Origin: Mycobacterium sp. BK086
Lineage (GTDB): Bacteria; Actinomycetota; Actinomycetes; Mycobacteriales; Mycobacteriaceae
Length of the DNA stretch: 64,000 nucleotides
Assembly (NCBI GenBank): GCA_004362315.1
Contig: SNWL01000010.1
Span: 248,001-312,000 of the forward strand
Direction of reading: 5' to 3'
Positions within the stretch are counted from its first letter, which is position 1; each line of letters begins with the position of its first letter. Under the pieces are notes generated by a model, which was given only the letters and a program-made list of their open reading frames with translations, ran no database searches and had not been told where the DNA came from. The position numbers were made by a program, and so were the translations under genes. Positions 1 through 64,000 of this stretch are shown one piece after another.

Positions 1-1
1 T

Positions 2-125
2 TGAACCACTCCAACAACGAGACGTCGTCTGCGGGCACCCCTTCCGCCGCAAATGCAAAGATGTCGTACGACAATTGACTGAGGTCCTCCTCCCGAACCC
101 AGAACCCAGAACCCGACTTTCGCAC
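2..125 (-). CDS. possible 5' end of a leftward gene cut by the window edge
   Basis: An open leftward frame runs from an in-frame stop near 153 to the window edge. It reads as a compositionally normal protein segment (for example LSYDIFAFAAEGVPADDVSL). Two starts are possible: a GTG at 125, or a TTG at 74 preceded about 11 nt upstream by a good GGAGGAGG ribosome site (86-93). Nothing in the visible 25-40 residues identifies a family. It could equally be a chance frame, so this is a tentative call. Confidence 0.25.
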   Translation of the reverse strand, partial: MRKSGSGFWVREEDLSQLSYDIFAFAAEGVPADDVSLLEWF

Positions 126-480
126 GGTCAGTGGTTGAGCAGCATAGCGTTCGTACGATCACCCTCGAAGCTGTTATGCCTCAATGTCGTAACTCGAAGG
201 CAACTGCCTAACAATTACCCCGCGGCGCCGATGCCAGCCAGCCAAGGGCGTCAATGAGTTGCGTTGCCTCGTAATGCCCACGCTAGGCCGACACTGCATA
301 ACGGTGAGGAATTGGACATGCCGAAACGCGACTCTTGTTCAAGCGACTCTGAAACCCATGGCGGCAAGAACCATTCAACCGTCCGATCTCTGCGCGATTT
401 TGCGGTCTTCGGATATGCGCCTGCCGCTCAGCCGCTCGACAGTGGCCCCGGGCACGTCAGGCAACGGGCAGCCGACTCGA
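126..480. other. stretch with no supported gene
   Basis: Only overlapping low-quality frames are present on both strands, without ribosome sites or recognisable protein features. I see no RNA gene or strong inverted repeat here. Confidence 0.5.
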
Positions 481-858
481 CTATCCGCGTCCGTCGCCGG
501 CTTCCCCATCCCTCGGCCCATCGTCTGATTGGCCGGCCACCGAAGTGCCGTCCGGGTCCTGCTCATCGACTGGCCAACTCGGGTACCGCCGGCGCTTGCG
601 CACGGGATAGCCGCCGCGCTCGGCCAATGAGCGCAGCTGGCGCAGTGCGAAAGTGCGGCCACGGCCCCCGGCCGGGATGACGATCCCCGCCCACAAGCCC
701 TCGGCACCCGCCGTCTCACAGGCCTCCCGCGCACACTGCCACCGCAGCGGGCAGACCCGGCACAGCGCCTTGGCGCCCTCGTCGACACGCTCGGTCCAGC
801 GGTCCGGATCCACTTGGCACGCCAGTACGTGCGAATCCCAATCCTGCGCCAAGTTCAC
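481..858 (-). CDS. WhiB-family transcriptional regulator
   Basis: The 125-residue product has the Wbl signature: an isolated Cys near residue 14, a C-x-x-C pair (LCRVCPLRWQC, around 33-42) and a following Cys, then the turn GLWAG that corresponds to the G-[VI]-W-G-G element. Such proteins bind a 4Fe-4S cluster and usually act with the principal sigma factor; that is family knowledge. The GTG start at 858 follows a GGAGGAAGG site. The basic KRRRYPSW stretch after the cluster domain would be the DNA-contacting tail. The C-terminal 30 residues are acidic, Gly/Asp-rich and likely disordered. It is transcribed divergently from the lipoprotein gene at 1146, with an inverted repeat between them. The exact Wbl subclass cannot be assigned from reading alone. 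Confidence 0.85.
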   Translation of the reverse strand: MNLAQDWDSHVLACQVDPDRWTERVDEGAKALCRVCPLRWQCAREACETAGAEGLWAGIVIPAGGRGRTFALRQLRSLAERGGYPVRKRRRYPSWPVDEQDPDGTSVAGQSDDGPRDGEAGDGRG

Positions 859-925
859 GATCGCACCTTCCTCCGTAGGGTTACGCTAAGTTGTCGCATC
901 ATTGGAGCACATAGTTGTGGCGTCA

Positions 926-946
926 CGCAACAACATAGTTGTTGCG
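926..946. promoter_or_regulatory. inverted repeat between the divergent WhiB-like and lipoprotein genes
   Basis: The arms CGCAACAAC and GTTGTTGCG match perfectly around a 3-nt centre (ATA). A related half-site (ACATAGTTGTGGCG) lies about 24 nt upstream at 909-922, and a looser relative (GTTGCATAACATGTTGC) lies near 1080-1096, closer to the lipoprotein start. This looks like an operator for a dimeric regulator controlling one or both genes. Confidence 0.5.
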
Positions 947-1145
947 ACGGCGAGTACGACGTCCCTACGCGACAGGGATATCATGGTTGACCTCGCTAAA
1001 CATGCCGCGAAGATCCCCATTTCCCGACCGCGGAGTCGCGTGCTCAGATCGCGGCAACACCAAAACCAGCCCAATATTGTTGCATAACATGTTGCGATGC
1101 GATACTGTCGCTACAACATCAGTACGAAGGGCTCAGGGGACGATC

Positions 1146-1880
1146 ATGGGAATCCGCACCGCCGCCGCGCGCGGCGTCACCATCGCCATCGCGGGGGCCA
1201 CCGCATGTGCCGCCCTGTCGGGATGCACCGCAGTCACCGGCGGCGACGCCGTCGCCAGCACCAACCGCGCCCCCCTGCAGGCGCCGGTCTACGACGCCGG
1301 CACGGTCGAACAGATGCTGCTACCGACCAATCAGGTCAACGTCGTGATGGGTGCGGCCGCGATGGCGTTGCACAAGACCCGTACCGATATGTTCCGCCCA
1401 GATTCCGGGTTCGCTGACGCGACATGCATGGGTCCCTGGTACCCGGCGGTGAGTTCGACCTACGCCTCCAGCGGCTGGACAGCAGTGCGCAGCAGCGAGT
1501 TCACCGATGTCACAGGCGATAGCGCCGGCGCTGATAATCATGTCGTGATCGAGGCGCTGATCGCGATGCCGTCGGTTCCTGCCACGACCGCGTTTTTCAA
1601 AGACGCTCAACGTATTTGGGCGGGATGCGCGAACCGTGACTTCACCGCCTCCGGCGCCAATGGCCGGTCGTGGAATTGGGAGTTCGCCGACCTACAGGCC
1701 AACCAGACCACCCTCACCATGCTGCAGACCCAGGAAGCCGGTGGCGGGTGGGCCTGTGAACGCACACTGCGGATGTCATCCAACATCGTGGCCGACACCA
1801 TGGCCTGCGGGGTGGATGTCAGCGGCAAATCCAGCGCGCTGGCCGCGGCCATGATCAGCAACATTCCCGACAACCAATAA
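1146..1880 (+). CDS. secreted lipoprotein with PknH-type sensor fold
   Basis: The product is 244 residues. Its N-terminus is a signal peptide ending in the lipobox LSGC, so it should be a membrane-anchored, outward-facing lipoprotein. The remainder resembles the extracellular sensor domain of PknH-like kinases: an opening segment on ligand thresholds (MLLPTNQVNVVMG), paired cysteines (ATCMGPW, WAGCANR, GWACERT, MACGVD) that would form disulfides, and the AVRSSEF/VIEALIAMPS core strands. I start at ATG 1146 rather than the upstream in-frame codons because it begins the signal peptide. Function is probably binding of a cell-envelope ligand; the ligand is unknown. The kinase at 14323-16059 carries a related domain. 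Confidence 0.8.
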   Translation: MGIRTAAARGVTIAIAGATACAALSGCTAVTGGDAVASTNRAPLQAPVYDAGTVEQMLLPTNQVNVVMGAAAMALHKTRTDMFRPDSGFADATCMGPWYPAVSSTYASSGWTAVRSSEFTDVTGDSAGADNHVVIEALIAMPSVPATTAFFKDAQRIWAGCANRDFTASGANGRSWNWEFADLQANQTTLTMLQTQEAGGGWACERTLRMSSNIVADTMACGVDVSGKSSALAAAMISNIPDNQ

Positions 1881-1905
1881 GCCCAACACCCTCAAGGAGA
1901 CCGAT

Positions 1906-2406
1906 ATGAACACCCCGCAGCAGCCTGCACAGCCCTTGGCGTGGGCTCCCCAACCGCAACCGACGTGGCCCAACACCGCGTCGCCGCAACACCCACCGAT
2001 CAGGCCGAACACCGCAGTGCCGCACCAGCAACCGATGTGGCCCAACATCCCTGCACCGCAACAGTATCCGGTGACGGGCGCCCACCCGCGCAACCCGTAC
2101 GCCGCCGCGCCCTACCCGGCGGCACTCCTGTACCAGCCCAGTGGCGAACCGATCTTCACCGTCCGGCTGCGCAAGCACACCGGCCTGGGGCTGGCCTGGC
2201 TCAGCCAGACCTACAGCGTCACCGGAACGTTCCACCAGTGCGAGGCCGCCATCAAAGACGCCCAGCGCCACAATCTGGCGGCCGGATGGTGGAGCATCGC
2301 CTCGATCGTGCTGTGGAACTGGATCGCCCTCGGTGAGAACACCAGCGCCCGGAAGGCTCTGCGTCGCAACGCCAGCCACTACGGCTACGTCCCAGTGCCG
2401 CGCTAA
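1906..2406 (+). CDS. proline/glutamine-rich hypothetical protein
   Basis: The 166-residue product starts 25 bp after the lipoprotein gene with an AAGGAG site, so the two are probably co-transcribed. The first 65 residues are low-complexity repeats rich in Pro, Gln and Ala (WPN-x-P-like units recur three times). The second half (about 66-166) is a compact domain (PIFTVRLRKHTGLGLAWLSQ ... YGYVPVPR) with a hydrophobic segment around WWSIASIVLWNWIAL that could be a short membrane-associated helix. No family is recognised. The proline-rich head with a globular tail is common in mycobacterial envelope-linked proteins. Confidence 0.7.
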   Translation: MNTPQQPAQPLAWAPQPQPTWPNTASPQHPPIRPNTAVPHQQPMWPNIPAPQQYPVTGAHPRNPYAAAPYPAALLYQPSGEPIFTVRLRKHTGLGLAWLSQTYSVTGTFHQCEAAIKDAQRHNLAAGWWSIASIVLWNWIALGENTSARKALRRNASHYGYVPVPR

Positions 2407-2675
2407 CTACGGCGACGGCCGCTGGCGGGACAGAGGGCAGCCAAGCCAGGCGAACGGCCGCGACACTAGTTGAACGTCAACGGCGCCGGCTGCACTTGGC
2501 AAGTGGGTCTGAGGGATTCTGCGAATCTCGGCGCGTTCGCGGACGGTCTCTTCAACCTGCGGAAATCGTTCGTGACCGTTCGTGCTGGACTGGTTTGTGT
2601 TATTCAGTTGTGACACGCTCGCGACAGCGGCGGCTTATGCCGGCGTCCAGTGACTCATAGAGCGTGGCACGTGAT

Positions 2676-3386
2676 TCAGATCGGTGCCACTCCGACGGTC
2701 AATCCTCCGCAGACGTAAATCGTTTGTCCCGTGATGAATCCGGCCTGCTCGTCGAGCAGGTAGGCCGCGGTGTGGGCGATGTCGGCGGGCGTTCCCATCC
2801 GTCGGACAGGTATGGCCTCGGTGATCTGCTTCGTCCGGCCGGCGTCGTTGGCTTTCGCGAACAGTTCGGTGGCGATGGGGCCGGGGCCGATGGCGTTCAC
2901 GGTGATTCCCTCGGGTCCCAGTTCCAGCGCCCAAACTCGGGTGATGCCGATCAGCCCGGCCTTAGATGCGGAGTACGCGGTGCGCAACTCCTTGCCGAGA
3001 GCGGCGCGTGATGCCATGTTGACGATCCGGCCGAATCGGGCGTCCGACATCCCGGGCAGCAATGCCTGCGTGCACTGGACGGCGCACCGGAGGTTGAGCG
3101 CGTACGCACGGTCGACGTCGTCGAGTGATTGTTCACGCAAGAGCGCCGGGAAAACGGCCCCAACGTTGTTGATCAGACGGGTAATCGGGCCGTCGGACAG
3201 CGCCGCATCGAGCGCACGGGCAGTGTCGGCGGTATCAGACAAGTCCGCGATCACGGTCGTTCCGACCGGGCCGGGTTGTCGGTCGAGCACCACGACGTCC
3301 CACCCGCTGTCCACTGCCTTCTCGGCGATGGCCAAACCGATTCCGGACGCGCCGCCAGTGATGAGTATTCGCTCTGCTGTCGTCAT
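2676..3386 (-). CDS. SDR-family oxidoreductase
   Basis: The 236-residue product is a classical short-chain dehydrogenase. It has the N-terminal cofactor loop TGGASGIG (about 8-15), the acidic residue VLDRQ after strand beta-2 that favours NAD, the NNVG structural motif, a catalytic Ser in the MASRAALG region and the YSASK catalytic motif. The C-terminal tail matches the tetramerisation region of 3-oxoacyl-ACP-reductase-like members. The start at 3386 is MTTAERIL; the upstream extension is read-through into the neighbour. One base separates it from the cyclase gene, so the arm 2676-4922 is one transcript. The role is probably oxidation or reduction of a hydroxyl/keto intermediate of the same degradation pathway. 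Substrate is unknown. Confidence 0.9.
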   Translation of the reverse strand: MTTAERILITGGASGIGLAIAEKAVDSGWDVVVLDRQPGPVGTTVIADLSDTADTARALDAALSDGPITRLINNVGAVFPALLREQSLDDVDRAYALNLRCAVQCTQALLPGMSDARFGRIVNMASRAALGKELRTAYSASKAGLIGITRVWALELGPEGITVNAIGPGPIATELFAKANDAGRTKQITEAIPVRRMGTPADIAHTAAYLLDEQAGFITGQTIYVCGGLTVGVAPI

Positions 3387-3387
3387 T

Positions 3388-4455
3388 TCATACCGTCGCG
3401 ATCGGGGTGACCGGCGACCCCGTGGCACCGGGCAGCCGAAGGGGTGGGGCAGTGACAAGGAACCGGGATCTGCCGGCGGAGCGTAGGTAGGTCGCCAGCT
3501 CCGAGAGCCACCACAATTCGCCCAGGTGCACTCCAAGCCGGAATAGGCAGAGCTCATGTAGCGGGAGAGCAGGAGCGCCTACCGGTTTGGTGGTCGGTGG
3601 GAATACCTCGACCGCGTAGTTGTCGGCAGCGATCGCGGCCACACCGCTGCTGTCAATCCATTCGTGCAGGCCTTGGTCGGCGCCGTCGAGTACTGCGCAT
3701 ACGTTCAACGAATCGGCACTCGGCCGACCATCCTGTGCCAGGACTTCGCGGGCAAACCCGGTATGCAGAACCAGAATATCGCCGGGTTCAACCACCACAT
3801 TGTCCTTGGCAAGAATGCCGGCGAACGTGTCGAAGTCGACGATGGTGCGTTCGATGCCGAGGTGCGCTGCCAAGTCGACGAGCACGGCGCGGCCCTGCAC
3901 GCCGTGGCGGGCCATGTGGGTGATGTCGACCGGGCCGGCGTTCGATGTCGAAGCGCTTCCGGTGGCCGCGCCGTCGACGTCGGTGAGGCTCGACAATCCG
4001 GCGGCGCCGGAATCTTGTGGGCCAATGACGTCGACGCCCGCTCGCCACCCGTTGTAGTACAGGAGTTCGTCGATGCTGTCGGCATCGGCGTCGAACGCTG
4101 CGCCTGCATGCCCGAAGGCATCCCACTGCGTCGAGTACTGAGTGTGCAGGACCACGAAATCGTCTGACATCACATCGGTGGCACCAGGAATCGCGACGCT
4201 CATCGGACAATTGAAATTGACCGCGCCCGCCCGCGTCGTCGGCCGCACGATAGGTGGAAACCTGTTGGCGTTGAGTGCCATTCCCCCGGGTAGGGTCAGG
4301 GGAAGCGACAGGCTGAACACTTGGCCTTCGCGCACTTCGGCGATTCCTCGCAGCACCTGTTGTGGTCGGATCATGTTGAGTCGACCGAGGGTGTCATCTG
4401 GGCCGAATTCACCCCAATTGGATCCCTGGGGTCGGCGCTTCCACCGTGCCGTCAC
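3388..4455 (-). CDS. cyclase-family (kynurenine formamidase-like) hydrolase
   Basis: About 355 residues from a GTG start at 4455 that lies six bases after the VOC gene's stop. The motif TQWDAFGHAG corresponds to the metal-binding H/T-x-x-D-x-x-x-H signature of the cyclase/kynurenine formamidase family in its TQWD-x-x-GH form, and VEPGDILVLHTGF and AADNYAVEVFP are the usual later blocks. Such enzymes use a divalent metal to hydrolyse amide or lactone-like bonds. The gene lies between the VOC and SDR genes in one transcript, so ring opening or lactone hydrolysis in a shared pathway is a reasonable inference. Substrate is not determined. Confidence 0.85.
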   Translation of the reverse strand: MTARWKRRPQGSNWGEFGPDDTLGRLNMIRPQQVLRGIAEVREGQVFSLSLPLTLPGGMALNANRFPPIVRPTTRAGAVNFNCPMSVAIPGATDVMSDDFVVLHTQYSTQWDAFGHAGAAFDADADSIDELLYYNGWRAGVDVIGPQDSGAAGLSSLTDVDGAATGSASTSNAGPVDITHMARHGVQGRAVLVDLAAHLGIERTIVDFDTFAGILAKDNVVVEPGDILVLHTGFAREVLAQDGRPSADSLNVCAVLDGADQGLHEWIDSSGVAAIAADNYAVEVFPPTTKPVGAPALPLHELCLFRLGVHLGELWWLSELATYLRSAGRSRFLVTAPPLRLPGATGSPVTPIATV

Positions 4456-4460
4456 AGTCG

Positions 4461-4922
4461 TCAGTGATCCGGGGTCATGACCTGGTGGATCTCGATGACA
4501 TTGCCGGCCGGATCGGTCAGGAAGATCTGGTCCCAATCCTTGACCGCCCACTCGCCGTAGTCGGCGAACGGGATTCCCTGCTCCTGCAAATGCTTGCGCA
4601 CTTCATCCAGATCGTCGGTGCGGAACGCGTAGTGGCCGGTCAGCAGGGGATTGATGGTGTGGCCCATGCGTGGTCCGAGGAAGGCCTGTCGGCGCCCGGC
4701 GTGGATCTGCAGGTCGACGTCCTCGTCACCGCGGGCGTTGAAAAACGCGACATTGGAACGCCATTTGTCGTCGTCCCCTCCGTGCCGGTCGTTCTGGTGA
4801 CCGAGATGCTCGACCATGGGTGGCAACGGATCCGCTTCCATACCCAGCGCAGTCCGGTAGAACTCGTGGAGTTCCTCCATGTTGTCCGACACGACATTCA
4901 CATGATGCAAGCGCAGCTTCAC
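4461..4922 (-). CDS. VOC-family (glyoxalase/extradiol dioxygenase-like) protein
   Basis: I take the GTG at 4922 as start because it follows an AGGAAGG site by about 9 nt; longer in-frame starts lack one. The 153-residue product is a single vicinal-oxygen-chelate unit pair: the first half begins LRLHHVNVVSDNMEELHEFY with the metal-ligand His, and the second contains HYAFRTDDLDEVRKHL and ends FLTDPAGNVIEIHQV with the metal-ligand Glu. Family members are metal-dependent dioxygenases, isomerases or lyases. It is the first gene of the leftward arm and is divergent from the LysR gene, which probably controls it. Confidence 0.8.
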   Translation of the reverse strand: MKLRLHHVNVVSDNMEELHEFYRTALGMEADPLPPMVEHLGHQNDRHGGDDDKWRSNVAFFNARGDEDVDLQIHAGRRQAFLGPRMGHTINPLLTGHYAFRTDDLDEVRKHLQEQGIPFADYGEWAVKDWDQIFLTDPAGNVIEIHQVMTPDH

Positions 4923-5009
4923 GGGTGCTTTTCCTTCCTGACTCACAGTGGCCGGTTGACGTGGCCTAGATGACATGCTGCCCCGCTGAGTCTTATGATT
5001 CCAATACCA

Positions 5010-5026
5010 ATCACATTCATACTGAT
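5010..5026. promoter_or_regulatory. candidate LysR-type operator
   Basis: The dyad ATCA-N9-TGAT lies in the AT-rich spacer between the VOC and LysR genes, overlapped by a second dyad GATT-N8-AATC at 4997-5012. This is the usual place for an LTTR recognition site, although the spacing differs by two bases from the textbook T-N11-A box. Confidence 0.4.
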
Positions 5027-5056
5027 ACGTAAACAATAAATATGTAGGTGACGTCC

Positions 5057-5980
5057 ATGGATCTTCGCGATCTCCAGGCCTTTGTGGCGGTGGCCGAGGA
5101 GCTGCATTTCGGTCGGGCGGCCGCCCGCCTGCACATGGCGCAGCCACCACTGAGTAACAGGATCAGCCAACTCGAGCGGGAATTGCATCTTCAACTCTTT
5201 GAGCGCAGCACACGCAGCGTAAATCTGACCGACGCCGGAACCCGGCTGCTGACTCCTGCGCGGCGTGCACTTGGGCAGGTGCTCGCGGTGAGCGAGATGG
5301 CAAGAGCGATCAGTTCGGGCGGGGAGGGTGTGGTGCGGATCGGCTTCGCTGGCGCTTCGAGTCAGCGAGCGGTTCCGATGCTGGCCAACGCGGTCCGGCG
5401 GACCTATCCCGGTGTGGAGTTGGTCCTGCAGTCTCAGACCTACGTGTACACCGCCTTCGACGAGTTGACTTCGGGCGACCTCGATCTGGCCTTCGTCCGG
5501 GTGCCCGTCACAAACCCCGAATTGAGCTATCGCGTCGTCGAGGTCGAAGACGTGCTGTGTGCTCTGCCTGAGGATCATCGGATGGCGGGACAAGATGATG
5601 TCCGCCTCGAGGAACTTGCCGATGATGGCTTCGTCAGCCTGCCCGAAGGTGCGCGGTCGATGCTGCGCGCCACCATGTACGGAATGTGCCTAAGTGCCGG
5701 CTTCCCGCCCAAGATTGTGCAGGTCGCGCCCGACTCGGCGACTGTGCTCGCTCTGGTCGCTGCCGGGGCGGGCGTGACCATCACGCTCAGTTCGGTCCGG
5801 CCGGCACAAAGCGTGGGGATCGTCTACAAGCCGATCCGTGGGACAGGCCCGGCCCGTCTGTACGCCGCGATCGCCTGGCGGTCGGACAACACGTCGCCGG
5901 CCCTTGCGCGCGTGCTCGAAGTCAGCGAATGGGCGTTGCCCACTCCTGATTCATACGGCCACGATATTAACAATTCCTGA
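5057..5980 (+). CDS. LysR-family transcriptional regulator
   Basis: The 307-residue product starts MDLRDLQAFVAVAEELHFGR and carries the LysR winged HTH in residues 1-60 (AAARLHMAQPPLSNRISQLE), followed by the linker helix and a periplasmic-binding-like effector domain (about 90-295). ATG 5057 is preferred; a GTG at 5048 is in frame but the AGGTG sequence there is better placed as ribosome site. It lies between two catabolic arms, which is the classical arrangement for an LTTR activated by a pathway intermediate. It most resembles the CatR/BenM/CbnR-like group in its N-terminal domain, which fits an aromatic or cyclic substrate, but that is inference. Confidence 0.92.
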   Translation: MDLRDLQAFVAVAEELHFGRAAARLHMAQPPLSNRISQLERELHLQLFERSTRSVNLTDAGTRLLTPARRALGQVLAVSEMARAISSGGEGVVRIGFAGASSQRAVPMLANAVRRTYPGVELVLQSQTYVYTAFDELTSGDLDLAFVRVPVTNPELSYRVVEVEDVLCALPEDHRMAGQDDVRLEELADDGFVSLPEGARSMLRATMYGMCLSAGFPPKIVQVAPDSATVLALVAAGAGVTITLSSVRPAQSVGIVYKPIRGTGPARLYAAIAWRSDNTSPALARVLEVSEWALPTPDSYGHDINNS

Positions 5981-6067
5981 TTTCGTGTTGGACAGTTAAA
6001 AGAAAGCGTCGTTAGCTCTTAGCAACGGGTGTGAGCCACATCGCGCCCGAGCGAAGGAGTGACCGAC

Positions 6068-6955
6068 TTGGCTGATCGATCCAATCCTCTGCCGACGATG
6101 ACTGTCACGGTGGTGGGTTTCGGTGCCATGGGCGCGGCGATGGCTCGCCGCCTCGTCAAGGACGGACACGCCGTCACCGCGGTCGACCCAATCCCGGACG
6201 CCCGCGGGCTGGCGGCCGGTAGTGGAATTCCCGCATTCGCCGACATCGGTGAGGTCCCGCGTTGCGACGTCGTCATCGTCCTGGTCGCGACGGGGCAGCA
6301 GCTACTCGATGCCGCCAAGGCTGCGGTTGCGCAACGCGTGGTGACTGGTGAGACCTGGGTGATCTCGTCCACCGTCGGGCGGCGAACGGCGCGTGAAGCC
6401 GACGAACTGCTCAGTGCAGCCGGTGCCGCGGTCATCGACGCACCGGTGACCGGCGGCGTCCCGGGCGCGACGAATGGGACTCTGCGGTTCCTGGCCGGTG
6501 CGCCACAAGATCGAATCGATTCGATTGCCACAGTTTTAGCGCCACTGGGTGTGGTCAAGGTGGTTGGTGAGCGCCCAGGCGATGGGCAGGCGATGAAAGT
6601 CGTCAACCAACTGTGCAGCTCAGTGCACCTCGCCGTTGCGGCCGAGGCGATCGCGCTGGCTGCCCACCTTGACCTTGACCCCGCCACCGTCGTCGACGTG
6701 ATCAGTGGGGGATCAGGTTCGTCCTGGTTCTTCGATGATCGCGGCCCGCGGATGGCGCGGTTCGGCGCCACCCCCGAAGTACTGACCCGCCTGGCGATTC
6801 TCGTGAAGGACAACGGACTCGTCGAAGAGGAAGCCGATGCCTATGGCGCCCGGGTTCCACTGCTCAAGGCTGCACGACGGCAATATCTGCGCGCCGTTGA
6901 GCTCGGGCTTCTCGAAGCAGACGACAGCCAGATTATCCAGACTTATCTCGATTAA
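6068..6955 (+). CDS. NAD(P)-dependent 3-hydroxyisobutyrate dehydrogenase-family oxidoreductase
   Basis: The product is about 295 residues. The dinucleotide fold begins TVVGFGAMGAAMAR, the substrate-binding motif DAPVTGGVPGATNGTL lies near residue 124, and the catalytic lysine block GDGQAMKVVNQL near residue 168, all in the order expected of beta-hydroxyacid dehydrogenases. The start is uncertain: TTG at 6068 sits eight bases after GAAGGAG; the GTG at 6059 would overlap that site. It opens the rightward set that continues to 12140 with gaps of at most a few tens of bases. It should oxidise a beta-hydroxyacid, or reduce the reverse, in that pathway. Confidence 0.88.
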   Translation: MADRSNPLPTMTVTVVGFGAMGAAMARRLVKDGHAVTAVDPIPDARGLAAGSGIPAFADIGEVPRCDVVIVLVATGQQLLDAAKAAVAQRVVTGETWVISSTVGRRTAREADELLSAAGAAVIDAPVTGGVPGATNGTLRFLAGAPQDRIDSIATVLAPLGVVKVVGERPGDGQAMKVVNQLCSSVHLAVAAEAIALAAHLDLDPATVVDVISGGSGSSWFFDDRGPRMARFGATPEVLTRLAILVKDNGLVEEEADAYGARVPLLKAARRQYLRAVELGLLEADDSQIIQTYLD

Positions 6956-6969
6956 GGGACCTCATACAC

Positions 6970-8073
6970 ATGCAGATCGTCGCTGTCCGGGCCATCCCAT
7001 TCGCCATCCCGTATCGCAAGCCGCTGCACTTCGCGAGCGGTTCCATCGACGTCGCGGACAACGTGCTTGTCGAAGTCGAAACCAATGACGGAATAGTCGG
7101 TTTCGCCGAAGCCCCGCCGCGCCCGTACACCTACGGCGAAACCCAGGTGTCCATCGTCGGGGTCATCAACAGTCTCTTCGCCCCGGCCGTTGTGGGAGAG
7201 TCCGTGCTCGCCCGCGAACGAGTGCGAGCCAAGCTGGCTAGGACCGTCGGTAACCCCACCGCTAAATCCGCCATCGATATGGCCATGTGGGATGCGTGGG
7301 GCAAGACGATTGGCCAGCCGGTGCACCAACTTCTGGGCGGATACACCAATCACCTCCGGGTCAGCCACATGCTCGGATTCGACGACCCGGCGGCGATGGC
7401 AGAAGAAGCCCTCCGCATGCGCGACGAGTTCGGGATCATGTCTTTCAAGGTCAAGGTCGGCCGAGTGCCCATTGACCGAGACATCGCAGTATGCCGGGCG
7501 ATCCGCGAAGCACTGGGCAACGAGGCGGAGATGTATCTCGACGGCAACCGCGGATGGTCGGCATCGCAAGCCGCTCGCGCCCTCCGCGAACTTGCGGATG
7601 TCAACCTGTCCCGGGTCGAAGAACTCTGTCCGGCCGACGACGTGATAGGTCGACGCTGGCTCGTCCAACAGTCACCCATCCCGTTCGTGGCCGACGAAAG
7701 CGCAACCACCCCAGCAGATGTCACCCGGGAATTGCTCTCTGGAGCCGCTACCGCGATCAGCATCAAGACCGCACGTACCGGCTTCTCCGACTCGCTACGA
7801 GTGGCACATCTGGCCGAAGGGCTCGGCGTCGAGACTGCCATCGGAAACCAGATCGACGGCCAGATCGGCACCGCCTGCTCGTTGGCATTCGGTGCCTCCC
7901 AACGGACTACTGCCAAACAAGCTGCGGAACTATCCAATTACCTCGACATGGCAGACGACCTGCTCACCGAGCCCCTCGAGATCGCTGACGGGCTGATGAC
8001 CGTCCGACCTGAGCCGGGCCTAGGCATCGCGATCGACCCGAAGAAACTCGAGTATTACCGCAAGGACCGATGA
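6970..8073 (+). CDS. mandelate racemase / muconate lactonizing enzyme-family protein
   Basis: The 367-residue product has the enolase-superfamily layout: an N-terminal capping domain and a C-terminal barrel. Visible active-site elements are the K-x-K motif in FKVKVG (near 160), the metal ligands in YLDGNRGW, VEELCPAD and VADES, and the opposing lysine in ISIKTAR. That lysine pair on both sides of the pocket is typical of the MLE subgroup (cycloisomerases, o-succinylbenzoate synthase, dipeptide epimerase), so family membership is certain while the reaction is not. A cycloisomerase feeding the thiolase and CoA-transferase downstream would suit a beta-ketoadipate-type route. Confidence 0.88.
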   Translation: MQIVAVRAIPFAIPYRKPLHFASGSIDVADNVLVEVETNDGIVGFAEAPPRPYTYGETQVSIVGVINSLFAPAVVGESVLARERVRAKLARTVGNPTAKSAIDMAMWDAWGKTIGQPVHQLLGGYTNHLRVSHMLGFDDPAAMAEEALRMRDEFGIMSFKVKVGRVPIDRDIAVCRAIREALGNEAEMYLDGNRGWSASQAARALRELADVNLSRVEELCPADDVIGRRWLVQQSPIPFVADESATTPADVTRELLSGAATAISIKTARTGFSDSLRVAHLAEGLGVETAIGNQIDGQIGTACSLAFGASQRTTAKQAAELSNYLDMADDLLTEPLEIADGLMTVRPEPGLGIAIDPKKLEYYRKDR

Positions 8074-8076
8074 TCG

Positions 8077-9504
8077 ATGATTCCCTCGAATCCGACGGAC
8101 ACACAGAACAGCGTTGCGAAGGAACAGCTTTCGCAGAAGACCTCACGGATGGACAAAGCGATGACAGATGGCACTGCAGTATTGATGCCCGACATCGAGG
8201 TTGGGATCTACCGCAAGATTCTGCTGAGGATCACCCCAATCGTCATGCTGGGAATGTTCATTTCCTACATTGACCGCGCGAACCTTGGCGTCCTTGCGAA
8301 ACCCATGTCCCACGACCTTGGCCTGACCGCCGCGACGTTCGGTTTGGCCGCAGGATTTTTCTACGTCGGATACTGCTTCTTCGAGATCCCGTCCAACATG
8401 GCGCTGGCGAAATTCGGTGCCCGGCGGTGGATTGCCCGAATCATGGTGTCCTGGGGCGTTGTCACGATGCTCATGGCACTGGTCCAGAACGACGTCACTT
8501 TCTACATTTGCCGCACCATGCTCGGCATCGCCGAGGCCGGATTTTCTCCGGGCGCTCTTCTGTTCCTTGCCATCTGGTGCCCGCCTCGCCTGTTGACCAA
8601 GGCGTATTCGATGGTGAACCTCGCAGTACCTGTCGCATTGGCGGTTGGGTCGGTGTTGACTGCGAGCCTGCTCGTTCTCGACGGCACCTTCGGACTGGCG
8701 GGCTGGCGCTGGGTGTTCCTGATCGAGGGCGTGCCGGCGATCCTCCTCGGCATCTTCATCTGGTTCCGGCTGCCTAGCACGCCAAAGGACGCTCCATGGC
8801 TCGATGTGGCCGAAAAGGCCTACCTGTCTGAACACGTCGTGCAAGACGACAGCGCCAAAGCTCACGAGGTTCGGCAATTGGTGGCGGCGCTTAAACGTCC
8901 GGCGGTTTGGCTGTTCGTCGTTCTTTACTTCTGCATGACCATCGGCTACTGGTCGCTCACCTACTTCCTGCCGACCATCGTCGGGGAGCGGTTCGACGTC
9001 GGACCGTCGGGCGCGGGGTTCATCTCGGCAATCCCATGGGCATTCGCCGCGGTCGTGATGCTGGTGGTTCCCAAGACCGTCGGTCGCAGCGGTGACCGGC
9101 GATGGCACCTCACCGCGATGCAGTTCGCCGGCGGTATTGGTCTGGCCTTCGCGGCGACGACCGGCAGCGGTGTCGGCGCCCTGATCGGCATCAGCCTTGC
9201 CGCCGCGGGATTCTTCGGATCATTGTCTACCTTCCAGTCCATGCAGGCACAGGTATTCGCCGGCGGTCTGGCCGCGGTGGCGCTCGCGATGGTCAACGGC
9301 CTGGCCAGCTTGAGCGGTCTGGCCGGCCCGTACGTGGTGGGACTCCTCAAGGACGCAACAGGATCCACGAACAGCGGCCTGCTGATCATGTCGGCATTCT
9401 TCGTGATCGCCGCGGTGATGATCAACATCATGACGCGCTGGGCGGACTCCCTGACCGGCGGAATCCATGGCACCGCAGGCCGTCAAAGGTATCGGGTGTC
9501 GTGA
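8077..9504 (+). CDS. MFS transporter, anion:cation symporter type
   Basis: The 475-residue protein has about twelve hydrophobic segments split by a central hydrophilic loop (KDAPWLDVAEKAYLSEHV). The first half contains FISYIDRANLGVLAKPM and GFFYVGYCFFEIPSNMALAKFGARRW, the signature of the ACS family (phthalate, tartrate, glucarate permeases) that imports organic anions. ATG 8077 lies three bases after the previous stop with an AAGGA site. It should import the pathway's carboxylate substrate. Its last four bases overlap the thiolase start. Confidence 0.92.
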   Translation: MIPSNPTDTQNSVAKEQLSQKTSRMDKAMTDGTAVLMPDIEVGIYRKILLRITPIVMLGMFISYIDRANLGVLAKPMSHDLGLTAATFGLAAGFFYVGYCFFEIPSNMALAKFGARRWIARIMVSWGVVTMLMALVQNDVTFYICRTMLGIAEAGFSPGALLFLAIWCPPRLLTKAYSMVNLAVPVALAVGSVLTASLLVLDGTFGLAGWRWVFLIEGVPAILLGIFIWFRLPSTPKDAPWLDVAEKAYLSEHVVQDDSAKAHEVRQLVAALKRPAVWLFVVLYFCMTIGYWSLTYFLPTIVGERFDVGPSGAGFISAIPWAFAAVVMLVVPKTVGRSGDRRWHLTAMQFAGGIGLAFAATTGSGVGALIGISLAAAGFFGSLSTFQSMQAQVFAGGLAAVALAMVNGLASLSGLAGPYVVGLLKDATGSTNSGLLIMSAFFVIAAVMINIMTRWADSLTGGIHGTAGRQRYRVS

Positions 9505-10733
9505 CACATCGAGACCACGCTCAGGACATCGTTATCTGTGACCCGCTGCGCACGCCGGTCGGCAGGATGGGCGGAGTGCTCGCGACGTTGACAGCCACGG
9601 ACCTAGCCAGCGTGGCGCTGCGGGCGCTCGTTGCGCGGACGGGCCTGAGCGAGGGGGACGTCGACGACGTCATTCTCGGCAACGGCTACGCCAACGGGGA
9701 GGCACCTGCTATTGGCCGGGTCGCGGCGCTCGACGCCGGGTTGGGTGTGGGCGTACCGGGACTGCAGATCGACCGCCGCTGCGGCTCTGGTCTGCAGGCC
9801 GTTCTCTATGCCGCGGGACAGGTCGCCACCGGCGCTGCCCGCGTGGTCGTGGCAGGTGGTGCTGAATCGATGTCGAACGTCGAGCACTACGCACTCGGCC
9901 TGCGCACGGGGATCCGGCAGGGTTCCGTCACCTTGGTTGACCGTCTGGACCGGGCACGCGAAACTGCCGGAGGCTCAGCCCATCCCGTCGAAGGCGGGAT
10001 GATCGAGACCGCTGAGAATCTGCGCCGCGAATACCGTATCAGTCGTGATGACCAGGATGAACTGGCCTTACGATCGCATCAACGAGCGGTGGCTGCCCAC
10101 GATGCAGGCCGCTTTTCCAGCGAAATCGTCGCTGTCACGATCCCAGGCAAGCGGGGAGCTCCAGACGCGGTGGTAGACCGTGACGAACACCCACGCGCCG
10201 ATATAACCATCGACAAGCTGAACACCCTTCGTCCGGTCCGGCTGAAGGTTGATCCTCACTCAACCGTCACCGCGGGCAATGCCTCCGGTCAGAACGACGG
10301 CGCCGCGCTCTGTGTCGTCACCACTCGCGTACATGCCGAAAAGAGTGGCCTGACACCACTTCTCGCGCTGCGATCATGGGCTGTCACGGGCTGCCGCCCC
10401 GAAGTGATGGGCATCGGACCCGTGGCCGCCACCGCGACAGCGCTGAACCGTGCCGAACTCGCCCTGGACGACATCGACGTCATCGAACTCAACGAGGCGT
10501 TCGCGGCTCAAGTGCTTGCCGTACTGGCCGAATGGAAGATCGACGCGCTCGACGAGCGGCTGAATCCCAATGGCTCGGGAATCTCACTGGGCCACCCAGT
10601 CGCTGCCACCGGAGCCCGCATCCTCGCCACCGCCGCGTACGAAGCCCGCCGCCGAGACGCGCGCTTCGTCTTGGAGACCATGTGCATCGGCGGTGGCCAA
10701 GGATTGGCCGCGGTGTTCGAGGCAGTGCGATGA
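9501..10733 (+). CDS. thiolase (acetyl-CoA acyltransferase)
   Basis: Starting at GTG 9501, which overlaps the transporter stop as GTGA, the 410-residue product carries all thiolase landmarks: nucleophilic Cys in DRRCGSGLQAV (about residue 91), the GGAESMSN loop, the His in NGSGISLGHPVAATGAR and the second Cys in MCIGGGQG. Thiolases cleave 3-oxoacyl-CoA with CoA to give acetyl-CoA. Directly followed by 3-oxoacid CoA-transferase subunits, it fits the last step of a beta-ketoadipate-like or 3-oxoacid pathway. Confidence 0.93.
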   Translation: MTHRDHAQDIVICDPLRTPVGRMGGVLATLTATDLASVALRALVARTGLSEGDVDDVILGNGYANGEAPAIGRVAALDAGLGVGVPGLQIDRRCGSGLQAVLYAAGQVATGAARVVVAGGAESMSNVEHYALGLRTGIRQGSVTLVDRLDRARETAGGSAHPVEGGMIETAENLRREYRISRDDQDELALRSHQRAVAAHDAGRFSSEIVAVTIPGKRGAPDAVVDRDEHPRADITIDKLNTLRPVRLKVDPHSTVTAGNASGQNDGAALCVVTTRVHAEKSGLTPLLALRSWAVTGCRPEVMGIGPVAATATALNRAELALDDIDVIELNEAFAAQVLAVLAEWKIDALDERLNPNGSGISLGHPVAATGARILATAAYEARRRDARFVLETMCIGGGQGLAAVFEAVR

Positions 10734-10764
10734 ACGTCGAGTACGACAACGGGCGGAGTGTGCG

Positions 10765-11460
10765 GTGAGCAGAACCATCGTCTGTACAGCTGCTAAAGAT
10801 GCAGTCGACGGGATAAAGGACGGTTCCACCATTCTCGTCGGCGGCTTCGGCATGGCAGGCATGCCGACCACGCTCATTGACGCGCTCATCGAACAGGGCG
10901 CGTCCGAACTCACCATCGTCAGCAACAACGCGGGTAATGCTGACACCGGCCTGGCCGCTCTGCTGGCCGCGGGGAGGGTCATCAAAGTGATCTGTTCGTT
11001 TCCGCGACAATCAGATTCGTATGTCTTCGACGCGCTCTATCGGGCGGGCAAGATCGACCTTGAAGTGGTGCCACAAGGCAACCTGGCTGAACGTATCCGG
11101 GCGGCCGGGGCCGGCATCGGCGCCTTCTTCTGCCCGACAGGGGTAGGCACCCCACTGGCTCAAGGTAAGGAGACACGGACCATCGATGGCCGCGACTACG
11201 TGCTCGAGTTCCCGATCCGCGGTGACGTCGCGCTCATCGGCGCGCACATCGGGGACCGCGCCGGAAACTTGTTGTATCGCAAGACGGCACGGAACTTCGG
11301 TCCTGTGATGGCGACCGCCGCATCGCTGACCATCGCCGAGGTCTCCAGCGTCGTCGACACCGGGGACATTGACCCGGAAACGGTGGTGACGCCAGGCATC
11401 TTCGTCGACCGCGTGCTGGACCTGTCCACACTGACCGCTACCCACAGGGAGGGATCATGA
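10765..11460 (+). CDS. 3-oxoacid CoA-transferase, subunit A
   Basis: The GTG start at 10765 has GGAG six bases upstream. The 231-residue product shows the alpha-subunit glycine loop VGGFGMAGMP (about 25-34), followed by VSNNAGNADTGLAALL and CPTGVGTPLAQGKETR, as in SCOT, PcaI and AtoD-type subunits. It overlaps the B-subunit gene by ATGA, as expected for a heterodimer translated in coupled fashion. It would activate a 3-oxoacid with CoA from succinyl-CoA or a similar donor. Confidence 0.93.
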   Translation: MSRTIVCTAAKDAVDGIKDGSTILVGGFGMAGMPTTLIDALIEQGASELTIVSNNAGNADTGLAALLAAGRVIKVICSFPRQSDSYVFDALYRAGKIDLEVVPQGNLAERIRAAGAGIGAFFCPTGVGTPLAQGKETRTIDGRDYVLEFPIRGDVALIGAHIGDRAGNLLYRKTARNFGPVMATAASLTIAEVSSVVDTGDIDPETVVTPGIFVDRVLDLSTLTATHREGS

Positions 11461-12140
11461 CCGACACGCTGGGCGCGTCATCGACTCTCGAGCATCTCGA
11501 CCGTGGCCCGCTGAACCTGCGGGAAATCGCGGCAGGGGTTGCCCGAGACATCCCGGCGGGGTCCTACGTCAATCTGGGTATCGGGCAGCCGACCGCGGTG
11601 GCCGACTACCTCGACCCGGCCGCCGGGGTGGTGCTGCACACTGAGAACGGCATGCTCGGCATGGGCGGCGAAGCGTTCGGCGAGGCCATCGATCCCGACT
11701 TGACCAACGCGGGCAAGATCCCGGTCACCGAAACCCCTGGCGCGTCGTACTTTCACCACGGCGATTCCTTTGCCATGATGCGCGGCGGTCACCTCGACGT
11801 CTGTGTGCTGGGCGCGTTCCAGGTCAGCGAGCGTGGCGACCTGGCGAACTGGCATACCGGCGCGGCCGATTCGATTCCCGCAGTCGGTGGAGCGATGGAC
11901 TTGGCCATCGGTGCGAAGCGCGTCTTTGTGATGATGACGTTGTTCACAAAAGACGGCAGACCCAAATTGGTTCCACAGTGCAGCTACCCGTTGACGGGAC
12001 TGCGGTGTGTGAGCCGGGTGTACACCGAACTAGGTACCTTTGAAATCGATAATGTGGGAGAGGCCGGCATACGGGTGCTCGAGACGTTCGGGACCAGTAT
12101 CGCGGCGCTCGCTGAACGCATGGAAGTCGAACTGCACTGA
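11457..12140 (+). CDS. 3-oxoacid CoA-transferase, subunit B
   Basis: The 227-residue product contains the active-site glutamate of family I CoA-transferases in HTENGMLGMG and the GIGQPTAVADYL strand before it, with the C-terminal LKVDEV-like tail replaced by ALAERMEVELH. Its ATG overlaps the A-subunit stop. It is the last gene of the catabolic block; 347 bases without a gene follow. Confidence 0.93.
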   Translation: MTDTLGASSTLEHLDRGPLNLREIAAGVARDIPAGSYVNLGIGQPTAVADYLDPAAGVVLHTENGMLGMGGEAFGEAIDPDLTNAGKIPVTETPGASYFHHGDSFAMMRGGHLDVCVLGAFQVSERGDLANWHTGAADSIPAVGGAMDLAIGAKRVFVMMTLFTKDGRPKLVPQCSYPLTGLRCVSRVYTELGTFEIDNVGEAGIRVLETFGTSIAALAERMEVELH

Positions 12141-12392
12141 TCTGAGATCTTATGGCCTTCGAACAACCGTGACGCCGGTCCGAGGTTCAATGCGCGGCCC
12201 TCACGGAAGTGAACGGCGCGATCGCGGCCTGGTTCGTACGAGGGCACGCCAGGCTGACCGCGCCGCTCAGACTCATTTCGCCGGCAGGAGCGTTCAACGG
12301 CGCAGATGAATTTGGCGCGAGCATTCCGGGAGTCTGGCATCGAGCCGACACGATCGCCGATGGCCGACCACCAACCCGCATCAGGGCATGGG

Positions 12393-12437
12393 TGGAGCCG
12401 ATGCCGGGAATCGAACCCACGTCTTGGGAAGCCTATG
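12393..12437 (-). pseudogene. tRNA 3'-end remnant, possible attachment site
   Basis: Read leftward, this segment has a tRNA-like T-arm (GTGGGTTCGATTCCCGG) followed by seven acceptor-like bases, one discriminator and CCA, preceded by CTTCCCAA, which resembles a tRNA-Gly anticodon loop. No matching 5' acceptor (GCCGATG) or D-arm is found upstream and the outer T-stem pair is mismatched, so it is not a working tRNA. Such 3' fragments are often left by integrating elements. It lies in a 347-base gene-free stretch (12141-12487) with nothing else identifiable. Confidence 0.4.
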
Positions 12438-12487
12438 ACCGGCAGTTCCTTCAGCGCCGACTACCAGTGTCTGGCTAGCCGTCCGTC

Positions 12488-13774
12488 TCACCCAGCCAGG
12501 ATGCGATATTGAGCCGCCAACTGTTGCTGAGCTTGATCCAGTTGGCGGGCAACGGTTTTGATCATGAATCGGTCGACGGCGGCCACACACCAGTAGCGCG
12601 AGATCACGCCGCCCAGCTGCGAGGCCCGGATGCACCGGCTGTTAGGTAGGCCCGCTACCGGTGCGGTGGCTTGCGCCGACGGGGTGGCGGCGACGAGGTC
12701 GCCGTAGGCCTTGGTCAACTGCTGGGCCGCAGCGGCGTCGCGGGCCTGATAGAGGGTGTCGAGGTTGATGGACACGTAATCCACCCCGGCATCGGCGAGG
12801 AGCGGGCCGGCCTGCACCGGATTGTCTTCGAAGTGCAGGGCCCCGTCGCGCGGGTAAGCCGCACCGGTGGTCGAGGTGGCCCGGTCGGGCGGCGATGGCA
12901 GCGTGCGGGCGACCAGCCCGGTGGGATCCAGCGGCAGGGCGGCGAACTGGCCGGGGTCGGTCGGGGTGAAGGCGTCGATCAACGGCAACTGACGATCCAG
13001 TGTCCCGGAGACGAGCTGAGCGGCGCGGTCAGGTCCCTCGACGGCGCGAGCCGACTGCAATAAGACAAACGGTCCGCGCGAGGTGATGGCGACCAGCTCC
13101 TGCACCCTGGCCGCACCGTCAAGGTAGGTCAGTTCTGTCGCTGCCGCCTCGGGGTGCCCCGGGATGGGAACGGCCCGCTCGGGCTCGGTCACAATCGGTG
13201 TCGCGCTGGGGATCCGGGGCATGTGCAGCGACGCGGTCACCATTCCCTGGGCCGCAGCCGTCGCCGCGTTGGGATCGGCGAACCGCAGCACGGCGTTACG
13301 CAGCGAGGTCTGGTCGTTGGGTGCGGGGGTGTGCCGGTCAGACACGAAACCCACCACGAACGGGAGCCCGTGGGTGCCGAGCGCGGTGATCTGCGGCCAG
13401 CTCACACGACCCATGTCCTTATCGTTCTGCACCACCGTCGCAGGTTCCGGACCGGCCGCGATCAGGGTCGCGTCGGCCTGCCACGGTCCGGCGACGGCGG
13501 CGGCCATTCGACGACCTTCGACGAGGCGACCGATCTGCTCGGAATTCGCCGACGCCATCGGCGGCAGTGCCGCCGTGGGGTAGCCTCCGGTGTTCAGCTG
13601 GGCCGGATTGACTGCCGCCGCAGCCGAAGTCGAGCCCGCCGGCGCGGTGGCGTGCTGCCCGGCGGTGGTAACGCTGCAGCCGGCGAGGCTTGTCGCGATC
13701 AGCGTCACCGAGGCGGCGGCGCACCACCACCGGCGGCCGGTACCCCAAGGGCCGATCGCCGCACCTGCTATCAA
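12488..13774 (-). CDS. DUF7373-type mycobacterial lipoprotein
   Basis: The 428-residue product begins with a basic N-terminus and hydrophobic segment ending in the lipobox LAGC, so it is a lipid-anchored secreted protein. The mature part contains an Ala/Pro-rich linker and a large globular region (GRRMAAAVAGPWQADATL, HGLPFVVGFVSDRHTP, LDTLYQARDAAAAQQL, PNSRCIRA, SRYWCVAAVDRF) with two C-terminal cysteines. I recognise this as the lipoprotein family found in many paralogues in mycobacteria; function is unknown. The TTG start overlaps the stop of the upstream lipoprotein gene by four bases, so the two are translationally coupled. Confidence 0.8.
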   Translation of the reverse strand: MIAGAAIGPWGTGRRWWCAAASVTLIATSLAGCSVTTAGQHATAPAGSTSAAAAVNPAQLNTGGYPTAALPPMASANSEQIGRLVEGRRMAAAVAGPWQADATLIAAGPEPATVVQNDKDMGRVSWPQITALGTHGLPFVVGFVSDRHTPAPNDQTSLRNAVLRFADPNAATAAAQGMVTASLHMPRIPSATPIVTEPERAVPIPGHPEAAATELTYLDGAARVQELVAITSRGPFVLLQSARAVEGPDRAAQLVSGTLDRQLPLIDAFTPTDPGQFAALPLDPTGLVARTLPSPPDRATSTTGAAYPRDGALHFEDNPVQAGPLLADAGVDYVSINLDTLYQARDAAAAQQLTKAYGDLVAATPSAQATAPVAGLPNSRCIRASQLGGVISRYWCVAAVDRFMIKTVARQLDQAQQQLAAQYRILAG

Positions 13775-14247
13775 CGGGTCACGCAGATCTTCCAGCCGTC
13801 CTCCCGCTTAAGCGGCAACTGGACGGTCGAGGTGCCCATGGTCTCGTTCTCAGCGTCCATAGTGACCACGGCGGTATCGCCGGTGACCTTCGGGGTGATG
13901 GATTTGACCTGCGTCAGCCCGTTGTCGTGGCGGGTCTTCTTCAGCATCTCCATCACCACGCCGGTGAACTTCTGGCGCATCGCGGTGCACAGCAGGTCGG
14001 CATAGGCGTCCCAATTTTGGGTGTTGTAGGCATCCTGGTAGGCCAGGACGGTCTCCTTAATCTGGTCCTCGTCGCTGGGTGGCGGCGGTGGGGGAGCGGC
14101 GACAGTCGTGGCCGGGGCGGCTGTGGCGCTCGTCGGCGCACCGGTTTGCTGGGATACCGGTTGGCCACCGCTGCTGCAGGCCACCAGCGCGGCGGCGGCC
14201 AACAGCGACATCGCTGGCCCGGCAAATAATCTTGATGCCACCCGCAC
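13771..14247 (-). CDS. small lipoprotein with NTF2-like domain
   Basis: The 158-residue product has a signal peptide ending VACSSGG, a Thr/Ala/Pro-rich linker with eight prolines in a row region, then a roughly 100-residue domain (DEDQIKETVLAYQDAYNTQNWDAYADLL ... REDGWKICVTR) typical of the DUF4878/NTF2-like cone fold seen in mycobacterial envelope proteins. It is co-transcribed with the downstream lipoprotein and lies just below the kinase gene, so it could be part of an envelope-sensing set. Function is unknown. Confidence 0.75.
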   Translation of the reverse strand: MRVASRLFAGPAMSLLAAAALVACSSGGQPVSQQTGAPTSATAAPATTVAAPPPPPPSDEDQIKETVLAYQDAYNTQNWDAYADLLCTAMRQKFTGVVMEMLKKTRHDNGLTQVKSITPKVTGDTAVVTMDAENETMGTSTVQLPLKREDGWKICVTR

Positions 14248-14322
14248 CTCGGCAAACCCCCATCAGCGCCCACAAGAGTTACCAACCCACGCTATCGTAG
14301 CGAACCGTGGACCCGGTAGGTG

Positions 14323-16059
14323 TTACTGGCGCGGCACCTTGGCGGCCATCGCGGTCACCAACGCAACAACGTCGTTGCCGCCGGCGGAGTGGCATTGCCG
14401 GACATCAATGATCACGTTGCCACGCACCTGCATGCCCCGCTGACACGAGGTGCCACCACCGGCCAGGGTGGCTGCGACGGTTACCACTCCGTTGCTGGTC
14501 ACCGAGGGAGCTAAGGTCCAGGTCTGGGCCGGCGCTCCCGGTGGCGTCACGATCACCGCCTGAGTCCCGCACACCCCCCACTGGCCGCGCTGAGCGACCA
14601 AGAACAGCCCGGCCTTCTGGCCGTCGGAGAACGCGACCACCGACTGCACGACACCGTCTTGCGAGGTTGTGGAGTTCATTGCCCGCAGCGACTGCACCGC
14701 CACCGCGGTCGCACCACTCCCGGCATAGGTGCCCTGTTGCGCTGGGGCCCAGGAGCCCAGACAGTCGGTGGGCGCCACCGTGCCCGCATCGGTGAGGAAA
14801 TCGCTGCCGTCCGACTCCAACGTCAGGCCACCCGGAATTTCGTTGGGAGTCAACAGGATCGACCGGAGCTGCGATCCCGACACATCGGTGGCAAAACCTC
14901 CGGCCGCCGAGGGTGACGGTGACGGCCCCGATGTCGTCACCGGGGGGCCCGCCCCCACCGAGCCGGCGTCGGTGGGCCACGCCACCACGGCAACCGCCGC
15001 CACCACCAGCACGACCACCCCCGACACTGCGGCGGCGACCAGCCCCCGTCGGCGCCGACGCGGGGGCGCAGCGCTGGGCGGTGGCGCCGACGACGGTCCC
15101 GCCATCATCGTGCGGGGTCCGCTGGGCTGCCACCACGGGCCGGCGGCAGTGGGAACAAAGTCGGGGTAGGAGACCACCTCGCCGCTGGGAACAGCCGAGA
15201 ACGGCATCGCGGTCAGACCGGGGGAGTCGTGCAACGCGCTGGCAGCGGCCGCGCCCAGTGCACCCGCCGACGCAAACCGATCCGCCGGGCTTTTGGCCAT
15301 CGCCGTGGCGATCACCATGTCCAACGCGGCGGGCAGGGACGGGACGAAGTCAGTGACCCGCGGCGGTGGGGACTGCAGGTGGGCCATCATCATCGCCGCC
15401 ATCCCGTTCGCGGAGGAGAACGGGGTCTTGCCAGTCAACAACCGAAACAGCGTGCAGCCCAACGAATACACATCGGCGCGGCCGTCGAACGGCATGCCCG
15501 ACAGCACCTCCGGGGCGGCGTAGGCCACCGTGGCCATCACCGAGCCGGTCACCGTCAAGCTCACGTCGTCGAGCGCCCGGGCAATCCCGAAGTCGCCCAA
15601 CAACACCCGCTCCGCCGGGCTGGCCTGGCCAGAGAGCAGAAAGTTAGCCGGCTTGACGTCGCGGTGCACCACATTGCGGGCGTGCGCATGGTCGAGAGCC
15701 TTGGCGACCTCACCGATGATGTGGACGGCACGCTGGGGAGTCATCGTTCCGGTGCGCAGCGCGTCGTCGGCGTCGGTGCCCTCGACGTATTGCATGGCGA
15801 TCCACAGCTGGCCGTCCTCGGTCTCGCCCCGGTTATAGACCGCGACGATGTTCGGGTGATCCAACGCCGAGGCGACCTCCGCCTCGCGGATGAACCGGGC
15901 CCGGAAATCGCGGTCGCGGGAGAGCTCCGCGGAGAGCACCTTCAGGGCGTCATGGCGCGGCAGAGTCGGGTTCGCCGCCAGATAGACCGCACCCATGCCG
16001 CCCGAGCCGAGCAGCTTCTCGATGCGGTAACCGCCGACCATCGACCCGGCACTCAACAC
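14323..16059 (-). CDS. membrane Ser/Thr protein kinase with PknH-type extracellular sensor
   Basis: The 578-residue protein has a complete Hanks kinase domain at about 8-270: glycine loop [16 protein letters not shown]-equivalent lysine in DALKVL, catalytic loop [12 protein letters not shown] in GDFGIAR, and APE in [10 protein letters not shown] Pro-rich juxtamembrane stretch and a basic PRRRRRG run precede one transmembrane helix (about 335-357). Outside, a roughly 190-residue domain with four cysteines resembles the PknH sensor domain. The GTG start follows an AAGGAC site. It probably senses an envelope ligand and phosphorylates cytosolic proteins. Two lipoprotein genes lie downstream on the same strand. 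Confidence 0.92.
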
Positions 16060-16760
16060 GGGAAGTCCTTGCGACCACCCCGCCCGGCGCCGGCCTCCAC
16101 TGCCACCACCTCCGCCTTCCCTGTTCGGCTAAGCACACCAGCTGATGACAGCATCCAACGCGATGAGGTCCCTGACCGGCAACTAATCACCGCTCGTGTC
16201 GGCGCTCCCGGCCTCACGACCGGTCGGGACAGTCGTTCACCCGGTGATCGGATCACCCGATCGCGACGCCCGCCCGTGAATGCCGTCCGGCGGCTCAGCG
16301 GGGTGGATCGCCAGCCACCCGCCACGGGCAGCGGCGGCCCGGCCACCGCCCCGGACACGGGTACGTCGCTACGGTTCGCTGACGCCCCGGCGACTAACCA
16401 CCCGGGTGCATCGGGTGACCTTCGGGCCGAGAAATTAGCGCAATCCGCCTGGCGCAGCGCCGGTTAGGGTTGGGATGTCCCGTTCACCGGTTCAGTCTGA
16501 TCCATAGAATTCGTGCCGCCTGCGGGTTGGCTCTCGTTGGGAGTGTCGACGCTCCGAGCGTGCGGGACGCGGCGCGCTGCACTGGCGCGTCGCTGCTCTG
16601 GGTGGATGGCCTGCAAAGGTCCGATGCTTGGCCCGGTGTCTGGCCGGAGTGTTTCGTGCCGCTCCGAGGGCTGGCGATTATGGACGCTGCCGACACCAGG
16701 TCGAGAGCAAACCCGTTGTTGGAGAACACGTCACACGTCCGCCGCCCCATAGGAGTCGAG
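16060..16760. other. kinase upstream region and putative left end of the IS110 element
   Basis: No convincing gene lies between the kinase start and the transposase ATG. The part nearest the transposase (about 16480-16760) is GC-rich and contains several potential hairpins, such as GGAGTGTCGACGCTCC at 16540-16555. In the IS110 group this left non-coding end encodes the bridge RNA; that is established for the family, and here it is inferred from position only. Confidence 0.4.
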
Positions 16761-17820
16761 ATGATCGAGGTCGTTATCGGAGTTGACGCACACAAGAGGA
16801 CGCATACTCTCGTCGCGGCTAACGTCAACGGCCGCAAGCTGGGGGAGAAGACGATCCCCACGACGAGCGCGGGGAATCAGGCCGCGATCCGCTGGGCGCG
16901 ACAACGATTCGGCGGCGGTCTGGTGTGGGGGATCGAGGACTGCCGGCCGCTGACAGCGCGCCTGGAACACGACTTGTTGGCCACCGACGCCAAAGTCGTC
17001 CGGGTACCGCCGCACCTGATGAGCCGATCGCGTGCCTCTTCGCGCACACCCGGCAAGTCGGATCCCATCGACGCGCTCGCGGTGGCCCGCGCCGTCTTGC
17101 GTGAACCCGATCTGCCGGCGGCCTTTCATGACCCGGTGTCATTGGAGTTACGGCTATTGGTGGACCGGCGCGAAGACCTCGTCCTTTACCGGACCGCTAC
17201 GATCAACCGACTGCTGGCGCGGGTCCACGAACTCGACCCTACGCACACCCATTCGTCCAACTGGCACTGGAAGAAGGCCAGAGAAACCATGCGGGACTGG
17301 CTGATCCCACATGCCGGCCTGACCGCGGAGTTGGCCCGCGACGAAATCGCCGACATCATCGCCGCATCCGAATCGATCGATGCGCTGTCCCGGCGCATCG
17401 GCGGGCTGATCCGCGGCGTGGCGCCGAGTCTGCTCGCCCTGAAAGGTTGTGGGGAATTGACCGCCGCCAAGATCGTCGCCGAAACCGCTGGCGTGCACCG
17501 CTTCAAAAGCGAAGCAGCCTTCGCGCGTCTCGCTGGAGTGGCACCCATTCCGCACTGGTCGGGTGACGCCAATGTGCGCTTACGGCCGACGCGGCGGGGT
17601 AATCGCCAGCTCAACACCGCGTTGCATCGCATCGCCGTCACCCAGATCCGTTGGGACGGACCAGGCAAGGTGTACTTCGAACGACGACTCCACGACGGCG
17701 ACACCCGCAGCCAAGCGTTGCGATCGCTGAAACGCCGGTTGGCTCGGGTGGTCTTCAACCGACTCCGCGCAGACCAGCCCCGTCCCGCCCTGCCTCTGTA
17801 ACCGTTGAGGCGTCCTAAGC
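16480..17820 (+). mobile_element. IS110-family insertion sequence (ends approximate)
   Basis: The element is recognised from its transposase. IS110-group elements usually lack terminal inverted repeats and target duplications, and I see none, so both ends are estimates: the left from where hairpin-rich non-coding sequence begins, the right from the short space before the next gene at 17828. Confidence 0.45.
16761..17801 (+). CDS. IS110-family transposase
   Basis: The 346-residue product starts at ATG 16761, ten bases after AGGAG. Its N-terminal RuvC-like DEDD domain is visible as IGVDAHKRTHT (Asp 8), WGIEDCRPL (Glu), and KSDPIDALAVARA (two Asp), and the C-terminal Transposase_20 domain as LLALKGCGELTAAKIVAETAG ... 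FARLAGVAPIPHWSGD, including the serine/GAPIP region required for catalysis. Length is normal and the frame is intact, so the element may still be active. The frame is open upstream to 16470, but that part does not resemble the family N-terminus. Confidence 0.93.
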   Translation: MIEVVIGVDAHKRTHTLVAANVNGRKLGEKTIPTTSAGNQAAIRWARQRFGGGLVWGIEDCRPLTARLEHDLLATDAKVVRVPPHLMSRSRASSRTPGKSDPIDALAVARAVLREPDLPAAFHDPVSLELRLLVDRREDLVLYRTATINRLLARVHELDPTHTHSSNWHWKKARETMRDWLIPHAGLTAELARDEIADIIAASESIDALSRRIGGLIRGVAPSLLALKGCGELTAAKIVAETAGVHRFKSEAAFARLAGVAPIPHWSGDANVRLRPTRRGNRQLNTALHRIAVTQIRWDGPGKVYFERRLHDGDTRSQALRSLKRRLARVVFNRLRADQPRPALPL

Positions 17821-17827
17821 TGGACAC

Positions 17828-18238
17828 ATGGCGGTGTGCACCGTTGCGGACTGCGACCGAGAGTTCTACTGTCGCGGCCTCTGCCGGCGACATTACGAAC
17901 AGTGGCGCCGCGGAGCGCAGCTCGACGCCCCCCTGCAGCGGGTCGCCAAAGGCCGCTACACCACATGCACCATCGACGGGTGTGACCGTCCGCACCGCGC
18001 TCATCGGTTGTGCCAGTTGCACTATCACCGGTTGTGGTCAGGTCGGTCGGTCACGACAGCCCGGACGAATGTGGGGGAGGGACATCCCCGCGCGAAACTC
18101 ACGGCCGACCGGGTCCGCGCTATCCGGCAGCTTCGCGCCGAAGGGTGGACACTGCGCCGGCTGGCGGCGCAGTTCGGCGTCAGTGGACACTCCGTGCACG
18201 CGATCGTCGACCGCCGCACGTGGAGAAACGTGGTGTGA
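17828..18238 (+). CDS. small Cys/His-rich HTH protein
   Basis: The 136-residue product contains two copies of a short metal-binding-like module, CTVADCDREFYCRGLCRRHY (4-23) and CTIDGCDRPHRAHRLCQLHY (48-67), each of the form C-x4-C-x6/8-G/R-x-C-x3-Y. A C-terminal helix-turn-helix (LRRLAAQFGVSGHSVHAIVDRRTWRNV) follows. This layout is common in phage and mobile-element proteins related to HNH endonuclease accessory domains, but no HNH nuclease core is present. It starts 26 bases after the transposase stop. A DNA-binding role is likely; the target is unknown. Confidence 0.7.
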   Translation: MAVCTVADCDREFYCRGLCRRHYEQWRRGAQLDAPLQRVAKGRYTTCTIDGCDRPHRAHRLCQLHYHRLWSGRSVTTARTNVGEGHPRAKLTADRVRAIRQLRAEGWTLRRLAAQFGVSGHSVHAIVDRRTWRNVV

Positions 18239-18290
18239 AACAACTTCGAGAACTCCGAGGCGGCGCCACCGTCATCCGTGGCGACCCGGG

Positions 18291-18887
18291 CTACGGCCGT
18301 TCCGGCAGCGCCCCAGGCCAGCGGGTGGTGAGCACCTCAGGCGTCCACCGCGGCCAGGTGGGGGAGCCGACCACGAACCCCCCGGACACCTGCGCCACGA
18401 TGCGCGGACCCCGAATGCCGCTGTTGTCGTAAAAGGTCGCCGAATCGGCGCGACCTGCAGCGACGGCCACCAAGGACCACAGCCGGTGATAGCGCTGGCG
18501 AATCTTGATGTCCGGCACCGAATGTCCACCGGCAGCGACCCGATGTCGCACCCGCGCCACGGCAAGCTCTTCGGGGATGAGAACCGCATGCACCACCACC
18601 ACATAGCCCCGACCCTGTGCGCTGTCGACAAGCTCGAGTTTGGACGGGTGCGAGAATACGGTCTCCGCGATGAACGACTCCCCGAGCTCGATCAATCGTG
18701 CCCTCGTGCCGGCCGCGACCCGCGCTGCCTCGTAGGAGTGCCCGGCGGGATCCTGCGGCCAGCGCTGCTTAGCGATCTCGTCGGCATTGACGTAGACACT
18801 GCCCGGCAGCAACGACGCCAAGGTGAGTTCGATGAAGGTGGATTTGCCGGCCCCGTTGGAACCGACGACAAGGTCGAGCCGCTTCAC
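18291..18887 (-). CDS. zeta-type toxin (AAA/P-loop kinase)
   Basis: The 198-residue product begins with the P-loop VVGSNGAGKSTF (7-18) and has VNADEIAK and the helical SYEAARVAAGTRARLIELGESFIAETVFSH block that holds the zeta-toxin catalytic Asp/Arg environment. Zeta toxins phosphorylate UDP-N-acetylglucosamine or related substrates; chromosomal relatives vary. It is located 34 bases after the antitoxin-like gene on the same strand, the usual order antitoxin then toxin. Confidence 0.85.
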   Translation of the reverse strand: MKRLDLVVGSNGAGKSTFIELTLASLLPGSVYVNADEIAKQRWPQDPAGHSYEAARVAAGTRARLIELGESFIAETVFSHPSKLELVDSAQGRGYVVVVHAVLIPEELAVARVRHRVAAGGHSVPDIKIRQRYHRLWSLVAVAAGRADSATFYDNSGIRGPRIVAQVSGGFVVGSPTWPRWTPEVLTTRWPGALPERP

Positions 18888-18921
18888 CGCGAGCGGTCAG
18901 CGTCGAAGAGCGCAGACCTCA

Positions 18922-19308
18922 TCACTGGCTCGGCAGTGGTGAGGAGGTGCCGTCGGGCCGGTATTGGACGAGCTCGCCGTCATCATTGAGCGCGACGGTG
19001 GTGATGCCGCGCGCCGCCAACGTCGCGCCGTAATCGGCACGCGCCAAACTCTCGTCGATCGCCGCCAAGACCTCGGCATGGAACACGACGCCTTCCTCGA
19101 CGCCCAACTCACTCAGCGGCGTGGCGCCGCTGAGTGCGGCCTCCACCTTGCGTCGGGCTGCACTGTGCTGACTCGACACCGCGCGACCCACCCGCGCCCA
19201 GTGGTCAAGCTGCTGCTTGGCCGACCGGCTCTGACGGGCGCCCTCGGCCGCGGCGCTGGCGAGCAGGTCTGCGGCAATGCGTGTAACCCGGTCTGCCGTA
19301 TCGGTCAC
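18922..19308 (-). CDS. ParD-like antitoxin partner of the zeta-type toxin
   Basis: The 128-residue product starts MTDTADRVTRIAADLLASAAAEGARQSRS, which matches the N-terminal helical DNA-binding segment of the ParD-like antitoxins found with zeta toxins in mycobacteria. The rest (HWARVGRAVSSQ ... ALSGATPLSELGVEEGVVFHAEV) is mostly helical. A near-ideal inverted repeat lies 14 bases upstream of the start and should be its operator for autoregulation. Confidence 0.8.
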   Translation of the reverse strand: MTDTADRVTRIAADLLASAAAEGARQSRSAKQQLDHWARVGRAVSSQHSAARRKVEAALSGATPLSELGVEEGVVFHAEVLAAIDESLARADYGATLAARGITTVALNDDGELVQYRPDGTSSPLPSQ

Positions 19309-19322
19309 GATCCACCTCCGCG

Positions 19323-19358
19323 TGTAGCAATCTGCTACGAGTGTAGCAGATTGCTACA
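19323..19358. promoter_or_regulatory. 16-bp-arm perfect inverted repeat, operator of the ParD/zeta module
   Basis: Arms TGTAGCAATCTGCTAC and its exact complement flank a four-base centre (GAGT). It sits just upstream of the leftward antitoxin start at 19308, covering the likely promoter. The length and perfection point to a high-affinity, possibly two-dimer, autoregulatory site. Confidence 0.75.
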
Positions 19359-19435
19359 GCCTCCACGCCATCCTGTCGCTGGTCAGATAGTGTCCTGACG
19401 TAGCCGGCGAAGGCAGCCGTGCGTCCCTTGTGGGG

Positions 19436-19455
19436 GTGTATCACCGGTGATACAC
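19436..19455. promoter_or_regulatory. 20-bp perfect palindrome, operator of the first VapBC module
   Basis: The palindrome GTGTATCACCGGTGATACAC ends eight bases before the antitoxin start at 19463, overlapping its promoter. VapB antitoxins with their toxin commonly repress such sites. Confidence 0.75.
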
Positions 19456-19462
19456 TTATGTT

Positions 19463-19699
19463 ATGGAGTCAGTCACGGTCCGCGACCTCCGCAATAACGG
19501 GGGAGAGGTACTTCGCCGGGTCGAGCATGGCGAACGCGTCGTAGTGACTCGTGACGGTATGCCGGTAGCTGAGTTGCGACCGCTTCCGCGGCCCAGCGTC
19601 AGCGCTGCTGAGCTGATTCGGCGGCGCGAACATCTGCCACCGGTCGGTGTCGTCGAGTTCCGGCGTGACATCGACGATCTGATCGATCCGTCGCTATGA
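19463..19699 (+). CDS. vapB: VapB/Phd-type antitoxin
   Basis: The 78-residue product begins MESVTVRDLRNNGGEVLRRVEHGERVVVTRDG, the Phd/YefM/VapB fold, with the MPVAELRPL strand after it. A disordered acidic tail (residues 45-78, ending FRRDIDDLIDPSL) should wrap the toxin. Its stop overlaps the toxin ATG. It should bind the palindrome upstream. Confidence 0.9.
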   Translation: MESVTVRDLRNNGGEVLRRVEHGERVVVTRDGMPVAELRPLPRPSVSAAELIRRREHLPPVGVVEFRRDIDDLIDPSL

Positions 19700-20118
19700 A
19701 CAGGTCGGACTCGCGAGGAATGCTGGATACCTCCACGGTGATCCTGCTGGGCGAAATCACCGACCCGATGACCCTGCCGGTCGAGTCGGTGATCAGCGCG
19801 ATCACCTTGGCGGAGCTCTCTGTCGGCCCTCACGTCGCGCGGTCTGGCGACGAGCGCAGCGCGCGACAGCAGCACCTGCAGCAGGCCGAAGCGGACTTCG
19901 CGATTCTGCCGTTCGACGCCGATTGCGCGCGGGCGTTCGGCGGCGTAGCCGCCGCTTTGCGTGCCGCCGGGCGGAAGCCGGCGGCACGGGCGTACGACGC
20001 ACTAATCGCTGCGAGTGCGATCGCGAACGGCCTCGGTCTGTACACCTGCAATCCCCACGATTTCGCGGGGATTCCGCGTTTAGATCTGCACCCGGTACCG
20101 AATCCGCGAACCGGTTAG
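19696..20118 (+). CDS. vapC: VapC toxin (PIN-domain ribonuclease)
   Basis: The 140-residue product has the PIN acidic set: Asp in MLDTSTVI (11), Glu in TLAELSVG, Asp in ARAYDALIAASA and Asp in NPHDFAG. These coordinate Mg or Mn for single-strand RNA cleavage. ATG 19696 overlaps the antitoxin stop; the internal Met 9 is an alternative start that would keep the whole PIN domain. Toxic RNase activity and its target RNA are inferred from family. Confidence 0.92.
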   Translation: MNRSDSRGMLDTSTVILLGEITDPMTLPVESVISAITLAELSVGPHVARSGDERSARQQHLQQAEADFAILPFDADCARAFGGVAAALRAAGRKPAARAYDALIAASAIANGLGLYTCNPHDFAGIPRLDLHPVPNPRTG

Positions 20119-20158
20119 ATGGGCCCCATCTAACGCATTACGTCACAGTGCGTAATGC
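20114..20158. terminator. two adjacent inverted repeats after the vapBC pair
   Basis: The first (20114-20134) has arms GTTAGATGGG and CCCATCTAAC around one base and overlaps the vapC stop codon. The second (20135-20158) has arms GCATTACG and CGTAATGC with an eight-base loop. Neither has a T-run, but their position at the gene end suggests termination or insulation of the convergent transcripts of the two VapBC modules. Confidence 0.5.
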
Positions 20159-20322
20159 GGCCGCGCTTGCCCCTCAGGCTATTTCGACCCTCAAGAGCCG
20201 GGGCGACCTCCGCCGGGCGGAGGCCGCATCCGAGTGCCGGACGATCCGAGACGCGCAAGGTTGATGAGACAACGCCTGCGAGACGATCTGGCCGTCTGGC
20301 CAGCCAACGGGAGGCGAACAGC

Positions 20323-20712
20323 TCACGCTCGCAAGGTCGGAGCGAGCGCGGCGTCGAGAATCTTTGCGTCGCGGGTCGCGATCGTGAGATCGCGGCGCAG
20401 TGCCTGGGCGACGATCACCCGATCGAATGGGTCTTTGTGCTCCCACGGAAGTCGGCCGGCCAGTATCGCGTCCGGCGACTCGATGGGCAATTCGCTGGTG
20501 CTCATGTCAGAAACAATGTCGGTCCAAGCCGACAGGAGTGCCTCGCCGTCGAGGCGACCGAGCCGCGTCTTGATGGCGATTTCCCATGCCGAGGCGGCCG
20601 TCACCCATACGCTGGTCTTCGGGTCGGCGATGATCGCTAACGCGGCGGTGTCGACCTCGGACGGAGCGCTCGCCAGCCACAGAAGTGTGTGCGTGTCCAA
20701 CAGGACGTTCAC
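20323..20712 (-). CDS. vapC: VapC toxin (PIN-domain ribonuclease), second module
   Basis: The 129-residue product shows the PIN residues in LLDTHTLLWLA (Asp 6), SAWEIAIK (Glu 44), DPFDRVIVAQA (Asp 97) and ATRDAKIL (Asp 115), with WEHKDPFDR being the form common in the PhoH-independent VapC subgroup. It overlaps its antitoxin gene by four bases and is convergent with the first VapBC module. Confidence 0.92.
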   Translation of the reverse strand: MNVLLDTHTLLWLASAPSEVDTAALAIIADPKTSVWVTAASAWEIAIKTRLGRLDGEALLSAWTDIVSDMSTSELPIESPDAILAGRLPWEHKDPFDRVIVAQALRRDLTIATRDAKILDAALAPTLRA

Positions 20713-20948
20713 AGGTCGGCGCTTTCCCAGCGAGCCAATTCCGATTCTGGCAGCGGCTCGTCGAAATCGTTGGGCACCACAAGGTTTGGTAGTTGCCCGA
20801 ACTTCCGCGGCACAGGCTGCAAAGGCACCAGTTTGGCGACCGGGCGGCCGTGATTCGTGATCGTCACAGCCTTACCAGTGCGTTCGACTTCAGCCAAGAG
20901 GGCATTGAGCCGGTTCTTGGCCTCCGTGCTGGTTATGGTCATGTCCAT
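20709..20948 (-). CDS. vapB: Phd/YefM-type antitoxin, second module
   Basis: The 79-residue product reads MDMTITSTEAKNRLNALLAE and then TGKAVTITNHGRPVAKLVPL, the Phd/YefM DNA-binding fold, followed by an acidic tail (NDFDEPLPESELARWESADL) that should neutralise the PIN toxin encoded immediately after it. Confidence 0.9.
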   Translation of the reverse strand: MDMTITSTEAKNRLNALLAEVERTGKAVTITNHGRPVAKLVPLQPVPRKFGQLPNLVVPNDFDEPLPESELARWESADL

Positions 20949-20961
20949 ACATCAAGGTTAC

Positions 20962-20997
20962 CGCTAAATACGCTATTTACGCTAGCTCGATTAGCGT
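20962..20997. promoter_or_regulatory. repeat-rich operator of the second VapBC module
   Basis: CGCTA occurs three times at nine-base spacing (20962, 20971, 20980). The stretch also forms the dyad TAAATA-CGC-TATTTA (20965-20979) and an ACGCTA/TAGCGT dyad (20979-20997). It lies just upstream of the leftward antitoxin start and is AT-rich, as expected of a promoter-operator. Confidence 0.6.
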
Positions 20998-20998
20998 G

Positions 20999-21653
20999 AA
21001 TGCTGGTCACAACACCGATGGTCCCAGGTAGTTTCGGCCGGAGCCCGCGCCTAGCGCGACCTGAGGCTGGTCGATAACGCCACCGTCCCGGGTGGGGTGT
21101 GGCTTTCCCGACAGCCCGATTCGTTGAGCAAAGCCGCCAAATCTATTGCGAACGTCCAGTCGTGACCACACCCAAACAGTCTGCAATCACACGGAGATCA
21201 TAGACTGGGCATCGGCTGCGCTCTTGGCCCAATGGAGCGCAGCCGCGATGTAGGTGGATCGGTGGTAGGCGGGGCAGCTCAGCGTTGCGCCTACGGGAGG
21301 ACCGAGTAGATGGCGAACCGTGTGGGCCCACCGTCCTTAGTGCCAGCTCCATCCGAACGTTGCTCGCTCCCGCAAGCTGGTTCGACTGCTGAAAGACGTT
21401 ACGATGTCGTTGATGTCGCCGGAATGGCACCACCTATCGCTGTCCACACCCAAGTTGTAGAGCACGGGTTCAGATTCATTTGGTCACTTCGCCTGCCCGA
21501 CCGGTCAAGACGGGCGTCAGCACTGCTTCTCTCTGTCACGCCGCTCGTGCGGACCAGCCGGCAGTTGGCGCCCGCAATGCTCTACTCGATCTATCCGACT
21601 TTTCCGACGAACGACTGAGTAGCGCACAGGGAATCCCGATGCGGTCAAGCCCG
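20999..21653. other. 655-base stretch with no supported gene
   Basis: Short frames exist on both strands but none has a ribosome site or recognisable protein composition. It separates the toxin-antitoxin block from the LuxR-type regulator gene, whose stop is at 21654. I see no strong structure apart from the operator at its left edge. Confidence 0.5.
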
Positions 21654-24362
21654 TTATTCGGGATCCATGTCGGGCCGAACGATCTTGGCCAGTTCCTCGC
21701 GATCGGCAACGTCGAGTTTGATGCAAGCCCGATAAATGTGTCCTTCGACGGTGCGAACTGACACGGTGAGCTGATCGGCGATCTCGCGGTTGGACAGCCC
21801 GGCAGCCACCATCATCGCGATCTCGCGTTCCCGCATGGACAGCGGCAATGGTCGTGCGGCCGACCTGATCGCCGGAGTGGCCGCACCCCCGCATTGGGTC
21901 GCCAATCGCAGTGCGCGCGCGGAGGACTCGGCCTTCTTGCGTCGCCCCCGCTCGCCTTCGTGCAGCGGCACGGCTTGGGCAGCTGAGTCCGCCGCCGACA
22001 GCAGCATTCCCATCGCCTCGAACTCTATGCTGACCACGTCGAGCCCCTGCCCGTCACCGGCGGCCAGTGCCGCTGCGTGCCGTGCCTGTAGTGTGGCCAC
22101 CGGGCCGTCGATCTGGTCGGCGAGCTCAGCCAGCCGTTGTGCCACAGTAAGATCGCCGAAGCGGGCTGCGTGGTGCAGTGCCTCTGCCTCCACTGCGTAT
22201 TGTCCGGACCGACGTGCCAAGTCGGCAGCTTCGTGGGCCAGCTCAATACCCTGGCGTTCACCGGTCTTCGCGGCTGCCAGCGTGGCTTTCGCGATGAGGC
22301 GGTGGGGCTCGTGCAGGGCAACGTAGTCCCCGCTATGTTCCTTGGCGTCGGCCAGCACTCGTTCGGCCTGGTCGATTTTGCCGATCGCCGCATAGGCCCG
22401 CGCCAGCAGGAGCCGGGCCGGCAACCGCCACGGCAGTGACGCTTCGGCGGCCAGCGCCGCTAGCGCCTGCTCGATGGAGGTGATGGCCTCGGGGAAGCGG
22501 CCGCGGTGTGTCGCGACCAATCCGGTGGTGATCTTGGCGATGGCCCAGGCGAGGAATTGGCCGGCGGAGGAGAATTCCTCGTAGTCTGCGGCACGCTGGT
22601 CTGCGAGGTCGAGGTCGCCGGCGTACGTCAGGGCCAGAACATCGCAGTAGCGGACCATAACTCGGATCATGCCGTCCGTCGCTTTCTGCTCCGAACGGCA
22701 GCGGGCAGCGATCGGATCGAATGCAGCGCCGCGCCCGGCGACTGGCATGGCGAGGCCAGCGGCAAACGCGGCGAAGTCGACGGCTTGTTTGGGTGCATGC
22801 TCGTCCGCCAGTACCGCCTGCGCAGCGGCAATGCCATCATCTATCTGGTTTTGGTGCACAGCGATCGCTGAGCTAGTCGCTTCGACGATGAGCCGCAGGC
22901 TCGGATGTTCCACGCGTTCCCACAGCAGGCTCAGCATCTGGTGGGCGCGCTCGACGTCGCCCATCGACCAGAACAGGATGGAAAGCCTTGGGATGCCCCA
23001 CATAACGAGCTGTAATTCGTCGAGGTCATCCGGCGAGAACCGGGCGAGGATCTGTTCGGCTTCAACCGGGTGTCCCTGCCACAGCAAGGTGCGTGACAAC
23101 AATTCGGCGGATTGCACTCCGCCGTCGCGCTCGAAAGCGGCCCGGGCGAGGTGTTCACCGAGAGGCACGTTGGATAGGAAGATCGCATCCTTGGTGGCCG
23201 CGAGAAGCAGCCCGCTATCCACCGGCTCGTCACTGTCGACCGAGAGCCGGGCCAGCTGCAATCGGCTGGCCGCAGAGTCCAGTGATTGCTCGCGCAATAC
23301 GTTGACGATGCGTCCGCGCAGCCTGCGTGCCGATATCGTTCCGATCCGGCGGCGCACCACATCGCCGTATAACGGGTGGCTGAAGCGAGCGTTGAGCTTG
23401 GCGCCGTCTTGGACAACACGGATCAGTCCGGCGATCTCAGCGGTGTCGACAGCATCTTCGCCGGCCAGTTCACACAACGTATCGACGTCGAGCGGTTCAC
23501 ACAGCGCGAGCAGTTTGAGGGTGTCCACCACGTCGCTGGACAACTTGTCTAGACGGTCTTCGAGCAGCGCCGCCAGGCCGGAGGGCACTCCGGCGTCTCC
23601 CCGCAGCTGCCAGACACCGTCGACCTCAGTCAGTGTTGCGGCACTGAGAGCTCCTTCAACCATGTGCCGCAAGAACAATGGGTTGCCTGCCGAGGTGTGC
23701 CACATGACGTCGGCGGACAGGCCTTCCAGCGTTCCGCCGAGCACGGTTTCGATTAGTGCGACGCTTTGCGCTTTGGTCAGCGGTGCCAGCTCCAGGCGGC
23801 GCAGGTGATGGTCTTTCCAGAGCGCGGTGACCGCGTCAGGGACGGGTTCGCCGCTGCGCACGGTGGCGACGATAGTCCCGGCGCGTTCGACGGCGATCTG
23901 GTGCAGCAGCGTGGAGGACAGTTGATCAAGCAGATGTGCGTCGTCGACGCCGATTACGGTGTCGGGGCTGGTGATGACGGCATCGCGAGCAGCGGCCATC
24001 AGCGCCACCGGATCGCGCGAGCCCGTTGGTGGGATGCGGTGTGCGAATACGCCGAGGGGGATGCTGCGGGAGGATTCCGTGCAGCCCACCCACGCGACGT
24101 CGGTTTGTAGCGATTCGGTGACGGTTCGTGCCAGTGTCGTTTTCCCCACGCCGGCCGGTCCGACGAGCACGACGCCTCCGCCGCGGTCGGTGATTAGCGT
24201 CGAGCGAATCGACTCGAATTCCGCGGGCCGATCGAGCAACTGCCAACCCCTGCCCATTGGGGCGGAGTGTAACAGCCTGCCGGGCGTGTCGTTTCGGGAA
24301 TCTGAGTGCCATTTTGGCGCGGACTCCACCGCCGCGTTGGCGTGCTGTTCCGATGTGGGCAC
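21654..24362 (-). CDS. LAL-type LuxR-family ATPase regulator
   Basis: About 902 residues from a GTG at 24362 that follows GGAGG by nine bases. An N-terminal STAND-like NTPase module has Walker A GPAGVGKTT and Walker B-like TVIGVDDAHLLD. A long helical TPR-like middle region (about 300-810) follows. The C-terminal 65 residues are a LuxR HTH: LSMREREIAMMVAAGLSNREIADQLTVSVRTVEGHIYRACIKL. LAL regulators integrate a small-molecule or protein signal and activate transcription. It lies 51 bases after the catalase-related gene on the same strand, so it is likely the last gene of that operon and may autoregulate it. Confidence 0.92.
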   Translation of the reverse strand: MPTSEQHANAAVESAPKWHSDSRNDTPGRLLHSAPMGRGWQLLDRPAEFESIRSTLITDRGGGVVLVGPAGVGKTTLARTVTESLQTDVAWVGCTESSRSIPLGVFAHRIPPTGSRDPVALMAAARDAVITSPDTVIGVDDAHLLDQLSSTLLHQIAVERAGTIVATVRSGEPVPDAVTALWKDHHLRRLELAPLTKAQSVALIETVLGGTLEGLSADVMWHTSAGNPLFLRHMVEGALSAATLTEVDGVWQLRGDAGVPSGLAALLEDRLDKLSSDVVDTLKLLALCEPLDVDTLCELAGEDAVDTAEIAGLIRVVQDGAKLNARFSHPLYGDVVRRRIGTISARRLRGRIVNVLREQSLDSAASRLQLARLSVDSDEPVDSGLLLAATKDAIFLSNVPLGEHLARAAFERDGGVQSAELLSRTLLWQGHPVEAEQILARFSPDDLDELQLVMWGIPRLSILFWSMGDVERAHQMLSLLWERVEHPSLRLIVEATSSAIAVHQNQIDDGIAAAQAVLADEHAPKQAVDFAAFAAGLAMPVAGRGAAFDPIAARCRSEQKATDGMIRVMVRYCDVLALTYAGDLDLADQRAADYEEFSSAGQFLAWAIAKITTGLVATHRGRFPEAITSIEQALAALAAEASLPWRLPARLLLARAYAAIGKIDQAERVLADAKEHSGDYVALHEPHRLIAKATLAAAKTGERQGIELAHEAADLARRSGQYAVEAEALHHAARFGDLTVAQRLAELADQIDGPVATLQARHAAALAAGDGQGLDVVSIEFEAMGMLLSAADSAAQAVPLHEGERGRRKKAESSARALRLATQCGGAATPAIRSAARPLPLSMREREIAMMVAAGLSNREIADQLTVSVRTVEGHIYRACIKLDVADREELAKIVRPDMDPE

Positions 24363-24413
24363 TGTCCTCATCCTCCGTTTGGCTGGCGGTGCGACGAGAA
24401 GGCCGCGGTGTGT

Positions 24414-25535
24414 CTAGGCGGGCAGATCGGCCACGTCGGCCGGTTCCATGCGCGCCACGTTGTTGACCCGGTGGCGGAAGTCGCTGGAGGCCTCGTACAC
24501 CAGTTTCTTGAGTCGGTTGATCGAGCCGAGTGGACGGTGCGCGGCCAGTCCGCGCCACGAGTTGAACGACAGCACGTCGTCGCCGAAGCGGCGTCGCTCA
24601 GGTGTGTCGGGGTCCTGAATCCCGAAGGTGATCTTGGCGACGCCGACATGCGGGGAATCCTCCTCGGGCCACGGCACGGTGGCGTCTTCGATCGGCATCA
24701 TTGTCGGGTCGGTGCACAGCTGCACCTGCAGTTCGTATTCGCAGACGTTGGTGGCGCAAAACTCGACGACCATGTTGCGGAACGCATCTGGCCCTGCTGA
24801 CGCCGGCACCAGTTGCCCCTCAAGCGCTTTGACCGACTCCGACAACGGCACATATTGCAACTTCGCCACGTACTCCCCGTAGCGCAGTGGGGCAGAGGAA
24901 TAAAAGGTCAAGCCAAGGAGGTGGGTGTTGGGTTCGCTGAAGAGCTCCAACGCGGTCGGTAGCGACAGTTTCACCCGCTTGAGAACGGACTGAACCGCGC
25001 CCAGCGTGCGCCCGAGAGCCAGCATCATCGGGTCCGGTACCCGTGCCAGCAGCCACGCCATCGGCATGCCGCGCTTCAAATAGGCGTGCGCGTCTGGGAA
25101 GGGGAATTCCCGGTGGGTGACGAGAATGAAGTCCTGGGTGCTCGCATCGTCGTCGGCCAGGGCCCGCGGACCCGCCACGCCAAGGACTTTGATCCCCAGT
25201 CCCCGAACGCCCCGGGTTGCATCAGTGCGCAACGCGCCCGACGTACTCGAGAGGCGGGCGATCACCGGGTAGGTCGCTGGGGCGGCGAATAGTCCTTGAC
25301 GCAGGTGTTGGGGCAGGTCGGGATAGATCGTCAGCTCGCCACGCAGGATGCCGTGGCTCTTGGCGTGGGCGTCGCGGATGCCGTGGTGATACTTCTTGAA
25401 CGCCCACTCGTTGTTGCCGTGGAGCGCGTCCGCGATTCCCTTGATCAGCTCGGCCTCGTCGGGGCGTGGGTGTTCCAGGTCATCGCTGTAGCGCAAAAAC
25501 CGTGGCGACTCGGGAGTCTGCAGCGCGTCGGTCAT
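24414..25535 (-). CDS. catalase-related haem protein
   Basis: The 373-residue product has the catalase-family core in shortened form. HAKSHGILRGELTIYPD contains the distal-pocket His region, VIARLSSTSGALRTDATRGVRGLGIKVLGV corresponds to the RFS-x-T/RDPRGFA block, and QDFILVTHREFPFPD follows it. The C-terminal WRGLAAHRPLGSINRLKKLVYEAS block is typical of this group. I do not see the R-x-x-x-Y haem-ligand signature of true catalases. Relatives include the catalase-like peroxidase of M. avium subsp. paratuberculosis and the allene oxide synthase domain of corals (family knowledge). The ATG overlaps the peroxidase stop, so tight coupling suggests that it acts on the peroxidase product, for example a fatty-acid hydroperoxide. 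Confidence 0.85.
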   Translation of the reverse strand: MTDALQTPESPRFLRYSDDLEHPRPDEAELIKGIADALHGNNEWAFKKYHHGIRDAHAKSHGILRGELTIYPDLPQHLRQGLFAAPATYPVIARLSSTSGALRTDATRGVRGLGIKVLGVAGPRALADDDASTQDFILVTHREFPFPDAHAYLKRGMPMAWLLARVPDPMMLALGRTLGAVQSVLKRVKLSLPTALELFSEPNTHLLGLTFYSSAPLRYGEYVAKLQYVPLSESVKALEGQLVPASAGPDAFRNMVVEFCATNVCEYELQVQLCTDPTMMPIEDATVPWPEEDSPHVGVAKITFGIQDPDTPERRRFGDDVLSFNSWRGLAAHRPLGSINRLKKLVYEASSDFRHRVNNVARMEPADVADLPA

Positions 25536-27388
25536 CGTGATCTCGTTTCCGTAGTCGTGGCTGTCCAAGGCGCGAACGGATTGCTCACCCCGACCAGTGC
25601 CGGCCGCAACGAGGGGAAGTGCCGCAGCAGCACGCTGCGCATGTCGTTGTTCTTGACCCAGTCGAATCCCACTTCGGTGTAGATCTCGGGGGTGAAGTCG
25701 GCGGTGAAGAACCGGTCGCTTTCCAGGCGTCGCGATGCCATCAGAATGAAGATGCGAAATGCGGTGTCGCTGAACCCGAATCCCGGCGGCTTGGGTTCGG
25801 CGTACATTCCGATCATCAAGTCGACGCTCTCGACATCGCCGTAGATCTCCTCTAATTCGCGGGCCCAGTCCGGGTTGTCGGTGAGCTCCCCGAACGACGC
25901 GACGGGCTTGAGGTGCAAGAGGCGGCGAAATTCGTTGTAGCGCGGCACCGCCCGTTCCCGTGTCCGCAAGATATCGACCGCGGCCAGGTCGAGCAGCTCC
26001 CCGTCTGGCCGGTGGAGCTCTTGGAGGTGGCGCGGATAGTTATGCAGGGTGATGGCACCGGGGTGGGCTCGACCGAACGAGTAGAAGATATCGGCCATGT
26101 CGAGCTCGGACAGCCGATCCCGCACCTCAAGCACCGCAAGATCTGGCAGTTCGTGGCGGGCAAGCTCAGAATCGTCAGCCACCGATCGAAACACGAACTC
26201 GTCGGGGATCAGTGGATGCATCCGGTAGACGGCGACGAACTCTTCGGTCAGCGAGTACGGGACACCGTGGAAGTTCGTTGGCGATCCCGGAATACCCTGC
26301 AGGACTTCGTTGTCGGTCAGCCGGCCGAACCGGCGGGCGAATTTCTCGCCGAGAACACCGAACCAGTTCGCCCGCATGGCGAATACCGTCGTGGGGTGGG
26401 CGATGATCGCCGGAGTCCAGTCCAAGGTGTGGATCTTCGCCATCAACGCGGCGTTGACCAGGCGTGCGGCGTCGTAGAGCTGCTGGTCTGACAACTGCGG
26501 GTAGACGGCCGCAAGCCGGTCACAGATCGCGTTGTGCTCACGCATGAACAACGAATGCAGGATGGCCAGACCCACCCAGAAATTGCCGGCCGTGCCGGTG
26601 AGGTCGACGTACGCTTCGACATCGGTAGGAGGCAGGCCCGCGTCATCGATGCGCAGCCGACCACCAGACTGGGTGCGCAACGCCTTCGCGAAAACCGGTT
26701 CCGTGCCATAGATTTGGGAACCATCCCACCAGTGGCTGTCCTGGGTGATATACGTTGGCGGTCCCCATCCGCTGACGTTGGGGTCGGGTGCGGTGCGTTT
26801 GATCCTCATCGGATCCTGCGGCCACGAGTCGCCGGGTTCCAGCGGGATCGTCCAGCTGTTGCTGGCCGAGGTGTCGTGGCTGAGCCAGTCATGCACCTCG
26901 AACTGAATCCAAGCGGCGGCGAGCAGGTTCAGCGTAGTGGCCGGCTGAAACTCGCTGCGGGTCAGCAGCGCCCGGCTGATCAGGCGCGGGCTCGGCCTCA
27001 ACAGCTGATCGGGGTCCTCCCGATAGGCGTGGGTGAGGGGAACGTTGCGGCCGAAACGGCAGCCCACCGCCCCCATGAGCGGATCGTCGAGATTGTTGTA
27101 GGCGCCCGACAGGGTACGCGCGGTGCGGTGGTTGGCGATTTCGTCATCATTGCCGGCCAGCTGCTCTCCGCAGCCGCAGCCGCAGCCGCAGCCGCAGCCG
27201 CAGCCGCAGCCGCAGCCGCAGCCGCAGCCGCAGCCGCGGCCACTGTCGGTGAGGTTATTCGCGCGAAGGCGCGCCCGAAGCCCGACTAGCACCGGGATCC
27301 CCAGCGCTGTGGGCAGTTTGGACCAGCCGATGCGGCGGTCCACCTGTTCAGCGACCCATGACAGCATCCGCGTCAGCGTGTACGTCAC
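25532..27388 (-). CDS. haem peroxidase of the animal-type/alpha-dioxygenase superfamily
   Basis: The 618-residue product resembles fatty-acid alpha-dioxygenases and cyclo-oxygenases. Distal-side WIQFEVHDWLSHD (His 166) matches the HDW-x-x-H signature, DSHWWDGSQIYG and ILHSLFMREHNAICD are the next blocks, and VYRMHPLIPDEF gives the proximal His 391 with Tyr 388 three residues earlier, the position of the radical tyrosine in those enzymes. A fatty-acid 2-hydroperoxide or related product is therefore plausible. Residues 51-74 are an unusual run of eleven Cys-Gly dipeptides inserted between a membrane-leaning N-terminus and the catalytic domain. No secretion signal is clear. It lies 36 bases after the caspase-like gene and overlaps the catalase-related gene by four bases. 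Confidence 0.88.
   Translation of the reverse strand: MTYTLTRMLSWVAEQVDRRIGWSKLPTALGIPVLVGLRARLRANNLTDSGRGCGCGCGCGCGCGCGCGCGCGCGEQLAGNDDEIANHRTARTLSGAYNNLDDPLMGAVGCRFGRNVPLTHAYREDPDQLLRPSPRLISRALLTRSEFQPATTLNLLAAAWIQFEVHDWLSHDTSASNSWTIPLEPGDSWPQDPMRIKRTAPDPNVSGWGPPTYITQDSHWWDGSQIYGTEPVFAKALRTQSGGRLRIDDAGLPPTDVEAYVDLTGTAGNFWVGLAILHSLFMREHNAICDRLAAVYPQLSDQQLYDAARLVNAALMAKIHTLDWTPAIIAHPTTVFAMRANWFGVLGEKFARRFGRLTDNEVLQGIPGSPTNFHGVPYSLTEEFVAVYRMHPLIPDEFVFRSVADDSELARHELPDLAVLEVRDRLSELDMADIFYSFGRAHPGAITLHNYPRHLQELHRPDGELLDLAAVDILRTRERAVPRYNEFRRLLHLKPVASFGELTDNPDWARELEEIYGDVESVDLMIGMYAEPKPPGFGFSDTAFRIFILMASRRLESDRFFTADFTPEIYTEVGFDWVKNNDMRSVLLRHFPSLRPALVGVSNPFAPWTATTTETRSR
27171..27236. repeat. hexanucleotide microsatellite (CAGCCG x 11) inside the peroxidase gene
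   Basis: Eleven perfect CAGCCG units run without interruption. On the coding strand they specify Gly-Cys alternation (residues 53-74). The unit is a multiple of three, so slippage would change the number of Cys-Gly pairs without breaking the frame. Confidence 0.95.
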
Positions 27389-27423
27389 CGTGGTCCTCCT
27401 CGGGCTCCTGGCGATATTGGTTC

Positions 27424-28869
27424 TCAGTTGGCGGGCGTCGGAATCGCGACGGTCGGATCGCCGAGCAGCACCGTGCAGGCGCGGTCGTAGGCGGTGACTT
27501 TGTCGTAGAGCGCCAAGTCGAGTGCGGATCGGCGGGCCTGCGGGTCGGGCGCGACGGCGTGAGTTTCAAGGGCTTGCGTGTGCTGCAGGAGCAGCGTTCC
27601 GACGGCCGTATAGAGCCGGGCGTTGGCCATGCCCAGGCCGACCGGTGCACCGCGGCAGACCTCGTTGTACATCAGGCGACAGACCCAGTCAGTGAGCTGG
27701 GCCTTGGTAGGCGGGAACCACAGCGTCCACTCGAAGGTGGGCTCCACGTGGCCGATGAAGGCGCGCAGGGGGCGCGCGGCGCCCAGTAGCGCGGCGGGCA
27801 GCGGCGAGGTCACCGCGCCGACGGCCGACACTCCGTCCAGCACCCGCCCGGTGTCGGTGGACGTGTCGAACAGGTTGCTGTAGATGCTCGGTCGCTGCGC
27901 CCCGGCGGAGCAGCAGGCTTGTGCGAACCAGATCGCGCCGTCTGGTTGCCACTGGTTCAGCAGTTCGTTGGGCTCAATGATGCTGCGGTCGGCGTCGACG
28001 AGCAGGCCTAGTTGCCGGCGCATCTCGTCGGTATCGTTGAGCGGGGAGGTATTGCCGTGGCTGGTCGTCACGACGACGCTGGGGCGCGAGGTTTTCAGAG
28101 CCGCGACAAGTAGCGCCTTGGTGGCGTGCACGTTGGTTCCGTCGATGAATGCGGTCGCGTGCAGGTCGGTGTCCTGGTGATAGAGGTCGTATAGGGGTGC
28201 GGCGACCGCGTCGCGCATGAGCGGGGTGATGTCGCCGCCGTGGTTGACCGCCCAGATCACCGGCGAGCTGTAATCGGTTGTGCTGCCTTTCCAATTGTCG
28301 ATGAGGGCGTGCACGTAGTTCGCCAAGCCGGTGTCGTCGAGGTCGAGGCGACCGACCTTTCGCACCTGGTTGAGCTTGAATTGCAGCGTCCACGGTATGT
28401 CTCGGGGTGAGCCGACTATCAACAGGTAGTCGGGGATTGCGCCGGCTGCGACGCCGATCGGAGCGGTCGCAAAGGTGATGTCGGTACACGTGGTGTAGTC
28501 GCGCAGGGTGTTGAGAGCGTCGGTATCGGTGCGGTAGCGCAGCACCTTAGACGCGGGCCGCTCGGCCAGCAGCGCGCGGATCGGTTCGGGTGCATCGGAG
28601 CCGGTGCGGCGTTGGTCGTCGGTGAGGTCAGCCGCGTCGGGCAGGATGACGCCCCAGCCGATTTCGGGGTCCTGCCATTGCTGCGCCGGCACCGGTGGCG
28701 GCGGCAATAGCGCTTGGTCGGCGCGCAGGGCCGCCCGCGAGAGTGTCCATTGGTCGCGCAGCGAACCGAGCGGTGCACTGGCGGCGCGCTCTCCCATCCA
28801 CGCGTTGCACCGCACGGTCGCCAGCGCCGCGAAGTTCGGCGGCACGAATCCAGCTGGAGTGGAAGGCAT
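27424..28869 (-). CDS. caspase/gingipain-like (clan CD) peptidase homologue
   Basis: The 481-residue product has the fold markers of peptidase C25/caspase-like proteins: a strand ending VVVTTSHGNTS with the catalytic His 271, and later GAIWFAQACCSAGAQ with the candidate nucleophile Cys 319 or 320, followed by a gap and AFIGHVEPTFEW. The N-terminal half (about 75-200, GWGVILPDAADL ... DYLLIVGSPRDIPWTLQF) corresponds to the gingipain N-domain-like strands. No signal peptide, so cytosolic. It lies between the CHAT protein and haem peroxidase genes in the operon, ten bases after the former. Proteolytic activity and substrate are inferred, not shown. Confidence 0.8.
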   Translation of the reverse strand: MPSTPAGFVPPNFAALATVRCNAWMGERAASAPLGSLRDQWTLSRAALRADQALLPPPPVPAQQWQDPEIGWGVILPDAADLTDDQRRTGSDAPEPIRALLAERPASKVLRYRTDTDALNTLRDYTTCTDITFATAPIGVAAGAIPDYLLIVGSPRDIPWTLQFKLNQVRKVGRLDLDDTGLANYVHALIDNWKGSTTDYSSPVIWAVNHGGDITPLMRDAVAAPLYDLYHQDTDLHATAFIDGTNVHATKALLVAALKTSRPSVVVTTSHGNTSPLNDTDEMRRQLGLLVDADRSIIEPNELLNQWQPDGAIWFAQACCSAGAQRPSIYSNLFDTSTDTGRVLDGVSAVGAVTSPLPAALLGAARPLRAFIGHVEPTFEWTLWFPPTKAQLTDWVCRLMYNEVCRGAPVGLGMANARLYTAVGTLLLQHTQALETHAVAPDPQARRSALDLALYDKVTAYDRACTVLLGDPTVAIPTPAN

Positions 28870-28878
28870 TTCGGTGCC

Positions 28879-30207
28879 TCAGTCGCTCGGGCCGGTGGTG
28901 CCCGCGCCGTCATCGTCGGGCGGTCTGGTCATGTTCCTCTTGATTTCAGGCGGCAGGTCCATTTGCGCCAAGATCTGCTCTGCGAGCTGGGCCTTGTCGG
29001 CCGCGCGGGCGACTGTAGGATCGGCGGGTACCTTGAATCGGAACCGATCTGGCCGCACGATCACCACGGGCAGCGTCCACTTCTGCGTAGTTGTGGCGGC
29101 GTGATCGAAACCCTGTCCTTGGTCAGGGCATAGCTGTCGCCGGGCATCGATGGTCAGGGTCGCCCAGTCGAGTTCGCAGGTACCTTCCTTGGCCATCAGA
29201 GACCTCATCTGGTCGAGCATCGATTGGTAGAAGGTGCGCGTGAATGTCGCTGCGTCGGTATCCAATACCGGTTTGCGCATCCCGACGACCGCTTGAATGC
29301 CCTGCTCGCGGACGAGGAGGTCGGCCAGCGAGCGGGCTCCCGACTGATCTGGGTTGTCTGCGGTACTACAGGCATTGAGCACGATGGCCCACGGCGACGG
29401 ATAGCCCGGCCGTACAAGGTCGCGGACCTGCCTGGCCTCGAGTCGATGTCCGCTGGTCTGCGCGCCGGCCGCAATGTCGTTGGCGGTGGCGATCTCCAGG
29501 TGTGCACCGCCGAGGGTGCTGCCGTGGCAAAACAGATGCAAAATGTGTGGACCGAACTCGGTGATCTTGCTCTGCAGGTCAACGTATTTGACTGGCACCA
29601 GTCCGACGGTCAGCCACGGCGGGCCGTTCGCGTACAGCTCGTCGTGCAGATCGGTGTCCGACATCAATAGCAGGACCCTCACATCGGCGGTCGAGGCCGC
29701 GATCGCGTCGTGAAGCGACTGCCACTCATTGCGCGAGTCCACGCCTAGCGATGACAGCACGGCGGCGATTCGAAATGGTGGCGCGAACGAGCGGGTCAAG
29801 ACCTTGCCCGCATCGCTTTGCAGCATCCGCCCGATGGGCCATTTTTCGAGCGTCAGGAATTTGTCGTCTTTCCACAGCATCTCCCAGGCGAAGTCGTGGA
29901 GTTCTTCGGCGGCGGTCAGATCGAAATACATCGGCACACGGCGCCCGTTGCGCGCCAGTGTCGTGCGTGCGTCGAGGACTTTACGGACGGTCTCGCCGGT
30001 GTAGAGCGCGTTGAAGAGTTCGGATCCGGTCGCAGTGTTATCGGTCTGCTGCCCCAGGCGTCCGACGACGGCACTGATGTCAAACAAGTTCAGGTCGTAG
30101 GTGTCCCAATCTCCGCTGGTGGGTTCCCGCACAGACAATGTCGTAAGTGGCTGCTGTGCGGCCAGCCCACGCAGCTTCTGGAAGCAGAACACGATTCGGG
30201 CTGTCAT
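28879..30207 (-). CDS. CHAT-domain protein (caspase-like) with intact His-Cys dyad
   Basis: The 442-residue product carries HILHLFCHGSTLGGAHLEIA with His 228 and WAIVLNACSTADNP with Cys 280, the dyad of CHAT/caspase-like proteases, followed by the REQGIQAVVGMRKPV strand. The N-terminal 150 residues have a ligand-binding-like alpha/beta layout (FDLTAAEELHDFAWEML) often seen before CHAT domains. CHAT proteins act in bacterial immunity and cell-death signalling in several systems. Its ATG overlaps the stop of the next upstream gene, whose product is a degenerate CHAT protein, suggesting a paired complex. Confidence 0.85.
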   Translation of the reverse strand: MTARIVFCFQKLRGLAAQQPLTTLSVREPTSGDWDTYDLNLFDISAVVGRLGQQTDNTATGSELFNALYTGETVRKVLDARTTLARNGRRVPMYFDLTAAEELHDFAWEMLWKDDKFLTLEKWPIGRMLQSDAGKVLTRSFAPPFRIAAVLSSLGVDSRNEWQSLHDAIAASTADVRVLLLMSDTDLHDELYANGPPWLTVGLVPVKYVDLQSKITEFGPHILHLFCHGSTLGGAHLEIATANDIAAGAQTSGHRLEARQVRDLVRPGYPSPWAIVLNACSTADNPDQSGARSLADLLVREQGIQAVVGMRKPVLDTDAATFTRTFYQSMLDQMRSLMAKEGTCELDWATLTIDARRQLCPDQGQGFDHAATTTQKWTLPVVIVRPDRFRFKVPADPTVARAADKAQLAEQILAQMDLPPEIKRNMTRPPDDDGAGTTGPSD

Positions 30208-31643
30208 GAGATCCCCGTCTCGCCGTGCTGGTTACTCCATTGCCGCACCTGCTCGTTGAAACTGTCCGAAACGTTGCGCAGCGCATCGATGGCATCGGGA
30301 TTGGGTGAACCGCCGGCGCTGCCGATCATTTGGGCGTGCAGCGTTTCCAGCGTGCGTGCGCCCGACGCGACCCAGCCCGGCGCGTCAGGAGCGGCCAGAA
30401 CACTGAGGGTGTAGTTAGAAATCAGCGCCGACGTGCCATCAGGCTCGGTCAGCGCGGCATCCGCTGCGGATTCGTTGGCGGAACGTTCCGCAGTGGTGAA
30501 CCACGCGGTGATCAGCGGATGCCAGCACGACACGTCGGGCATCGCTGCCTCGGGTATCTTCCCCGTGATCATGCGCAGGGATTCCTCAGCCTGATCCTGG
30601 CTCGATTGGGTGACACGAACGGCGCCGGCTGGCGTCGCCGGGTGCTGGTGCAAAATGACGACCCCCGGCCGGGTTTCGGTGATCGCAGTGGCAAGATCCC
30701 GCAGTCCTGCAGGACTTGCGTTTTCAGCCGGGGCGGTGATCAGCACAGACCACGCGCCCAGCGAGGTCAGGGCTGCACAGAGATCGGGAGCATCAATGCT
30801 CCGTTCTGGGGCTTTCCCGAACATCGTGCGTCCGTCGGCATCGATAGACACACTTTGCTCTGGAGGTTCGCTCGCGACGGAGGGTAGTGCCAACACGCCG
30901 CGATCACCCCGGAACGACCCGTGCCCGATCAACTGCAGAATGTCGATGGCTCTTCCCTCAAGCGCGGATCCGATCCATGCGCGCCAGCCGATCGTCGTCT
31001 CGTGCGGCGGATCGTGGACGGTGACTTTGTGCGTTGCGGCGCCACTGGATTGCATGTCGGCGTGGGCGCCGACAATGTTGCGAACCCCGTCGCAGTCGCC
31101 TGCCGGAACGAAGATGTCGATGATCAGGTCTTTGTCGGGGAAGGTGTTTCGCCAGTCGCTCACCGCATGGGCCACCGCCGCCTTCACCGAAAACGGCGTC
31201 CGGTGCGGCGAGCAGCCCGCCACGATAGCGACAATCAACGGCCATTTCGCGTGTGGCACAAGCTCATAACGGGGCAATCTGACCAGCGGCACAGGCAGGT
31301 GCTCGGCAAGCAGCCGTTCCCAGGGGACAAGGTGCAGGTAGCCGCGTGGTGCCGGCAGGTCCAATAGGTACACCGGATCCTTGAAGGTGGCGACCTCGCG
31401 CAGGGCGCTCAGAATCTGCCGCAGCAGGTCGTCGGGTATCTGCAGTTCGTCTTCGGTGATGTCGCGTCGGGACGTGATGACGTCGGGTAGGCCCAGTCGC
31501 GTCGTCGGTTCTGCGGCGATCTTCGTTGGCGCATCCGAGCCGCGCAGCACCTCGAAGGCGGCTAGGGTCGCGGCGCTGGAATCCGGGGCGGACTGGACCT
31601 GGATCCGCAGCACTGGCACATTGGCCTCGATGACGTCGGCCAT
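30204..31643 (-). CDS. degenerate CHAT-like protein (catalytic Cys lost)
   Basis: About 479 residues from ATG 31643. It has the CHAT N-terminal mark PRGYLHLVPWERLL (about 99-112) and the catalytic-His strand ILQLIGHGSFRGDRGVLALP (His 241). The strand that should carry the nucleophile reads WSVLITAPAENASPAGLRDL, with no Cys at the expected place. It therefore looks like a pseudo-protease, probably a regulatory partner of the intact CHAT protein encoded next. A C-terminal extension of about 150 residues is helical. Its stop overlaps the next gene by four bases. Identity as CHAT-like is clear in two motifs, less so overall. Confidence 0.75.
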   Translation of the reverse strand: MADVIEANVPVLRIQVQSAPDSSAATLAAFEVLRGSDAPTKIAAEPTTRLGLPDVITSRRDITEDELQIPDDLLRQILSALREVATFKDPVYLLDLPAPRGYLHLVPWERLLAEHLPVPLVRLPRYELVPHAKWPLIVAIVAGCSPHRTPFSVKAAVAHAVSDWRNTFPDKDLIIDIFVPAGDCDGVRNIVGAHADMQSSGAATHKVTVHDPPHETTIGWRAWIGSALEGRAIDILQLIGHGSFRGDRGVLALPSVASEPPEQSVSIDADGRTMFGKAPERSIDAPDLCAALTSLGAWSVLITAPAENASPAGLRDLATAITETRPGVVILHQHPATPAGAVRVTQSSQDQAEESLRMITGKIPEAAMPDVSCWHPLITAWFTTAERSANESAADAALTEPDGTSALISNYTLSVLAAPDAPGWVASGARTLETLHAQMIGSAGGSPNPDAIDALRNVSDSFNEQVRQWSNQHGETGIS

Positions 31644-31644
31644 G

Positions 31645-32973
31645 TCAGTCCCGGACTTGGGAGAGCAGCATCCAGGCGGTCGCGGGATTGGCGACATCGC
31701 CGTGGCCGGAGATGACCTCATCGGAGCGAACACCAACGATTTTCGGGTCGGCCCCGAACGTGTAGTCGGTGGGCGGGAACGCGGCGTCGACGGTGGTGCT
31801 CGCGACGCCCTGCGGCCCGTAGCCGCCGAGCGCGGCGTACCGGCTGGGCACCGGGGACTCGGAGGCGATCTCGGGTTCACCGAGGTCTCGGTCGCGGCGC
31901 GCCGCGAGATGGAACAGCCGTGTCAGCGGGACGTCTTTTTTGCTGAACGTGCTCATGATGGGTTTGGCAGTGCGTGCCGGCGCATGGCTGTATCCGCCGG
32001 CCAAGTCAGAGCCGGGGATGGCGCCGGCCGGTGCGAAGCAGTAGCACGAAGTCGCCGCCTGCAGCAAAAGCACGGAGTTGACGGTGACGGAATCTGCGGC
32101 ACTGGGTGCACATAGGGCCGACAGCACCACCTTGGCTCCGTAGGAGTGCCCGATGAGATGGATGTGGGCGTCGGGATTGGCCGCCCGAAGCGCAAGCAGT
32201 GTCTGCGAAACCCCGGTTGCTCCGACGCGCCCGGCACGGTCCTTCATCATCAGTACTGTTGCTGCCCTGATTAATTGGCGGGGATCGAGTAGATCGCTCA
32301 GGGCAGCGACCTCGGGTTCGGCCGCGCCGCCCGTATCGGCGAGGCCTCCCACCCGGCGGCTAACCGACTGATTTGCGGACTGGCTCAGTTGGCGGGCGAT
32401 GTCGAGCAGTTCAGTTGCGTCTGGCTCCGCCTGCCCCAGTTCGTCGGGTGCCTTGCCGAGGGCCTTGGTGAGCAGCCTGGCCGCCTCAAGCGCCTCCTGC
32501 TCGTTGACACGGTCTTTCGTCAGCAGCTCACTGGCGCGTGCGGTGAGTTCGGAGGACAGGTTCGCGGTCAGCTCGAGCAGGTCCTGCGTGTCGGGTGCCA
32601 GTGCCCCTAGATCTGGAGCTGCGGCGATTTGCGGGGCTTGCTCGTCGGCTCCGACGAGGACCGCGCTCGGCCAAAACACGCCGGCGAGCACTGGGGCGTA
32701 TCCCGGCCGGGGCGGGCCCGTGATGTGCTGGCGCACAGCAAGGTAGGCGGTGATGAACTCGTTGTAGCGGTTGAGCGCAGTGGGCCAGGTGTTGTTCCAG
32801 CCGTGGGAGAAAAGGAAGATGTCCGATGCTGTTGTCGCGTCCCCGAGCAGACGTTGGCGGGTACGCGGGCCCACGCATGTGCCCTCCTTGTCGAACGGGA
32901 TGACGTAGAACGGTGCGCGGGTGTTGCCAGGTCCGTCGACGACGCGCGTGGGACCTTCGAGTGGGGTGGTCAT
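31645..32973 (-). CDS. alpha/beta-hydrolase
   Basis: The 442-residue product begins MTTPLEGPTRVVDGPGNTRAP after an AGAGG site. DIFLFSHGWNNTWPTAL is the oxyanion strand of alpha/beta hydrolases, and HIHLIGHSYGAKVVLSAL is the nucleophile elbow with Ser in G-H-S-Y-G. An inserted helical region of about 150 residues (QDLLELTANLSSELTARASELL ...) separates the two and would form a large lid. The catalytic Asp and His are probably in the C-terminal third (SGHGDVANP). It is the first gene of the leftward operon to 21654 and could act as a lipase or acyl-hydrolase supplying the peroxidase substrate. Confidence 0.8.
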   Translation of the reverse strand: MTTPLEGPTRVVDGPGNTRAPFYVIPFDKEGTCVGPRTRQRLLGDATTASDIFLFSHGWNNTWPTALNRYNEFITAYLAVRQHITGPPRPGYAPVLAGVFWPSAVLVGADEQAPQIAAAPDLGALAPDTQDLLELTANLSSELTARASELLTKDRVNEQEALEAARLLTKALGKAPDELGQAEPDATELLDIARQLSQSANQSVSRRVGGLADTGGAAEPEVAALSDLLDPRQLIRAATVLMMKDRAGRVGATGVSQTLLALRAANPDAHIHLIGHSYGAKVVLSALCAPSAADSVTVNSVLLLQAATSCYCFAPAGAIPGSDLAGGYSHAPARTAKPIMSTFSKKDVPLTRLFHLAARRDRDLGEPEIASESPVPSRYAALGGYGPQGVASTTVDAAFPPTDYTFGADPKIVGVRSDEVISGHGDVANPATAWMLLSQVRD

Positions 32974-33022
32974 GCAGTCACGTCCTCTTGTTGTTTGCCT
33001 GCATAGGGATTGGCGCCGAGTG

Positions 33023-33044
33023 ACGCGCAACATCTGTTGCGCGT
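33023..33044. promoter_or_regulatory. 22-bp inverted repeat upstream of the hydrolase-to-LuxR operon
   Basis: Perfect arms ACGCGCAACA and TGTTGCGCGT with a two-base centre lie 50 bases upstream of the hydrolase start. It is a strong candidate operator for the seven-gene operon, and it differs from the palindrome of the neighbouring regulon. Confidence 0.55.
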
Positions 33045-33058
33045 AAGTGCGGGGACGT

Positions 33059-33081
33059 TCGCCGGACCCGTGATCCGGCGA
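33059..33081 (-). terminator. hairpin after the haem-binding-like gene
   Basis: Eight-base arms TCGCCGGA and TCCGGCGA enclose a seven-base loop, 40 bases after the leftward stop at 33122. On that strand an A/G run precedes it rather than a T-run following, so it would be a poor intrinsic terminator but is placed as one. Confidence 0.5.
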
Positions 33082-33121
33082 GCGTCCCCTTCTTGACCAA
33101 CTTGACACTTGTTGCCCTCGC

Positions 33122-34354
33122 CTAGATGTCGTGGGCAATTGGCTTGGCGGGCACGAGCGTGGCTACTGATACGTGCGGCCAGGTGAGATTCGCGAAGTTC
33201 AGCGATACGTTCTGGGTGTATTGGATCTGTGGATAGGTCACGGTGACCGTTTGTGGGCTGGTCAGCGCCGTCGCGGACGTCACCGCGAACGTCGGTGCGG
33301 GTGCCCCGGAGGGTACCGTCGGCGAGACCTTCTGTGTCTCACCGGCCTTCAGCGGTCCGACGGCGATATCGACCTGGACGGTTTCAATCCAGAAGATCGA
33401 CGACATCTGGACTGCGTTGGCGTTCGGACCCGAGCCGTCGTCGCCGACGAGGAACCCGATGTTGTCGGTGCCTCCACCGGGCACCGTGACTGAGTGCGTG
33501 TCGACGATGATGACGTCGGTCGAGGTGATGTTCATGCCTGCAATGTGGTCTCGCAGCATCGAGTTCGGGTCGTCGAGCAGCGCTTGGGTAAGTGCCGGGG
33601 CGATCGACAGGTCCTGCGGGATGCGTGCCGTCTCGGTGTTTGACGCGGTCTGGCTGGCGAATGGGATTGGCGAGCCGGGGTTGCCGATCGGGAACGGGGT
33701 GATGTCGACCCGGTCGATCGTTGGTCCTCCCGGTACGCTGAACGCGCGACCCTGGGCGTTGATGGTCGTGCCGTGGGGGATCGATGCCATCCGCGCGAAG
33801 GTGGCCTCGGTCTGGGCGGGGTGCTCGGTCGCCGGCACGATGACCCATAAGCCGGGCTCGAGGTGAATCGGTGTGGTGTTCTTCGGGTCGGTGACGTCAC
33901 TAATCGTCTGCAGATACGGCACGCCGTTGAGGAAGATGTCGCCCTCTACCTCACCGCGGTTGGGTACCGCGCCCAGAGGGTCCTGGAACGATAGTGATTC
34001 GATGGTCAGGTTCAGCTCGAGGATGTTGTCGCTGCCGGGCTGTGGTTTCGGTAGCTGGGTGGGTGTGGCAGGGTTCTGCGGCCGGAAGATCGTGTTGAAG
34101 CCGCGTCCGGTGAAGGTTCCGGTGAACGCCTTGAGCGGGCCGAGGTCCGGCGCGATATCGGCCGGGGCTGGCGGCGCAACGCCGGGCTCGACGGGGACCT
34201 CGTTGATGACGAAGCCGGCCGGAATCTGCACCGCAGCGGTCAGTTTGGTGCGCGGCAATTTCCGACGCGCCGCCACGGGGACTTGAGTGGCCGCCTTTGC
34301 GGACATCTTGGTCGGTGATTTGCCAGACGTCTTCGTCGGCGTCTTGGTAGCCAT
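33122..34354 (-). CDS. hypothetical protein, haem-binding-protein-like
   Basis: The 410-residue product has a Lys/Thr/Pro-rich N-terminus (TKTPTKTSGKSPTK) and then a domain starting LKAFTGTFTGRGFNTIFRPQN and ending ILELNLTIESLSFQDPLG, which resembles a beta-barrel domain annotated as haem-binding in some fungal and bacterial proteins; I rate that link as moderate. Later segments are all-beta (PHGTTINAQGRAFSVPGGP, TDVIIVDTHSVTVPGGGTDN). No cysteine and no signal peptide. I start at ATG 34354; a GTG at 34363 is possible. It is preceded by a regulon palindrome at 34421-34438. Confidence 0.65.
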   Translation of the reverse strand: MATKTPTKTSGKSPTKMSAKAATQVPVAARRKLPRTKLTAAVQIPAGFVINEVPVEPGVAPPAPADIAPDLGPLKAFTGTFTGRGFNTIFRPQNPATPTQLPKPQPGSDNILELNLTIESLSFQDPLGAVPNRGEVEGDIFLNGVPYLQTISDVTDPKNTTPIHLEPGLWVIVPATEHPAQTEATFARMASIPHGTTINAQGRAFSVPGGPTIDRVDITPFPIGNPGSPIPFASQTASNTETARIPQDLSIAPALTQALLDDPNSMLRDHIAGMNITSTDVIIVDTHSVTVPGGGTDNIGFLVGDDGSGPNANAVQMSSIFWIETVQVDIAVGPLKAGETQKVSPTVPSGAPAPTFAVTSATALTSPQTVTVTYPQIQYTQNVSLNFANLTWPHVSVATLVPAKPIAHDI

Positions 34355-34420
34355 ATTCTTCACCCATCGGCAGAAGGAACGGTGTAGTCGAAATGGTGTC
34401 CGGGATCGTCGGCGCCAGCA

Positions 34421-34438
34421 CGCGTACTGCGGTACTCG
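34421..34438. promoter_or_regulatory. palindrome of the CGAGTAG-N4-CTACTCG set, variant
   Basis: Reads CGCGTACTGCGGTACTCG, with GTAC in place of GTAG/CTAC on both sides. It lies 67 bases upstream of the haem-binding-like start (leftward). A half-site CGAGTAGTCGG also occurs at 34468. Confidence 0.5.
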
Positions 34439-34600
34439 AATCCACGCGGCCCCGAGGGGGGCGTGTCGAGTAGTCGGCGCGCGTCTTGGATTATCTGACG
34501 GCCGCGGTGCGCAACTGGCGGGTGCCTCGGGCAGGCCCGGTTGCGACCTTGCCGGTCAGCCGGGAAAGCGAGATTCGATCCAGTCGGGGTCGCGATGAGT

Positions 34601-34618
34601 CGAGTAGTGCGCTACCCG
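34601..34618. promoter_or_regulatory. palindrome of the CGAGTAG-N4-CTACTCG set
   Basis: Reads CGAGTAGTGCGCTACCCG, matching the set in both cores. It is upstream of two small rightward frames at 34645 and 34779. Confidence 0.65.
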
Positions 34619-34644
34619 TGTTCGCGACCGTGCCGCGACCCACG

Positions 34645-34782
34645 ATGGGCAAAGGGGAGCTCAGCAGTATCCAGGCCCGGGAGGTGAAGCCGGTGATCGC
34701 GGCCCTGATGTTGGTCAAAAGCGACGACGCAACTGCGGAGAACCTGTTCGTTCCGATCGGCGGCGGTAAGGAGCAGCGATGA
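34645..34782 (+). CDS. small protein of unknown function
   Basis: A 45-codon frame beginning MGKGELSSIQAREVKPVIAA ends in the acidic/Gly-rich tail NLFVPIGGGKEQR, composition like a folded small protein. Its stop overlaps the ATG of the next frame. A regulon palindrome lies 27 bases upstream. A longer in-frame version starts at 34486 but has no ribosome site. Unassigned. Confidence 0.4.
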   Translation: MGKGELSSIQAREVKPVIAALMLVKSDDATAENLFVPIGGGKEQR

Positions 34783-35066
34783 TGGCAGGCTCGGGTCGGG
34801 CACCGACGTTTATCGACCTCAACGAGCACCTCGCGACGGGAGCACAGTGCACACCGGGCCCTGACACTGGGTTCAATGCGGACAGATCCGAAAGCGCCAC
34901 AGAAACTTTCGCTTCATGCTTCGAGCAGTGCAGACCGCTTCGAACCCATTGCCCGGGGCCGGCGGCTCAGGCGTCTCACGGACACGCCGGTCGGTGGATG
35001 CCGGTCTGCCGCAGGGTCATCGACCAGTTGCTAGAACGAGAGGATGGAATCGGCCAGGGCATCTGA
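34779..35066 (+). CDS. small Cys-containing hypothetical protein
   Basis: The frame has an excellent AAGGAG site six bases before ATG 34779 (ATG 34782 is an equally possible start). The roughly 95-residue product contains TFIDLNEHLATGAQCTPGPDTGF and CFEQCRPL and then becomes Arg/His-rich. No family is recognised, and the second half could be non-coding read-through. Confidence 0.4.
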   Translation: MMAGSGRAPTFIDLNEHLATGAQCTPGPDTGFNADRSESATETFASCFEQCRPLRTHCPGPAAQASHGHAGRWMPVCRRVIDQLLEREDGIGQGI

Positions 35067-35152
35067 CGCATTGGCCGTCGAAGCCAACGCGGCCCCGCGC
35101 AGCGCCGAGCCCAAGACGGCGCAAGGAGTTCTATCACGCAGTGGTGGCGTTG

Positions 35153-35641
35153 CTACATCCAGTGACGCACGATCCGGACGCCGCGAGTGGCCGCAACAAC
35201 GAGCGCGAAACCGCCGACCAGGCTGGCGAAGATGATCTCGACGTCTTGCGCCTGATCGATGGGCCAGGTGAAGCACGCGCTCGCAATAACGGCACCGGTG
35301 CTGATGAGGCAAGCGATAATGTCAGCAACGAGGTGCTGCGTGCTCGCGGTGCGGATGCCGCTGCAACTGGTTGCGTCGGCGTCGACATCGCTATGTGGCA
35401 ACCGATGCCACATTTCCCCGAGCTGTCCACAAATCAGCGCTTCGAGCTCTTTCTTGCCCGAGTCTTCGGGCCATTCTCGATAGATTGCGAGAAGCGCCTG
35501 CAGCCGGTCTGCGGGGGTCTTGCGCGCGTTGAACCAGGCGACGAACGCCGCGATCGCGGCTCCGCAAACCGCGGCTATGGGGGCAATGATGTCTTTGGAC
35601 TGAACATCAGCGGAGGCTGCCAACATGGTTACCGCAGTCAT
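35153..35641 (-). CDS. small membrane protein
   Basis: The 162-residue product has three hydrophobic segments: IIAPIAAVCGAAIAAFVAWF (about 18-37), DIIACLISTGAVIASACF (about 106-123) and VEIIFASLVGGFALVVAAT (about 133-151). The stretch between the first two is a charged, soluble region (ARKTPADRLQALLAIYREWPEDSGKKELEALICGQLGEMW). No family is recognised. The start could also be Met 6. It is convergent with the small frames to the left. Confidence 0.65.
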   Translation of the reverse strand: MTAVTMLAASADVQSKDIIAPIAAVCGAAIAAFVAWFNARKTPADRLQALLAIYREWPEDSGKKELEALICGQLGEMWHRLPHSDVDADATSCSGIRTASTQHLVADIIACLISTGAVIASACFTWPIDQAQDVEIIFASLVGGFALVVAATRGVRIVRHWM

Positions 35642-35841
35642 TTTGGTTCACCGAATTCACTTGCAGGGAGTCTTGTCCGCCGGTCGAGTGGTCGCTCGCC
35701 CAGGTGACTGGTTGACCGAAATGTTCGCGGTTGCGCCGCCCGATGGCCGCACTGCAACTCGCCAGCCCGCCTTGGGTTGACTATTCGAGATACATTGTCG
35801 GGCAATCATTGCAGCAGCAGCAGCGTCGCCCGATCGGAATC

Positions 35842-36159
35842 CTAGAACAGGGTCGTTGATTCGACGTCGTCCAGCGCGGTGATAGTCACCATAACGTCGA
35901 TGGGCGTGGGCGAGTCGGCGTGGATATGGAATTCCACCCCACCGTCGCCTCCCTCGGGATCGTGCGGGCCCACGTTCGTCACGTACACGTCTGCGTCTCC
36001 CAAGAACGGGCGGCCAGCAATGCCGGCGATACCACCGGAGAACCGGAACTGGCACGCTGTGATGATGACAGCCGAGTTCTGATGGATAGCGGCGAAATTG
36101 TGGTTGTGGCGCACCCTGCCTTGCACGCCGCGCAGGATGATGCGGGTTGATTGAGCCAT
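35842..36159 (-). CDS. hypothetical protein
   Basis: The 105-residue product begins MAQSTRIILRGVQGRVRHNH after a GAGGAAGG site. It is predicted mostly beta-strand, with VTNVGPHDPEGGDGGVEFHIHADSPTPIDVMVTITALDDVE as its second half. No family is recognised. A regulon palindrome lies 70 bases upstream. Confidence 0.65.
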   Translation of the reverse strand: MAQSTRIILRGVQGRVRHNHNFAAIHQNSAVIITACQFRFSGGIAGIAGRPFLGDADVYVTNVGPHDPEGGDGGVEFHIHADSPTPIDVMVTITALDDVESTTLF

Positions 36160-36228
36160 CGTCGGCCCTTCCTCGAGTCGGTGGTGCTTGTCCCCTGCAT
36201 CATCGAACTCAGCGAGTTGCGCAGGGTA

Positions 36229-36246
36229 GGGTAGATCGCTACTTGA
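36229..36246. promoter_or_regulatory. palindrome of the CGAGTAG-N4-CTACTCG set
   Basis: Reads AGGGTAGATCGCTACTTG; both GTAG and CTAC cores are kept. It is 70 bases upstream of the leftward gene starting at 36159. Confidence 0.6.
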
Positions 36247-36482
36247 TTGACAGCGGCGTCGCCGCGGAACACGAAGTGCGAATTGGGAATCAGCCGGTGT
36301 CTGGGTCTGGAGCACCCGGGCCAACAGTGACCGCACGGCCGGCGCCGTGTGGCGCTGACGGTCGAAATTACGGCGCTTGCCGGTCTAGCTGGGGCTGCAA
36401 GGGAAGTCGGCAAGACATTCAACGAACTGGGCTCGCTTCGGCGGTGACGACCCGCTGAGTCGAACCGCCCTCGACCTGCAAT

Positions 36483-37424
36483 TCAGTGTTGCGGTTCTTC
36501 GACCGGCCCCTCCGCTCCGTGGACGGCATTGGAGTAGAGGAATTGGACTGGTGTCTTACGCGGCCCGGGCATGGTGAGTACCTCTTTGAAGACTTCGTCC
36601 AACGAGTTGGCCGAGATGGGCTGGTCACCTATCTCCTGGCCGCTGCGGGAATTGAATCCGATGAAGCGCTGATCGTTCTCTCGGATGGCGTCACCGACGT
36701 CAGGGTCCGTTTGGGACTCCATCAGCTCGTGATACAGCGTGCACACCACGTTCTTCCACGGAGTGCTGAAAAATGGAATGCCGTTACGCCGGCCCGAGCG
36801 GACGGCGGAGTATGCGTTGGCCGAATAGTAGAGCGTGTGGTCCCGCCCATTGCGCGAGAAGTGCACCGATCCGTGATAGCCGCCAAGGCCGTTGCGGGAA
36901 CTGGAGTCACCCAATTTGAGGACCGTATCCGGTGCGAGCAACAGATTGAAGACCGTCCGATCGTGGTCGGTGGCGAGGATCAGGTTGCGGTCGAAGAGGT
37001 CGATAATCTTGTTTTGGACGTCCGGCTCATCCATCTCGTCAACCTTGTCCTCGTCCAGGGTGACCGAGGGCGCGACGTCATATGCGAGCGCCTTGCCGGG
37101 AAAATACTGTTGAATCACATTCTTGAGTTGCTTGTCACGCATCAGCCGAGTGATCGCGTCGTCAATGTTCTCCACATCTCCTGGCGCAAAGTCGCCGCCG
37201 CGTCCGAGGTAGATGTTCTGGAATCCCATCTGCGGAAGCACCTTTCCTCCGTGGAAGACCAGATCGTCTTTCGGCGACGCGCTGACGCCCGGTGCAAGCG
37301 CCTCACGCACATCCTCATCGGTGCGGCGCGCCTCGTTCCTGTAGTAGCAGTATTCAGCTTGAGATCCTGGCGCCACTTGTATCCGCATCGGGTACGGGAA
37401 GTTCTTATATTTGGACTTGGTCAT
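36483..37424 (-). CDS. hypothetical protein with HELxE-type metal-binding motif
   Basis: The 313-residue product starts MTKSKYKNFPYPMRIQVAPG after a strong AGGAGCAAGAA site. CTLYHELMESQTDPDVGDAI near residue 230 has the H-E-x-x-E plus TDP form also seen in EXORDIUM/phosphate-induced-1 and related putative zinc proteins. The segment DKVDEMDEPDVQNKIIDLFDRNLI is acidic and helical. No signal peptide is visible. A metalloprotease or metal-binding role is possible but not established. Confidence 0.7.
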   Translation of the reverse strand: MTKSKYKNFPYPMRIQVAPGSQAEYCYYRNEARRTDEDVREALAPGVSASPKDDLVFHGGKVLPQMGFQNIYLGRGGDFAPGDVENIDDAITRLMRDKQLKNVIQQYFPGKALAYDVAPSVTLDEDKVDEMDEPDVQNKIIDLFDRNLILATDHDRTVFNLLLAPDTVLKLGDSSSRNGLGGYHGSVHFSRNGRDHTLYYSANAYSAVRSGRRNGIPFFSTPWKNVVCTLYHELMESQTDPDVGDAIRENDQRFIGFNSRSGQEIGDQPISANSLDEVFKEVLTMPGPRKTPVQFLYSNAVHGAEGPVEEPQH

Positions 37425-37617
37425 TTCTCTTGCTCCTATGGTGTGTGGCGGCAAGGCGGTGGTGTGGTTCACGCCACCCGTTGGTGGGCGCCACAGTCGT
37501 TGTTTCGGTGTGGTTTTCAGCTTTTCGCTTAGGGTTTCGGACTCCAACGCATCGGTGCGTTTGCCAAGCGAGACGTTGGGAGCCAAGTTGGTTCGGAGCT
37601 GGGGAAGGACGGCCTGG

Positions 37618-37992
37618 TCAGCTCGCGACTGCGTCCGCCGTCCCAGCGACTGGCCGAACGTCGTAGAGATGCAGAGGTCCTTCGACGAGTTGAGGTCCCC
37701 CGACCGACGTCAACTCGGTCGTGACCAGGCCCACGGCTGCGAATACTGCGGCATCGACTCCCGCGTTGACTCTTGGGAGGATGAGTCGGAGATGCGTGCT
37801 GCGTAGGTCTGCAACTTGCTCGATGAGTGCGGTCACCTCGATGCCGTCGTCACTGTTGCGCAATTCAGCGTTCGTCACGGAATTCCCGTCGATCCGTATG
37901 TCTACGACGGGGGTTCCCCCTACTCCGGAGACGTCGACAATGCCGTCAATGCTTCCCACCAAGACGTAGTGGTTGGCAGCTCTCGTATTCAT
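37618..37992 (-). CDS. hypothetical protein
   Basis: The 124-residue product is read from ATG 37992, nine bases after a GAAGGA site. It is all-beta/alpha mixed (NHYVLVGSIDGIVDVSGVGGTPVVDIRIDGNSV ... THLRLILPRVNAGVDAAVFAAVG) with no recognised family. The nearest regulon palindrome lies 151 bases upstream, at 38143. Confidence 0.6.
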   Translation of the reverse strand: MNTRAANHYVLVGSIDGIVDVSGVGGTPVVDIRIDGNSVTNAELRNSDDGIEVTALIEQVADLRSTHLRLILPRVNAGVDAAVFAAVGLVTTELTSVGGPQLVEGPLHLYDVRPVAGTADAVAS

Positions 37993-38142
37993 GCCAGTGT
38001 CCTTCATGGTGTTGTGGACTCCGAGCGTTTCGGGAATCCGATTCCTGCAGAACATCTCCCACGAACAATCGGCCTGCCGTGGTGCTCGTTGAGCCCGTTT
38101 CGTTGCCGATCCGATTCTCGGTCGGTCACCGAACCGCGGTCC

Positions 38143-38160
38143 CGAGTAGTCGACTACTTG
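38143..38160. promoter_or_regulatory. palindrome of the CGAGTAG-N4-CTACTCG set
   Basis: Reads CGAGTAGTCGACTACTTG, one mismatch from a perfect 18-bp palindrome. Confidence 0.7.
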
Positions 38161-38698
38161 ACTTCTACGGTGGTGACTGCCGCCGCACCGTTGCGCGGCG
38201 CGGCCTCAGGCGTCGCGCGTGGCAGCCATAGGTCTTGTCGGTTCGCTGGTTCGAGGACTTCGGAGCGAGCGCTGGGCGGTAATTCGGCTGTCAGCAGGGT
38301 GGGCCTGGGGGCCGCTTCATCGCGGGCCCCTGGCCAGTGAGCAAACGTCCTGTATCGAGCAGTCGCATCTACCTAGCGGCCAAACGGGTGCCGCGAGGTC
38401 GCCATGGTGGAGCCCCGGCTGTATCGGGAGGCGATCAAAGGGAGAAGCAGGGTGACTGGGTCGACGGGTATGCAACCATGTAGCCGACAACGATGAGCGC
38501 GTGACGCACCCCTTCGAAGTGGCACCGTCAAACGAGATCGACCATGCAACGATCTGTTCGTGGGGGACATCTTGACTTACGCCGAAATCGTCACTAGCCC
38601 TTTTGGATTGATACGCATAGCGATCGCGCACCAGCTTCATCGATCGTGCGGTGTGCCTCAGCACACCCGTGGAGTCCTGCCACGGTGCGTCGCGAATT

Positions 38699-38716
38699 CG
38701 GGTAGCTGACTACTCG
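38699..38716. promoter_or_regulatory. palindrome of the CGAGTAG-N4-CTACTCG set
   Basis: Reads CGGGTAGCTGACTACTCG; 102 bases upstream of the CYTH-like gene. Confidence 0.7.
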
Positions 38717-38817
38717 CGACGAGGAAGTGGCAACGGCATGACCATCGAAGTAGCCGCGCAATACGTGGCCAACGGCGGCTTCTGACGGGACGCCGGCGAG
38801 CAAAGGGGAGTGGTTGC

Positions 38818-39573
38818 GTGGTCGATTCAGTCGAAATCAAAGTGAACATCGACGCCTCCCGTGGCGATGCGCTCGCGATGCTGGGGCAGGACCCCGCGGA
38901 GGGGTCCACACGGCAGATTTGGTTCGCCGAGGAGCGTGCCGGTGTAGAGCGTGGGTCCCTACCGTTGTTCGCCCGTCACGTCGTGGTCCGGTTGCGTAGC
39001 GGCGGCGACACCGACGACCTCACGGTGAAGTTGCGACCGTGTGAACACGCGCACCTGATCGGCCGATGGGCGCAGAACTTCGACACCAGAGTGCTGGAGT
39101 ACCGCATCGAAGAAGATTGGTCAGGGCAGCGCCGCGTCCTGGCCGCCTCGGCTGTCAGTACGCGTTCGCGTGGCTCGCTGCTCGAGATGGTCGGACCCTT
39201 TGCGGATCCGGCATCGGCCATCACCATCAAACAGCGTCAGTTCCTCAAACTGTGTGCCCCGCCCGAGGTCCGCGTCAATCATCTGGTCGCCCTGGGGCCG
39301 ATTATCTCCACGAAGTGGGCGGCCGTCGAGATAGGCCCGTGCACAGTCAATGTCGAACGATGGATCACCGGCGAGATCGACATTGTCGAGCTGTCTATGC
39401 GGGCAGAACAGAGGAAGCACGAGTCAGCGGCCGAGTTCGAAATACGGGCGACCGCCCAGCAACGCTCACTGGAAGCGAGCGCACGCGACCTCGGCCTGCC
39501 GTTCGATGCGCACGGCGAGACCAAGACCCAACGCGTGTTGGCCTCACTCGCCCGGATTCCAGTACCGCGGTGA
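38818..39573 (+). CDS. CYTH-like (triphosphate tunnel) domain protein
   Basis: The 251-residue product starts at GTG 38818 after GGGGAG. It opens DSVEIKVNIDASRGDAL, the E-x-K entry motif of CYTH domains, followed by RQIWFAEERAG, VVVRLRSGGDTDDLTVKLRPC and VEYR-like LEYRIEEDWSGQ strands carrying alternating charged residues that line the tunnel. CYTH enzymes act on triphosphates, nucleotides or polyphosphate. The second half is helical with no known domain. It is convergent with the phospholipase D-like gene. Confidence 0.7.
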   Translation: MVDSVEIKVNIDASRGDALAMLGQDPAEGSTRQIWFAEERAGVERGSLPLFARHVVVRLRSGGDTDDLTVKLRPCEHAHLIGRWAQNFDTRVLEYRIEEDWSGQRRVLAASAVSTRSRGSLLEMVGPFADPASAITIKQRQFLKLCAPPEVRVNHLVALGPIISTKWAAVEIGPCTVNVERWITGEIDIVELSMRAEQRKHESAAEFEIRATAQQRSLEASARDLGLPFDAHGETKTQRVLASLARIPVPR

Positions 39574-39689
39574 ACACCGTCGCCGCCGCATTCGGCAATG
39601 TGGGCGCCCGGCTGGCCGGAACGGCGCGGTGATTCCGATGGCGCATTGGTGGGACGCGTATTTCGACCGAGCTGGTTTTGCTGCGCGGT

Positions 39690-41441
39690 CTAGCTCGAGA
39701 AGGTGACGCGGTCACGGAATGCCTGGGTGTCGGGTTTGTAGAACCGGTCGAACCACGTCTCGTCGGCGCCGCTGATTGCGGTCGGCTTCTGCAATGTGAT
39801 CTGTTTGGGGGCAGCCGCTTTGGCCAGCCGATTGCCCTGTGCGCCGAAGGCGCTGCGCATCCGGTTGCGGAATTGCAGGTGATCGAATACTCGGACGGCC
39901 TCGATGGCATAGGCGGTCGCGATCTTCGGGTCGTCGATCATGATCAACTGGTCGCCGTTGCCCGCTTCCCCGGAAGGGGAGAAGTTACTTGAACCGGTGA
40001 ACACCTTGGCGGTTGGGAGATTGAAATCGGTGACGACGAATTTGTGGTGGATGTTGCGGCCTTTGCCGCCGGACCATTCGGTCTTGAATGGCTCTGGCGC
40101 GTGTGCTGCCAGGTAGGCGAAGTCGACGACGCCGATGCTGCCGTCGGGTTTGACCAATTGGAGCTTGCCCCGGGTGTCGACCGTCCCGTAGCTAAATACG
40201 GGCCGGTTGATGAGCCGGCGGAACGCTTCGACGGTCGGTCCTTTGGTCATTTGACTCAGGAAGGCCACGGAGTACAAGACGGAGGAGGACGCTTGATCGA
40301 TGGCCGCGCGAATCGGGTTGAGCGACAGCTCTGTCTCGCGGTGCGGTGAGAAGCACAGCTGGATTGTCGGCTTGTTTTTCGTGGTGACGACGTGCCAGCG
40401 TTTGGCGAAGTCGTCGTCACGGAACGTCGTTGGGCTGGCGAAGGCCACGTCGAACATTTGCCCGTAGAGTGCCGCGACATCCGGAGAACGAAACACCAAC
40501 ATGTTGTTGGCCTGGATGTACAGGCCGCGGTATGTGAAGTTGGTCGAGCCGCACAACACCGACTCGGGCTTCCCGTTGCGGCGAGTGATGAAGACCTTGT
40601 TGTGCTGAAGGTTGTGGAAGTGGGTGCGTGTGACGCGGCCGCCCGCGGCAGTGAATCTTTGTGCGCTGCGTGATTCGGTGCTGTTGGGGGCGTTGTGGGG
40701 ATTGTCTTTGGCCGTCGAGTTGTCGATGATGGCGCGCAGTCGTGGCCCAAACGACTCGATCGCGGCGACGATATCGGGTTCGTTGAGGTCATAGGCCATC
40801 ACGTCGAGCGTGAGCCCACTGTCGGCTTCTGCACGTTTGAGGAAGTCGAATAACAGCTCGTAGGCCTCGAAGCCCAGCCAGCTGTAGATACTTTCGCCGC
40901 GCTTGTTCTTCGTCGTCGACTTCGTGAAGTCCAATCCGTCGCTGGCGTCGGCGGGAATGATGTCGGATTCGTTGCCGAACTGGTCGCGGTAGGCCTGAGA
41001 GGAAGCGAAGTTACGGGTGAACCCGACATCCACAAGGCCGTCGTAGGTGATCGCCTTGTTCTCGATGGCCAACTGGAGTTGTGTGCCGGTCTTCAGTTCG
41101 CCATCGGCCGGCATGTGTTGCTTGGTGACCCGGTAGGTGTACGTGCCGTCGGTGGGCTGGGTGGGGAAGTCGACCCAGCGGAACTTCTGGAACGGTGCGG
41201 CAAGTGAGCTGAACAGGCGGTCGCCGGTGACCTCGTTGGCTGCGCCCTTCGGGTAGGAGAACGCGATGCGGTTGCGTAGCGGCGCGAAGTCCTTGGCGCC
41301 GGGGCTCTTGACCTCGATGGAGAACCCAACGAGATCCGGTTCGGGATTGGCGACGTCGAACCCTATGAGATTCATCCGCTCACCGCGACGGATCGTGGCG
41401 GTGAATCCCTTTTTGTAGGCTTTGTTTTCGAATTCGCTCAT
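39690..41441 (-). CDS. phospholipase D-like protein with two HKD motifs
   Basis: The 583-residue product from ATG 41441 contains two PLD half-sites: HNLQHNKVFITRRN ... CGSTNFT (His, Lys, then GS-x-N), and HHKFVVTDFNL ... TGSSNFS. The Asp of the first is replaced by less standard residues. An N-terminal region of about 180 residues contains a beta-rich domain (IGFDVANPEPDLVGFSIEVKSPGAKDF) not typical of short PLDs. PLD-superfamily enzymes cleave or transfer phosphodiesters in lipids or nucleic acids. The start is 75 bases from the palindrome at 41517. Confidence 0.88.
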   Translation of the reverse strand: MSEFENKAYKKGFTATIRRGERMNLIGFDVANPEPDLVGFSIEVKSPGAKDFAPLRNRIAFSYPKGAANEVTGDRLFSSLAAPFQKFRWVDFPTQPTDGTYTYRVTKQHMPADGELKTGTQLQLAIENKAITYDGLVDVGFTRNFASSQAYRDQFGNESDIIPADASDGLDFTKSTTKNKRGESIYSWLGFEAYELLFDFLKRAEADSGLTLDVMAYDLNEPDIVAAIESFGPRLRAIIDNSTAKDNPHNAPNSTESRSAQRFTAAGGRVTRTHFHNLQHNKVFITRRNGKPESVLCGSTNFTYRGLYIQANNMLVFRSPDVAALYGQMFDVAFASPTTFRDDDFAKRWHVVTTKNKPTIQLCFSPHRETELSLNPIRAAIDQASSSVLYSVAFLSQMTKGPTVEAFRRLINRPVFSYGTVDTRGKLQLVKPDGSIGVVDFAYLAAHAPEPFKTEWSGGKGRNIHHKFVVTDFNLPTAKVFTGSSNFSPSGEAGNGDQLIMIDDPKIATAYAIEAVRVFDHLQFRNRMRSAFGAQGNRLAKAAAPKQITLQKPTAISGADETWFDRFYKPDTQAFRDRVTFSS

Positions 41442-41516
41442 CGTGAGAACACCCCTTGCGATCAGTTGCGAACGGTGTGCCATTTGACATTCTGCGCACC
41501 ACGGCGGCGGGATACC

Positions 41517-41534
41517 CGCGTAGTGCGCTACCCG
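41517..41534. promoter_or_regulatory. palindrome of the CGAGTAG-N4-CTACTCG set
   Basis: Reads CGCGTAGTGCGCTACCCG, 76 bases upstream of the leftward phospholipase D-like gene. The next copy, 82 bases away, serves the divergent gene. Confidence 0.7.
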
Positions 41535-41598
41535 ACTTCGACTGTTCATCTGACGGGCGGTGGCCAGCGAGTAGGAGTAGAAGTCGCGCTGCGGATTT

Positions 41599-41616
41599 CG
41601 AGTAGCGCGCTACTCG
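41599..41616. promoter_or_regulatory. perfect palindrome of the CGAGTAG-N4-CTACTCG set
   Basis: Reads CGAGTAGCGCGCTACTCG, fully self-complementary; 91 bases upstream of the DUF2278 gene. Confidence 0.75.
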
Positions 41617-41706
41617 CGCGGGCGCCTGTTGATGTCGATAGCCTGCGGGGCAGCAGCGCACTCGCGGACCCAGATATTTCCGGAATCAGTCGCAAAAGAG
41701 GGGGAT

Positions 41707-42744
41707 ATGGACACGGGACTGGAATATGGGGTACTCCGGGCCCGGCCCGATCTGGCTAAGCGGGAAGATGGCGGCTCGACACCGCATCTGCAGATCCGGG
41801 CACTCGACGAGTTCGGTGAGCCGTGGCGGGTCGCGGTGAATGTCCAGTCGGATGACGGTAGCGAAGTGGTGTTCTGGATCGTTGATCCGCTCGTCGGGCA
41901 TCCGATCCTGGATTCTCTGGAGGACGTTCCTGCGGGCTTCACTACCACCGCCGCCAGATCGGCGCACTCGCTAGATTATGTGAAGGCGCCGCTCTTCGAC
42001 TTCGCGTTGGGCCGCGCGCTGCCACCCAGCGGCAGCGCCAACGCCGATGACCTTCAGGATCTGCTGACGTTGTATCTCACTCAGTGCAAGGCATCCGGCG
42101 GTGAACTGTACGCATTCGGTGCGCAGTTCGACCGCGACTTGCATAAGCCAATCGATGCCGAGTTCGGCAACACCGACGGACTGCACGGCGTGCACGACAT
42201 TCACATGAACCAAGGCAACGTCGGCGCGCACAGCGGCGACAATGGCCCGTTCCATGACGGGGGATTACTCCTCGGGTTTCCCGACCGGATCATGGGGATA
42301 TTTCTGGCATTTCAGACCCAGCGGGTTCCGACCGATAGGCTGGGTGCAGCGTCGGCCGACGCGCAGCCGTTGTCGACAGTCATCGCCAGCCAACCCGATG
42401 GTCCCCGGCAGGTCGCCGTCGGGGTGTATCTCGAACGTGCCTTGATTAACCCGGTGGGCACCGATCCGGGCCGCGAAGTAGTCGTCCTCGGAAACCTCAC
42501 TACTGCAACGAAATCGCTGCGCGGATGGCAATTGGTCGACCTCAATGGCCGGGTGACGAAGCTCGATGTGGAGATCCCTTCCGGGGCATCGGCGATCGTG
42601 ACGCTCAATGGAAGCGGTGTGCAGCTCGGCAACAGCGGGGGAAACCTTATTCTGCAGGACGATCAGACCGCTCAGGTCGACAGCGTCACCTATTCGGCGG
42701 CCGATGCCGCGCCTATTGATCGCTACGTGCGCTTTCAGCGGTAG
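41707..42744 (+). CDS. DUF2278 (YukJ)-family protein with C-terminal lamin-tail-like domain
   Basis: The 345-residue product starts MDTGLEYGVLRARPDLAK after an AGAGGGGG site. The first 230 residues follow the DUF2278 plan: YGVLRARPDL, VNVQSDDGSEVVFWIVD, DIHMNQGNVGAHSGDNGPFHDGGLLLGFPD and FLAFQTQRV. The C-terminal 110 residues (ALINPVGTDPGREVVVLGNLTTATKSLRGWQLVDLNGR) are a lamin-tail domain, an Ig-like adhesion or DNA/peptide-binding module. This two-domain form is common in bacterial DUF2278 proteins; function is unknown. Confidence 0.85.
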   Translation: MDTGLEYGVLRARPDLAKREDGGSTPHLQIRALDEFGEPWRVAVNVQSDDGSEVVFWIVDPLVGHPILDSLEDVPAGFTTTAARSAHSLDYVKAPLFDFALGRALPPSGSANADDLQDLLTLYLTQCKASGGELYAFGAQFDRDLHKPIDAEFGNTDGLHGVHDIHMNQGNVGAHSGDNGPFHDGGLLLGFPDRIMGIFLAFQTQRVPTDRLGAASADAQPLSTVIASQPDGPRQVAVGVYLERALINPVGTDPGREVVVLGNLTTATKSLRGWQLVDLNGRVTKLDVEIPSGASAIVTLNGSGVQLGNSGGNLILQDDQTAQVDSVTYSAADAAPIDRYVRFQR

Positions 42745-43000
42745 GCGTGGCAGATGATGAGGTCGCCCGGGCGCGCTGGTCCTGTTTGAGGATGATTTCG
42801 GCGATCAATTTTGGCACGGGTGCCCTCGGGTGCGGCCGCAGGCAGCAGCCATATCAGCCGGGATGTACCCATCGCGCCCCATCGAGTTGTCGTGCAGTGC
42901 AAGGTTTGTCACGCACCCCGCGAGCCCGATGCCCAGGGAGTCCTGCCCGTCAGGCCCCGGATGGGGGAGAAGGGGTCCGTGAACGCGATGAGTAACCGTG

Positions 43001-45196
43001 TCAATGGTTCTCGACACGGCGCACGTGTATTTCATATCCGTCACGAGTCTGGACCAACGGCCCGCTGACAGTTGTCTTCAGATCTGAAGACGTGTCCGAT
43101 GCCGCGTCGTCGAGAATTGTGTAGGCGCGAATTTCGTCGTCTTCCAACGGCTTACGCCCTTGTGTACCAGCATCCCACTGGATCTTGTCAGTCGCTTGCA
43201 GCGGGGCGAGCCTGACAGCCGGCCTGGAAGCGTTCGCGGCCAGGTAGAGGGAACCATCGTCGCGGCGCAGCTCACCCGTCAGGGTGATTTCCGCCCCGCG
43301 CCACTCGTATCGCCCGTTGACGATTGCGTCGAACTGCTCGATCCAGCGTTGCAGTGGCGGCAAGCCTGGGCCGGCGAAGAAAACCTGTGCGGTCGAGTCG
43401 TGTGCGTCGGCCAGCGGAGCAACGGATTGCACCCCTTCGAGCCGGCCCAGGGCCTCGTGAGCACCACCCCAGCATGCGCCGAGCCCATATGGGCATGTGC
43501 TCGTCAGGCCGACCACAACGCGCGTCCCCGTGGCTTCGCGGACTACTGCTGCGTGGTCTTCGAGTTGTGTGCGCTGCGGGAGTTGCGGGCGCAACAAGGC
43601 CGCTATCCGCCGCCTGACCTGCCCCAACCCGGTGCCTGCGGCCGACGCCAGCCGCGAGACGGTGGACGGCTGAATTTGCAGGATCGCCGCGACCGACGGC
43701 ACGCCTTGGCCGTTGAGGATGAACATCATATAATGCCCGGGTGGGCACAGTTTCGGTGACGCCGGCGCAGTGACCTTGAGTTGCCCGTTCTCCACCCTGA
43801 AAGCAAGCCGGTTGACGCGCTGACTCTGGTTGAATGCGTGCGTCGTCGAGGACAGCCGAATCCAGGTGATCGCCGAGATATCCTGTGCTTGTGGGCTTTC
43901 CACAGCAAATGTGGTGCCGTAGGTGAGCGCGCCGGCGGGAACCGAATCGATCTGCGGTCGCGGCCCGCGGAACAAGTAGGGCGGGCTGAAGACCTGGCCG
44001 TTGCGGTGGGTGTGGCGTGGATCGTTAGGGCCGTCGCCCTCCTTGAACTCGCCACCGCCGGCGCTGAGTACCGTTGCGTCAGGCAACAAAACCGCTGTCG
44101 CGTGATAGCAGCGGTCGACGCTCTCGGCGGCAAGAACAGACCACTGTCCAGTCTTTGGATCCCACATCTCGGCTTCATGGACTGGCTGGCCAGGATCTAG
44201 ATTGTTGAACCCGCTGCCCCGGGTACCGCCGGTCACGAGCACTGAGCCGTCGGCGAGCAGCGTCGCATTGTGCTGGCGGCGGCCGAAGTTCATGGCGCTG
44301 GTTGGTTTCCATTGCGGTGCGGGATCGTTGAAGTCGACGATTTTCGCTTCATTGGTCGGCGCTGTGTTGTTCACGCCGCCCCCACCACCGATATAGAGAA
44401 TCTTGTCGGTGTCGAACATCACCGCCGGTGCGTAGTCACGTTGACCCGACGCATGGGTGGCGGTGCTTTGCTGCCACGCTCCGTCTCCATCGGTGCTGAG
44501 CAGCCAAGTCGACTCCAGCGGACCGGAAACGAAGACTCGCCCGTCAGAGAGGACGTGGCAGCGAGGATAGAGATCCATCGAATCGAGAGGGAACGGTGTC
44601 AGGGACCGCCAACCTCCGTTTGACCAGATCTGCGGGCGGCGCTCGTGCAGGACCGGTGGATGGTGGTCGGTCATCCGGCAACCGGCCATCACGAGTACGC
44701 CGCCGTCGGGCAACGCGGTGGCGGTCGGATACCAGCGGCCCGTGCTCATCTGCTGGGTGGGGTGCCATATGCCGCCGGCACTTTCAGCGGGATCGAAGAT
44801 CGATGCTTGGTCTAGACCGTCGGTGTCGAAGAGGTGGCCGCCGACAGCCAGCAGCCGCCCGTCAGGCAGAAATGCGTGACCACCACAGAACAGGTTTACC
44901 GTTGTGGTGCCATCGGGCAGGGTGGGCTGCGGCGTGGGCACGGTCCGAGCCGCCGTCGGGTCGCCGTCCTGGGTCGGCTGTGATGGGTCCCAGATGAAGG
45001 GCGAGCATTCGTGCGGATCGAGGCTGCCGTCGGGGTCGTCTCGTCGGCCCCACATCAGCACTCGCCCGTCGGGCAGAACATGGGTGTGGATTCCGACGTT
45101 TGGAAAATCTAATACTGGTCCCCACCGGCCGATTTCAGCTTCGGCGGTGACTGCACCGACGGGTGGTGGCGTGCCGGTGTCTGCGCCGTTCGTCAT
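43001..45196 (-). CDS. galactose/glyoxal-oxidase-like copper radical protein with C-terminal extension
   Basis: The 731-residue product is a kelch propeller: repeated LPDGRVLMWG, FLPDGRLLAVGGH, ALPDGGVLVMAG and LADGSVLVTGG units. Active-site signatures are present: NLFCGGHAFL (the Cys of the Cys-Tyr cofactor), SMDLYPRCHVL (a Tyr ligand), and the copper-ligand His in GHYMMFILNGQG, the last in an E-set domain of the DUF1929 type (about 400-500). The remaining 200 or so residues (RRRIAALLRPQLPQR onward, with CPYGLGACWGGAHEALGRLEGVQ) are an unusual extension. It lacks a signal peptide, although family members are usually secreted. It should oxidise a primary alcohol or aldehyde and make hydrogen peroxide. 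Confidence 0.85.
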   Translation of the reverse strand: MTNGADTGTPPPVGAVTAEAEIGRWGPVLDFPNVGIHTHVLPDGRVLMWGRRDDPDGSLDPHECSPFIWDPSQPTQDGDPTAARTVPTPQPTLPDGTTTVNLFCGGHAFLPDGRLLAVGGHLFDTDGLDQASIFDPAESAGGIWHPTQQMSTGRWYPTATALPDGGVLVMAGCRMTDHHPPVLHERRPQIWSNGGWRSLTPFPLDSMDLYPRCHVLSDGRVFVSGPLESTWLLSTDGDGAWQQSTATHASGQRDYAPAVMFDTDKILYIGGGGGVNNTAPTNEAKIVDFNDPAPQWKPTSAMNFGRRQHNATLLADGSVLVTGGTRGSGFNNLDPGQPVHEAEMWDPKTGQWSVLAAESVDRCYHATAVLLPDATVLSAGGGEFKEGDGPNDPRHTHRNGQVFSPPYLFRGPRPQIDSVPAGALTYGTTFAVESPQAQDISAITWIRLSSTTHAFNQSQRVNRLAFRVENGQLKVTAPASPKLCPPGHYMMFILNGQGVPSVAAILQIQPSTVSRLASAAGTGLGQVRRRIAALLRPQLPQRTQLEDHAAVVREATGTRVVVGLTSTCPYGLGACWGGAHEALGRLEGVQSVAPLADAHDSTAQVFFAGPGLPPLQRWIEQFDAIVNGRYEWRGAEITLTGELRRDDGSLYLAANASRPAVRLAPLQATDKIQWDAGTQGRKPLEDDEIRAYTILDDAASDTSSDLKTTVSGPLVQTRDGYEIHVRRVENH

Positions 45197-45294
45197 TGGT
45201 CACCCTTACCTAGGTCCTCGTGGTTTCGGCGTTTGCCTCTCGACGGTATTCGAGGCCTACGGCTAGACGCTGGCACCGCCAGCAGGCGGTGGCT

Positions 45295-45312
45295 TGCGTA
45301 GTGGACTACTCG
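45295..45312. promoter_or_regulatory. palindrome of the CGAGTAG-N4-CTACTCG set
   Basis: Reads TGCGTAGTGGACTACTCG; 99 bases upstream of the galactose-oxidase-like gene start (leftward). Confidence 0.7.
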
Positions 45313-45396
45313 ATTTCCCAACCCCGCAGTGCAGCCTGGCCGGAGCGCCTTGCGAGGCCGGGTGCTGTCGGCCTGCCGATCAAGCGAGCAACACCC

Positions 45397-45663
45397 TCAA
45401 CGGCAGTTCTCGGCGATGTCGGCCTTGAGACCCGCCAAAGAGTCCTGGTCTTCCGTCAGTTGTTCGGTCAACTCGGCGAGAGCATGCTCCATGACGGCGA
45501 TGCGCTCCTCGTCAGGATTGGGTTCGGCCTTCAGCCGTTTGATCTCGGCCCGCTGCCCGTCAACGCGACGCTTTTCACGTGCGACCGTAACCTCAATGTG
45601 GTCGGCCTGCTGCCGTAGCCTGTCACATACGCTTACGAGCGCTTCTGCCGTTGTCTTGGCCAT
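45397..45663 (-). CDS. small coiled-coil protein
   Basis: The 88-residue product starts MAKTTAEALVSVCDRLRQQ after a GAGGA site and is almost entirely heptad-like and charged (VAREKRRVDGQRAEIKRLK, EERIAVMEHALAELTEQL). It should form a coiled coil, perhaps an adaptor or a structural rod. No family is recognised. Confidence 0.75.
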   Translation of the reverse strand: MAKTTAEALVSVCDRLRQQADHIEVTVAREKRRVDGQRAEIKRLKAEPNPDEERIAVMEHALAELTEQLTEDQDSLAGLKADIAENCR

Positions 45664-45760
45664 GTCGGTTCCTCATCTCGTTGTCGTCGATGCGGGCCCC
45701 GAGCCGGGGGTTGCCCCATCGATACCGAGCCCAGACTATTGACTTGCGAGCAAGTGCAAT

Positions 45761-45778
45761 TGAGTAGCCGACTACGCG
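45761..45778. promoter_or_regulatory. palindrome of the CGAGTAG-N4-CTACTCG set
   Basis: Reads TGAGTAGCCGACTACGCG; 98 bases upstream of the coiled-coil gene (leftward). Confidence 0.7.
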
Positions 45779-45854
45779 AGTCGGAGAATTTCGTGAGCAT
45801 CTCTTCGTTGATGTCGTTGGGAACAAACGAAATAGGTAGACACCACAGGTGGTT

Positions 45855-45872
45855 CGAGTAGTCAGCTACGCG
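45855..45872. promoter_or_regulatory. palindrome of the CGAGTAG-N4-CTACTCG set
   Basis: Reads CGAGTAGTCAGCTACGCG; 122 bases upstream of the secreted-protein gene (rightward). Together with the copy at 45761 it occupies the otherwise gene-free divergent spacer 45664-45993. Confidence 0.7.
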
Positions 45873-45993
45873 TGCCGGGCAATCCTTGCACCATCGACAC
45901 TGGATGTCGTAGTAAGACAACGCGACCGCAGCATCGGTGATGGGGTGACCGCGCAAGAGGCGAGCGGGGGTTCGCCGAACCAACGGGGGAGTC

Positions 45994-46488
45994 ATGAACT
46001 TACGTCGAACAGCTACAACTCTTGCGACTCGGCCGCGTGCAGGCGCACCAACCGTGACCGCGATCGCCATCGCTGCCACGCTAATTTGTCCGAACCCGAC
46101 TGCTAGCGCCGATCCAGACCCTTGGGACGCGGCCACCAAGGGCGCTGTTTGCGCCCTCACGACCACAGCATTTACCGCGGTCGCAGCGACGCTCACCCGT
46201 GGCCGGTCGGGCTCGAAATGGCTCATGGCTGCGGCCGGCGGAGGGGCGGGCGGAGCATGCCCAATTGTGTTTGACCGTTGGGCACGTGGCCTACAGGGCA
46301 ACCTCGACGTCACATCCCCCAAGGGGTTGACGGTTTCGCAGCAGCTGTATCAAAGTCAGCTCGCTGCGGGCCTGCCGATGGATCCACGATCGATAGATCG
46401 TCGGGCACAATGCGCCGGCTGGCTGCCCGTATCTTCGGCCTACTACAACATGTGTCTCGACTACGATTTGGACCCACTTTACCGTTAA
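45994..46488 (+). CDS. secreted small protein
   Basis: The 164-residue product begins with a basic N-terminus and a hydrophobic stretch TVTAIAIAATLICPNPTASA consistent with a signal peptide cleaved after ASA. The mature part starts DPDPWDAATKGAVCALTTTAF and has several cysteines (VCAL, GGACPIV, AQCAGW, NMCLDY) that may form disulfides. Start at ATG 45994 after GGGGGAG. No family is recognised. Confidence 0.7.
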   Translation: MNLRRTATTLATRPRAGAPTVTAIAIAATLICPNPTASADPDPWDAATKGAVCALTTTAFTAVAATLTRGRSGSKWLMAAAGGGAGGACPIVFDRWARGLQGNLDVTSPKGLTVSQQLYQSQLAAGLPMDPRSIDRRAQCAGWLPVSSAYYNMCLDYDLDPLYR

Positions 46489-47308
46489 ACCAGGAGGTGG
46501 TCGGCGGGTACCGCCGCACGCTGATACGAATAGAGCCACAGCCGCGGCATGTCGTGACTGCGAACTCGCGGGTGACCCACCTTTGCGACGACGTCCCCGG
46601 GGAGAGCGGTCGACCGTACGGCGCAATTCAGAGTCATTCGTCGCCCGCCAGGGGATGCACACTGTGAGTTTAGGCAGCGAGCCTTGGCGAAGGATGCATA
46701 TTCAGCCCTCGGTGGGGTGGGCCGACGCGAATGCTCCAGGCCGACCTCGAGCGCATCACACGTTGCTGATCCCAACCGATGCGTCGCTGCACGTCGGCGG
46801 GCCCGACGATCACTGCGCCGTGGTCGAAAACGCACGGATTGGTGCGCTCATCGCCGGACACGTCAATCATGTCCTTACCGCGTGGGGTCGCCTCGCGCGC
46901 ACGTGGGTTATGCGACGTGAGCGGGTTGGTTGTAATGGATATTTGGTTACCGATCGAGAGTTGAATTGTGTAGCTTGCGGCGGAGCCGCACTCTTCGGTA
47001 TCACCAAATGGCGTGCATTGCATTGGGTGGCGCCTCAACGGCGTTCGCTAGATGGCCGAGTTTCATCGGATAATTCCATTCGTTAACCAATTTCCTGCGG
47101 TGCCGCGAATCGACCAAAATATTCATAGATAATGCAAGTCCAGATCTCACTATTTCGGACCGATCGTCGCTGGTACCAGGGGGGAAGGTCGCTTGTCCAG
47201 TCTTAATAATGAGAGTGGCGCGCTCATATTTGATCCTTTCGGCGCGAATAGACCTTATTCAAGAATTGAGGGGCAAGCAGAAAATGCCAATGAAGGGTAT
47301 CGATCCGA
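46489..47308. other. 820-base region without a supported gene
   Basis: Overlapping frames of 100-170 codons occur on both strands (for example 46583-47086 rightward and 46670-47038 leftward), but none has a ribosome site or recognisable domain and they cover each other. The right part (from about 47061) is noticeably AT-richer than its neighbours, as expected of a promoter for the oxygenase gene at 47309. Confidence 0.45.
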
Positions 47309-48361
47309 ATGTCACTCAACAATACGGAAAAGCGGGTTAAGCTCGCCGAGCAGCTCGGTGTACGCATCTCTGCCCCCAGGACGTCAGCGGAGGCAGCCGT
47401 CGCCAACGGCCTTGCCGTGGTCACATTGACCGATAGCGACCGTCTAGTGCTCGAGGGACTGGCCTCGGAGCTGAGGGTCGACGCCGAGCTCGACCCGGCG
47501 CAGTTCGTCGAGGCAGCACATGTACTGAGTCGTGGGCTGCCGGCTTCGGTTGTCACCGCCGAGTACCGCCTCGAAGCACTAGGCTCCGCACTGTTGCTTC
47601 AGAACATGCCGATCGGCCCCATCGGGCCGACACCGTCGGATCCCCTCAGTGCAGGCACACATCGAACGGTGCTCGCTCGGGCCGCGGCGGTCGTGATGTC
47701 CGGTTTAGGTCATTTATGCGCCTTTCGTGGGGAGTGCGATGGACGGCTGATTCAGACGCTGGTACCGGTCAAGCAGGATGCGGCGCATCAAATGTCCACT
47801 GGCCGGGTCGATCTGATGGGGCACAGCGAGCAGGCATTCAATCCGACAACGTGCCCGGACTTCGTGGGACTTGCGGGCTTCCGGGGCGACCCGAACGCGG
47901 CGACCTTGCTGATGTCGGCACGTACGCTCATCGACGCGCTGCCGTCCCGCACGGTGCGGCTGCTGCACGAACCGGTCTTCTACACCACCGTCGACGCTAG
48001 CTTCATCCGCCTCGGCGTTGCCGACGAGCGTCGCGGTCCGATGGCTGTTCTGGCCGGTTCCTACGAAGACCCGGTGATCCGGTTCGACGACGATCTGCAA
48101 ACAACCGACTCACCTGACCACCGCGACGCACTCGAACAACTGCGCAACGTATGGCGACACGAGCGGCTGGCTGTTGTGCTGGGCCCCGGCGACATGCTGA
48201 TTATCGACAATTCGAGGATCGTGCACGGCCGTACGGAGTACTACCCGCTCTACGACGGCGGGGACCGGTGGCTGGCGCGGTTGCAGGTGCTCAAGTCCCT
48301 CTCGGTGTCGCGGTTCGCTCGGCGCCGTACATCGCCGGTGATCGAACTCAACGGGGTGTAG
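47309..48361 (+). CDS. clavaminate-synthase-like Fe(II)/2-oxoglutarate oxygenase
   Basis: The 350-residue product matches the VioC/AsnO/clavaminate-synthase clade. HSEQAFNPTTCPDFV gives the H-x-E iron ligands, DMLIIDNSRIVHGRTEYYPLYDGGDRWLAR the distal His and the 2-oxoglutarate-binding Arg, and LLLQNMPIGPIGPTP the N-terminal family block. These enzymes hydroxylate the beta-carbon of free or carrier-bound amino acids, often in antibiotic biosynthesis. The AAGGG site is ten bases before ATG 47309. No peptide synthetase or other biosynthetic partner lies nearby, so the role is open. Confidence 0.88.
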   Translation: MSLNNTEKRVKLAEQLGVRISAPRTSAEAAVANGLAVVTLTDSDRLVLEGLASELRVDAELDPAQFVEAAHVLSRGLPASVVTAEYRLEALGSALLLQNMPIGPIGPTPSDPLSAGTHRTVLARAAAVVMSGLGHLCAFRGECDGRLIQTLVPVKQDAAHQMSTGRVDLMGHSEQAFNPTTCPDFVGLAGFRGDPNAATLLMSARTLIDALPSRTVRLLHEPVFYTTVDASFIRLGVADERRGPMAVLAGSYEDPVIRFDDDLQTTDSPDHRDALEQLRNVWRHERLAVVLGPGDMLIIDNSRIVHGRTEYYPLYDGGDRWLARLQVLKSLSVSRFARRRTSPVIELNGV

Positions 48362-48387
48362 CCGGTCGCGCATGGACATCGCCTTGG

Positions 48388-49212
48388 CTAGGACGGCGGC
48401 ACCAACGCGGCGTGTCCCCGTTCAGCGAGAACCTGGGACACTTCGACGACATCCTCATGGGTCAAGATCCTGTTCTCGGCGAGGCGGCGTAGGAGTTCCA
48501 TGGGGGAGCCTCGCTCCCATTCCTCAGTGATGATTCGTCGCCATATCTCTCGGTGAACGTCTGAGGGATTGACCTTGAAGTACTTCTTGATATCGGAGAC
48601 GCTCATTTTCTCGGGGAATGAATAGCCCGCCAAGTACTGGTGGAACTCGTAGGTCAGAGCGTGGCGGTACCTTTCGTTGACCGACAGGTAGCTCTTTAGA
48701 CGCTTCGAGGCCTCGATCGTCTTTTCGGCTGCTTCGAATCGGCGTTTTTGTGTTTCGTGTGGATCTTGAGCCCGTCGGTCGGCCGTCACCTGATCGACAT
48801 GAGGCACCGACACGAGCACGACATAATTCGGTGGCGCGACTGCAAGCCGGTAGATATTGCCGGGTGACAAGACATGGCCGCCGGTCTCCCCGGGCAGCAG
48901 CGTGATGTCGGCCGCGAGCTCGACAGCCCGATACGTTTCGGCGGATGAGGTTTCTGTGATCGCCGCGATGTGGAGGGGATAGTCGGGATCGAAGTTTTGT
49001 ACCTGGACGACCCCTGATTCGTCGTAACGCAGCGCCGCGACACTCAGGCTGCGTGACAGTGAGCTGTCCTGCACGCGCGGTACGCCGAAATGATCGATGC
49101 CACCCGAAAGGAAAGGCCGGTCGAAATACACTGTCCCGAAGTCCAACGGGAAAGCCGGCACGCCGGTGCTCGGCGGCCTGACGATTGGCACGGGCGCTAG
49201 GTCGTTACTCAC
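48388..49212 (-). CDS. hypothetical protein of the signalling operon
   Basis: The 274-residue product starts at GTG 49212, overlapping the FHA-PP2C gene by eight bases, with GAGGAGG upstream. The first part is beta-rich (FPLDFGTVYFDRPFLSGG, TLLPGETGGHVLSPGNIYRLAVAPPNYVVLVSV) and could be a degenerate FHA or similar sandwich. The second is helical (QKRRFEAAEKTIEASKRLKSYLSV ... RRLAENRILTHEDVVEVSQVLAERG). As the last gene of the operon it may be an effector or adaptor of the kinase. No family is recognised. Confidence 0.7.
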   Translation of the reverse strand: MSNDLAPVPIVRPPSTGVPAFPLDFGTVYFDRPFLSGGIDHFGVPRVQDSSLSRSLSVAALRYDESGVVQVQNFDPDYPLHIAAITETSSAETYRAVELAADITLLPGETGGHVLSPGNIYRLAVAPPNYVVLVSVPHVDQVTADRRAQDPHETQKRRFEAAEKTIEASKRLKSYLSVNERYRHALTYEFHQYLAGYSFPEKMSVSDIKKYFKVNPSDVHREIWRRIITEEWERGSPMELLRRLAENRILTHEDVVEVSQVLAERGHAALVPPS

Positions 49213-50734
49213 CGTAAGCCTCCTCAATAATGTCGGCGACAACGACGGTGATGTTGTCCAGCAGAGTGTTTCGCGGTCCGACAGGGTTCTCCAGTGCCAG
49301 CCGCACCAGGCCGTCGGCGAGCTCCCGCGGGGTCTTGCGCTGGACCGGCGCAACGCGGAGCTCGGAGGTAACTACGCTGATCGCGCGGGATCCGAGCGCG
49401 TCGAGTAGGCCGTCGGTCGTGATCAGGTACCGTTCCCCGGCCACGGCGCGACGCACCCAACGCAGAGGGTTTACGCCAGTGTTGTCGTGGCCGAGGGCGT
49501 GAGCCAGAACGGGCGAGTTCGTCGACATCGTCTGTGCGCGAGTCAGGGGTATCACTGAGCCATCAAGTCCGGCAACAAATACCGCGCCGTCGCCGACGTG
49601 GATCCCTTCGACCTCGGGCTCGCCGGCACTGCTCGACAATCCGATTACGTCGACCGTGCTTGCCAGCTCACCCGAGCGTTCGTCGCGGCCGACCTGCTGA
49701 AGGGTGCTGTGGAGATGCGCGACAAGTTCGGGCAACGGATACGTGGTCAACGCGCCGCCGGTCAATTGATCCCGTAGAACCTGAGCGGTGACCATTCCGC
49801 GGGAATCATCGCCGACCGCGTCGGCGACGACAATTCGGCTGGGCCGCACGGCGTACAGATCGTTGTTGTGTCTGCGGTCACCTGCCGACGTCGCACCGGC
49901 GGCCCGGAATCGCACTGTTGACAGCGCATTCGTGCCCGGTGCAAGGGCTGTCGCCGACGCGCCGGATGTCTTGCCTCGCCAGGGTTTCTGAGACTGGTGT
50001 ACGACCAGATAGGTGGCCGCGCCAAACCGTACGCGGTCTCCCTCGGCAACCAGAGTCGGTGGACCCGCGCGCGGCACAGGACGCTCGTTAACGAAAGTAC
50101 CTGAGTTGCTGCCGTTGTCGTGGACGAGCCACCCGGAGATGCCGCGTTCGAGTATCGCGTGGTCGCGGCTGACGGTCGGGTCGCCGACGACGACATCGCA
50201 CGAACTGGCACGGCCGACCGTCACGCGTGCGCCTGACAGAGGTATCGGTAGAAAGTAGGTAACGTCCTCTAGCACCAGCGCCAATTCTTGAGCCGGCACG
50301 GCCGCGGAGGGTTCGGAGGATCGTGGTGGCACCGCGACGGATGGGACGTGTCCCTGCCGTTGGCCGTCGTGTCCCACGACGTGCGCAGTGCGTCGTTGAG
50401 TGTGGATCCTCAGTGGGCCAGGCCATTTTGACACTCCCAGTCGTCTGCCGACTCGACCGCTAAACACGCTTGTTCCGCTTAGCGAACAACGGGCCACCCT
50501 CGTCGAATGTCCGCGGAACCGCCGACGTCGTATTGCGGCAGCGATGGTGACGACGATGGCGGCCAACAACAGCAGCCCCAGCGCTGGCGTCCACCACGGC
50601 GGCAGCCGCAACCGGCCACTTGGCTGCGTCAGCAGTGCAGCCGCCAATAGAACAAGAGTCATGATTAACACTTCCATCGAGAGGTTTGCGCGATGGGTTG
50701 TCCAGGGCGCCGAGCAAGGGTCTGCAGCGGTCAT
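49205..50734 (-). CDS. membrane-anchored FHA plus PP2C phosphatase
   Basis: The 509-residue product has one or two N-terminal transmembrane segments (MTLVLLAAALL and LGLLLLAAIVVTIAAA), a linker, an FHA domain (VTVGRASSCDVVVGDPTVSRDHAILE ... VHDNGSNSGTFVN, about 165-235) with the usual G-R, S-R-x-H and N residues, and a C-terminal PP2C domain with AGDRRHNNDLYAV, VVADAVGDDSRG, EVEGIHVGDGAVFVAG, ITTDGLLDALG and NITVVVADI. It should dephosphorylate Ser/Thr phosphoproteins, balancing the kinase encoded just upstream; their genes overlap by ATGA. Confidence 0.9.
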   Translation of the reverse strand: MTAADPCSAPWTTHRANLSMEVLIMTLVLLAAALLTQPSGRLRLPPWWTPALGLLLLAAIVVTIAAAIRRRRFRGHSTRVARCSLSGTSVFSGRVGRRLGVSKWPGPLRIHTQRRTAHVVGHDGQRQGHVPSVAVPPRSSEPSAAVPAQELALVLEDVTYFLPIPLSGARVTVGRASSCDVVVGDPTVSRDHAILERGISGWLVHDNGSNSGTFVNERPVPRAGPPTLVAEGDRVRFGAATYLVVHQSQKPWRGKTSGASATALAPGTNALSTVRFRAAGATSAGDRRHNNDLYAVRPSRIVVADAVGDDSRGMVTAQVLRDQLTGGALTTYPLPELVAHLHSTLQQVGRDERSGELASTVDVIGLSSSAGEPEVEGIHVGDGAVFVAGLDGSVIPLTRAQTMSTNSPVLAHALGHDNTGVNPLRWVRRAVAGERYLITTDGLLDALGSRAISVVTSELRVAPVQRKTPRELADGLVRLALENPVGPRNTLLDNITVVVADIIEEAYGE

Positions 50735-53298
50735 AGATCATGCCGCCAAGTGGGCGATTCGGTGTCGATATGTTGCGGTGTAAGAGTCTGTCCGCCGCCG
50801 AGGTGAGGCGCAGGGTCTCCCAGACGATGTGTCGAAGTCTCTGCACCGTCCGGGTAGTGCTGGTCGCCATCCACAGTCCGCGCCAAATCCGCTTGAGCGC
50901 CCAGATTTCCAACTGGTAGATCGCAATATCGGGCATCCAGCAGGACGTCTTTGATCTCGGCCATGTTCAGACGCAGCCGTTCGATGAACGCGGATGTGTC
51001 GCCGGGCCCGGGATTGCGCTGGGGCGGATCAGCGCATAGCCATTGGGAAATGAGACGGTCGAATGTCTCGGGGACGAGGGTGTACTTCGACAGCCGAGTC
51101 GGAGGGGTATGCGCGACGAACTCGGTCAACGCCTTACCGTTGGGCACATTGCCGTGTTGTTCTAGCCCGATGCGTATCGCCTCGCGGCGGTGGGGTGCTT
51201 CGCCGACGACCATCCAATACCATGTCGCAGCAAAGGCATACAGATCGGCGTGCAAGAGGTAGCTGCCCCACTCTGGCCGTTGGCGTGTTCGCTGCTCGGG
51301 CGGTGAGAAGTAGTTGGTAAAGGTTGGCCGCTCGGTGGCGAGGGCGTCGCGACCGTGGGCAAGCTTGGACAGCCCCCAATCAAAGATTTTCAAGGTGTGC
51401 GCCGCATCGTCGTCGACGCCGATGTTGGTGGGCTTGATATCAAGGTGGGTGCGGGGTTCGGGCAGTGTCCAAGCGGCAACAAGACCATTGAACACTTGCT
51501 CTGCGAGATCGAACGTTTCGCCCAAAGTCAAAAGAGGCAGCTGTTCAATATACGTCTGCAACGTCCATGGGAACATCTTGGTGACCACCACAACGTCACG
51601 GCCGGAGGTGTTCACGTAGTAGATGTGCGCGTGGTTCTCGTGACCGATGCCGACCGGTATGGCGTGCGCCTCAGCCATCGCGGCACGCAACACTGCACCG
51701 CCTCTTTCGTTTGCGGCCCAGTAGATCTTGACCGCGAAGTCGAAGTCAAAATCCTCCGCGACGTGGTGTGCCCGAAAGACCGCGGATTCGTCGGACGTGT
51801 GGACGCGCTCATCGAGAAAGTACTGACCGGCCACCACACTGCCGACGTCGACAACGCTGGTCTCAGGTTGAGGAGCGGTGATCGGAAATTCTTTGTGGGA
51901 AACGGATTCGCCAACGTCAGCAGTGCTTGCCGGCGGCGGAGTTGCGAAATCCGGAGGCGGATAGGCGCCCCGGCGCTTCGATAGCTGAGTGCGTGCCTCG
52001 TCCAGATACTCGTCAACCAGCGCGCCCGGATCAGCGTCAGCAGTCATCACCTCTCTGGCCGCGCCGCCGACGGCTGCGAGGGCATGCGAGGCCAACGCTG
52101 CCTTCTCCTCGGCGGCCGCCAGGTCAGTGTTTCTGTGCCACTGGGTGATCAGGGATTTTTGCTCACGAGCCGCAAGCCGGTCTTGTGCATCATGTAGCGC
52201 TAGGTCGCGGTCGTATTGAATAGACGCGATGGCGCCATAGGTTTGTCGCATGGCCTCCACGCGACCGATGCGTTCATACAGTGTTCGTCCCGACGTCATT
52301 TTCAGCAGCGCTGGCATCAAGTCGACCAGCAGCAACGCCCCGGTTAGAAACCACCGCACAAGCTGCAAGCGCGGGTTGTCGGTCAACACGTGCTCGAGGG
52401 CTTCTTCGCGGATCAGGAGGCCGCCGTCGTCGCGGATAGTCGCAGCTCTGCGGTCAATCTCGCCGGCGATCAACCGACTTAGCTCGGCCTGGTCCTGCGC
52501 GTGCTTCGTGATCGCCGCGGCCAGTATCCCATCAGCGTCGATACGCGCATCGCGCTTTCGGTTGTAAATCCCTTGGGCTGTATAAGCTTCCGGACCGTTG
52601 CCGACATCACCCGTTCCGCCGGTGCCATGTAGCTCGGCCTGCCAATCCCCATATGCATTGCTCTCCGCGACGGAGGAATCCTTCTGGTTGATTTGCGCGG
52701 CGGTAAGTGCAGCTTCGATCGCCATGCTCTGCTGCACAAACGAAGCCTCTTGAGGCACAGTATCGTTGAGCTGTTTGATTTGGCCGCTATGGATCTTATC
52801 GATCTCGTCGGCGATATCGTCGCGAAAGATACCGAGGATGATCGGCTCGGCAATCAACAGCCCGATTACACCCGCCAACAGCAGTCGGCCGCCGAAGTAG
52901 CCTATCTTGTTCCACCAATGTCGCGGGCGTTCACCGGGTTCGAGATTCCCGTAGTCGATCGTGGCGGTGATCCACCGATCAATCATGAACACCACGAGCC
53001 CCCACGTGGAGCCCACGGCGACGAAATACGCGCGGAAGCCACCGAGCACGGTGGACAACAGCAGTACCATTGCCGCCGCGCCGGCGAGCGCGGTCAGGCA
53101 CACGATCCCGCCAGCACACGTTAGCCGGGCTCGTTCAGCCCGATTGGTGATCCAGCCGAACTCAGCACCGGCAGCCCATAGGAGAGGGCTCCTCCAGGTC
53201 GGTGTCGGCTTCACTGCCGCGGCATGCCCCGAAGGTCCGCGCGCGTCCACCGGCCACGCTTCCCCGGCTGATTGCGGAAGGTCGCGAACTTCATCCAC
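50731..53298 (-). CDS. DUF4407 membrane protein fused to a Ser/Thr kinase-like domain
   Basis: The 855-residue product is a fusion. Residues about 45-340 are DUF4407: membrane segments LAGAAAMVLLLSTVLGGF, VVFMIDRWI, LLLAGVIGLLIAEPIILGIF and LTGALLLVDLMPALLKM around a long coiled region. Residues about 500-790 are a protein-kinase fold, with AVKIYWA (ATP lysine), THLDIKPTNIGV (catalytic loop, HxDxKxxN) and IFDWGLSKL (DWG instead of DFG). No clear glycine loop is visible, so activity may be unusual. The region 440-490 is Pro-rich. DUF4407 is normally a stand-alone membrane protein; here it likely carries the sensor. Confidence 0.85.
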   Translation of the reverse strand: MDEVRDLPQSAGEAWPVDARGPSGHAAAVKPTPTWRSPLLWAAGAEFGWITNRAERARLTCAGGIVCLTALAGAAAMVLLLSTVLGGFRAYFVAVGSTWGLVVFMIDRWITATIDYGNLEPGERPRHWWNKIGYFGGRLLLAGVIGLLIAEPIILGIFRDDIADEIDKIHSGQIKQLNDTVPQEASFVQQSMAIEAALTAAQINQKDSSVAESNAYGDWQAELHGTGGTGDVGNGPEAYTAQGIYNRKRDARIDADGILAAAITKHAQDQAELSRLIAGEIDRRAATIRDDGGLLIREEALEHVLTDNPRLQLVRWFLTGALLLVDLMPALLKMTSGRTLYERIGRVEAMRQTYGAIASIQYDRDLALHDAQDRLAAREQKSLITQWHRNTDLAAAEEKAALASHALAAVGGAAREVMTADADPGALVDEYLDEARTQLSKRRGAYPPPDFATPPPASTADVGESVSHKEFPITAPQPETSVVDVGSVVAGQYFLDERVHTSDESAVFRAHHVAEDFDFDFAVKIYWAANERGGAVLRAAMAEAHAIPVGIGHENHAHIYYVNTSGRDVVVVTKMFPWTLQTYIEQLPLLTLGETFDLAEQVFNGLVAAWTLPEPRTHLDIKPTNIGVDDDAAHTLKIFDWGLSKLAHGRDALATERPTFTNYFSPPEQRTRQRPEWGSYLLHADLYAFAATWYWMVVGEAPHRREAIRIGLEQHGNVPNGKALTEFVAHTPPTRLSKYTLVPETFDRLISQWLCADPPQRNPGPGDTSAFIERLRLNMAEIKDVLLDARYCDLPVGNLGAQADLARTVDGDQHYPDGAETSTHRLGDPAPHLGGGQTLTPQHIDTESPTWRHDL

Positions 53299-53524
53299 CG
53301 CGTAGCTCCCCGACGGTCGGTGATGCCCTCATCTCGATTGCCGCCTGACCGCCGATGACGAGCATCTGTTCTGACACCGTTCGGCCCGTACCGCGGCCTA
53401 TGGCAGCTGTCGATGGGCGGCGACACGCAGCACCATGGCGCATTGTGACTCCGAGCTGCGCGAGACTATCGATGATTTTCACCGTTGACCCTTCCGTCGA
53501 TGTGACCCCCAAGTTTGACAGCAA
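53291..53524 (-). CDS. possible small protein between FHA and kinase genes
   Basis: A 77-codon frame begins at a TTG and ends inside the start of the kinase gene with an eight-base overlap, the pattern of coupled genes. It reads VKIIDSLAQLGVTMRHGAAC ... MLVIGGQAAIEMRASPTVGE. There is no strong ribosome site and no family match. Confidence 0.3.
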   Translation of the reverse strand: MLSNLGVTSTEGSTVKIIDSLAQLGVTMRHGAACRRPSTAAIGRGTGRTVSEQMLVIGGQAAIEMRASPTVGELRGG

Positions 53525-53588
53525 TTCCGCGCAGGTCGCCGGGGAAATCAGTGCTCAATATTCAGAATGCGTATACCGTCCCGAACCG

Positions 53589-54506
53589 CTACCCTTCGGC
53601 TCCTTTGCCGGTGTGGATCACTGACCGTAATGCCGTCGAGTGGCGTCCCCAGGCCACCACGTCCCCGTCGTGCAGCTGCCGCCAGCCGCTCACGGCCACG
53701 CCGTTGACGGCACAACCGTTGGCGCTGCGGTCCGCTATCCACCAAGCGCCACCGTCATTCCGAACTACGGCGTGGACACGCGACATCCAGGGATCGAGGG
53801 CAATCTGTACGTCAGCGTGTCGGGAACGGCCGATTGTGGCTGACGGCGCGACGACGCGGTGGACTCGACCGTCGGTTGCCAATTCAAGGTACTTTCCATG
53901 GCCACGGCCGGCGCTGATTGAGATGGATGTGTTGCTAGTGGAGTGTCCGTCGTCACGGCGCGTCGACGGCACGAATGCCCGGCCGGGGACGGCTGGAGCG
54001 ACCGCCTGCACCCAGCAGGTGCCACGACGCTGCCGGGGAGTCGACTCGATCAGGATCGATGGGGATCCAGAGAAATCCTGTACCGCAGCGAAGCGACGGA
54101 TGGTTTCGAGGTACTGGTCGGTGAGATACTCCATGATGGCGTCAGTGCCGTAGTGCGCCACTAAGGCGCCGTGGTCGTCATCGTTGAGTCTGACCCGCAC
54201 GATGCCGGGAGCGTGTGACCACCACTGCTCATGTCGGATCACGCCCGGCAGAGCCTCGACAGCCCGATCGACAACCGTCAGTGGGTCTTTCACCGGGCGC
54301 CAGGTCCGCTGTACGCGCACAGCGCTTACCAAGGCGGCCAGTACTGCGCCAAATGCAGCGACTACAAGCGTCGCAACTACGATATCGCGTGCTGATACCT
54401 CGACCAGGATCCACAGCACACCGACAGCACTGAGCACGACCCGCGTCGGGCCTGGCCGATTGCGGAAACCGTTGTGCGGCCACAGCCGGAAGCGTGAAAG
54501 CGTCAT
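53589..54506 (-). CDS. membrane protein with C-terminal FHA domain
   Basis: The 305-residue product starts MTLSRFRLWPHNGFRNRPG after GAGGGGCC. Two hydrophobic segments (VVLSAVGVLWILVEVSA and IVVATLVVAAFGAVLAALVSAV) sit near the N-terminus, then a soluble region, then a C-terminal FHA domain ATIGRSRHADVQIALDPWMSRVHAVVRN ... DRSANGCAVNG. FHA domains bind phosphothreonine, so it is likely a substrate or scaffold of the kinase encoded next. It is the first gene of the signalling operon. Confidence 0.88.
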   Translation of the reverse strand: MTLSRFRLWPHNGFRNRPGPTRVVLSAVGVLWILVEVSARDIVVATLVVAAFGAVLAALVSAVRVQRTWRPVKDPLTVVDRAVEALPGVIRHEQWWSHAPGIVRVRLNDDDHGALVAHYGTDAIMEYLTDQYLETIRRFAAVQDFSGSPSILIESTPRQRRGTCWVQAVAPAVPGRAFVPSTRRDDGHSTSNTSISISAGRGHGKYLELATDGRVHRVVAPSATIGRSRHADVQIALDPWMSRVHAVVRNDGGAWWIADRSANGCAVNGVAVSGWRQLHDGDVVAWGRHSTALRSVIHTGKGAEG

Positions 54507-54580
54507 AGGCCCCTCTGAGTGTGCGCGAATGTAGTTCCAGGCAAGCAGCAAATTTCTTCGAGTACTAGGGCAGGCGTCGC

Positions 54581-54850
54581 TCAAAATTGAGCTTGCCTGT
54601 TCCACGGCACGGGGGCGATCCGACGGTTTGGCGCAGCGGTCGTGTGGATCGATCGCTCGGCTGAATTCCCTGGACACGTGAGCCGACGGCTCCTAGGCAA
54701 GCTTTTACATCGCCGTGGCGCCCCCTCGCACGCCCGGGACTGAGCCGCCAACGTCTGGGCCCGCCAGCCGTCGACCACCGCAGTGAACACCGTCTCGTCG
54801 GCCGGCAGCAACGAGACGTCGTCGCGACGCAGAATCTGCCGGAAGTTCAT
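54581..54850 (-). pseudogene. truncated tyrosine-recombinase (integrase) N-terminus
   Basis: The first 32 or so residues (LLPADETVFTAVVDGWRAQTL) resemble the N-terminal arm-binding segment of phage-type integrases. The frame then becomes Arg/Pro-rich and no catalytic domain follows in any frame. It is therefore a decayed fragment left by an integration event. Confidence 0.4.
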
Positions 54851-55668
54851 CAGCCATCCCGGGTCCTAACAGCGAGCCCAGCGGTCATCGAGGACCGTGA
54901 TCGCCGAGCGGACTCGACTACGAAAGACCCAGCGGTGCATTATAATTCGTCACAGTGACGTATCGATGCCATAGCACCGGATGGGTTCCGGTCGCTGAAT
55001 CGGCGCCTCGGAGCTATCGGGTCGGGACTGCAACCACACGGACGCCGACGCGACGTCGCAGGTCCATCGTGCTCAAGCCCCGGCGATACCTCGACGGCTA
55101 TCCAGGCCGGACCACCGCATAATCGGGGCGGCCGGCATACCGCCTGAATTGGTCGAGTAACCAAGGACTGCAGGGGATTTCATAGGATACAAATGGCACT
55201 GGTTATTACCGATAACATATCTTATGTCAGGTAAGCGTGAGAGATGCTGTACCCCCGGGTATTTCTCGTCACCATCATCAATTGCAGTATCCCCCTCGAC
55301 CACGCGCACTGCAGCAGTTGGTTAGAATTGAATGAGACGACGCGCCCCCGGCTGCAGGGTGACGGCTGTCTCTCCGGAGAAGGCGATACCGCGCGAAGGC
55401 TGCCTTAGGTGGCTGTCTTGTGCTGAAACGCAGAATAATTCGCGTGCGGAGGGTGAGGTTGCGTCGGCTATGCGCCACCGTCAACAATGCAATGCGCTCT
55501 GCTGCAACGGTATTGCCAGATAGACAGAATCGCAAGGGCTCGTAACCCCGAGGCGCGCGCCTCGGGGTTACGCTCAAGTTTGGTCGATTCTTTGATCGTC
55601 TGAGTACATCTGGCGAGGACAACTTCTTCGTCGGACCTATTTGGAGGGTCCTTCCGAGAGAGATCATC
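54851..55668. other. 818-base gene-poor region
   Basis: No supported gene. It contains small dyads (CGTCAC-A-GTGACG near 54943-54955 and GTTAT-N5-ATAAC at 55202-55216), an AT-rich patch around 55190-55240, and the large palindrome at 55541. Confidence 0.45.
55541..55572. repeat. 32-bp perfect palindrome
   Basis: The 16-base half is CGTAACCCCGAGGCGC and the other half is its exact complement with no spacer. It lies about 100 bases upstream of the gene at 55669. It can form a very stable hairpin or be an operator. Confidence 0.85.
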
Positions 55669-56004
55669 TTGTCCCTAAGCGACGCACTGGGCGAGGCCAT
55701 CCTGTTGAATGATCCAGCGACACTTCAGGAAAAGGCCGAAGTGGTCGCCATGGCCAAGTATCACACCACCGCTCTGATTGGGATCTTGCGCTCACATCTA
55801 GGCGCTCAGCACGACCGTGAAACGTACAAGCGACGCCTGATCTATGTGATGGTTTCAACAAGCGTATGTCCTGTCGACAAGCCTTTCTCCCGGCACGTCG
55901 ACCGTAAAGGGACCCGGTCGACGTCGCGCAACCTCATCCTCGGACCCGAGGGAGCATGTCAGGGCTGCCGATTTGACCGAATTGTCGGGACAACAACGGT
56001 TTAG
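55669..56004 (+). CDS. hypothetical protein
   Basis: A TTG start at 55669 has GAGAGAG nearby. The 111-residue frame reads LSDALGEAILLNDPATLQEK, then a helical HTTALIGILRSHLGAQHD, and ends with Cys-rich EGACQGCRFDRIVG, possibly metal-binding with an earlier Cys. The first copy of the hairpin repeat is inside its second half, which raises the question whether that part is coding. No family is recognised. Confidence 0.45.
   Translation: MSLSDALGEAILLNDPATLQEKAEVVAMAKYHTTALIGILRSHLGAQHDRETYKRRLIYVMVSTSVCPVDKPFSRHVDRKGTRSTSRNLILGPEGACQGCRFDRIVGTTTV
55853..55925 (+). repeat. hairpin repeat, copy 1
   Basis: About 73 bases closely match copy 2 at 57354: shared core CGACAAGCCT-TCTCCCGGC-like and then a hairpin with 10-base arms ACGTCGACCG/CGGTCGACGT around the loop TAAAGGGACC (55895-55924). 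Confidence 0.7.
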
Positions 56005-56092
56005 GACGGGCACGTCCATCGTCAGGGCTGACCGTGGCGGGTGCTACAGCGCTGCGCCGCCCAGCGATGATAGGCGCCCTTGGTTGGTGGGG

Positions 56093-57208
56093 TCAGTCGT
56101 GCGGGTCGGTTGGCGGCTGGGGTTGGACGCGGTAGGTGCCGATGTTGGTGCCGTTGGCTGCGTTGCCTCGCGGATATGGTTTGACCCGGATTTCCTTGCC
56201 GGACCGATCGTGGCGGACGTGTCCTCGAACGTTGTGCAACGGCATTGCCTTGTGGTCCTCGGCGCGGTGCGTCGGTGACGTCGTGGCTGTGACGTCGATG
56301 AGGACGGTGCGTTCGTCGGTGCGTGGTGCGGCCGGCACGCGGTACTGACCGGGCCTGACTTCCTCCCGCATAGTATGCGGTTGGTTGAGGTAGGCCAGGA
56401 TGTCGTAGAGCTGCGTAAAGGCGGCCTGCTGGTGAGAGAGTCGACGGGACCAGAGCTGGTCGGCGAACTCCTCGCGGCCAATGAAAATCCCTGTGGCATC
56501 CAACATTACCATGTCGGGCTGGTCGTAGAAGGTGATCTTCTTCTTATCTGAGATGACCAGCGATACCGCCAGGCGGTGGCTCGCCGTGCGAGTGATGTGC
56601 GCCCCGACCCGGTAATGCGGGGTGCGCCACTCGATCCACGTATTGTCGAATGGTGGGAGCAACACCGCGCGTACGGGGCGCGGGGCAACGTCGCCTTCGA
56701 CGGTGAACGGGGTGGCGGACAAAAAGGTTGACCGCAGTCCGGCCAGGCGTTGGATGGTCGCGGTCTCGGAGCCTTCGCGGGGTGTGAACTTGGGCGCTAG
56801 TTTGGCGGGCTTGGTGCCGGCTTCGACGATAGCGAGGACCGGAAATAGGTCCGGATCCGTTTGGGTGGTAGATGGTTGGAGATGCGGTGTCGCTACGACT
56901 GTCGGGGTGGGTCGGGTCTCGGCAGGGCGGGCTTCGGGTAGCCGACCTGCGTGGACTCGATCGTGCAGGTGTTTGGCCTGCGAGTGCAGGTCCCGGTCTA
57001 ATCTGCTGGTCAGTTCGGTGGGGCGCAGCTCGTCGAGCATGGCGTCCAGGCGCCTGGCATATTCGTTGGACAGGCGACCACCGCGGTCGACGATGGCGCG
57101 CATCCCGTCGAGCGAAATTTTCAATTGCTCGTGGCGGGTCATGAGGACGAGGTGCCGCGTCGGCTGGTGTGGGCGTCGGGGCGATTTCCTCGCGTCGGCG
57201 TCCGCCAT
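56093..57208 (-). CDS. hypothetical protein flanked by direct repeats
   Basis: The 371-residue product from ATG 57208 follows AGGAGG by about ten bases. An N-terminal basic, helical third (LKISLDGMRAIVDRGGRLSNEYARRLDAMLDEL) precedes a central domain (FTVEGDVAPRPVRAVLLPPFDNTWIEWRTPHYRVGAHIT ... YDQPDMVMLDATGIFIG) and a C-terminal tail with VRGHVRHDRSGKEIRVKPYPRGN, a pattern seen in phage and plasmid proteins of unknown role. Both sides of the gene carry the hairpin repeat in the same orientation. Nothing identifies its function. Confidence 0.65.
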   Translation of the reverse strand: MADADARKSPRRPHQPTRHLVLMTRHEQLKISLDGMRAIVDRGGRLSNEYARRLDAMLDELRPTELTSRLDRDLHSQAKHLHDRVHAGRLPEARPAETRPTPTVVATPHLQPSTTQTDPDLFPVLAIVEAGTKPAKLAPKFTPREGSETATIQRLAGLRSTFLSATPFTVEGDVAPRPVRAVLLPPFDNTWIEWRTPHYRVGAHITRTASHRLAVSLVISDKKKITFYDQPDMVMLDATGIFIGREEFADQLWSRRLSHQQAAFTQLYDILAYLNQPHTMREEVRPGQYRVPAAPRTDERTVLIDVTATTSPTHRAEDHKAMPLHNVRGHVRHDRSGKEIRVKPYPRGNAANGTNIGTYRVQPQPPTDPHD

Positions 57209-57353
57209 CACTCGGATCCCTCCTGGCGGCACCCGGCGTGCGGCCCGCTCACAGTTTACGAGCCGGTGACCGGCCCATGGCTACCGTCGAACAAGAAAAC
57301 TATTGTGAAGGCGCAGCAGGGTGTCGATCGCTCGCGCAGCGCGTTCTGCTGAG

Positions 57354-57427
57354 TTTCAGCAAGTACGTCCTAGCGACAAGCCTCTCCCCCGGCGTCTCGG
57401 ACCGCACAGGGGACCCGGTCCGCATCA
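57354..57427 (+). repeat. hairpin repeat, copy 2
   Basis: Matches copy 1 over about 70 bases. Its stem CGGACCG/CGGTCCG (57398-57404 and 57416-57422, loop CACAGGGGACC) differs from copy 1 by paired changes that keep the base pairing. It is between the subtilase and the unknown gene at 57208. Confidence 0.7.
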
Positions 57428-57498
57428 GCATCGCTTAGCTGGTCGCGCCGTCGCCGCACCGCAGCGGTTCGACACTGTGCGAGCCAGATTCGGTTCCA

Positions 57499-59757
57499 TC
57501 ACGTCCGCACCCGCAGCCGTCCAACGTCGATGGCCAAAGCACTCGGATAGCGCAGCGCGGCGACCGCGGCCAGGCCATCGTTGTGAACGGGGAGCGTTTC
57601 GTCGGGGCTCTCGAGCGTGACGATCACGAAGACCCGCTGCGTCAGCGGCTCGATTGTGCTGTCACGGGCCGTGAGCCGTAGCTTCAGTGCCCAGTCACCA
57701 TAGGCATCAACACCGCCCCATTTCTTGCGGTATGTCTTGATCGGGCTCCACTTTCCCCGATCGATGAGATCCTTTTCCCAGCTTTGACTGTCACCCATCT
57801 TGCCCTTGAAGGTCTCTTTGCCGTTCTTCATAGTGTATCGGCCGAAAGAGGACTCCACGCACGTTCGGGTGCATTCTTCGCCGAACGCGGGATCGATCAC
57901 CGGAGCATATGAAATCGTCAGCGCCACTGTTGCTTTCATCTTTCCGGCAGCGTCGATCAAACACTCCGGCAGCGGAAACGGCCGCTTCTCCCAGTTGACC
58001 CCGCTGACCAGTTCGACTTCGTGGATCGAGGTGAAGGCATTGGGCCGATCGAACAAGACGACTGACTCGCCGTGCGGGCGTCCGGCGCCGTAGTAGGGGC
58101 GCTGTTCATCGGAAATCGCCATATTCGCGACCGTCGCGCTATGCACGACAAGCCCTTTGACTAGTTCGGGGGCAATGGACTCAACAGCGCCACCGACGAG
58201 CAGGTCCGACCAGATGTTCGCCGCGATCGAGCTGACGATTGGAGTCGCAAAGCTGGTACCTACCATCTCGAGTTTGAAATCGCCCGGGCCCAGAGACTGC
58301 ACACCGTAGCCGGAGAGTTGCTCGGATTCGTCGAAATCGCCTGACCAGTAGGTGACTTCGGGCTTCTGTTGCCCGCCGAAGCTGGGTCCGCGCCGACTGT
58401 AGGACGCCACCGCGCCGCGAGGCGTCAGGCCGCCGAGGTGTGACAGTGATCCGACGGTGAGACTGCGCACCGCTTCAGCGGGGACGGCGAGCCCGTCCTC
58501 CTTCCCGGGGGAGCCGTCGGGCGGCCATGTCCGTCGTAGCCCCGGAAAGTTGCCCGCTGACTGCACAAATAGGACGCCATGTGTGTCGGAGAGGAGGTCC
58601 AATTCCTGGCTCAGGGTGCCGTAGGCGATCGGATCCATGTGTTCTTCGTTGTTAAAGGAGCAGTTCCAGATTCGGGGACCGGTCGGTCCGGATTCATTGA
58701 GCACTTCGGTTATCCGGTCGATGAGGACATCTTCGCTGACCTTCCCTGCCGGCAGGACCTGCGCATCGAAGAGCAGGGCCGGGTCGAGCGGAAAGTCCTC
58801 GCTGTCATCGTTGAGCTGGCGACTGGCGACAACCAGACCGCCAACGAACGTCCCGTGGGTCGTGTCGCTGTCAGGCGGAACCTCATAGGCCCAGCGGCGC
58901 CGGATCCAGGCATCGAGTGCCCCGTGTTCGATACCGCTATCGAGGATGCCGACCATCGCATCGATATCGACGGGGTCGGGTACCTGCACCTCGCCAGGGC
59001 CGGCGACCACCCGAAATGATTGCGGGCCAACGGGTGCTGGTGCGTTGTAGGCCGGTGCCAGCACTGCGCTGCGGATGCCGATGAGCGTTTGCAGCGACTG
59101 CACGGTCGCGTCGTCGGTCACTTGTAGATACAGGGCGGTCCGGGTTCTGCTGCCCGCTGTGGACATCACCGGCAGGCCGACCAGTTCCAAGTACTGACCC
59201 AGTGTCTGGCCGTCCTGCCACAATGATTGCAGGGACAGCCAGGGAAAAAGCTCAACCCTCAACGGTGTGGAGTGTGCTCGGGCAGCATCTAACAGGCTCT
59301 GCGCCGACGAAAACTCCGCCGACGCCGCAGCGTCAGATACCGGGTCGAAGACGCGAAACGACTCGAATGTCGAGATGGCAAAGGTATCCCGCTTGCTGGT
59401 GCGGGTGGCGATGAGTTCGGCGAGCGCATTGGTGTTTTCGGGTGTGGCTCGGCTGATCATCTCGCCGCGGGCGCCACCAGCCACCGGCATCAGATCGGCA
59501 TCGGCCAGGAACTCGTAGGGCCGGTTGGACTTTGCCAATGCTTCGTCGCGCACCCGGATCGCGACCGGAGTCCCCTGAACAGCTCCGGGCCGGTCAGCCG
59601 CCGCGATCTGCCGCACCGAGGACAGCTGTGTCACCAGGCCAGACCGCAGCTGCCGATCGACGGTCACTATCGGCGCGGGAGTCTTGCCGCCACCCTTTTT
59701 GCGGGCGTACTCGCCCCGCTGCGCGGGTAAGACGATGATGGGTTCCAGATCAGGCAT
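57499..59757 (-). CDS. subtilase (S8) protease, IetS-like
   Basis: The 752-residue product is a subtilisin-like serine protease with Asp 273 in AMVGILDSGIEHGAL, His 301 in DTTHGTFVGGL, the oxyanion Asn 403 in QSAGNFPGL and Ser 502 in MVGTSFATPIVSS. The N-terminal 260 residues are a large, non-secretory extension, and a C-terminal region of about 200 residues is beta-rich. There is no signal peptide, so it acts in the cytosol. It overlaps the upstream AAA gene by eight bases. A paired ATPase and subtilase is the layout of the IetAS anti-phage system described by Gao and colleagues (2020); membership here is inferred from architecture. Confidence 0.9.
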   Translation of the reverse strand: MPDLEPIIVLPAQRGEYARKKGGGKTPAPIVTVDRQLRSGLVTQLSSVRQIAAADRPGAVQGTPVAIRVRDEALAKSNRPYEFLADADLMPVAGGARGEMISRATPENTNALAELIATRTSKRDTFAISTFESFRVFDPVSDAAASAEFSSAQSLLDAARAHSTPLRVELFPWLSLQSLWQDGQTLGQYLELVGLPVMSTAGSRTRTALYLQVTDDATVQSLQTLIGIRSAVLAPAYNAPAPVGPQSFRVVAGPGEVQVPDPVDIDAMVGILDSGIEHGALDAWIRRRWAYEVPPDSDTTHGTFVGGLVVASRQLNDDSEDFPLDPALLFDAQVLPAGKVSEDVLIDRITEVLNESGPTGPRIWNCSFNNEEHMDPIAYGTLSQELDLLSDTHGVLFVQSAGNFPGLRRTWPPDGSPGKEDGLAVPAEAVRSLTVGSLSHLGGLTPRGAVASYSRRGPSFGGQQKPEVTYWSGDFDESEQLSGYGVQSLGPGDFKLEMVGTSFATPIVSSIAANIWSDLLVGGAVESIAPELVKGLVVHSATVANMAISDEQRPYYGAGRPHGESVVLFDRPNAFTSIHEVELVSGVNWEKRPFPLPECLIDAAGKMKATVALTISYAPVIDPAFGEECTRTCVESSFGRYTMKNGKETFKGKMGDSQSWEKDLIDRGKWSPIKTYRKKWGGVDAYGDWALKLRLTARDSTIEPLTQRVFVIVTLESPDETLPVHNDGLAAVAALRYPSALAIDVGRLRVRT

Positions 59758-60874
59758 CGGCGGTCACCTTCCCGATGGCTTTTGATACCTGGCGGGTGCT
59801 GACACCGAAGCTCTCGCTGAGAGCTCGTACGGTGAACACGTCCGGGGCCCATTCCCTGAGCGCTGCGATTTCCGACGCACCATCTTTGAACTTCTCGTAG
59901 GAGTCGAACCAGAGCACTCGCGCCAGCCTGCGCAGCATCGTGGGCAGTGGCAGCATGTCGACTCCCTGTTTCACAGCCACTCGCCACATATCGTTTGCCG
60001 CCGATGTGATTGCCGAACCGGACAGCCCCTCGGACAGATCGACAAGTCGACTGAGGTCGGTATCGGCAGAAGCGAGCTGGGCCAACGTATTTCGCCAAAT
60101 CAGCGTGCGCTCGGCGGCGCCGGGCAGGTCGACCTTCAGGGTGTAGTCAAATCGCCGCCACACCGCGCTATCCAGCAGCTGGGGATGATTGGTCGCGGCC
60201 ACCAGGATCGTCGAGGGATCCATGGCGTCGATATTCTGCAACAGCGAGATGACCACGCGCTGCAGCTCACCAATCTCGTGAGAATCCCCACGGTTTTTGG
60301 CCAGCGCATCGAACTCGTCCAGGAATAACACACATGGCATTGACGCATTGAAGTCGAACACGGTGCGCAGGTTGCGGCTGGTCTGTCCGAGCAGCGACGA
60401 CATCAGCGCGTCGCTGCGGCTCAGCACCAGGGGCAAGCGCAGATCTTTGGCGATGCGCGCAGCAATACTGGTCTTGCCGGTACCCGGCGGCCCGTAGATC
60501 AGCAGTCGATTAGATGCCGCTACGCCCTTGGCTGCCCACGTGTCATACATCTGCACCGACTCGAGGAAGTCGCCGAGGCGATCGCGTACATACGGGTGCA
60601 GCACGAGCTCGTCGACGGGCAGTTGCTCTGCCGGGGTCACGTCCACGATCGCGAGCATGTTCTCGACGTCGACCGGCGCCTTGGCCACACTCGACGACGC
60701 GCCGATGGCGGGTCCGGGCATTTTCGCCAGCACGGCGCGGACCGCGCGTGCCTGCCTCAATTCGCAGTCGCCCTCAAGCTTGGCTGCCAGCAGCTCTCCG
60801 TAGGAGTGCGCCTTGCGTGTGTCATGCATCAACGCCGCGTCCAGGATCTTCACGACCTCCGACAGATGCTCCAC
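59750..60874 (-). CDS. AAA ATPase paired with the subtilase, IetA-like
   Basis: The 374-residue product has an N-terminal helical domain (about 1-90), then an AAA domain with Walker A LLIYGPPGTGKTS (128-135), Walker B CVLFLDEFDAL (Asp 186, Glu 187), a sensor-1 TNHPQLLD and an arginine-finger region WRRFDYTLKVDLP. After it, a small helical C-terminal HTH-like region VRALSESFGVSTRQVSKAIG is present. It resembles FtsH/Vps4-like remodelling ATPases. It probably presents a substrate to the subtilase, whose gene it overlaps. The start is 235 bases from the divergent Ubl operon. Confidence 0.88.
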   Translation of the reverse strand: MEHLSEVVKILDAALMHDTRKAHSYGELLAAKLEGDCELRQARAVRAVLAKMPGPAIGASSSVAKAPVDVENMLAIVDVTPAEQLPVDELVLHPYVRDRLGDFLESVQMYDTWAAKGVAASNRLLIYGPPGTGKTSIAARIAKDLRLPLVLSRSDALMSSLLGQTSRNLRTVFDFNASMPCVLFLDEFDALAKNRGDSHEIGELQRVVISLLQNIDAMDPSTILVAATNHPQLLDSAVWRRFDYTLKVDLPGAAERTLIWRNTLAQLASADTDLSRLVDLSEGLSGSAITSAANDMWRVAVKQGVDMLPLPTMLRRLARVLWFDSYEKFKDGASEIAALREWAPDVFTVRALSESFGVSTRQVSKAIGKVTADA

Positions 60875-61007
60875 GACCCTCCAACTCGATAGCTACGTCA
60901 TTGCTGTTTCGGAAAGCGGCGCACTTGTCCCGGAATATTTATCAAACCAGGCGAATTCACCGAATACCGTCACGATATCAGTCAGATCTGTCTCACGGAT
61001 AGACCAG

Positions 61008-61066
61008 CTGCTTGATCTCCAAGCACCGCTTGCTTTTTCTTCAAGCAGCGCGTAGCTTTCAAGCAG
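61008..61066. promoter_or_regulatory. repeated CAAGCAG motifs between the divergent defence operons
   Basis: CTGCTTGA (61008-61015) is the exact complement of TCAAGCAG, which occurs at 61041-61048 and 61059-61066. Such spaced half-sites in a shared divergent promoter region suggest one regulator for both operons. Confidence 0.45.
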
Positions 61067-61109
61067 AGCGCGATCCACCTTCGGATCGCGTCTGAGATGA
61101 GGAGGACCC

Positions 61110-61403
61110 ATGACCATCGCCAACGACCGCGCCGATCGAGGCAACGCGCACGATCATCACGACTGGCTCGAACTGCGCATCTTCGCGCCCCGCGACCCGG
61201 AGGAACGAACCTTCGTCTTCGACAGCACCACCGTCGTTGGCGAAGCGGCCCGCGAGGTCGCAACGGCGTTCGGCTACGCCGAGGGAAACCACACCTTTCA
61301 GAATCGCCAGGACGACGTGCTGGATCGAACGACGACGCTGGCCCACGCCCACGTCCACGATGGTGAGCTGCTCGAACTCATCGATGTCGGGGGCGGGGTA
61401 TGA
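61110..61403 (+). CDS. ubiquitin-like (beta-grasp) protein
   Basis: The 97-residue product starts after GAGGAGG at 61110. WLELRIFAPRDPEERTFVFDSTTVVGEAAREVATAFGY and the later DGELLELIDV form the beta-grasp plan of bacterial ubiquitin-like proteins. The C-terminus is GGGV: a Gly-Gly plus one extra Gly and Val, so a peptidase would have to trim it before E1-type activation. Its stop overlaps the E2 gene. This is the substrate protein of the four-gene conjugation operon. Confidence 0.85.
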   Translation: MTIANDRADRGNAHDHHDWLELRIFAPRDPEERTFVFDSTTVVGEAAREVATAFGYAEGNHTFQNRQDDVLDRTTTLAHAHVHDGELLELIDVGGGV

Positions 61404-61891
61404 CGGTGACGGACCCGCGCGTCGCGCGGGCGGTCATCGACGCGGAGATGGCGGCCGTAGCGGCGTGGGCTGCTCGTAACGGGTGGGACGTCCGGATCGA
61501 CATCGACGGTGGCGTCGAGGGTCCGGTGCTGCAAGCCCGAACGGCCCATCCAGTAACCCACGTGCCGATTGTGTTCTACGCCGAATTGCACGATTACCCG
61601 GTGCTGCCGCCGGCATGGACCTGTCGCGACGCAGCCGGTGCCGTGAGCGCGGCGGCCTTTCCCCTGGCGGGAACGCGGCCGGGACTGAGCGGCTCGATCT
61701 TCCACGGCGCGCTGGTGCTCTGCGCCCCGTGGAACAGGCTGGCGTACGGCGCCCACGGCGGCCCCCACGCCGACTGGACGGATCTGACCGCTTGGAAGTC
61801 CATCGGCGGCGTGACCCAGGCGCACACCCTGGCCGACATGCTGGCCTCGATCGCGGTGCACCTGTCCGCCAGTCCGGGAACAGTCTCGTGA
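61400..61891 (+). CDS. E2-like ubiquitin-conjugating enzyme
   Basis: The 163-residue product has an E2 (UBC) fold with ALVLCAPWNRLAYGAHGGP around Cys 108, matching the bacterial E2 consensus (C-x-PWNRLAYG). The N-terminal helix plus DVRIDIDGGVEGPVLQAR fits strand 1. It should carry the Ubl protein as a thioester between E1 and its target. Genes on both sides overlap by a few bases. Confidence 0.88.
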   Translation: MTVTDPRVARAVIDAEMAAVAAWAARNGWDVRIDIDGGVEGPVLQARTAHPVTHVPIVFYAELHDYPVLPPAWTCRDAAGAVSAAAFPLAGTRPGLSGSIFHGALVLCAPWNRLAYGAHGGPHADWTDLTAWKSIGGVTQAHTLADMLASIAVHLSASPGTVS

Positions 61892-62430
61892 TGCCGGTGC
61901 ACCGGCGCACCCCGCTGCCGACCGCACCGGCGCGCGGCAAGCTGTTGGTCGCCGAACAAGTGCTCTCCCCTACCCTGGCTGCGCTGCGCGCGAGCTCCGG
62001 GCCCGACGGCCAGCACGAAGGTCTGGTGCTCTGGCTAGGCAGGACCGTCGAAACCACCACGGTGGTAATCGCACTAGTTTGCCCGCCGGCACGCACCGGG
62101 CGCGACTTCGTCCTACTCGACGAGCGCGCGGTTGCCGCCGCCTCCCGCGCCGCGCGCGGCTGCGGACTCGGCGTGGTCGCTCAAGTGCATAGTCACCCTG
62201 GCCGGGACACGCGCCATTCCGATGGCGATGACCAGCTAGTCCTGATGCCGTTCGAGGGAATGTTCTCCCTGGTGGTGGCGTCCTATGGCAGTGGCTCGAT
62301 AGAGCCCGGCCGCGGCGCGGGTCTGCACCAGTACCAGGATCGGCGCTGGGTGCGCATCACCGACGACCAGACCATGGTGGTGGTCCCCGCAGCGCTGGCC
62401 GTGGCGGCCTCCGCCGGGAGAGGCCACTGA
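61891..62430 (+). CDS. JAMM/MPN-type deubiquitinase-like metallopeptidase
   Basis: The 179-residue product has the JAMM metal motif H-S-H-P-x6-S-x2-D (His 100, His 102, Ser 110, Asp 113) and a preceding Glu 43 in HEGLVLWLG, the catalytic set of zinc isopeptidases. Rather than cleaving ubiquitin, it would trim the GGGV end of the Ubl or remove it from targets. It sits between the E2 and E1 genes with one-base overlaps. Confidence 0.9.
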   Translation: MPVHRRTPLPTAPARGKLLVAEQVLSPTLAALRASSGPDGQHEGLVLWLGRTVETTTVVIALVCPPARTGRDFVLLDERAVAAASRAARGCGLGVVAQVHSHPGRDTRHSDGDDQLVLMPFEGMFSLVVASYGSGSIEPGRGAGLHQYQDRRWVRITDDQTMVVVPAALAVAASAGRGH

Positions 62431-63845
62431 TGACTCCCGAGCAGATCACGCAGTTCTACTTCGCGCGCGACGCCCGAACCGTCAGCTACGGCAGCATTGC
62501 CGAATCCCTTTGCGCCGAAGTGGTCCTCGTCATCGGTGCCGCCGCCGCCGCGCGCCCCGGTCAAGTCGCGCTGCTGGCAGTGGTCAACATGATGGCGCGC
62601 ACCCACCGCTACTTCAGTATCGAGGTGCCGCCACTGCCGCTGGTCGCGTCATCACTCACCACCGCCACCTCGATCGCAGAGGCCGTCGGACAGACCGTTC
62701 TGGCCGCCAACCCTGCGGCCAGAGTCGTTGTCAACGGGAGGCGCATCGATACCAATGACATCACCGACCCACCTCGGCGCCAGGTATCGGCGGCAATCGG
62801 CGCCGATGTGACTGGGGATTTCGACATGTGGCTGGGCTGGGCCGGTGGGCTCGGACTCCTGACGACACACCCCATCCCCACCACCGATGCGGACTCCGGC
62901 GTCCTCGGGGCTGCCACCGCAGCGTGCATGGCCGCCGGAGGCCTGTTCCAGCGCAGTCACGGTCATCCCGTCCTGCCGGGCGCAGTCAACCTCGTCGAAC
63001 GCAGGAGTGCGAGCGGCGAGGATGTCGCGACGGCGGCGATCGGTTCGGGCACTGACGGTCTCGGTACCAGCAGCATCACCGGCCCGATCGACGCAGGCGA
63101 TGTGGCTGTCGTCGGCGCTGGCGCCGTCGCACACTCGTTGGGCTGGTGGACAAGGGAATTCGGGCACGCCGGGTCGTGGAGCGTGATCGACGGCGACGAC
63201 GCCGAATTGTCCAACGCCAACCGGTGTATGGCGATGAGCGCCGCGGACGCCGGGTGGCCTGGAGGGCTGCCGGGTCCGCCGGCCCGGACAAAAGCCGACG
63301 TGCTCGCCGACTTCCTGCACGCCGAACCGGTACCGACGTGGTTCGACACGCAGATTCCGGCGGTGCGCCCAGACCTTGTCCTGGTCCTCGCCAACGAACG
63401 CGGAGTGCGGGCGCACGCAGCCGCCCTGGGAGAACCCGTTCTCCTGCACGCCACCACATCCTCATCCTGGACCGCCGAGTTGCACCGCCACCTACCCACA
63501 GCTGACGACTGTCCAGCCTGTCGGATTCCTGCGGCCGCAACACCGGCCTTCGCCTGCGCCACAGGGCCCGTCGGCCCCGCACCCGACTCCGGTGATGCCG
63601 CACTGCCCTTTCTGTCCGCAGCGGCCGGTCTGATGCTGACCGTCGCGCTGTTCCAGCTGTCCCCGGATCAGGCACTGATCACGGGTCGCCACAACCACTG
63701 GCGATTGAGTTTTGAACGCGGCGTGAGCCTGCGTCCCTCGGTGCACGCGCCGAGCTGCCCACACACCCTGCCGACCGCGGCCCGCCGCACTCTGCACGCG
63801 GCGCAGCCGCGCAGGCATGACCACCTCGACCCTGCCTATCGCTGA
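62430..63845 (+). CDS. E1-like (ThiF-family) activating enzyme
   Basis: The 471-residue product has an N-terminal beta-rich and helical domain of about 215 residues, then a ThiF-like nucleotide-binding domain: VAVVGAGAVAHSLGW (about 226), SVIDGDDAELSNANRCM (Asp and Asn-x-x-Arg of the ATP site) and KADVLADF (Lys). Cys pairs DCPACR and PSCPH in the C-terminal part probably bind zinc. It should adenylate the Ubl C-terminus and pass it to the E2. I do not see a confidently assigned catalytic Cys. Confidence 0.87.
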   Translation: MTPEQITQFYFARDARTVSYGSIAESLCAEVVLVIGAAAAARPGQVALLAVVNMMARTHRYFSIEVPPLPLVASSLTTATSIAEAVGQTVLAANPAARVVVNGRRIDTNDITDPPRRQVSAAIGADVTGDFDMWLGWAGGLGLLTTHPIPTTDADSGVLGAATAACMAAGGLFQRSHGHPVLPGAVNLVERRSASGEDVATAAIGSGTDGLGTSSITGPIDAGDVAVVGAGAVAHSLGWWTREFGHAGSWSVIDGDDAELSNANRCMAMSAADAGWPGGLPGPPARTKADVLADFLHAEPVPTWFDTQIPAVRPDLVLVLANERGVRAHAAALGEPVLLHATTSSSWTAELHRHLPTADDCPACRIPAAATPAFACATGPVGPAPDSGDAALPFLSAAAGLMLTVALFQLSPDQALITGRHNHWRLSFERGVSLRPSVHAPSCPHTLPTAARRTLHAAQPRRHDHLDPAYR

Positions 63846-63872
63846 CTCATCCCGTGCCCGGCCGTTGTCCGA

Positions 63873-64000
63873 TCAGCGGGGCCGGTGCAGGACCTGCACA
63901 TGCGGGCGGTGCAGCGCGAGCCGAGGACGGGGCCGCAGCAGCACGAAATGCAATCGCAGCGTGGCACATTCAGCCAGGAAGGTGACTGCGCCCCGCTTGG
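63873..64000 (-). CDS. possible C-terminal end of a leftward gene cut by the window edge
   Basis: A leftward frame, open from the window edge, ends at a TGA at 63875-63873 and reads AVTFLAECATLRLHFVLL followed by an Arg/His-rich tail. It is open for its whole 41 codons. Nothing identifies a family. Confidence 0.3.
   Translation of the reverse strand, partial: KRGAVTFLAECATLRLHFVLLRPRPRLALHRPHVQVLHRPR

What the first reader, a model, noticed from the sequence alone, without database searches (positions are those of the whole stretch)
21654..32973. Oxylipin-like operon that includes caspase-fold proteins
One leftward transcript appears to encode an alpha/beta hydrolase, a degenerate CHAT protein, an intact CHAT protein, a gingipain/caspase-like protein, an alpha-dioxygenase-like haem peroxidase, a catalase-related protein and a LuxR-type regulator. 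Haem peroxidase plus catalase-like protein is a known pairing for making and converting fatty-acid hydroperoxides. Linking it with three clan-CD-type proteins, which act in immunity and cell death elsewhere, suggests an undescribed lipid-peroxide signalling or suicide system.
Basis: partly seen in the sequence, partly recalled or inferred. Interest (0 to 1): 0.85.

Follow-up and report, generated by a model that had tools for sequence, protein, structure and literature searches.

The report
Protease–lipase cassette joined to oxylipin operon
A bacterial operon joins a fatty-acid-oxidising enzyme of the plant alpha-dioxygenase type to a lipase-like enzyme and three proteins of the caspase class, and relatives keep the same kind of partnership with other protein-cutting enzymes, which points to an untested system in which protein cutting controls the making of oxidised fatty acids.

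Summary
On the minus strand, 21654-32973, seven tightly spaced genes run: alpha/beta hydrolase (ABH), Cys-less CHAT, CHAT, gingipain-fold peptidase, alpha-dioxygenase (aDOX), catalase-related protein (CatR), LuxR/LAL regulator. The operon is a composite. (1) ABH–dCHAT–CHAT–gingipain is a free-standing, translationally coupled cassette found in Actinomycetota, Chloroflexota and Pseudomonadota, two plasmids included; no aDOX lay in the stretches of the 16 other loci first found with the gingipain-like protein. (2) aDOX–CatR–LuxR is an older operon of the host genus. In congeners it often lies beside a subtilase–ABH pair: 32 of 38 genomes with the close aDOX also hold an ABH of this family, 22 of them within 4.3 kb, and in seven loci aDOX runs codirectionally into subtilase–ABH. 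So the window looks like a swap: a clan-CD cassette replaces subtilase–ABH, while the combination peptidase + ABH + aDOX/CatR/LuxR is kept. Best explanation: peptidase-controlled ABH releases fatty acids, aDOX makes 2-hydroperoxides, CatR processes them. Gene linkage and conserved catalytic residues are shown; activities, proteolytic control, and any signalling, immune or suicide role are inferred.

The parts
31645..32973 (-). ABH: alpha/beta hydrolase (442 aa), GHSYG nucleophile, triad Ser277/Asp347/His424
   Evidence: PF06259 E 1.2e-4 and PF05990 E 1.9e-4, both just over cut-off; invariant residues in 15 rows; start and spacing
30204..31643 (-). dCHAT: CHAT-like pseudopeptidase without catalytic Cys (479 aa)
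   Evidence: hhalign of A2 against CHAT A3: prob 94%, E 1.5e-7; site without Cys; model only moderate, pLDDT 68.9
28879..30207 (-). CHAT: CHAT peptidase with His228/Cys280 (442 aa)
   Evidence: PF12770 E 2.7e-15; profile matches CHAT protein 8tl0 E 5.9e-7 (called SAVED-CHAT); residues
27424..28869 (-). Casp: gingipain-fold (C25-like) cysteine peptidase with His271/Cys319 (481 aa)
25532..27388 (-). HPx: alpha-dioxygenase-type haem peroxidase (618 aa, GTG start)
   Evidence: PF03098, 4kvj E 1.6e-116; five catalytic residues identical in 25 of 25 rows, the window's included
27168..27241 (-). in-frame hexanucleotide repeat (12.3 copies) coding a Gly-Cys run in the N-terminal linker of HPx
   Evidence: absent from the other 24 HPx rows printed
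24414..25535 (-). CatR: catalase-related protein (373 aa; ATG overlaps HPx stop)
   Evidence: PF00199 weak; profile search; spacing
21654..24371 (-). LuxR/LAL-type ATPase regulator (905 aa)
   Evidence: GerE PF00196 E 4.4e-14, AAA PF13401; NF050132 E 7.7e-72 but below its cut-off; relatives beside HPx-CatR in congeners
33122..34363 (-). FMP-type haem-binding protein, upstream and perhaps a separate unit
   Evidence: NF040572 E 3e-75; strong hairpins in the 148-nt gap; not found by tblastn in L010-L025 nor in L051-L064

Best explanation
The operon is a composite of two modules that act in one lipid pathway. Module 1 (ABH, pseudo-CHAT, CHAT, gingipain-like peptidase) is a peptidase-controlled lipid hydrolase: on a signal, CHAT and the gingipain-like peptidase, with the pseudo-CHAT as scaffold or regulator, cut and so activate or release the ABH, or remove its inhibitor. 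The ABH then frees fatty acids from cell lipids. Module 2 (aDOX, CatR, LuxR) oxidises them: aDOX adds O2 at carbon 2 to give 2-hydroperoxy fatty acids, and CatR reduces, dehydrates or cleaves these; LuxR/LAL controls expression. In most ABH-bearing congeners module 1 is instead a subtilase-ABH pair. Shown here: gene order and coupling, conserved catalytic residues, recurrent linkage, and trees that fit a swap of one ABH-peptidase module for another. Inferred: all enzyme activities, that the ABH acts on lipids, that it is under proteolytic control, and the order of steps. Whether the output is a signal, a toxic burst that limits phage spread, or membrane remodelling is open.
For: Cassette unity: among 16 further loci found through Casp, ABH is present in 15 and the ABH-dCHAT-CHAT-Casp order in 11 (tblastn; dCHAT of L023 by clustering), with many ATGA-type overlaps, across three phyla. 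Two more cassettes, L112 and L150 (dCHAT of L150 by hhalign), and the same four genes on a Bradyrhizobium and a Gemmobacter plasmid (their dCHAT by hhalign). ABH and Casp lie in one open frame in L022. ABH goes with a peptidase: 42 of 248 genomes of the genus hold ABH; beside it lies a subtilase in 35 and a clan-CD gene in 4, one has only a weak C39-like gene, and two could not be judged (contig end, not fetched). Link to aDOX: 38 of 248 genomes have the close aDOX (62% identity or more), 32 of these also hold ABH, Fisher p 1.6e-25; 27 lie within 13.1 kb on one contig and 22 within 4.3 kb, the window's included. Control: of the genomes with only the more distant aDOX (46-52% identical), 1 of 29 holds ABH (my comparison of the lists). 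In seven loci aDOX runs in the same direction straight into subtilase-ABH. Swap: the window's aDOX sits among aDOX lineages that have subtilase-ABH, but its ABH lies on the clan-CD side of a fully supported split (100/100). Lipid hydrolases of other kinds lie near aDOX/CatR in other families: patatin in L062, Tle1-like in L063. A haem peroxidase precedes ABH-C25 on a Nostoc plasmid, and another lies near subtilase-ABH in L155. Catalytic residues.
Against: No experiment. The cassette has no aDOX in the stretches of the other loci (0 of 16), and G691, a congener with the cassette, has no aDOX match at E 1e-40 in its genome, so the cassette can exist without it. Ten ABH-bearing congeners lack the close aDOX, six aDOX-bearing ones lack ABH, and in five of the 32 with both the genes are 1 Mb apart or on different contigs; shared ancestry makes the p-value too small. 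The peptidase rule weakens outside the genus: of the 14 phylum regions fetched, ABH has a subtilase beside it in 6 and the clan-CD cassette in 1; in 7 my query panel found neither adjacent (in L153 a subtilase lies about 6 kb off). Five of these 7 are from one genus; of the three of them that I gene-called, two (L154, L158) have a penicillin-amidase-like neighbour, checked by Pfam only in L158. ABHs of L015, L148 and L149 pair with clan-CD genes but fall on the subtilase side of the tree, and the tree tool flags the window's ABH as a long branch. No ABH substrate is known: its profile's PDB matches are weak (a fusion with endolysin 8.7e-4, acetyl xylan esterases 0.0029). The Nostoc peroxidase is not close to aDOX. 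Of seven plasmid regions read, one has a peroxidase.
Confidence: 0.5

Rival explanations
1. Immune or suicide system. The clan-CD cassette is an abortive-infection module (peptidases sense or are triggered, ABH damages the membrane) and aDOX/CatR adds a toxic lipid-peroxide burst or an alarm signal to neighbours.
For: ABH next to caspase-superfamily genes is a published pairing in conflict systems (PMC7159879 passages). Near longer Casp homologues lie a CHAT-SIR2 gene (L014), an nSTAND1-WD40 gene (L015) and a WD40 gene (L022), the last two clustering with a gene of L014; nSTAND1-WD40 gene beside ABH-C25 in Nostoc; subtilase-ABH beside a caspase C14 gene in L161. Patchy spread: 7 of 298 genomes of the order, 6 of 72,556 plasmid records.
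Against: In the window no sensor NTPase other than the LuxR/LAL regulator lies in the operon; PADLOC gives only a SAVED_CHAT hit and weak generic hits; no relative confirmed in viral contigs, though that scan used a single peptide pattern.
Confidence: 0.3
2. Metabolic reading. aDOX-CatR-LuxR is a fatty-acid alpha-oxidation route for lipid turnover or for aldehydes and hydroxy acids; ABH is a housekeeping lipase and the peptidases only help its maturation or turnover.
For: aDOX gives 2-hydroperoxides that go to aldehydes and 2-hydroxy acids (PMC8720084 passage). Patatin and Tle1-like lipases near other aDOX genes.
Against: A housekeeping lipase need not pair with peptidases of unrelated folds plus a conserved pseudo-CHAT; sporadic distribution (42 of 248).
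Confidence: 0.15
3. Chance neighbours. A mobile clan-CD cassette landed upstream of aDOX with no functional link.
For: Cassette without aDOX elsewhere; G691 has it without aDOX; an IS110-type transposase lies about 4 kb downstream of the operon.
Against: The junction is 35 nt from aDOX and in line, and puts an ABH-peptidase set where many congeners with this aDOX have an ABH-peptidase pair.
Confidence: 0.12

Closest known systems
Alpha/beta-hydrolase-caspase pairing in VMAP ternary conflict systems (Kaur et al. 2020, eLife, PMC7159879; passages seen)
   Same: A caspase-superfamily domain there always has a neighbouring alpha/beta-hydrolase gene, and the authors suggest that the two operate together.
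   Different: No MoxR ATPase or vWA family over cut-off among the operon proteins; the peptidases are CHAT plus gingipain-fold with a pseudo-CHAT; the operon continues into aDOX-CatR-LuxR. I did not test whether the ABH families are the same.
SAVED-CHAT protease cascade of type III CRISPR (mentioned in PMC11229360, passages seen; that CHAT there activates a second caspase-like enzyme is recalled)
   Same: A CHAT peptidase, distantly matched by sequence, works in a proteolytic cascade; here a CHAT and a gingipain-fold peptidase are neighbours.
   Different: Only the CHAT part is matched; no CRISPR gene among the window ORFs scanned; an ABH is present.
Fatty-acid alpha-dioxygenases of plants and cyanobacteria (4kvj, 4hhr; PMC8720084 passages)
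   Same: Match over residues about 86-610 and conserved His, Tyr and Arg residues.
   Different: Genomic partners: catalase-related protein, LAL regulator, ABH and peptidases.
Cyanobacterial haem dioxygenase plus catalase-related hydroperoxide lyase pair (Brash and colleagues, recalled)
   Same: Haem-peroxidase-family oxygenase beside a catalase-related protein.
   Different: That oxygenase is a linoleate 10S-dioxygenase (recalled); here the oxygenase is of the alpha-dioxygenase type.
Gingipains, peptidase family C25
   Different: The window protein itself does not match PF01364; a simple hydrophobicity scan shows no strong N-terminal segment, which is not a proper signal-peptide test.

Membership tests
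Fatty-acid alpha-dioxygenase (HPx) | Near full-length sequence match to solved alpha-dioxygenases | tested here: met
   4kvj 1.6e-116 and 4hhr 1.6e-111 over residues about 86-610 of 618
Fatty-acid alpha-dioxygenase (HPx) | Catalytic Tyr, distal and proximal His, carboxylate-binding Arg | tested here: met
   H166, Y388, H391, R553/R554 identical in 25 of 25 rows; they align with the same residues of 4kvj; their roles are recalled (a paper title in the reference list seen names His-311 and Arg-559; the His-311 position was not checked)
Fatty-acid alpha-dioxygenase (HPx) | O2-dependent 2-hydroperoxidation of fatty acids | not testable with these tools
   needs enzyme assay
Catalase superfamily, catalase-related (CatR) | Significant match to catalases | tested here: met
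   single protein below cut-off; 13-row profile finds catalases at 1.2e-4 and 3e4w at 0.0021
Catalase superfamily, catalase-related (CatR) | Haem-binding proximal Tyr | not tested
   no structural alignment made; Y347 is invariant in 13 rows but its role was not examined
Peptidase family C25 / gingipain fold (Casp) | Gingipain-like caspase fold | tested here: met
Peptidase family C25 / gingipain fold (Casp) | Pfam C25 model match | tested here: not met
   window protein no match, nor L112, L164, L021, L022 proteins; homologues L014, L166, L169 match
Peptidase family C25 / gingipain fold (Casp) | Catalytic His-Cys dyad | tested here: met
   C319 invariant, H271 in at least 90% of 18 rows, lacking in L023
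CHAT peptidase (CHAT) | PF12770 over cut-off with His/Cys dyad | tested here: met
   57 bits against 24; H228, C280 invariant in 12 rows
CHAT fold (dCHAT) | Homology to CHAT | tested here: met
   hhalign prob 94%, E 1.5e-7; model pLDDT only 68.9 and not searched
CHAT fold (dCHAT) | Catalytic Cys and His | tested here: not met
   no Cys around the site in 11 of 12 rows, L013 with two in other columns; His kept in 6 of 12, the window's included
VMAP / MoxR-vWA ternary conflict system | MoxR ATPase and vWA genes in the operon | tested here: not met
   no MoxR or vWA family among the nine proteins scanned (for the regulator only the best 25 families were shown)
Type III CRISPR SAVED-CHAT system | SAVED domain fused to CHAT | tested here: not met
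   PADLOC SAVED_CHAT match covers residues 209-361 only; Pfam gives CHAT alone
Anti-phage defence system | Protection from phage | not testable with these tools
   needs phage assay

The most novel reading that the evidence does not exclude
A bacterial inflammasome-like logic for lipids: interchangeable death-type peptidases (gingipain/CHAT cascade or subtilase) switch on a lipase, and the freed fatty acids are turned by a plant-type alpha-dioxygenase and a catalase-related enzyme into 2-hydroperoxide oxylipins that act as an alarm or self-killing burst. It would parallel, by independent assembly, the animal caspase-phospholipase-cyclooxygenase axis and the plant alpha-dioxygenase defence response.
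Probability: 0.2. Interest if true: 0.95.

Novelty: new variant of a known kind. Interest (0 to 1): 0.76.

Why it matters
Hydrolase-caspase pairs are listed in bacterial conflict systems without a job shown in the passages that I saw. The aDOX link suggests one: making oxidised lipids under peptidase control. It also gives bacterial alpha-dioxygenases, of which little is known outside plants (abstract of PMC8720084), a testable genetic context, and it shows what looks like a natural swap of unrelated peptidases around one hydrolase family, which predicts that ABH is the common target or partner.

Tried and rejected
Rejected: the reading that the clan-CD genes are an inherent part of the oxylipin operon (0 of 16 other loci have aDOX in their stretches). 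Rejected: the LuxR hit in L025 (28% over 134 residues) as an orthologue. Left open: the gene at 36483-37586 (no Pfam family over cut-off).

Led nowhere: Foldseek search of the Casp model gave only poor matches (TM about 0.2); the second look by VIA-align showed the gingipain fold. PDB sequence search with the Casp profile found one match at E 0.1. Viral contigs: 41 pattern matches from one pattern, none a relative. Promoter and terminator scans were not above chance. The dCHAT model was only moderate and was not searched. The Nostoc peroxidase is not demonstrably an aDOX. Gene calling in my scripts is crude and some calls are antisense; counts rest on tblastn, Pfam or hhalign, save L023 dCHAT (clustering), the subtilase of L051 (clustering with that of L052) and the amidase-like neighbour of L154 (by eye).

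Literature: ten searches. None of the papers listed joins, by title or abstract, alpha-dioxygenase with caspase, CHAT, gingipain or subtilase and a hydrolase; several listings were capped (for example 15 of 285, 12 of 28), and most subscription papers are not held. PMC7159879, PMC8195603, PMC11229360, PMC8720084 and PMC10907252 were seen as passages; all others as listings; the work of Brash and colleagues is recalled.

Dropped rows: L025 Casp left out of alignment A1 (split frame); L023 ABH out of A4 and A5 (broken frame); A5 used 14 of the ABHs that I had; the ABH tree used 71 of 72 sequences and the HPx tree 25 of 26 (length limits). Of the genus ABH genomes G733 was not fetched; of the phylum ones G325 was not. 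Some stretches end at contig ends. The window row of A2 carried one extra residue before Met. Of the 22 CatR genomes, 13 were fetched in 14 regions, besides the window's own.


Full report

The clan-CD cassette is free-standing. A search of 298 genomes of the order with the gingipain-like protein found it in 7, the window's included, and a scan of named genomes gave ten more loci in Actinomycetota, Chloroflexota and Pseudomonadota. Of these 16 further loci, 15 have the ABH and 11 the full order ABH-dCHAT-CHAT-Casp, counting two with a broken frame (ABH of L023, Casp of L025). L018, L021 and L022 have ABH and Casp only, and in L022 they are one open frame; L015 has a distant ABH and Casp, L014 only a long Casp. 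Stop and start codons overlap in the same way in many. In the stretches held (11-21 kb) none of the 16 has the peroxidase, catalase-related or FMP gene, and the single LuxR hit is partial. The same four genes lie on a conjugative Bradyrhizobium plasmid and a Gemmobacter plasmid (with dCHAT by hhalign at 99.9%); the Casp protein was found in 6 of 72,556 plasmid records.

The oxylipin operon is older in the host genus. CatR was found in 22 of 298 genomes of the order. Of 14 regions fetched, six congeners carry HPx-CatR-LuxR in line, at 55-71% identity to the window's proteins, and three more have CatR-LuxR without HPx in the stretch; the other five have CatR without this LuxR. In four of those six a divergent pair stands beside it: a subtilase (PF00082 E 1.3e-38 in L052) and an ABH only 27-28% identical to the window's.

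A genus-wide test. With a profile of 14 ABHs, 42 of 248 genomes of the genus hold one. I read 38 newly fetched regions, had three already (window, L051, L054), and left one (G733). A subtilase lies beside ABH in 35 of 42; a clan-CD gene in four (window, L112, L148, L149); one has only a weak C39-like gene (L144); two could not be judged (L141 at a contig end, G733). The close aDOX (62% identity or more) occurs in 38 of 248 genomes, and 32 of these hold ABH, against 10 of the 210 without it (Fisher p 1.6e-25). Genomes share ancestry, so this p-value overstates the case. In 27 of the 32 both lie within 13.1 kb, in 22 within 4.3 kb; in one they lie 1 Mb apart and in four on different contigs. Genomes that have only the more distant aDOX (46-52% identical) hold ABH in 1 of 29 cases (lists). 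Two main layouts occur: HPx-CatR-LuxR divergent from subtilase-ABH, and CatR-LuxR divergent from HPx-subtilase-ABH (seven loci). The gene set is thus kept while the order changes.

The swap. In a tree of 71 ABHs a fully supported branch parts 17 rows, the window's included, all with the gingipain-like gene, from 54 rows that are mostly subtilase-linked. L015, L148 and L149, which pair with clan-CD genes, fall on the other side, so ABH lineage and peptidase class do not match perfectly; the tool also flags the window's ABH as a long branch. In a tree of 25 aDOX proteins the window's lies among lineages with subtilase-ABH, on an open fork. The window's genome shows one ABH of this family and one aDOX at the cut-offs used. 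The simplest reading is that a clan-CD cassette took the place of subtilase-ABH at a resident aDOX operon, 35 nt upstream of aDOX.

Outside the genus the picture is mixed. In the phylum sample 16 of 396 genomes hold ABH. Of 14 regions fetched, six have a subtilase beside ABH, one the clan-CD cassette, and in seven my panel of queries found neither adjacent (in L153 a subtilase lies about 6 kb off); other peptidases were not sought there. Five of these seven belong to one genus; of the three of them that I gene-called, two (L154, L158; not L162) show a neighbour of penicillin-amidase type, checked by Pfam in L158 only. A haem peroxidase lies about 2.5 kb from the subtilase in L155, and a caspase C14 gene follows subtilase-ABH in L161. 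On a Nostoc plasmid a haem peroxidase precedes ABH, a C25 peptidase and a CHAT-annotated protein with nSTAND1 and WD40 domains; it is not close to aDOX. Of seven plasmid regions read, one has a peroxidase. In other families of the order, aDOX and CatR lie near a patatin (L062) or a Tle1-like phospholipase and a DyP-like gene (L063).

Mechanism. Alpha-dioxygenases turn fatty acids into 2-hydroperoxides that go on to aldehydes and 2-hydroxy acids (PMC8720084 passage). An ABH that frees fatty acids would feed aDOX, and a catalase-related partner could convert the hydroperoxide. A peptidase next to ABH in unrelated forms suggests that ABH is switched by cleavage, or that both act on one target. 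Kaur et al. noted that a caspase-superfamily domain always comes with a neighbouring alpha/beta-hydrolase gene in VMAP systems (PMC7159879 passage). SAVED-CHAT gives immunity by a cascade of proteolysis in type III CRISPR (PMC11229360 passage), which is a model for CHAT and the gingipain-like protein working in series. These steps are inference; only the genetic linkage and the conserved residues are shown.

Novelty. Each part is known or has known relatives. My ten paper searches listed nothing that joins them by title or abstract, but several listings were capped and most subscription papers are not held. I file it as a new variant of a known kind (hydrolase-peptidase pairs), with an unexpected oxylipin arm.

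Identity of the host. I infer Mycobacterium in the wide sense from the size of its genus and from a PPE-like protein beside the operon in L051 (motif recalled, not tested).

Noticed in passing
window 27168-27241: A hexanucleotide repeat of 12.3 copies (98% matches) codes a Gly-Cys run in the N-terminal linker of aDOX, absent from the 24 relatives printed; possible length-variable site or metal-binding run.
   Followed up: partly
window 32976-33121: The gap between the FMP-type gene and ABH folds into strong hairpins (-63 kcal/mol, z -4.6), perhaps a terminator or processing site.
   Followed up: partly
window 16470-17801 and 20323-20712: IS110-type transposase and a PIN-domain gene downstream of the operon.
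   Followed up: no
window 39690-45196: PLD-like protein, DUF2278 protein with a weak lamin-tail match, and a galactose/glyoxal-oxidase-like protein upstream of the operon.
   Followed up: no
L161:7536-12235: Subtilase, ABH, a 138-aa protein that looks like EACC1 (recalled; no Pfam hit) and a caspase C14 gene in line.
   Followed up: partly
L166 (Nostoc sp. MS1 plasmid): Haem peroxidase, ABH, C25 peptidase and an nSTAND1-WD40 protein annotated CHAT in line.
   Followed up: partly
L051:2719-3934: Papain-like peptidase gene (family checked in L052) followed by a small protein that resembles a chagasin-type inhibitor (recalled), near subtilase-ABH.
   Followed up: partly
L119:13932-16037: PatA/PatG-type cyanobactin maturation protease (TIGR03895 E 2.3e-180) about 1.4 kb from the subtilase of the subtilase-ABH pair.
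   Followed up: no
L054:12730-14742: The subtilase of this congener has an Mrr_N-like N-terminal domain (E 9.1e-6, below cut-off), a possible sensor.
   Followed up: no
L058, L059, L060: CatR-LuxR without aDOX in the stretch, beside other conserved genes, in three congeners, so CatR may have another substrate source there.
   Followed up: no
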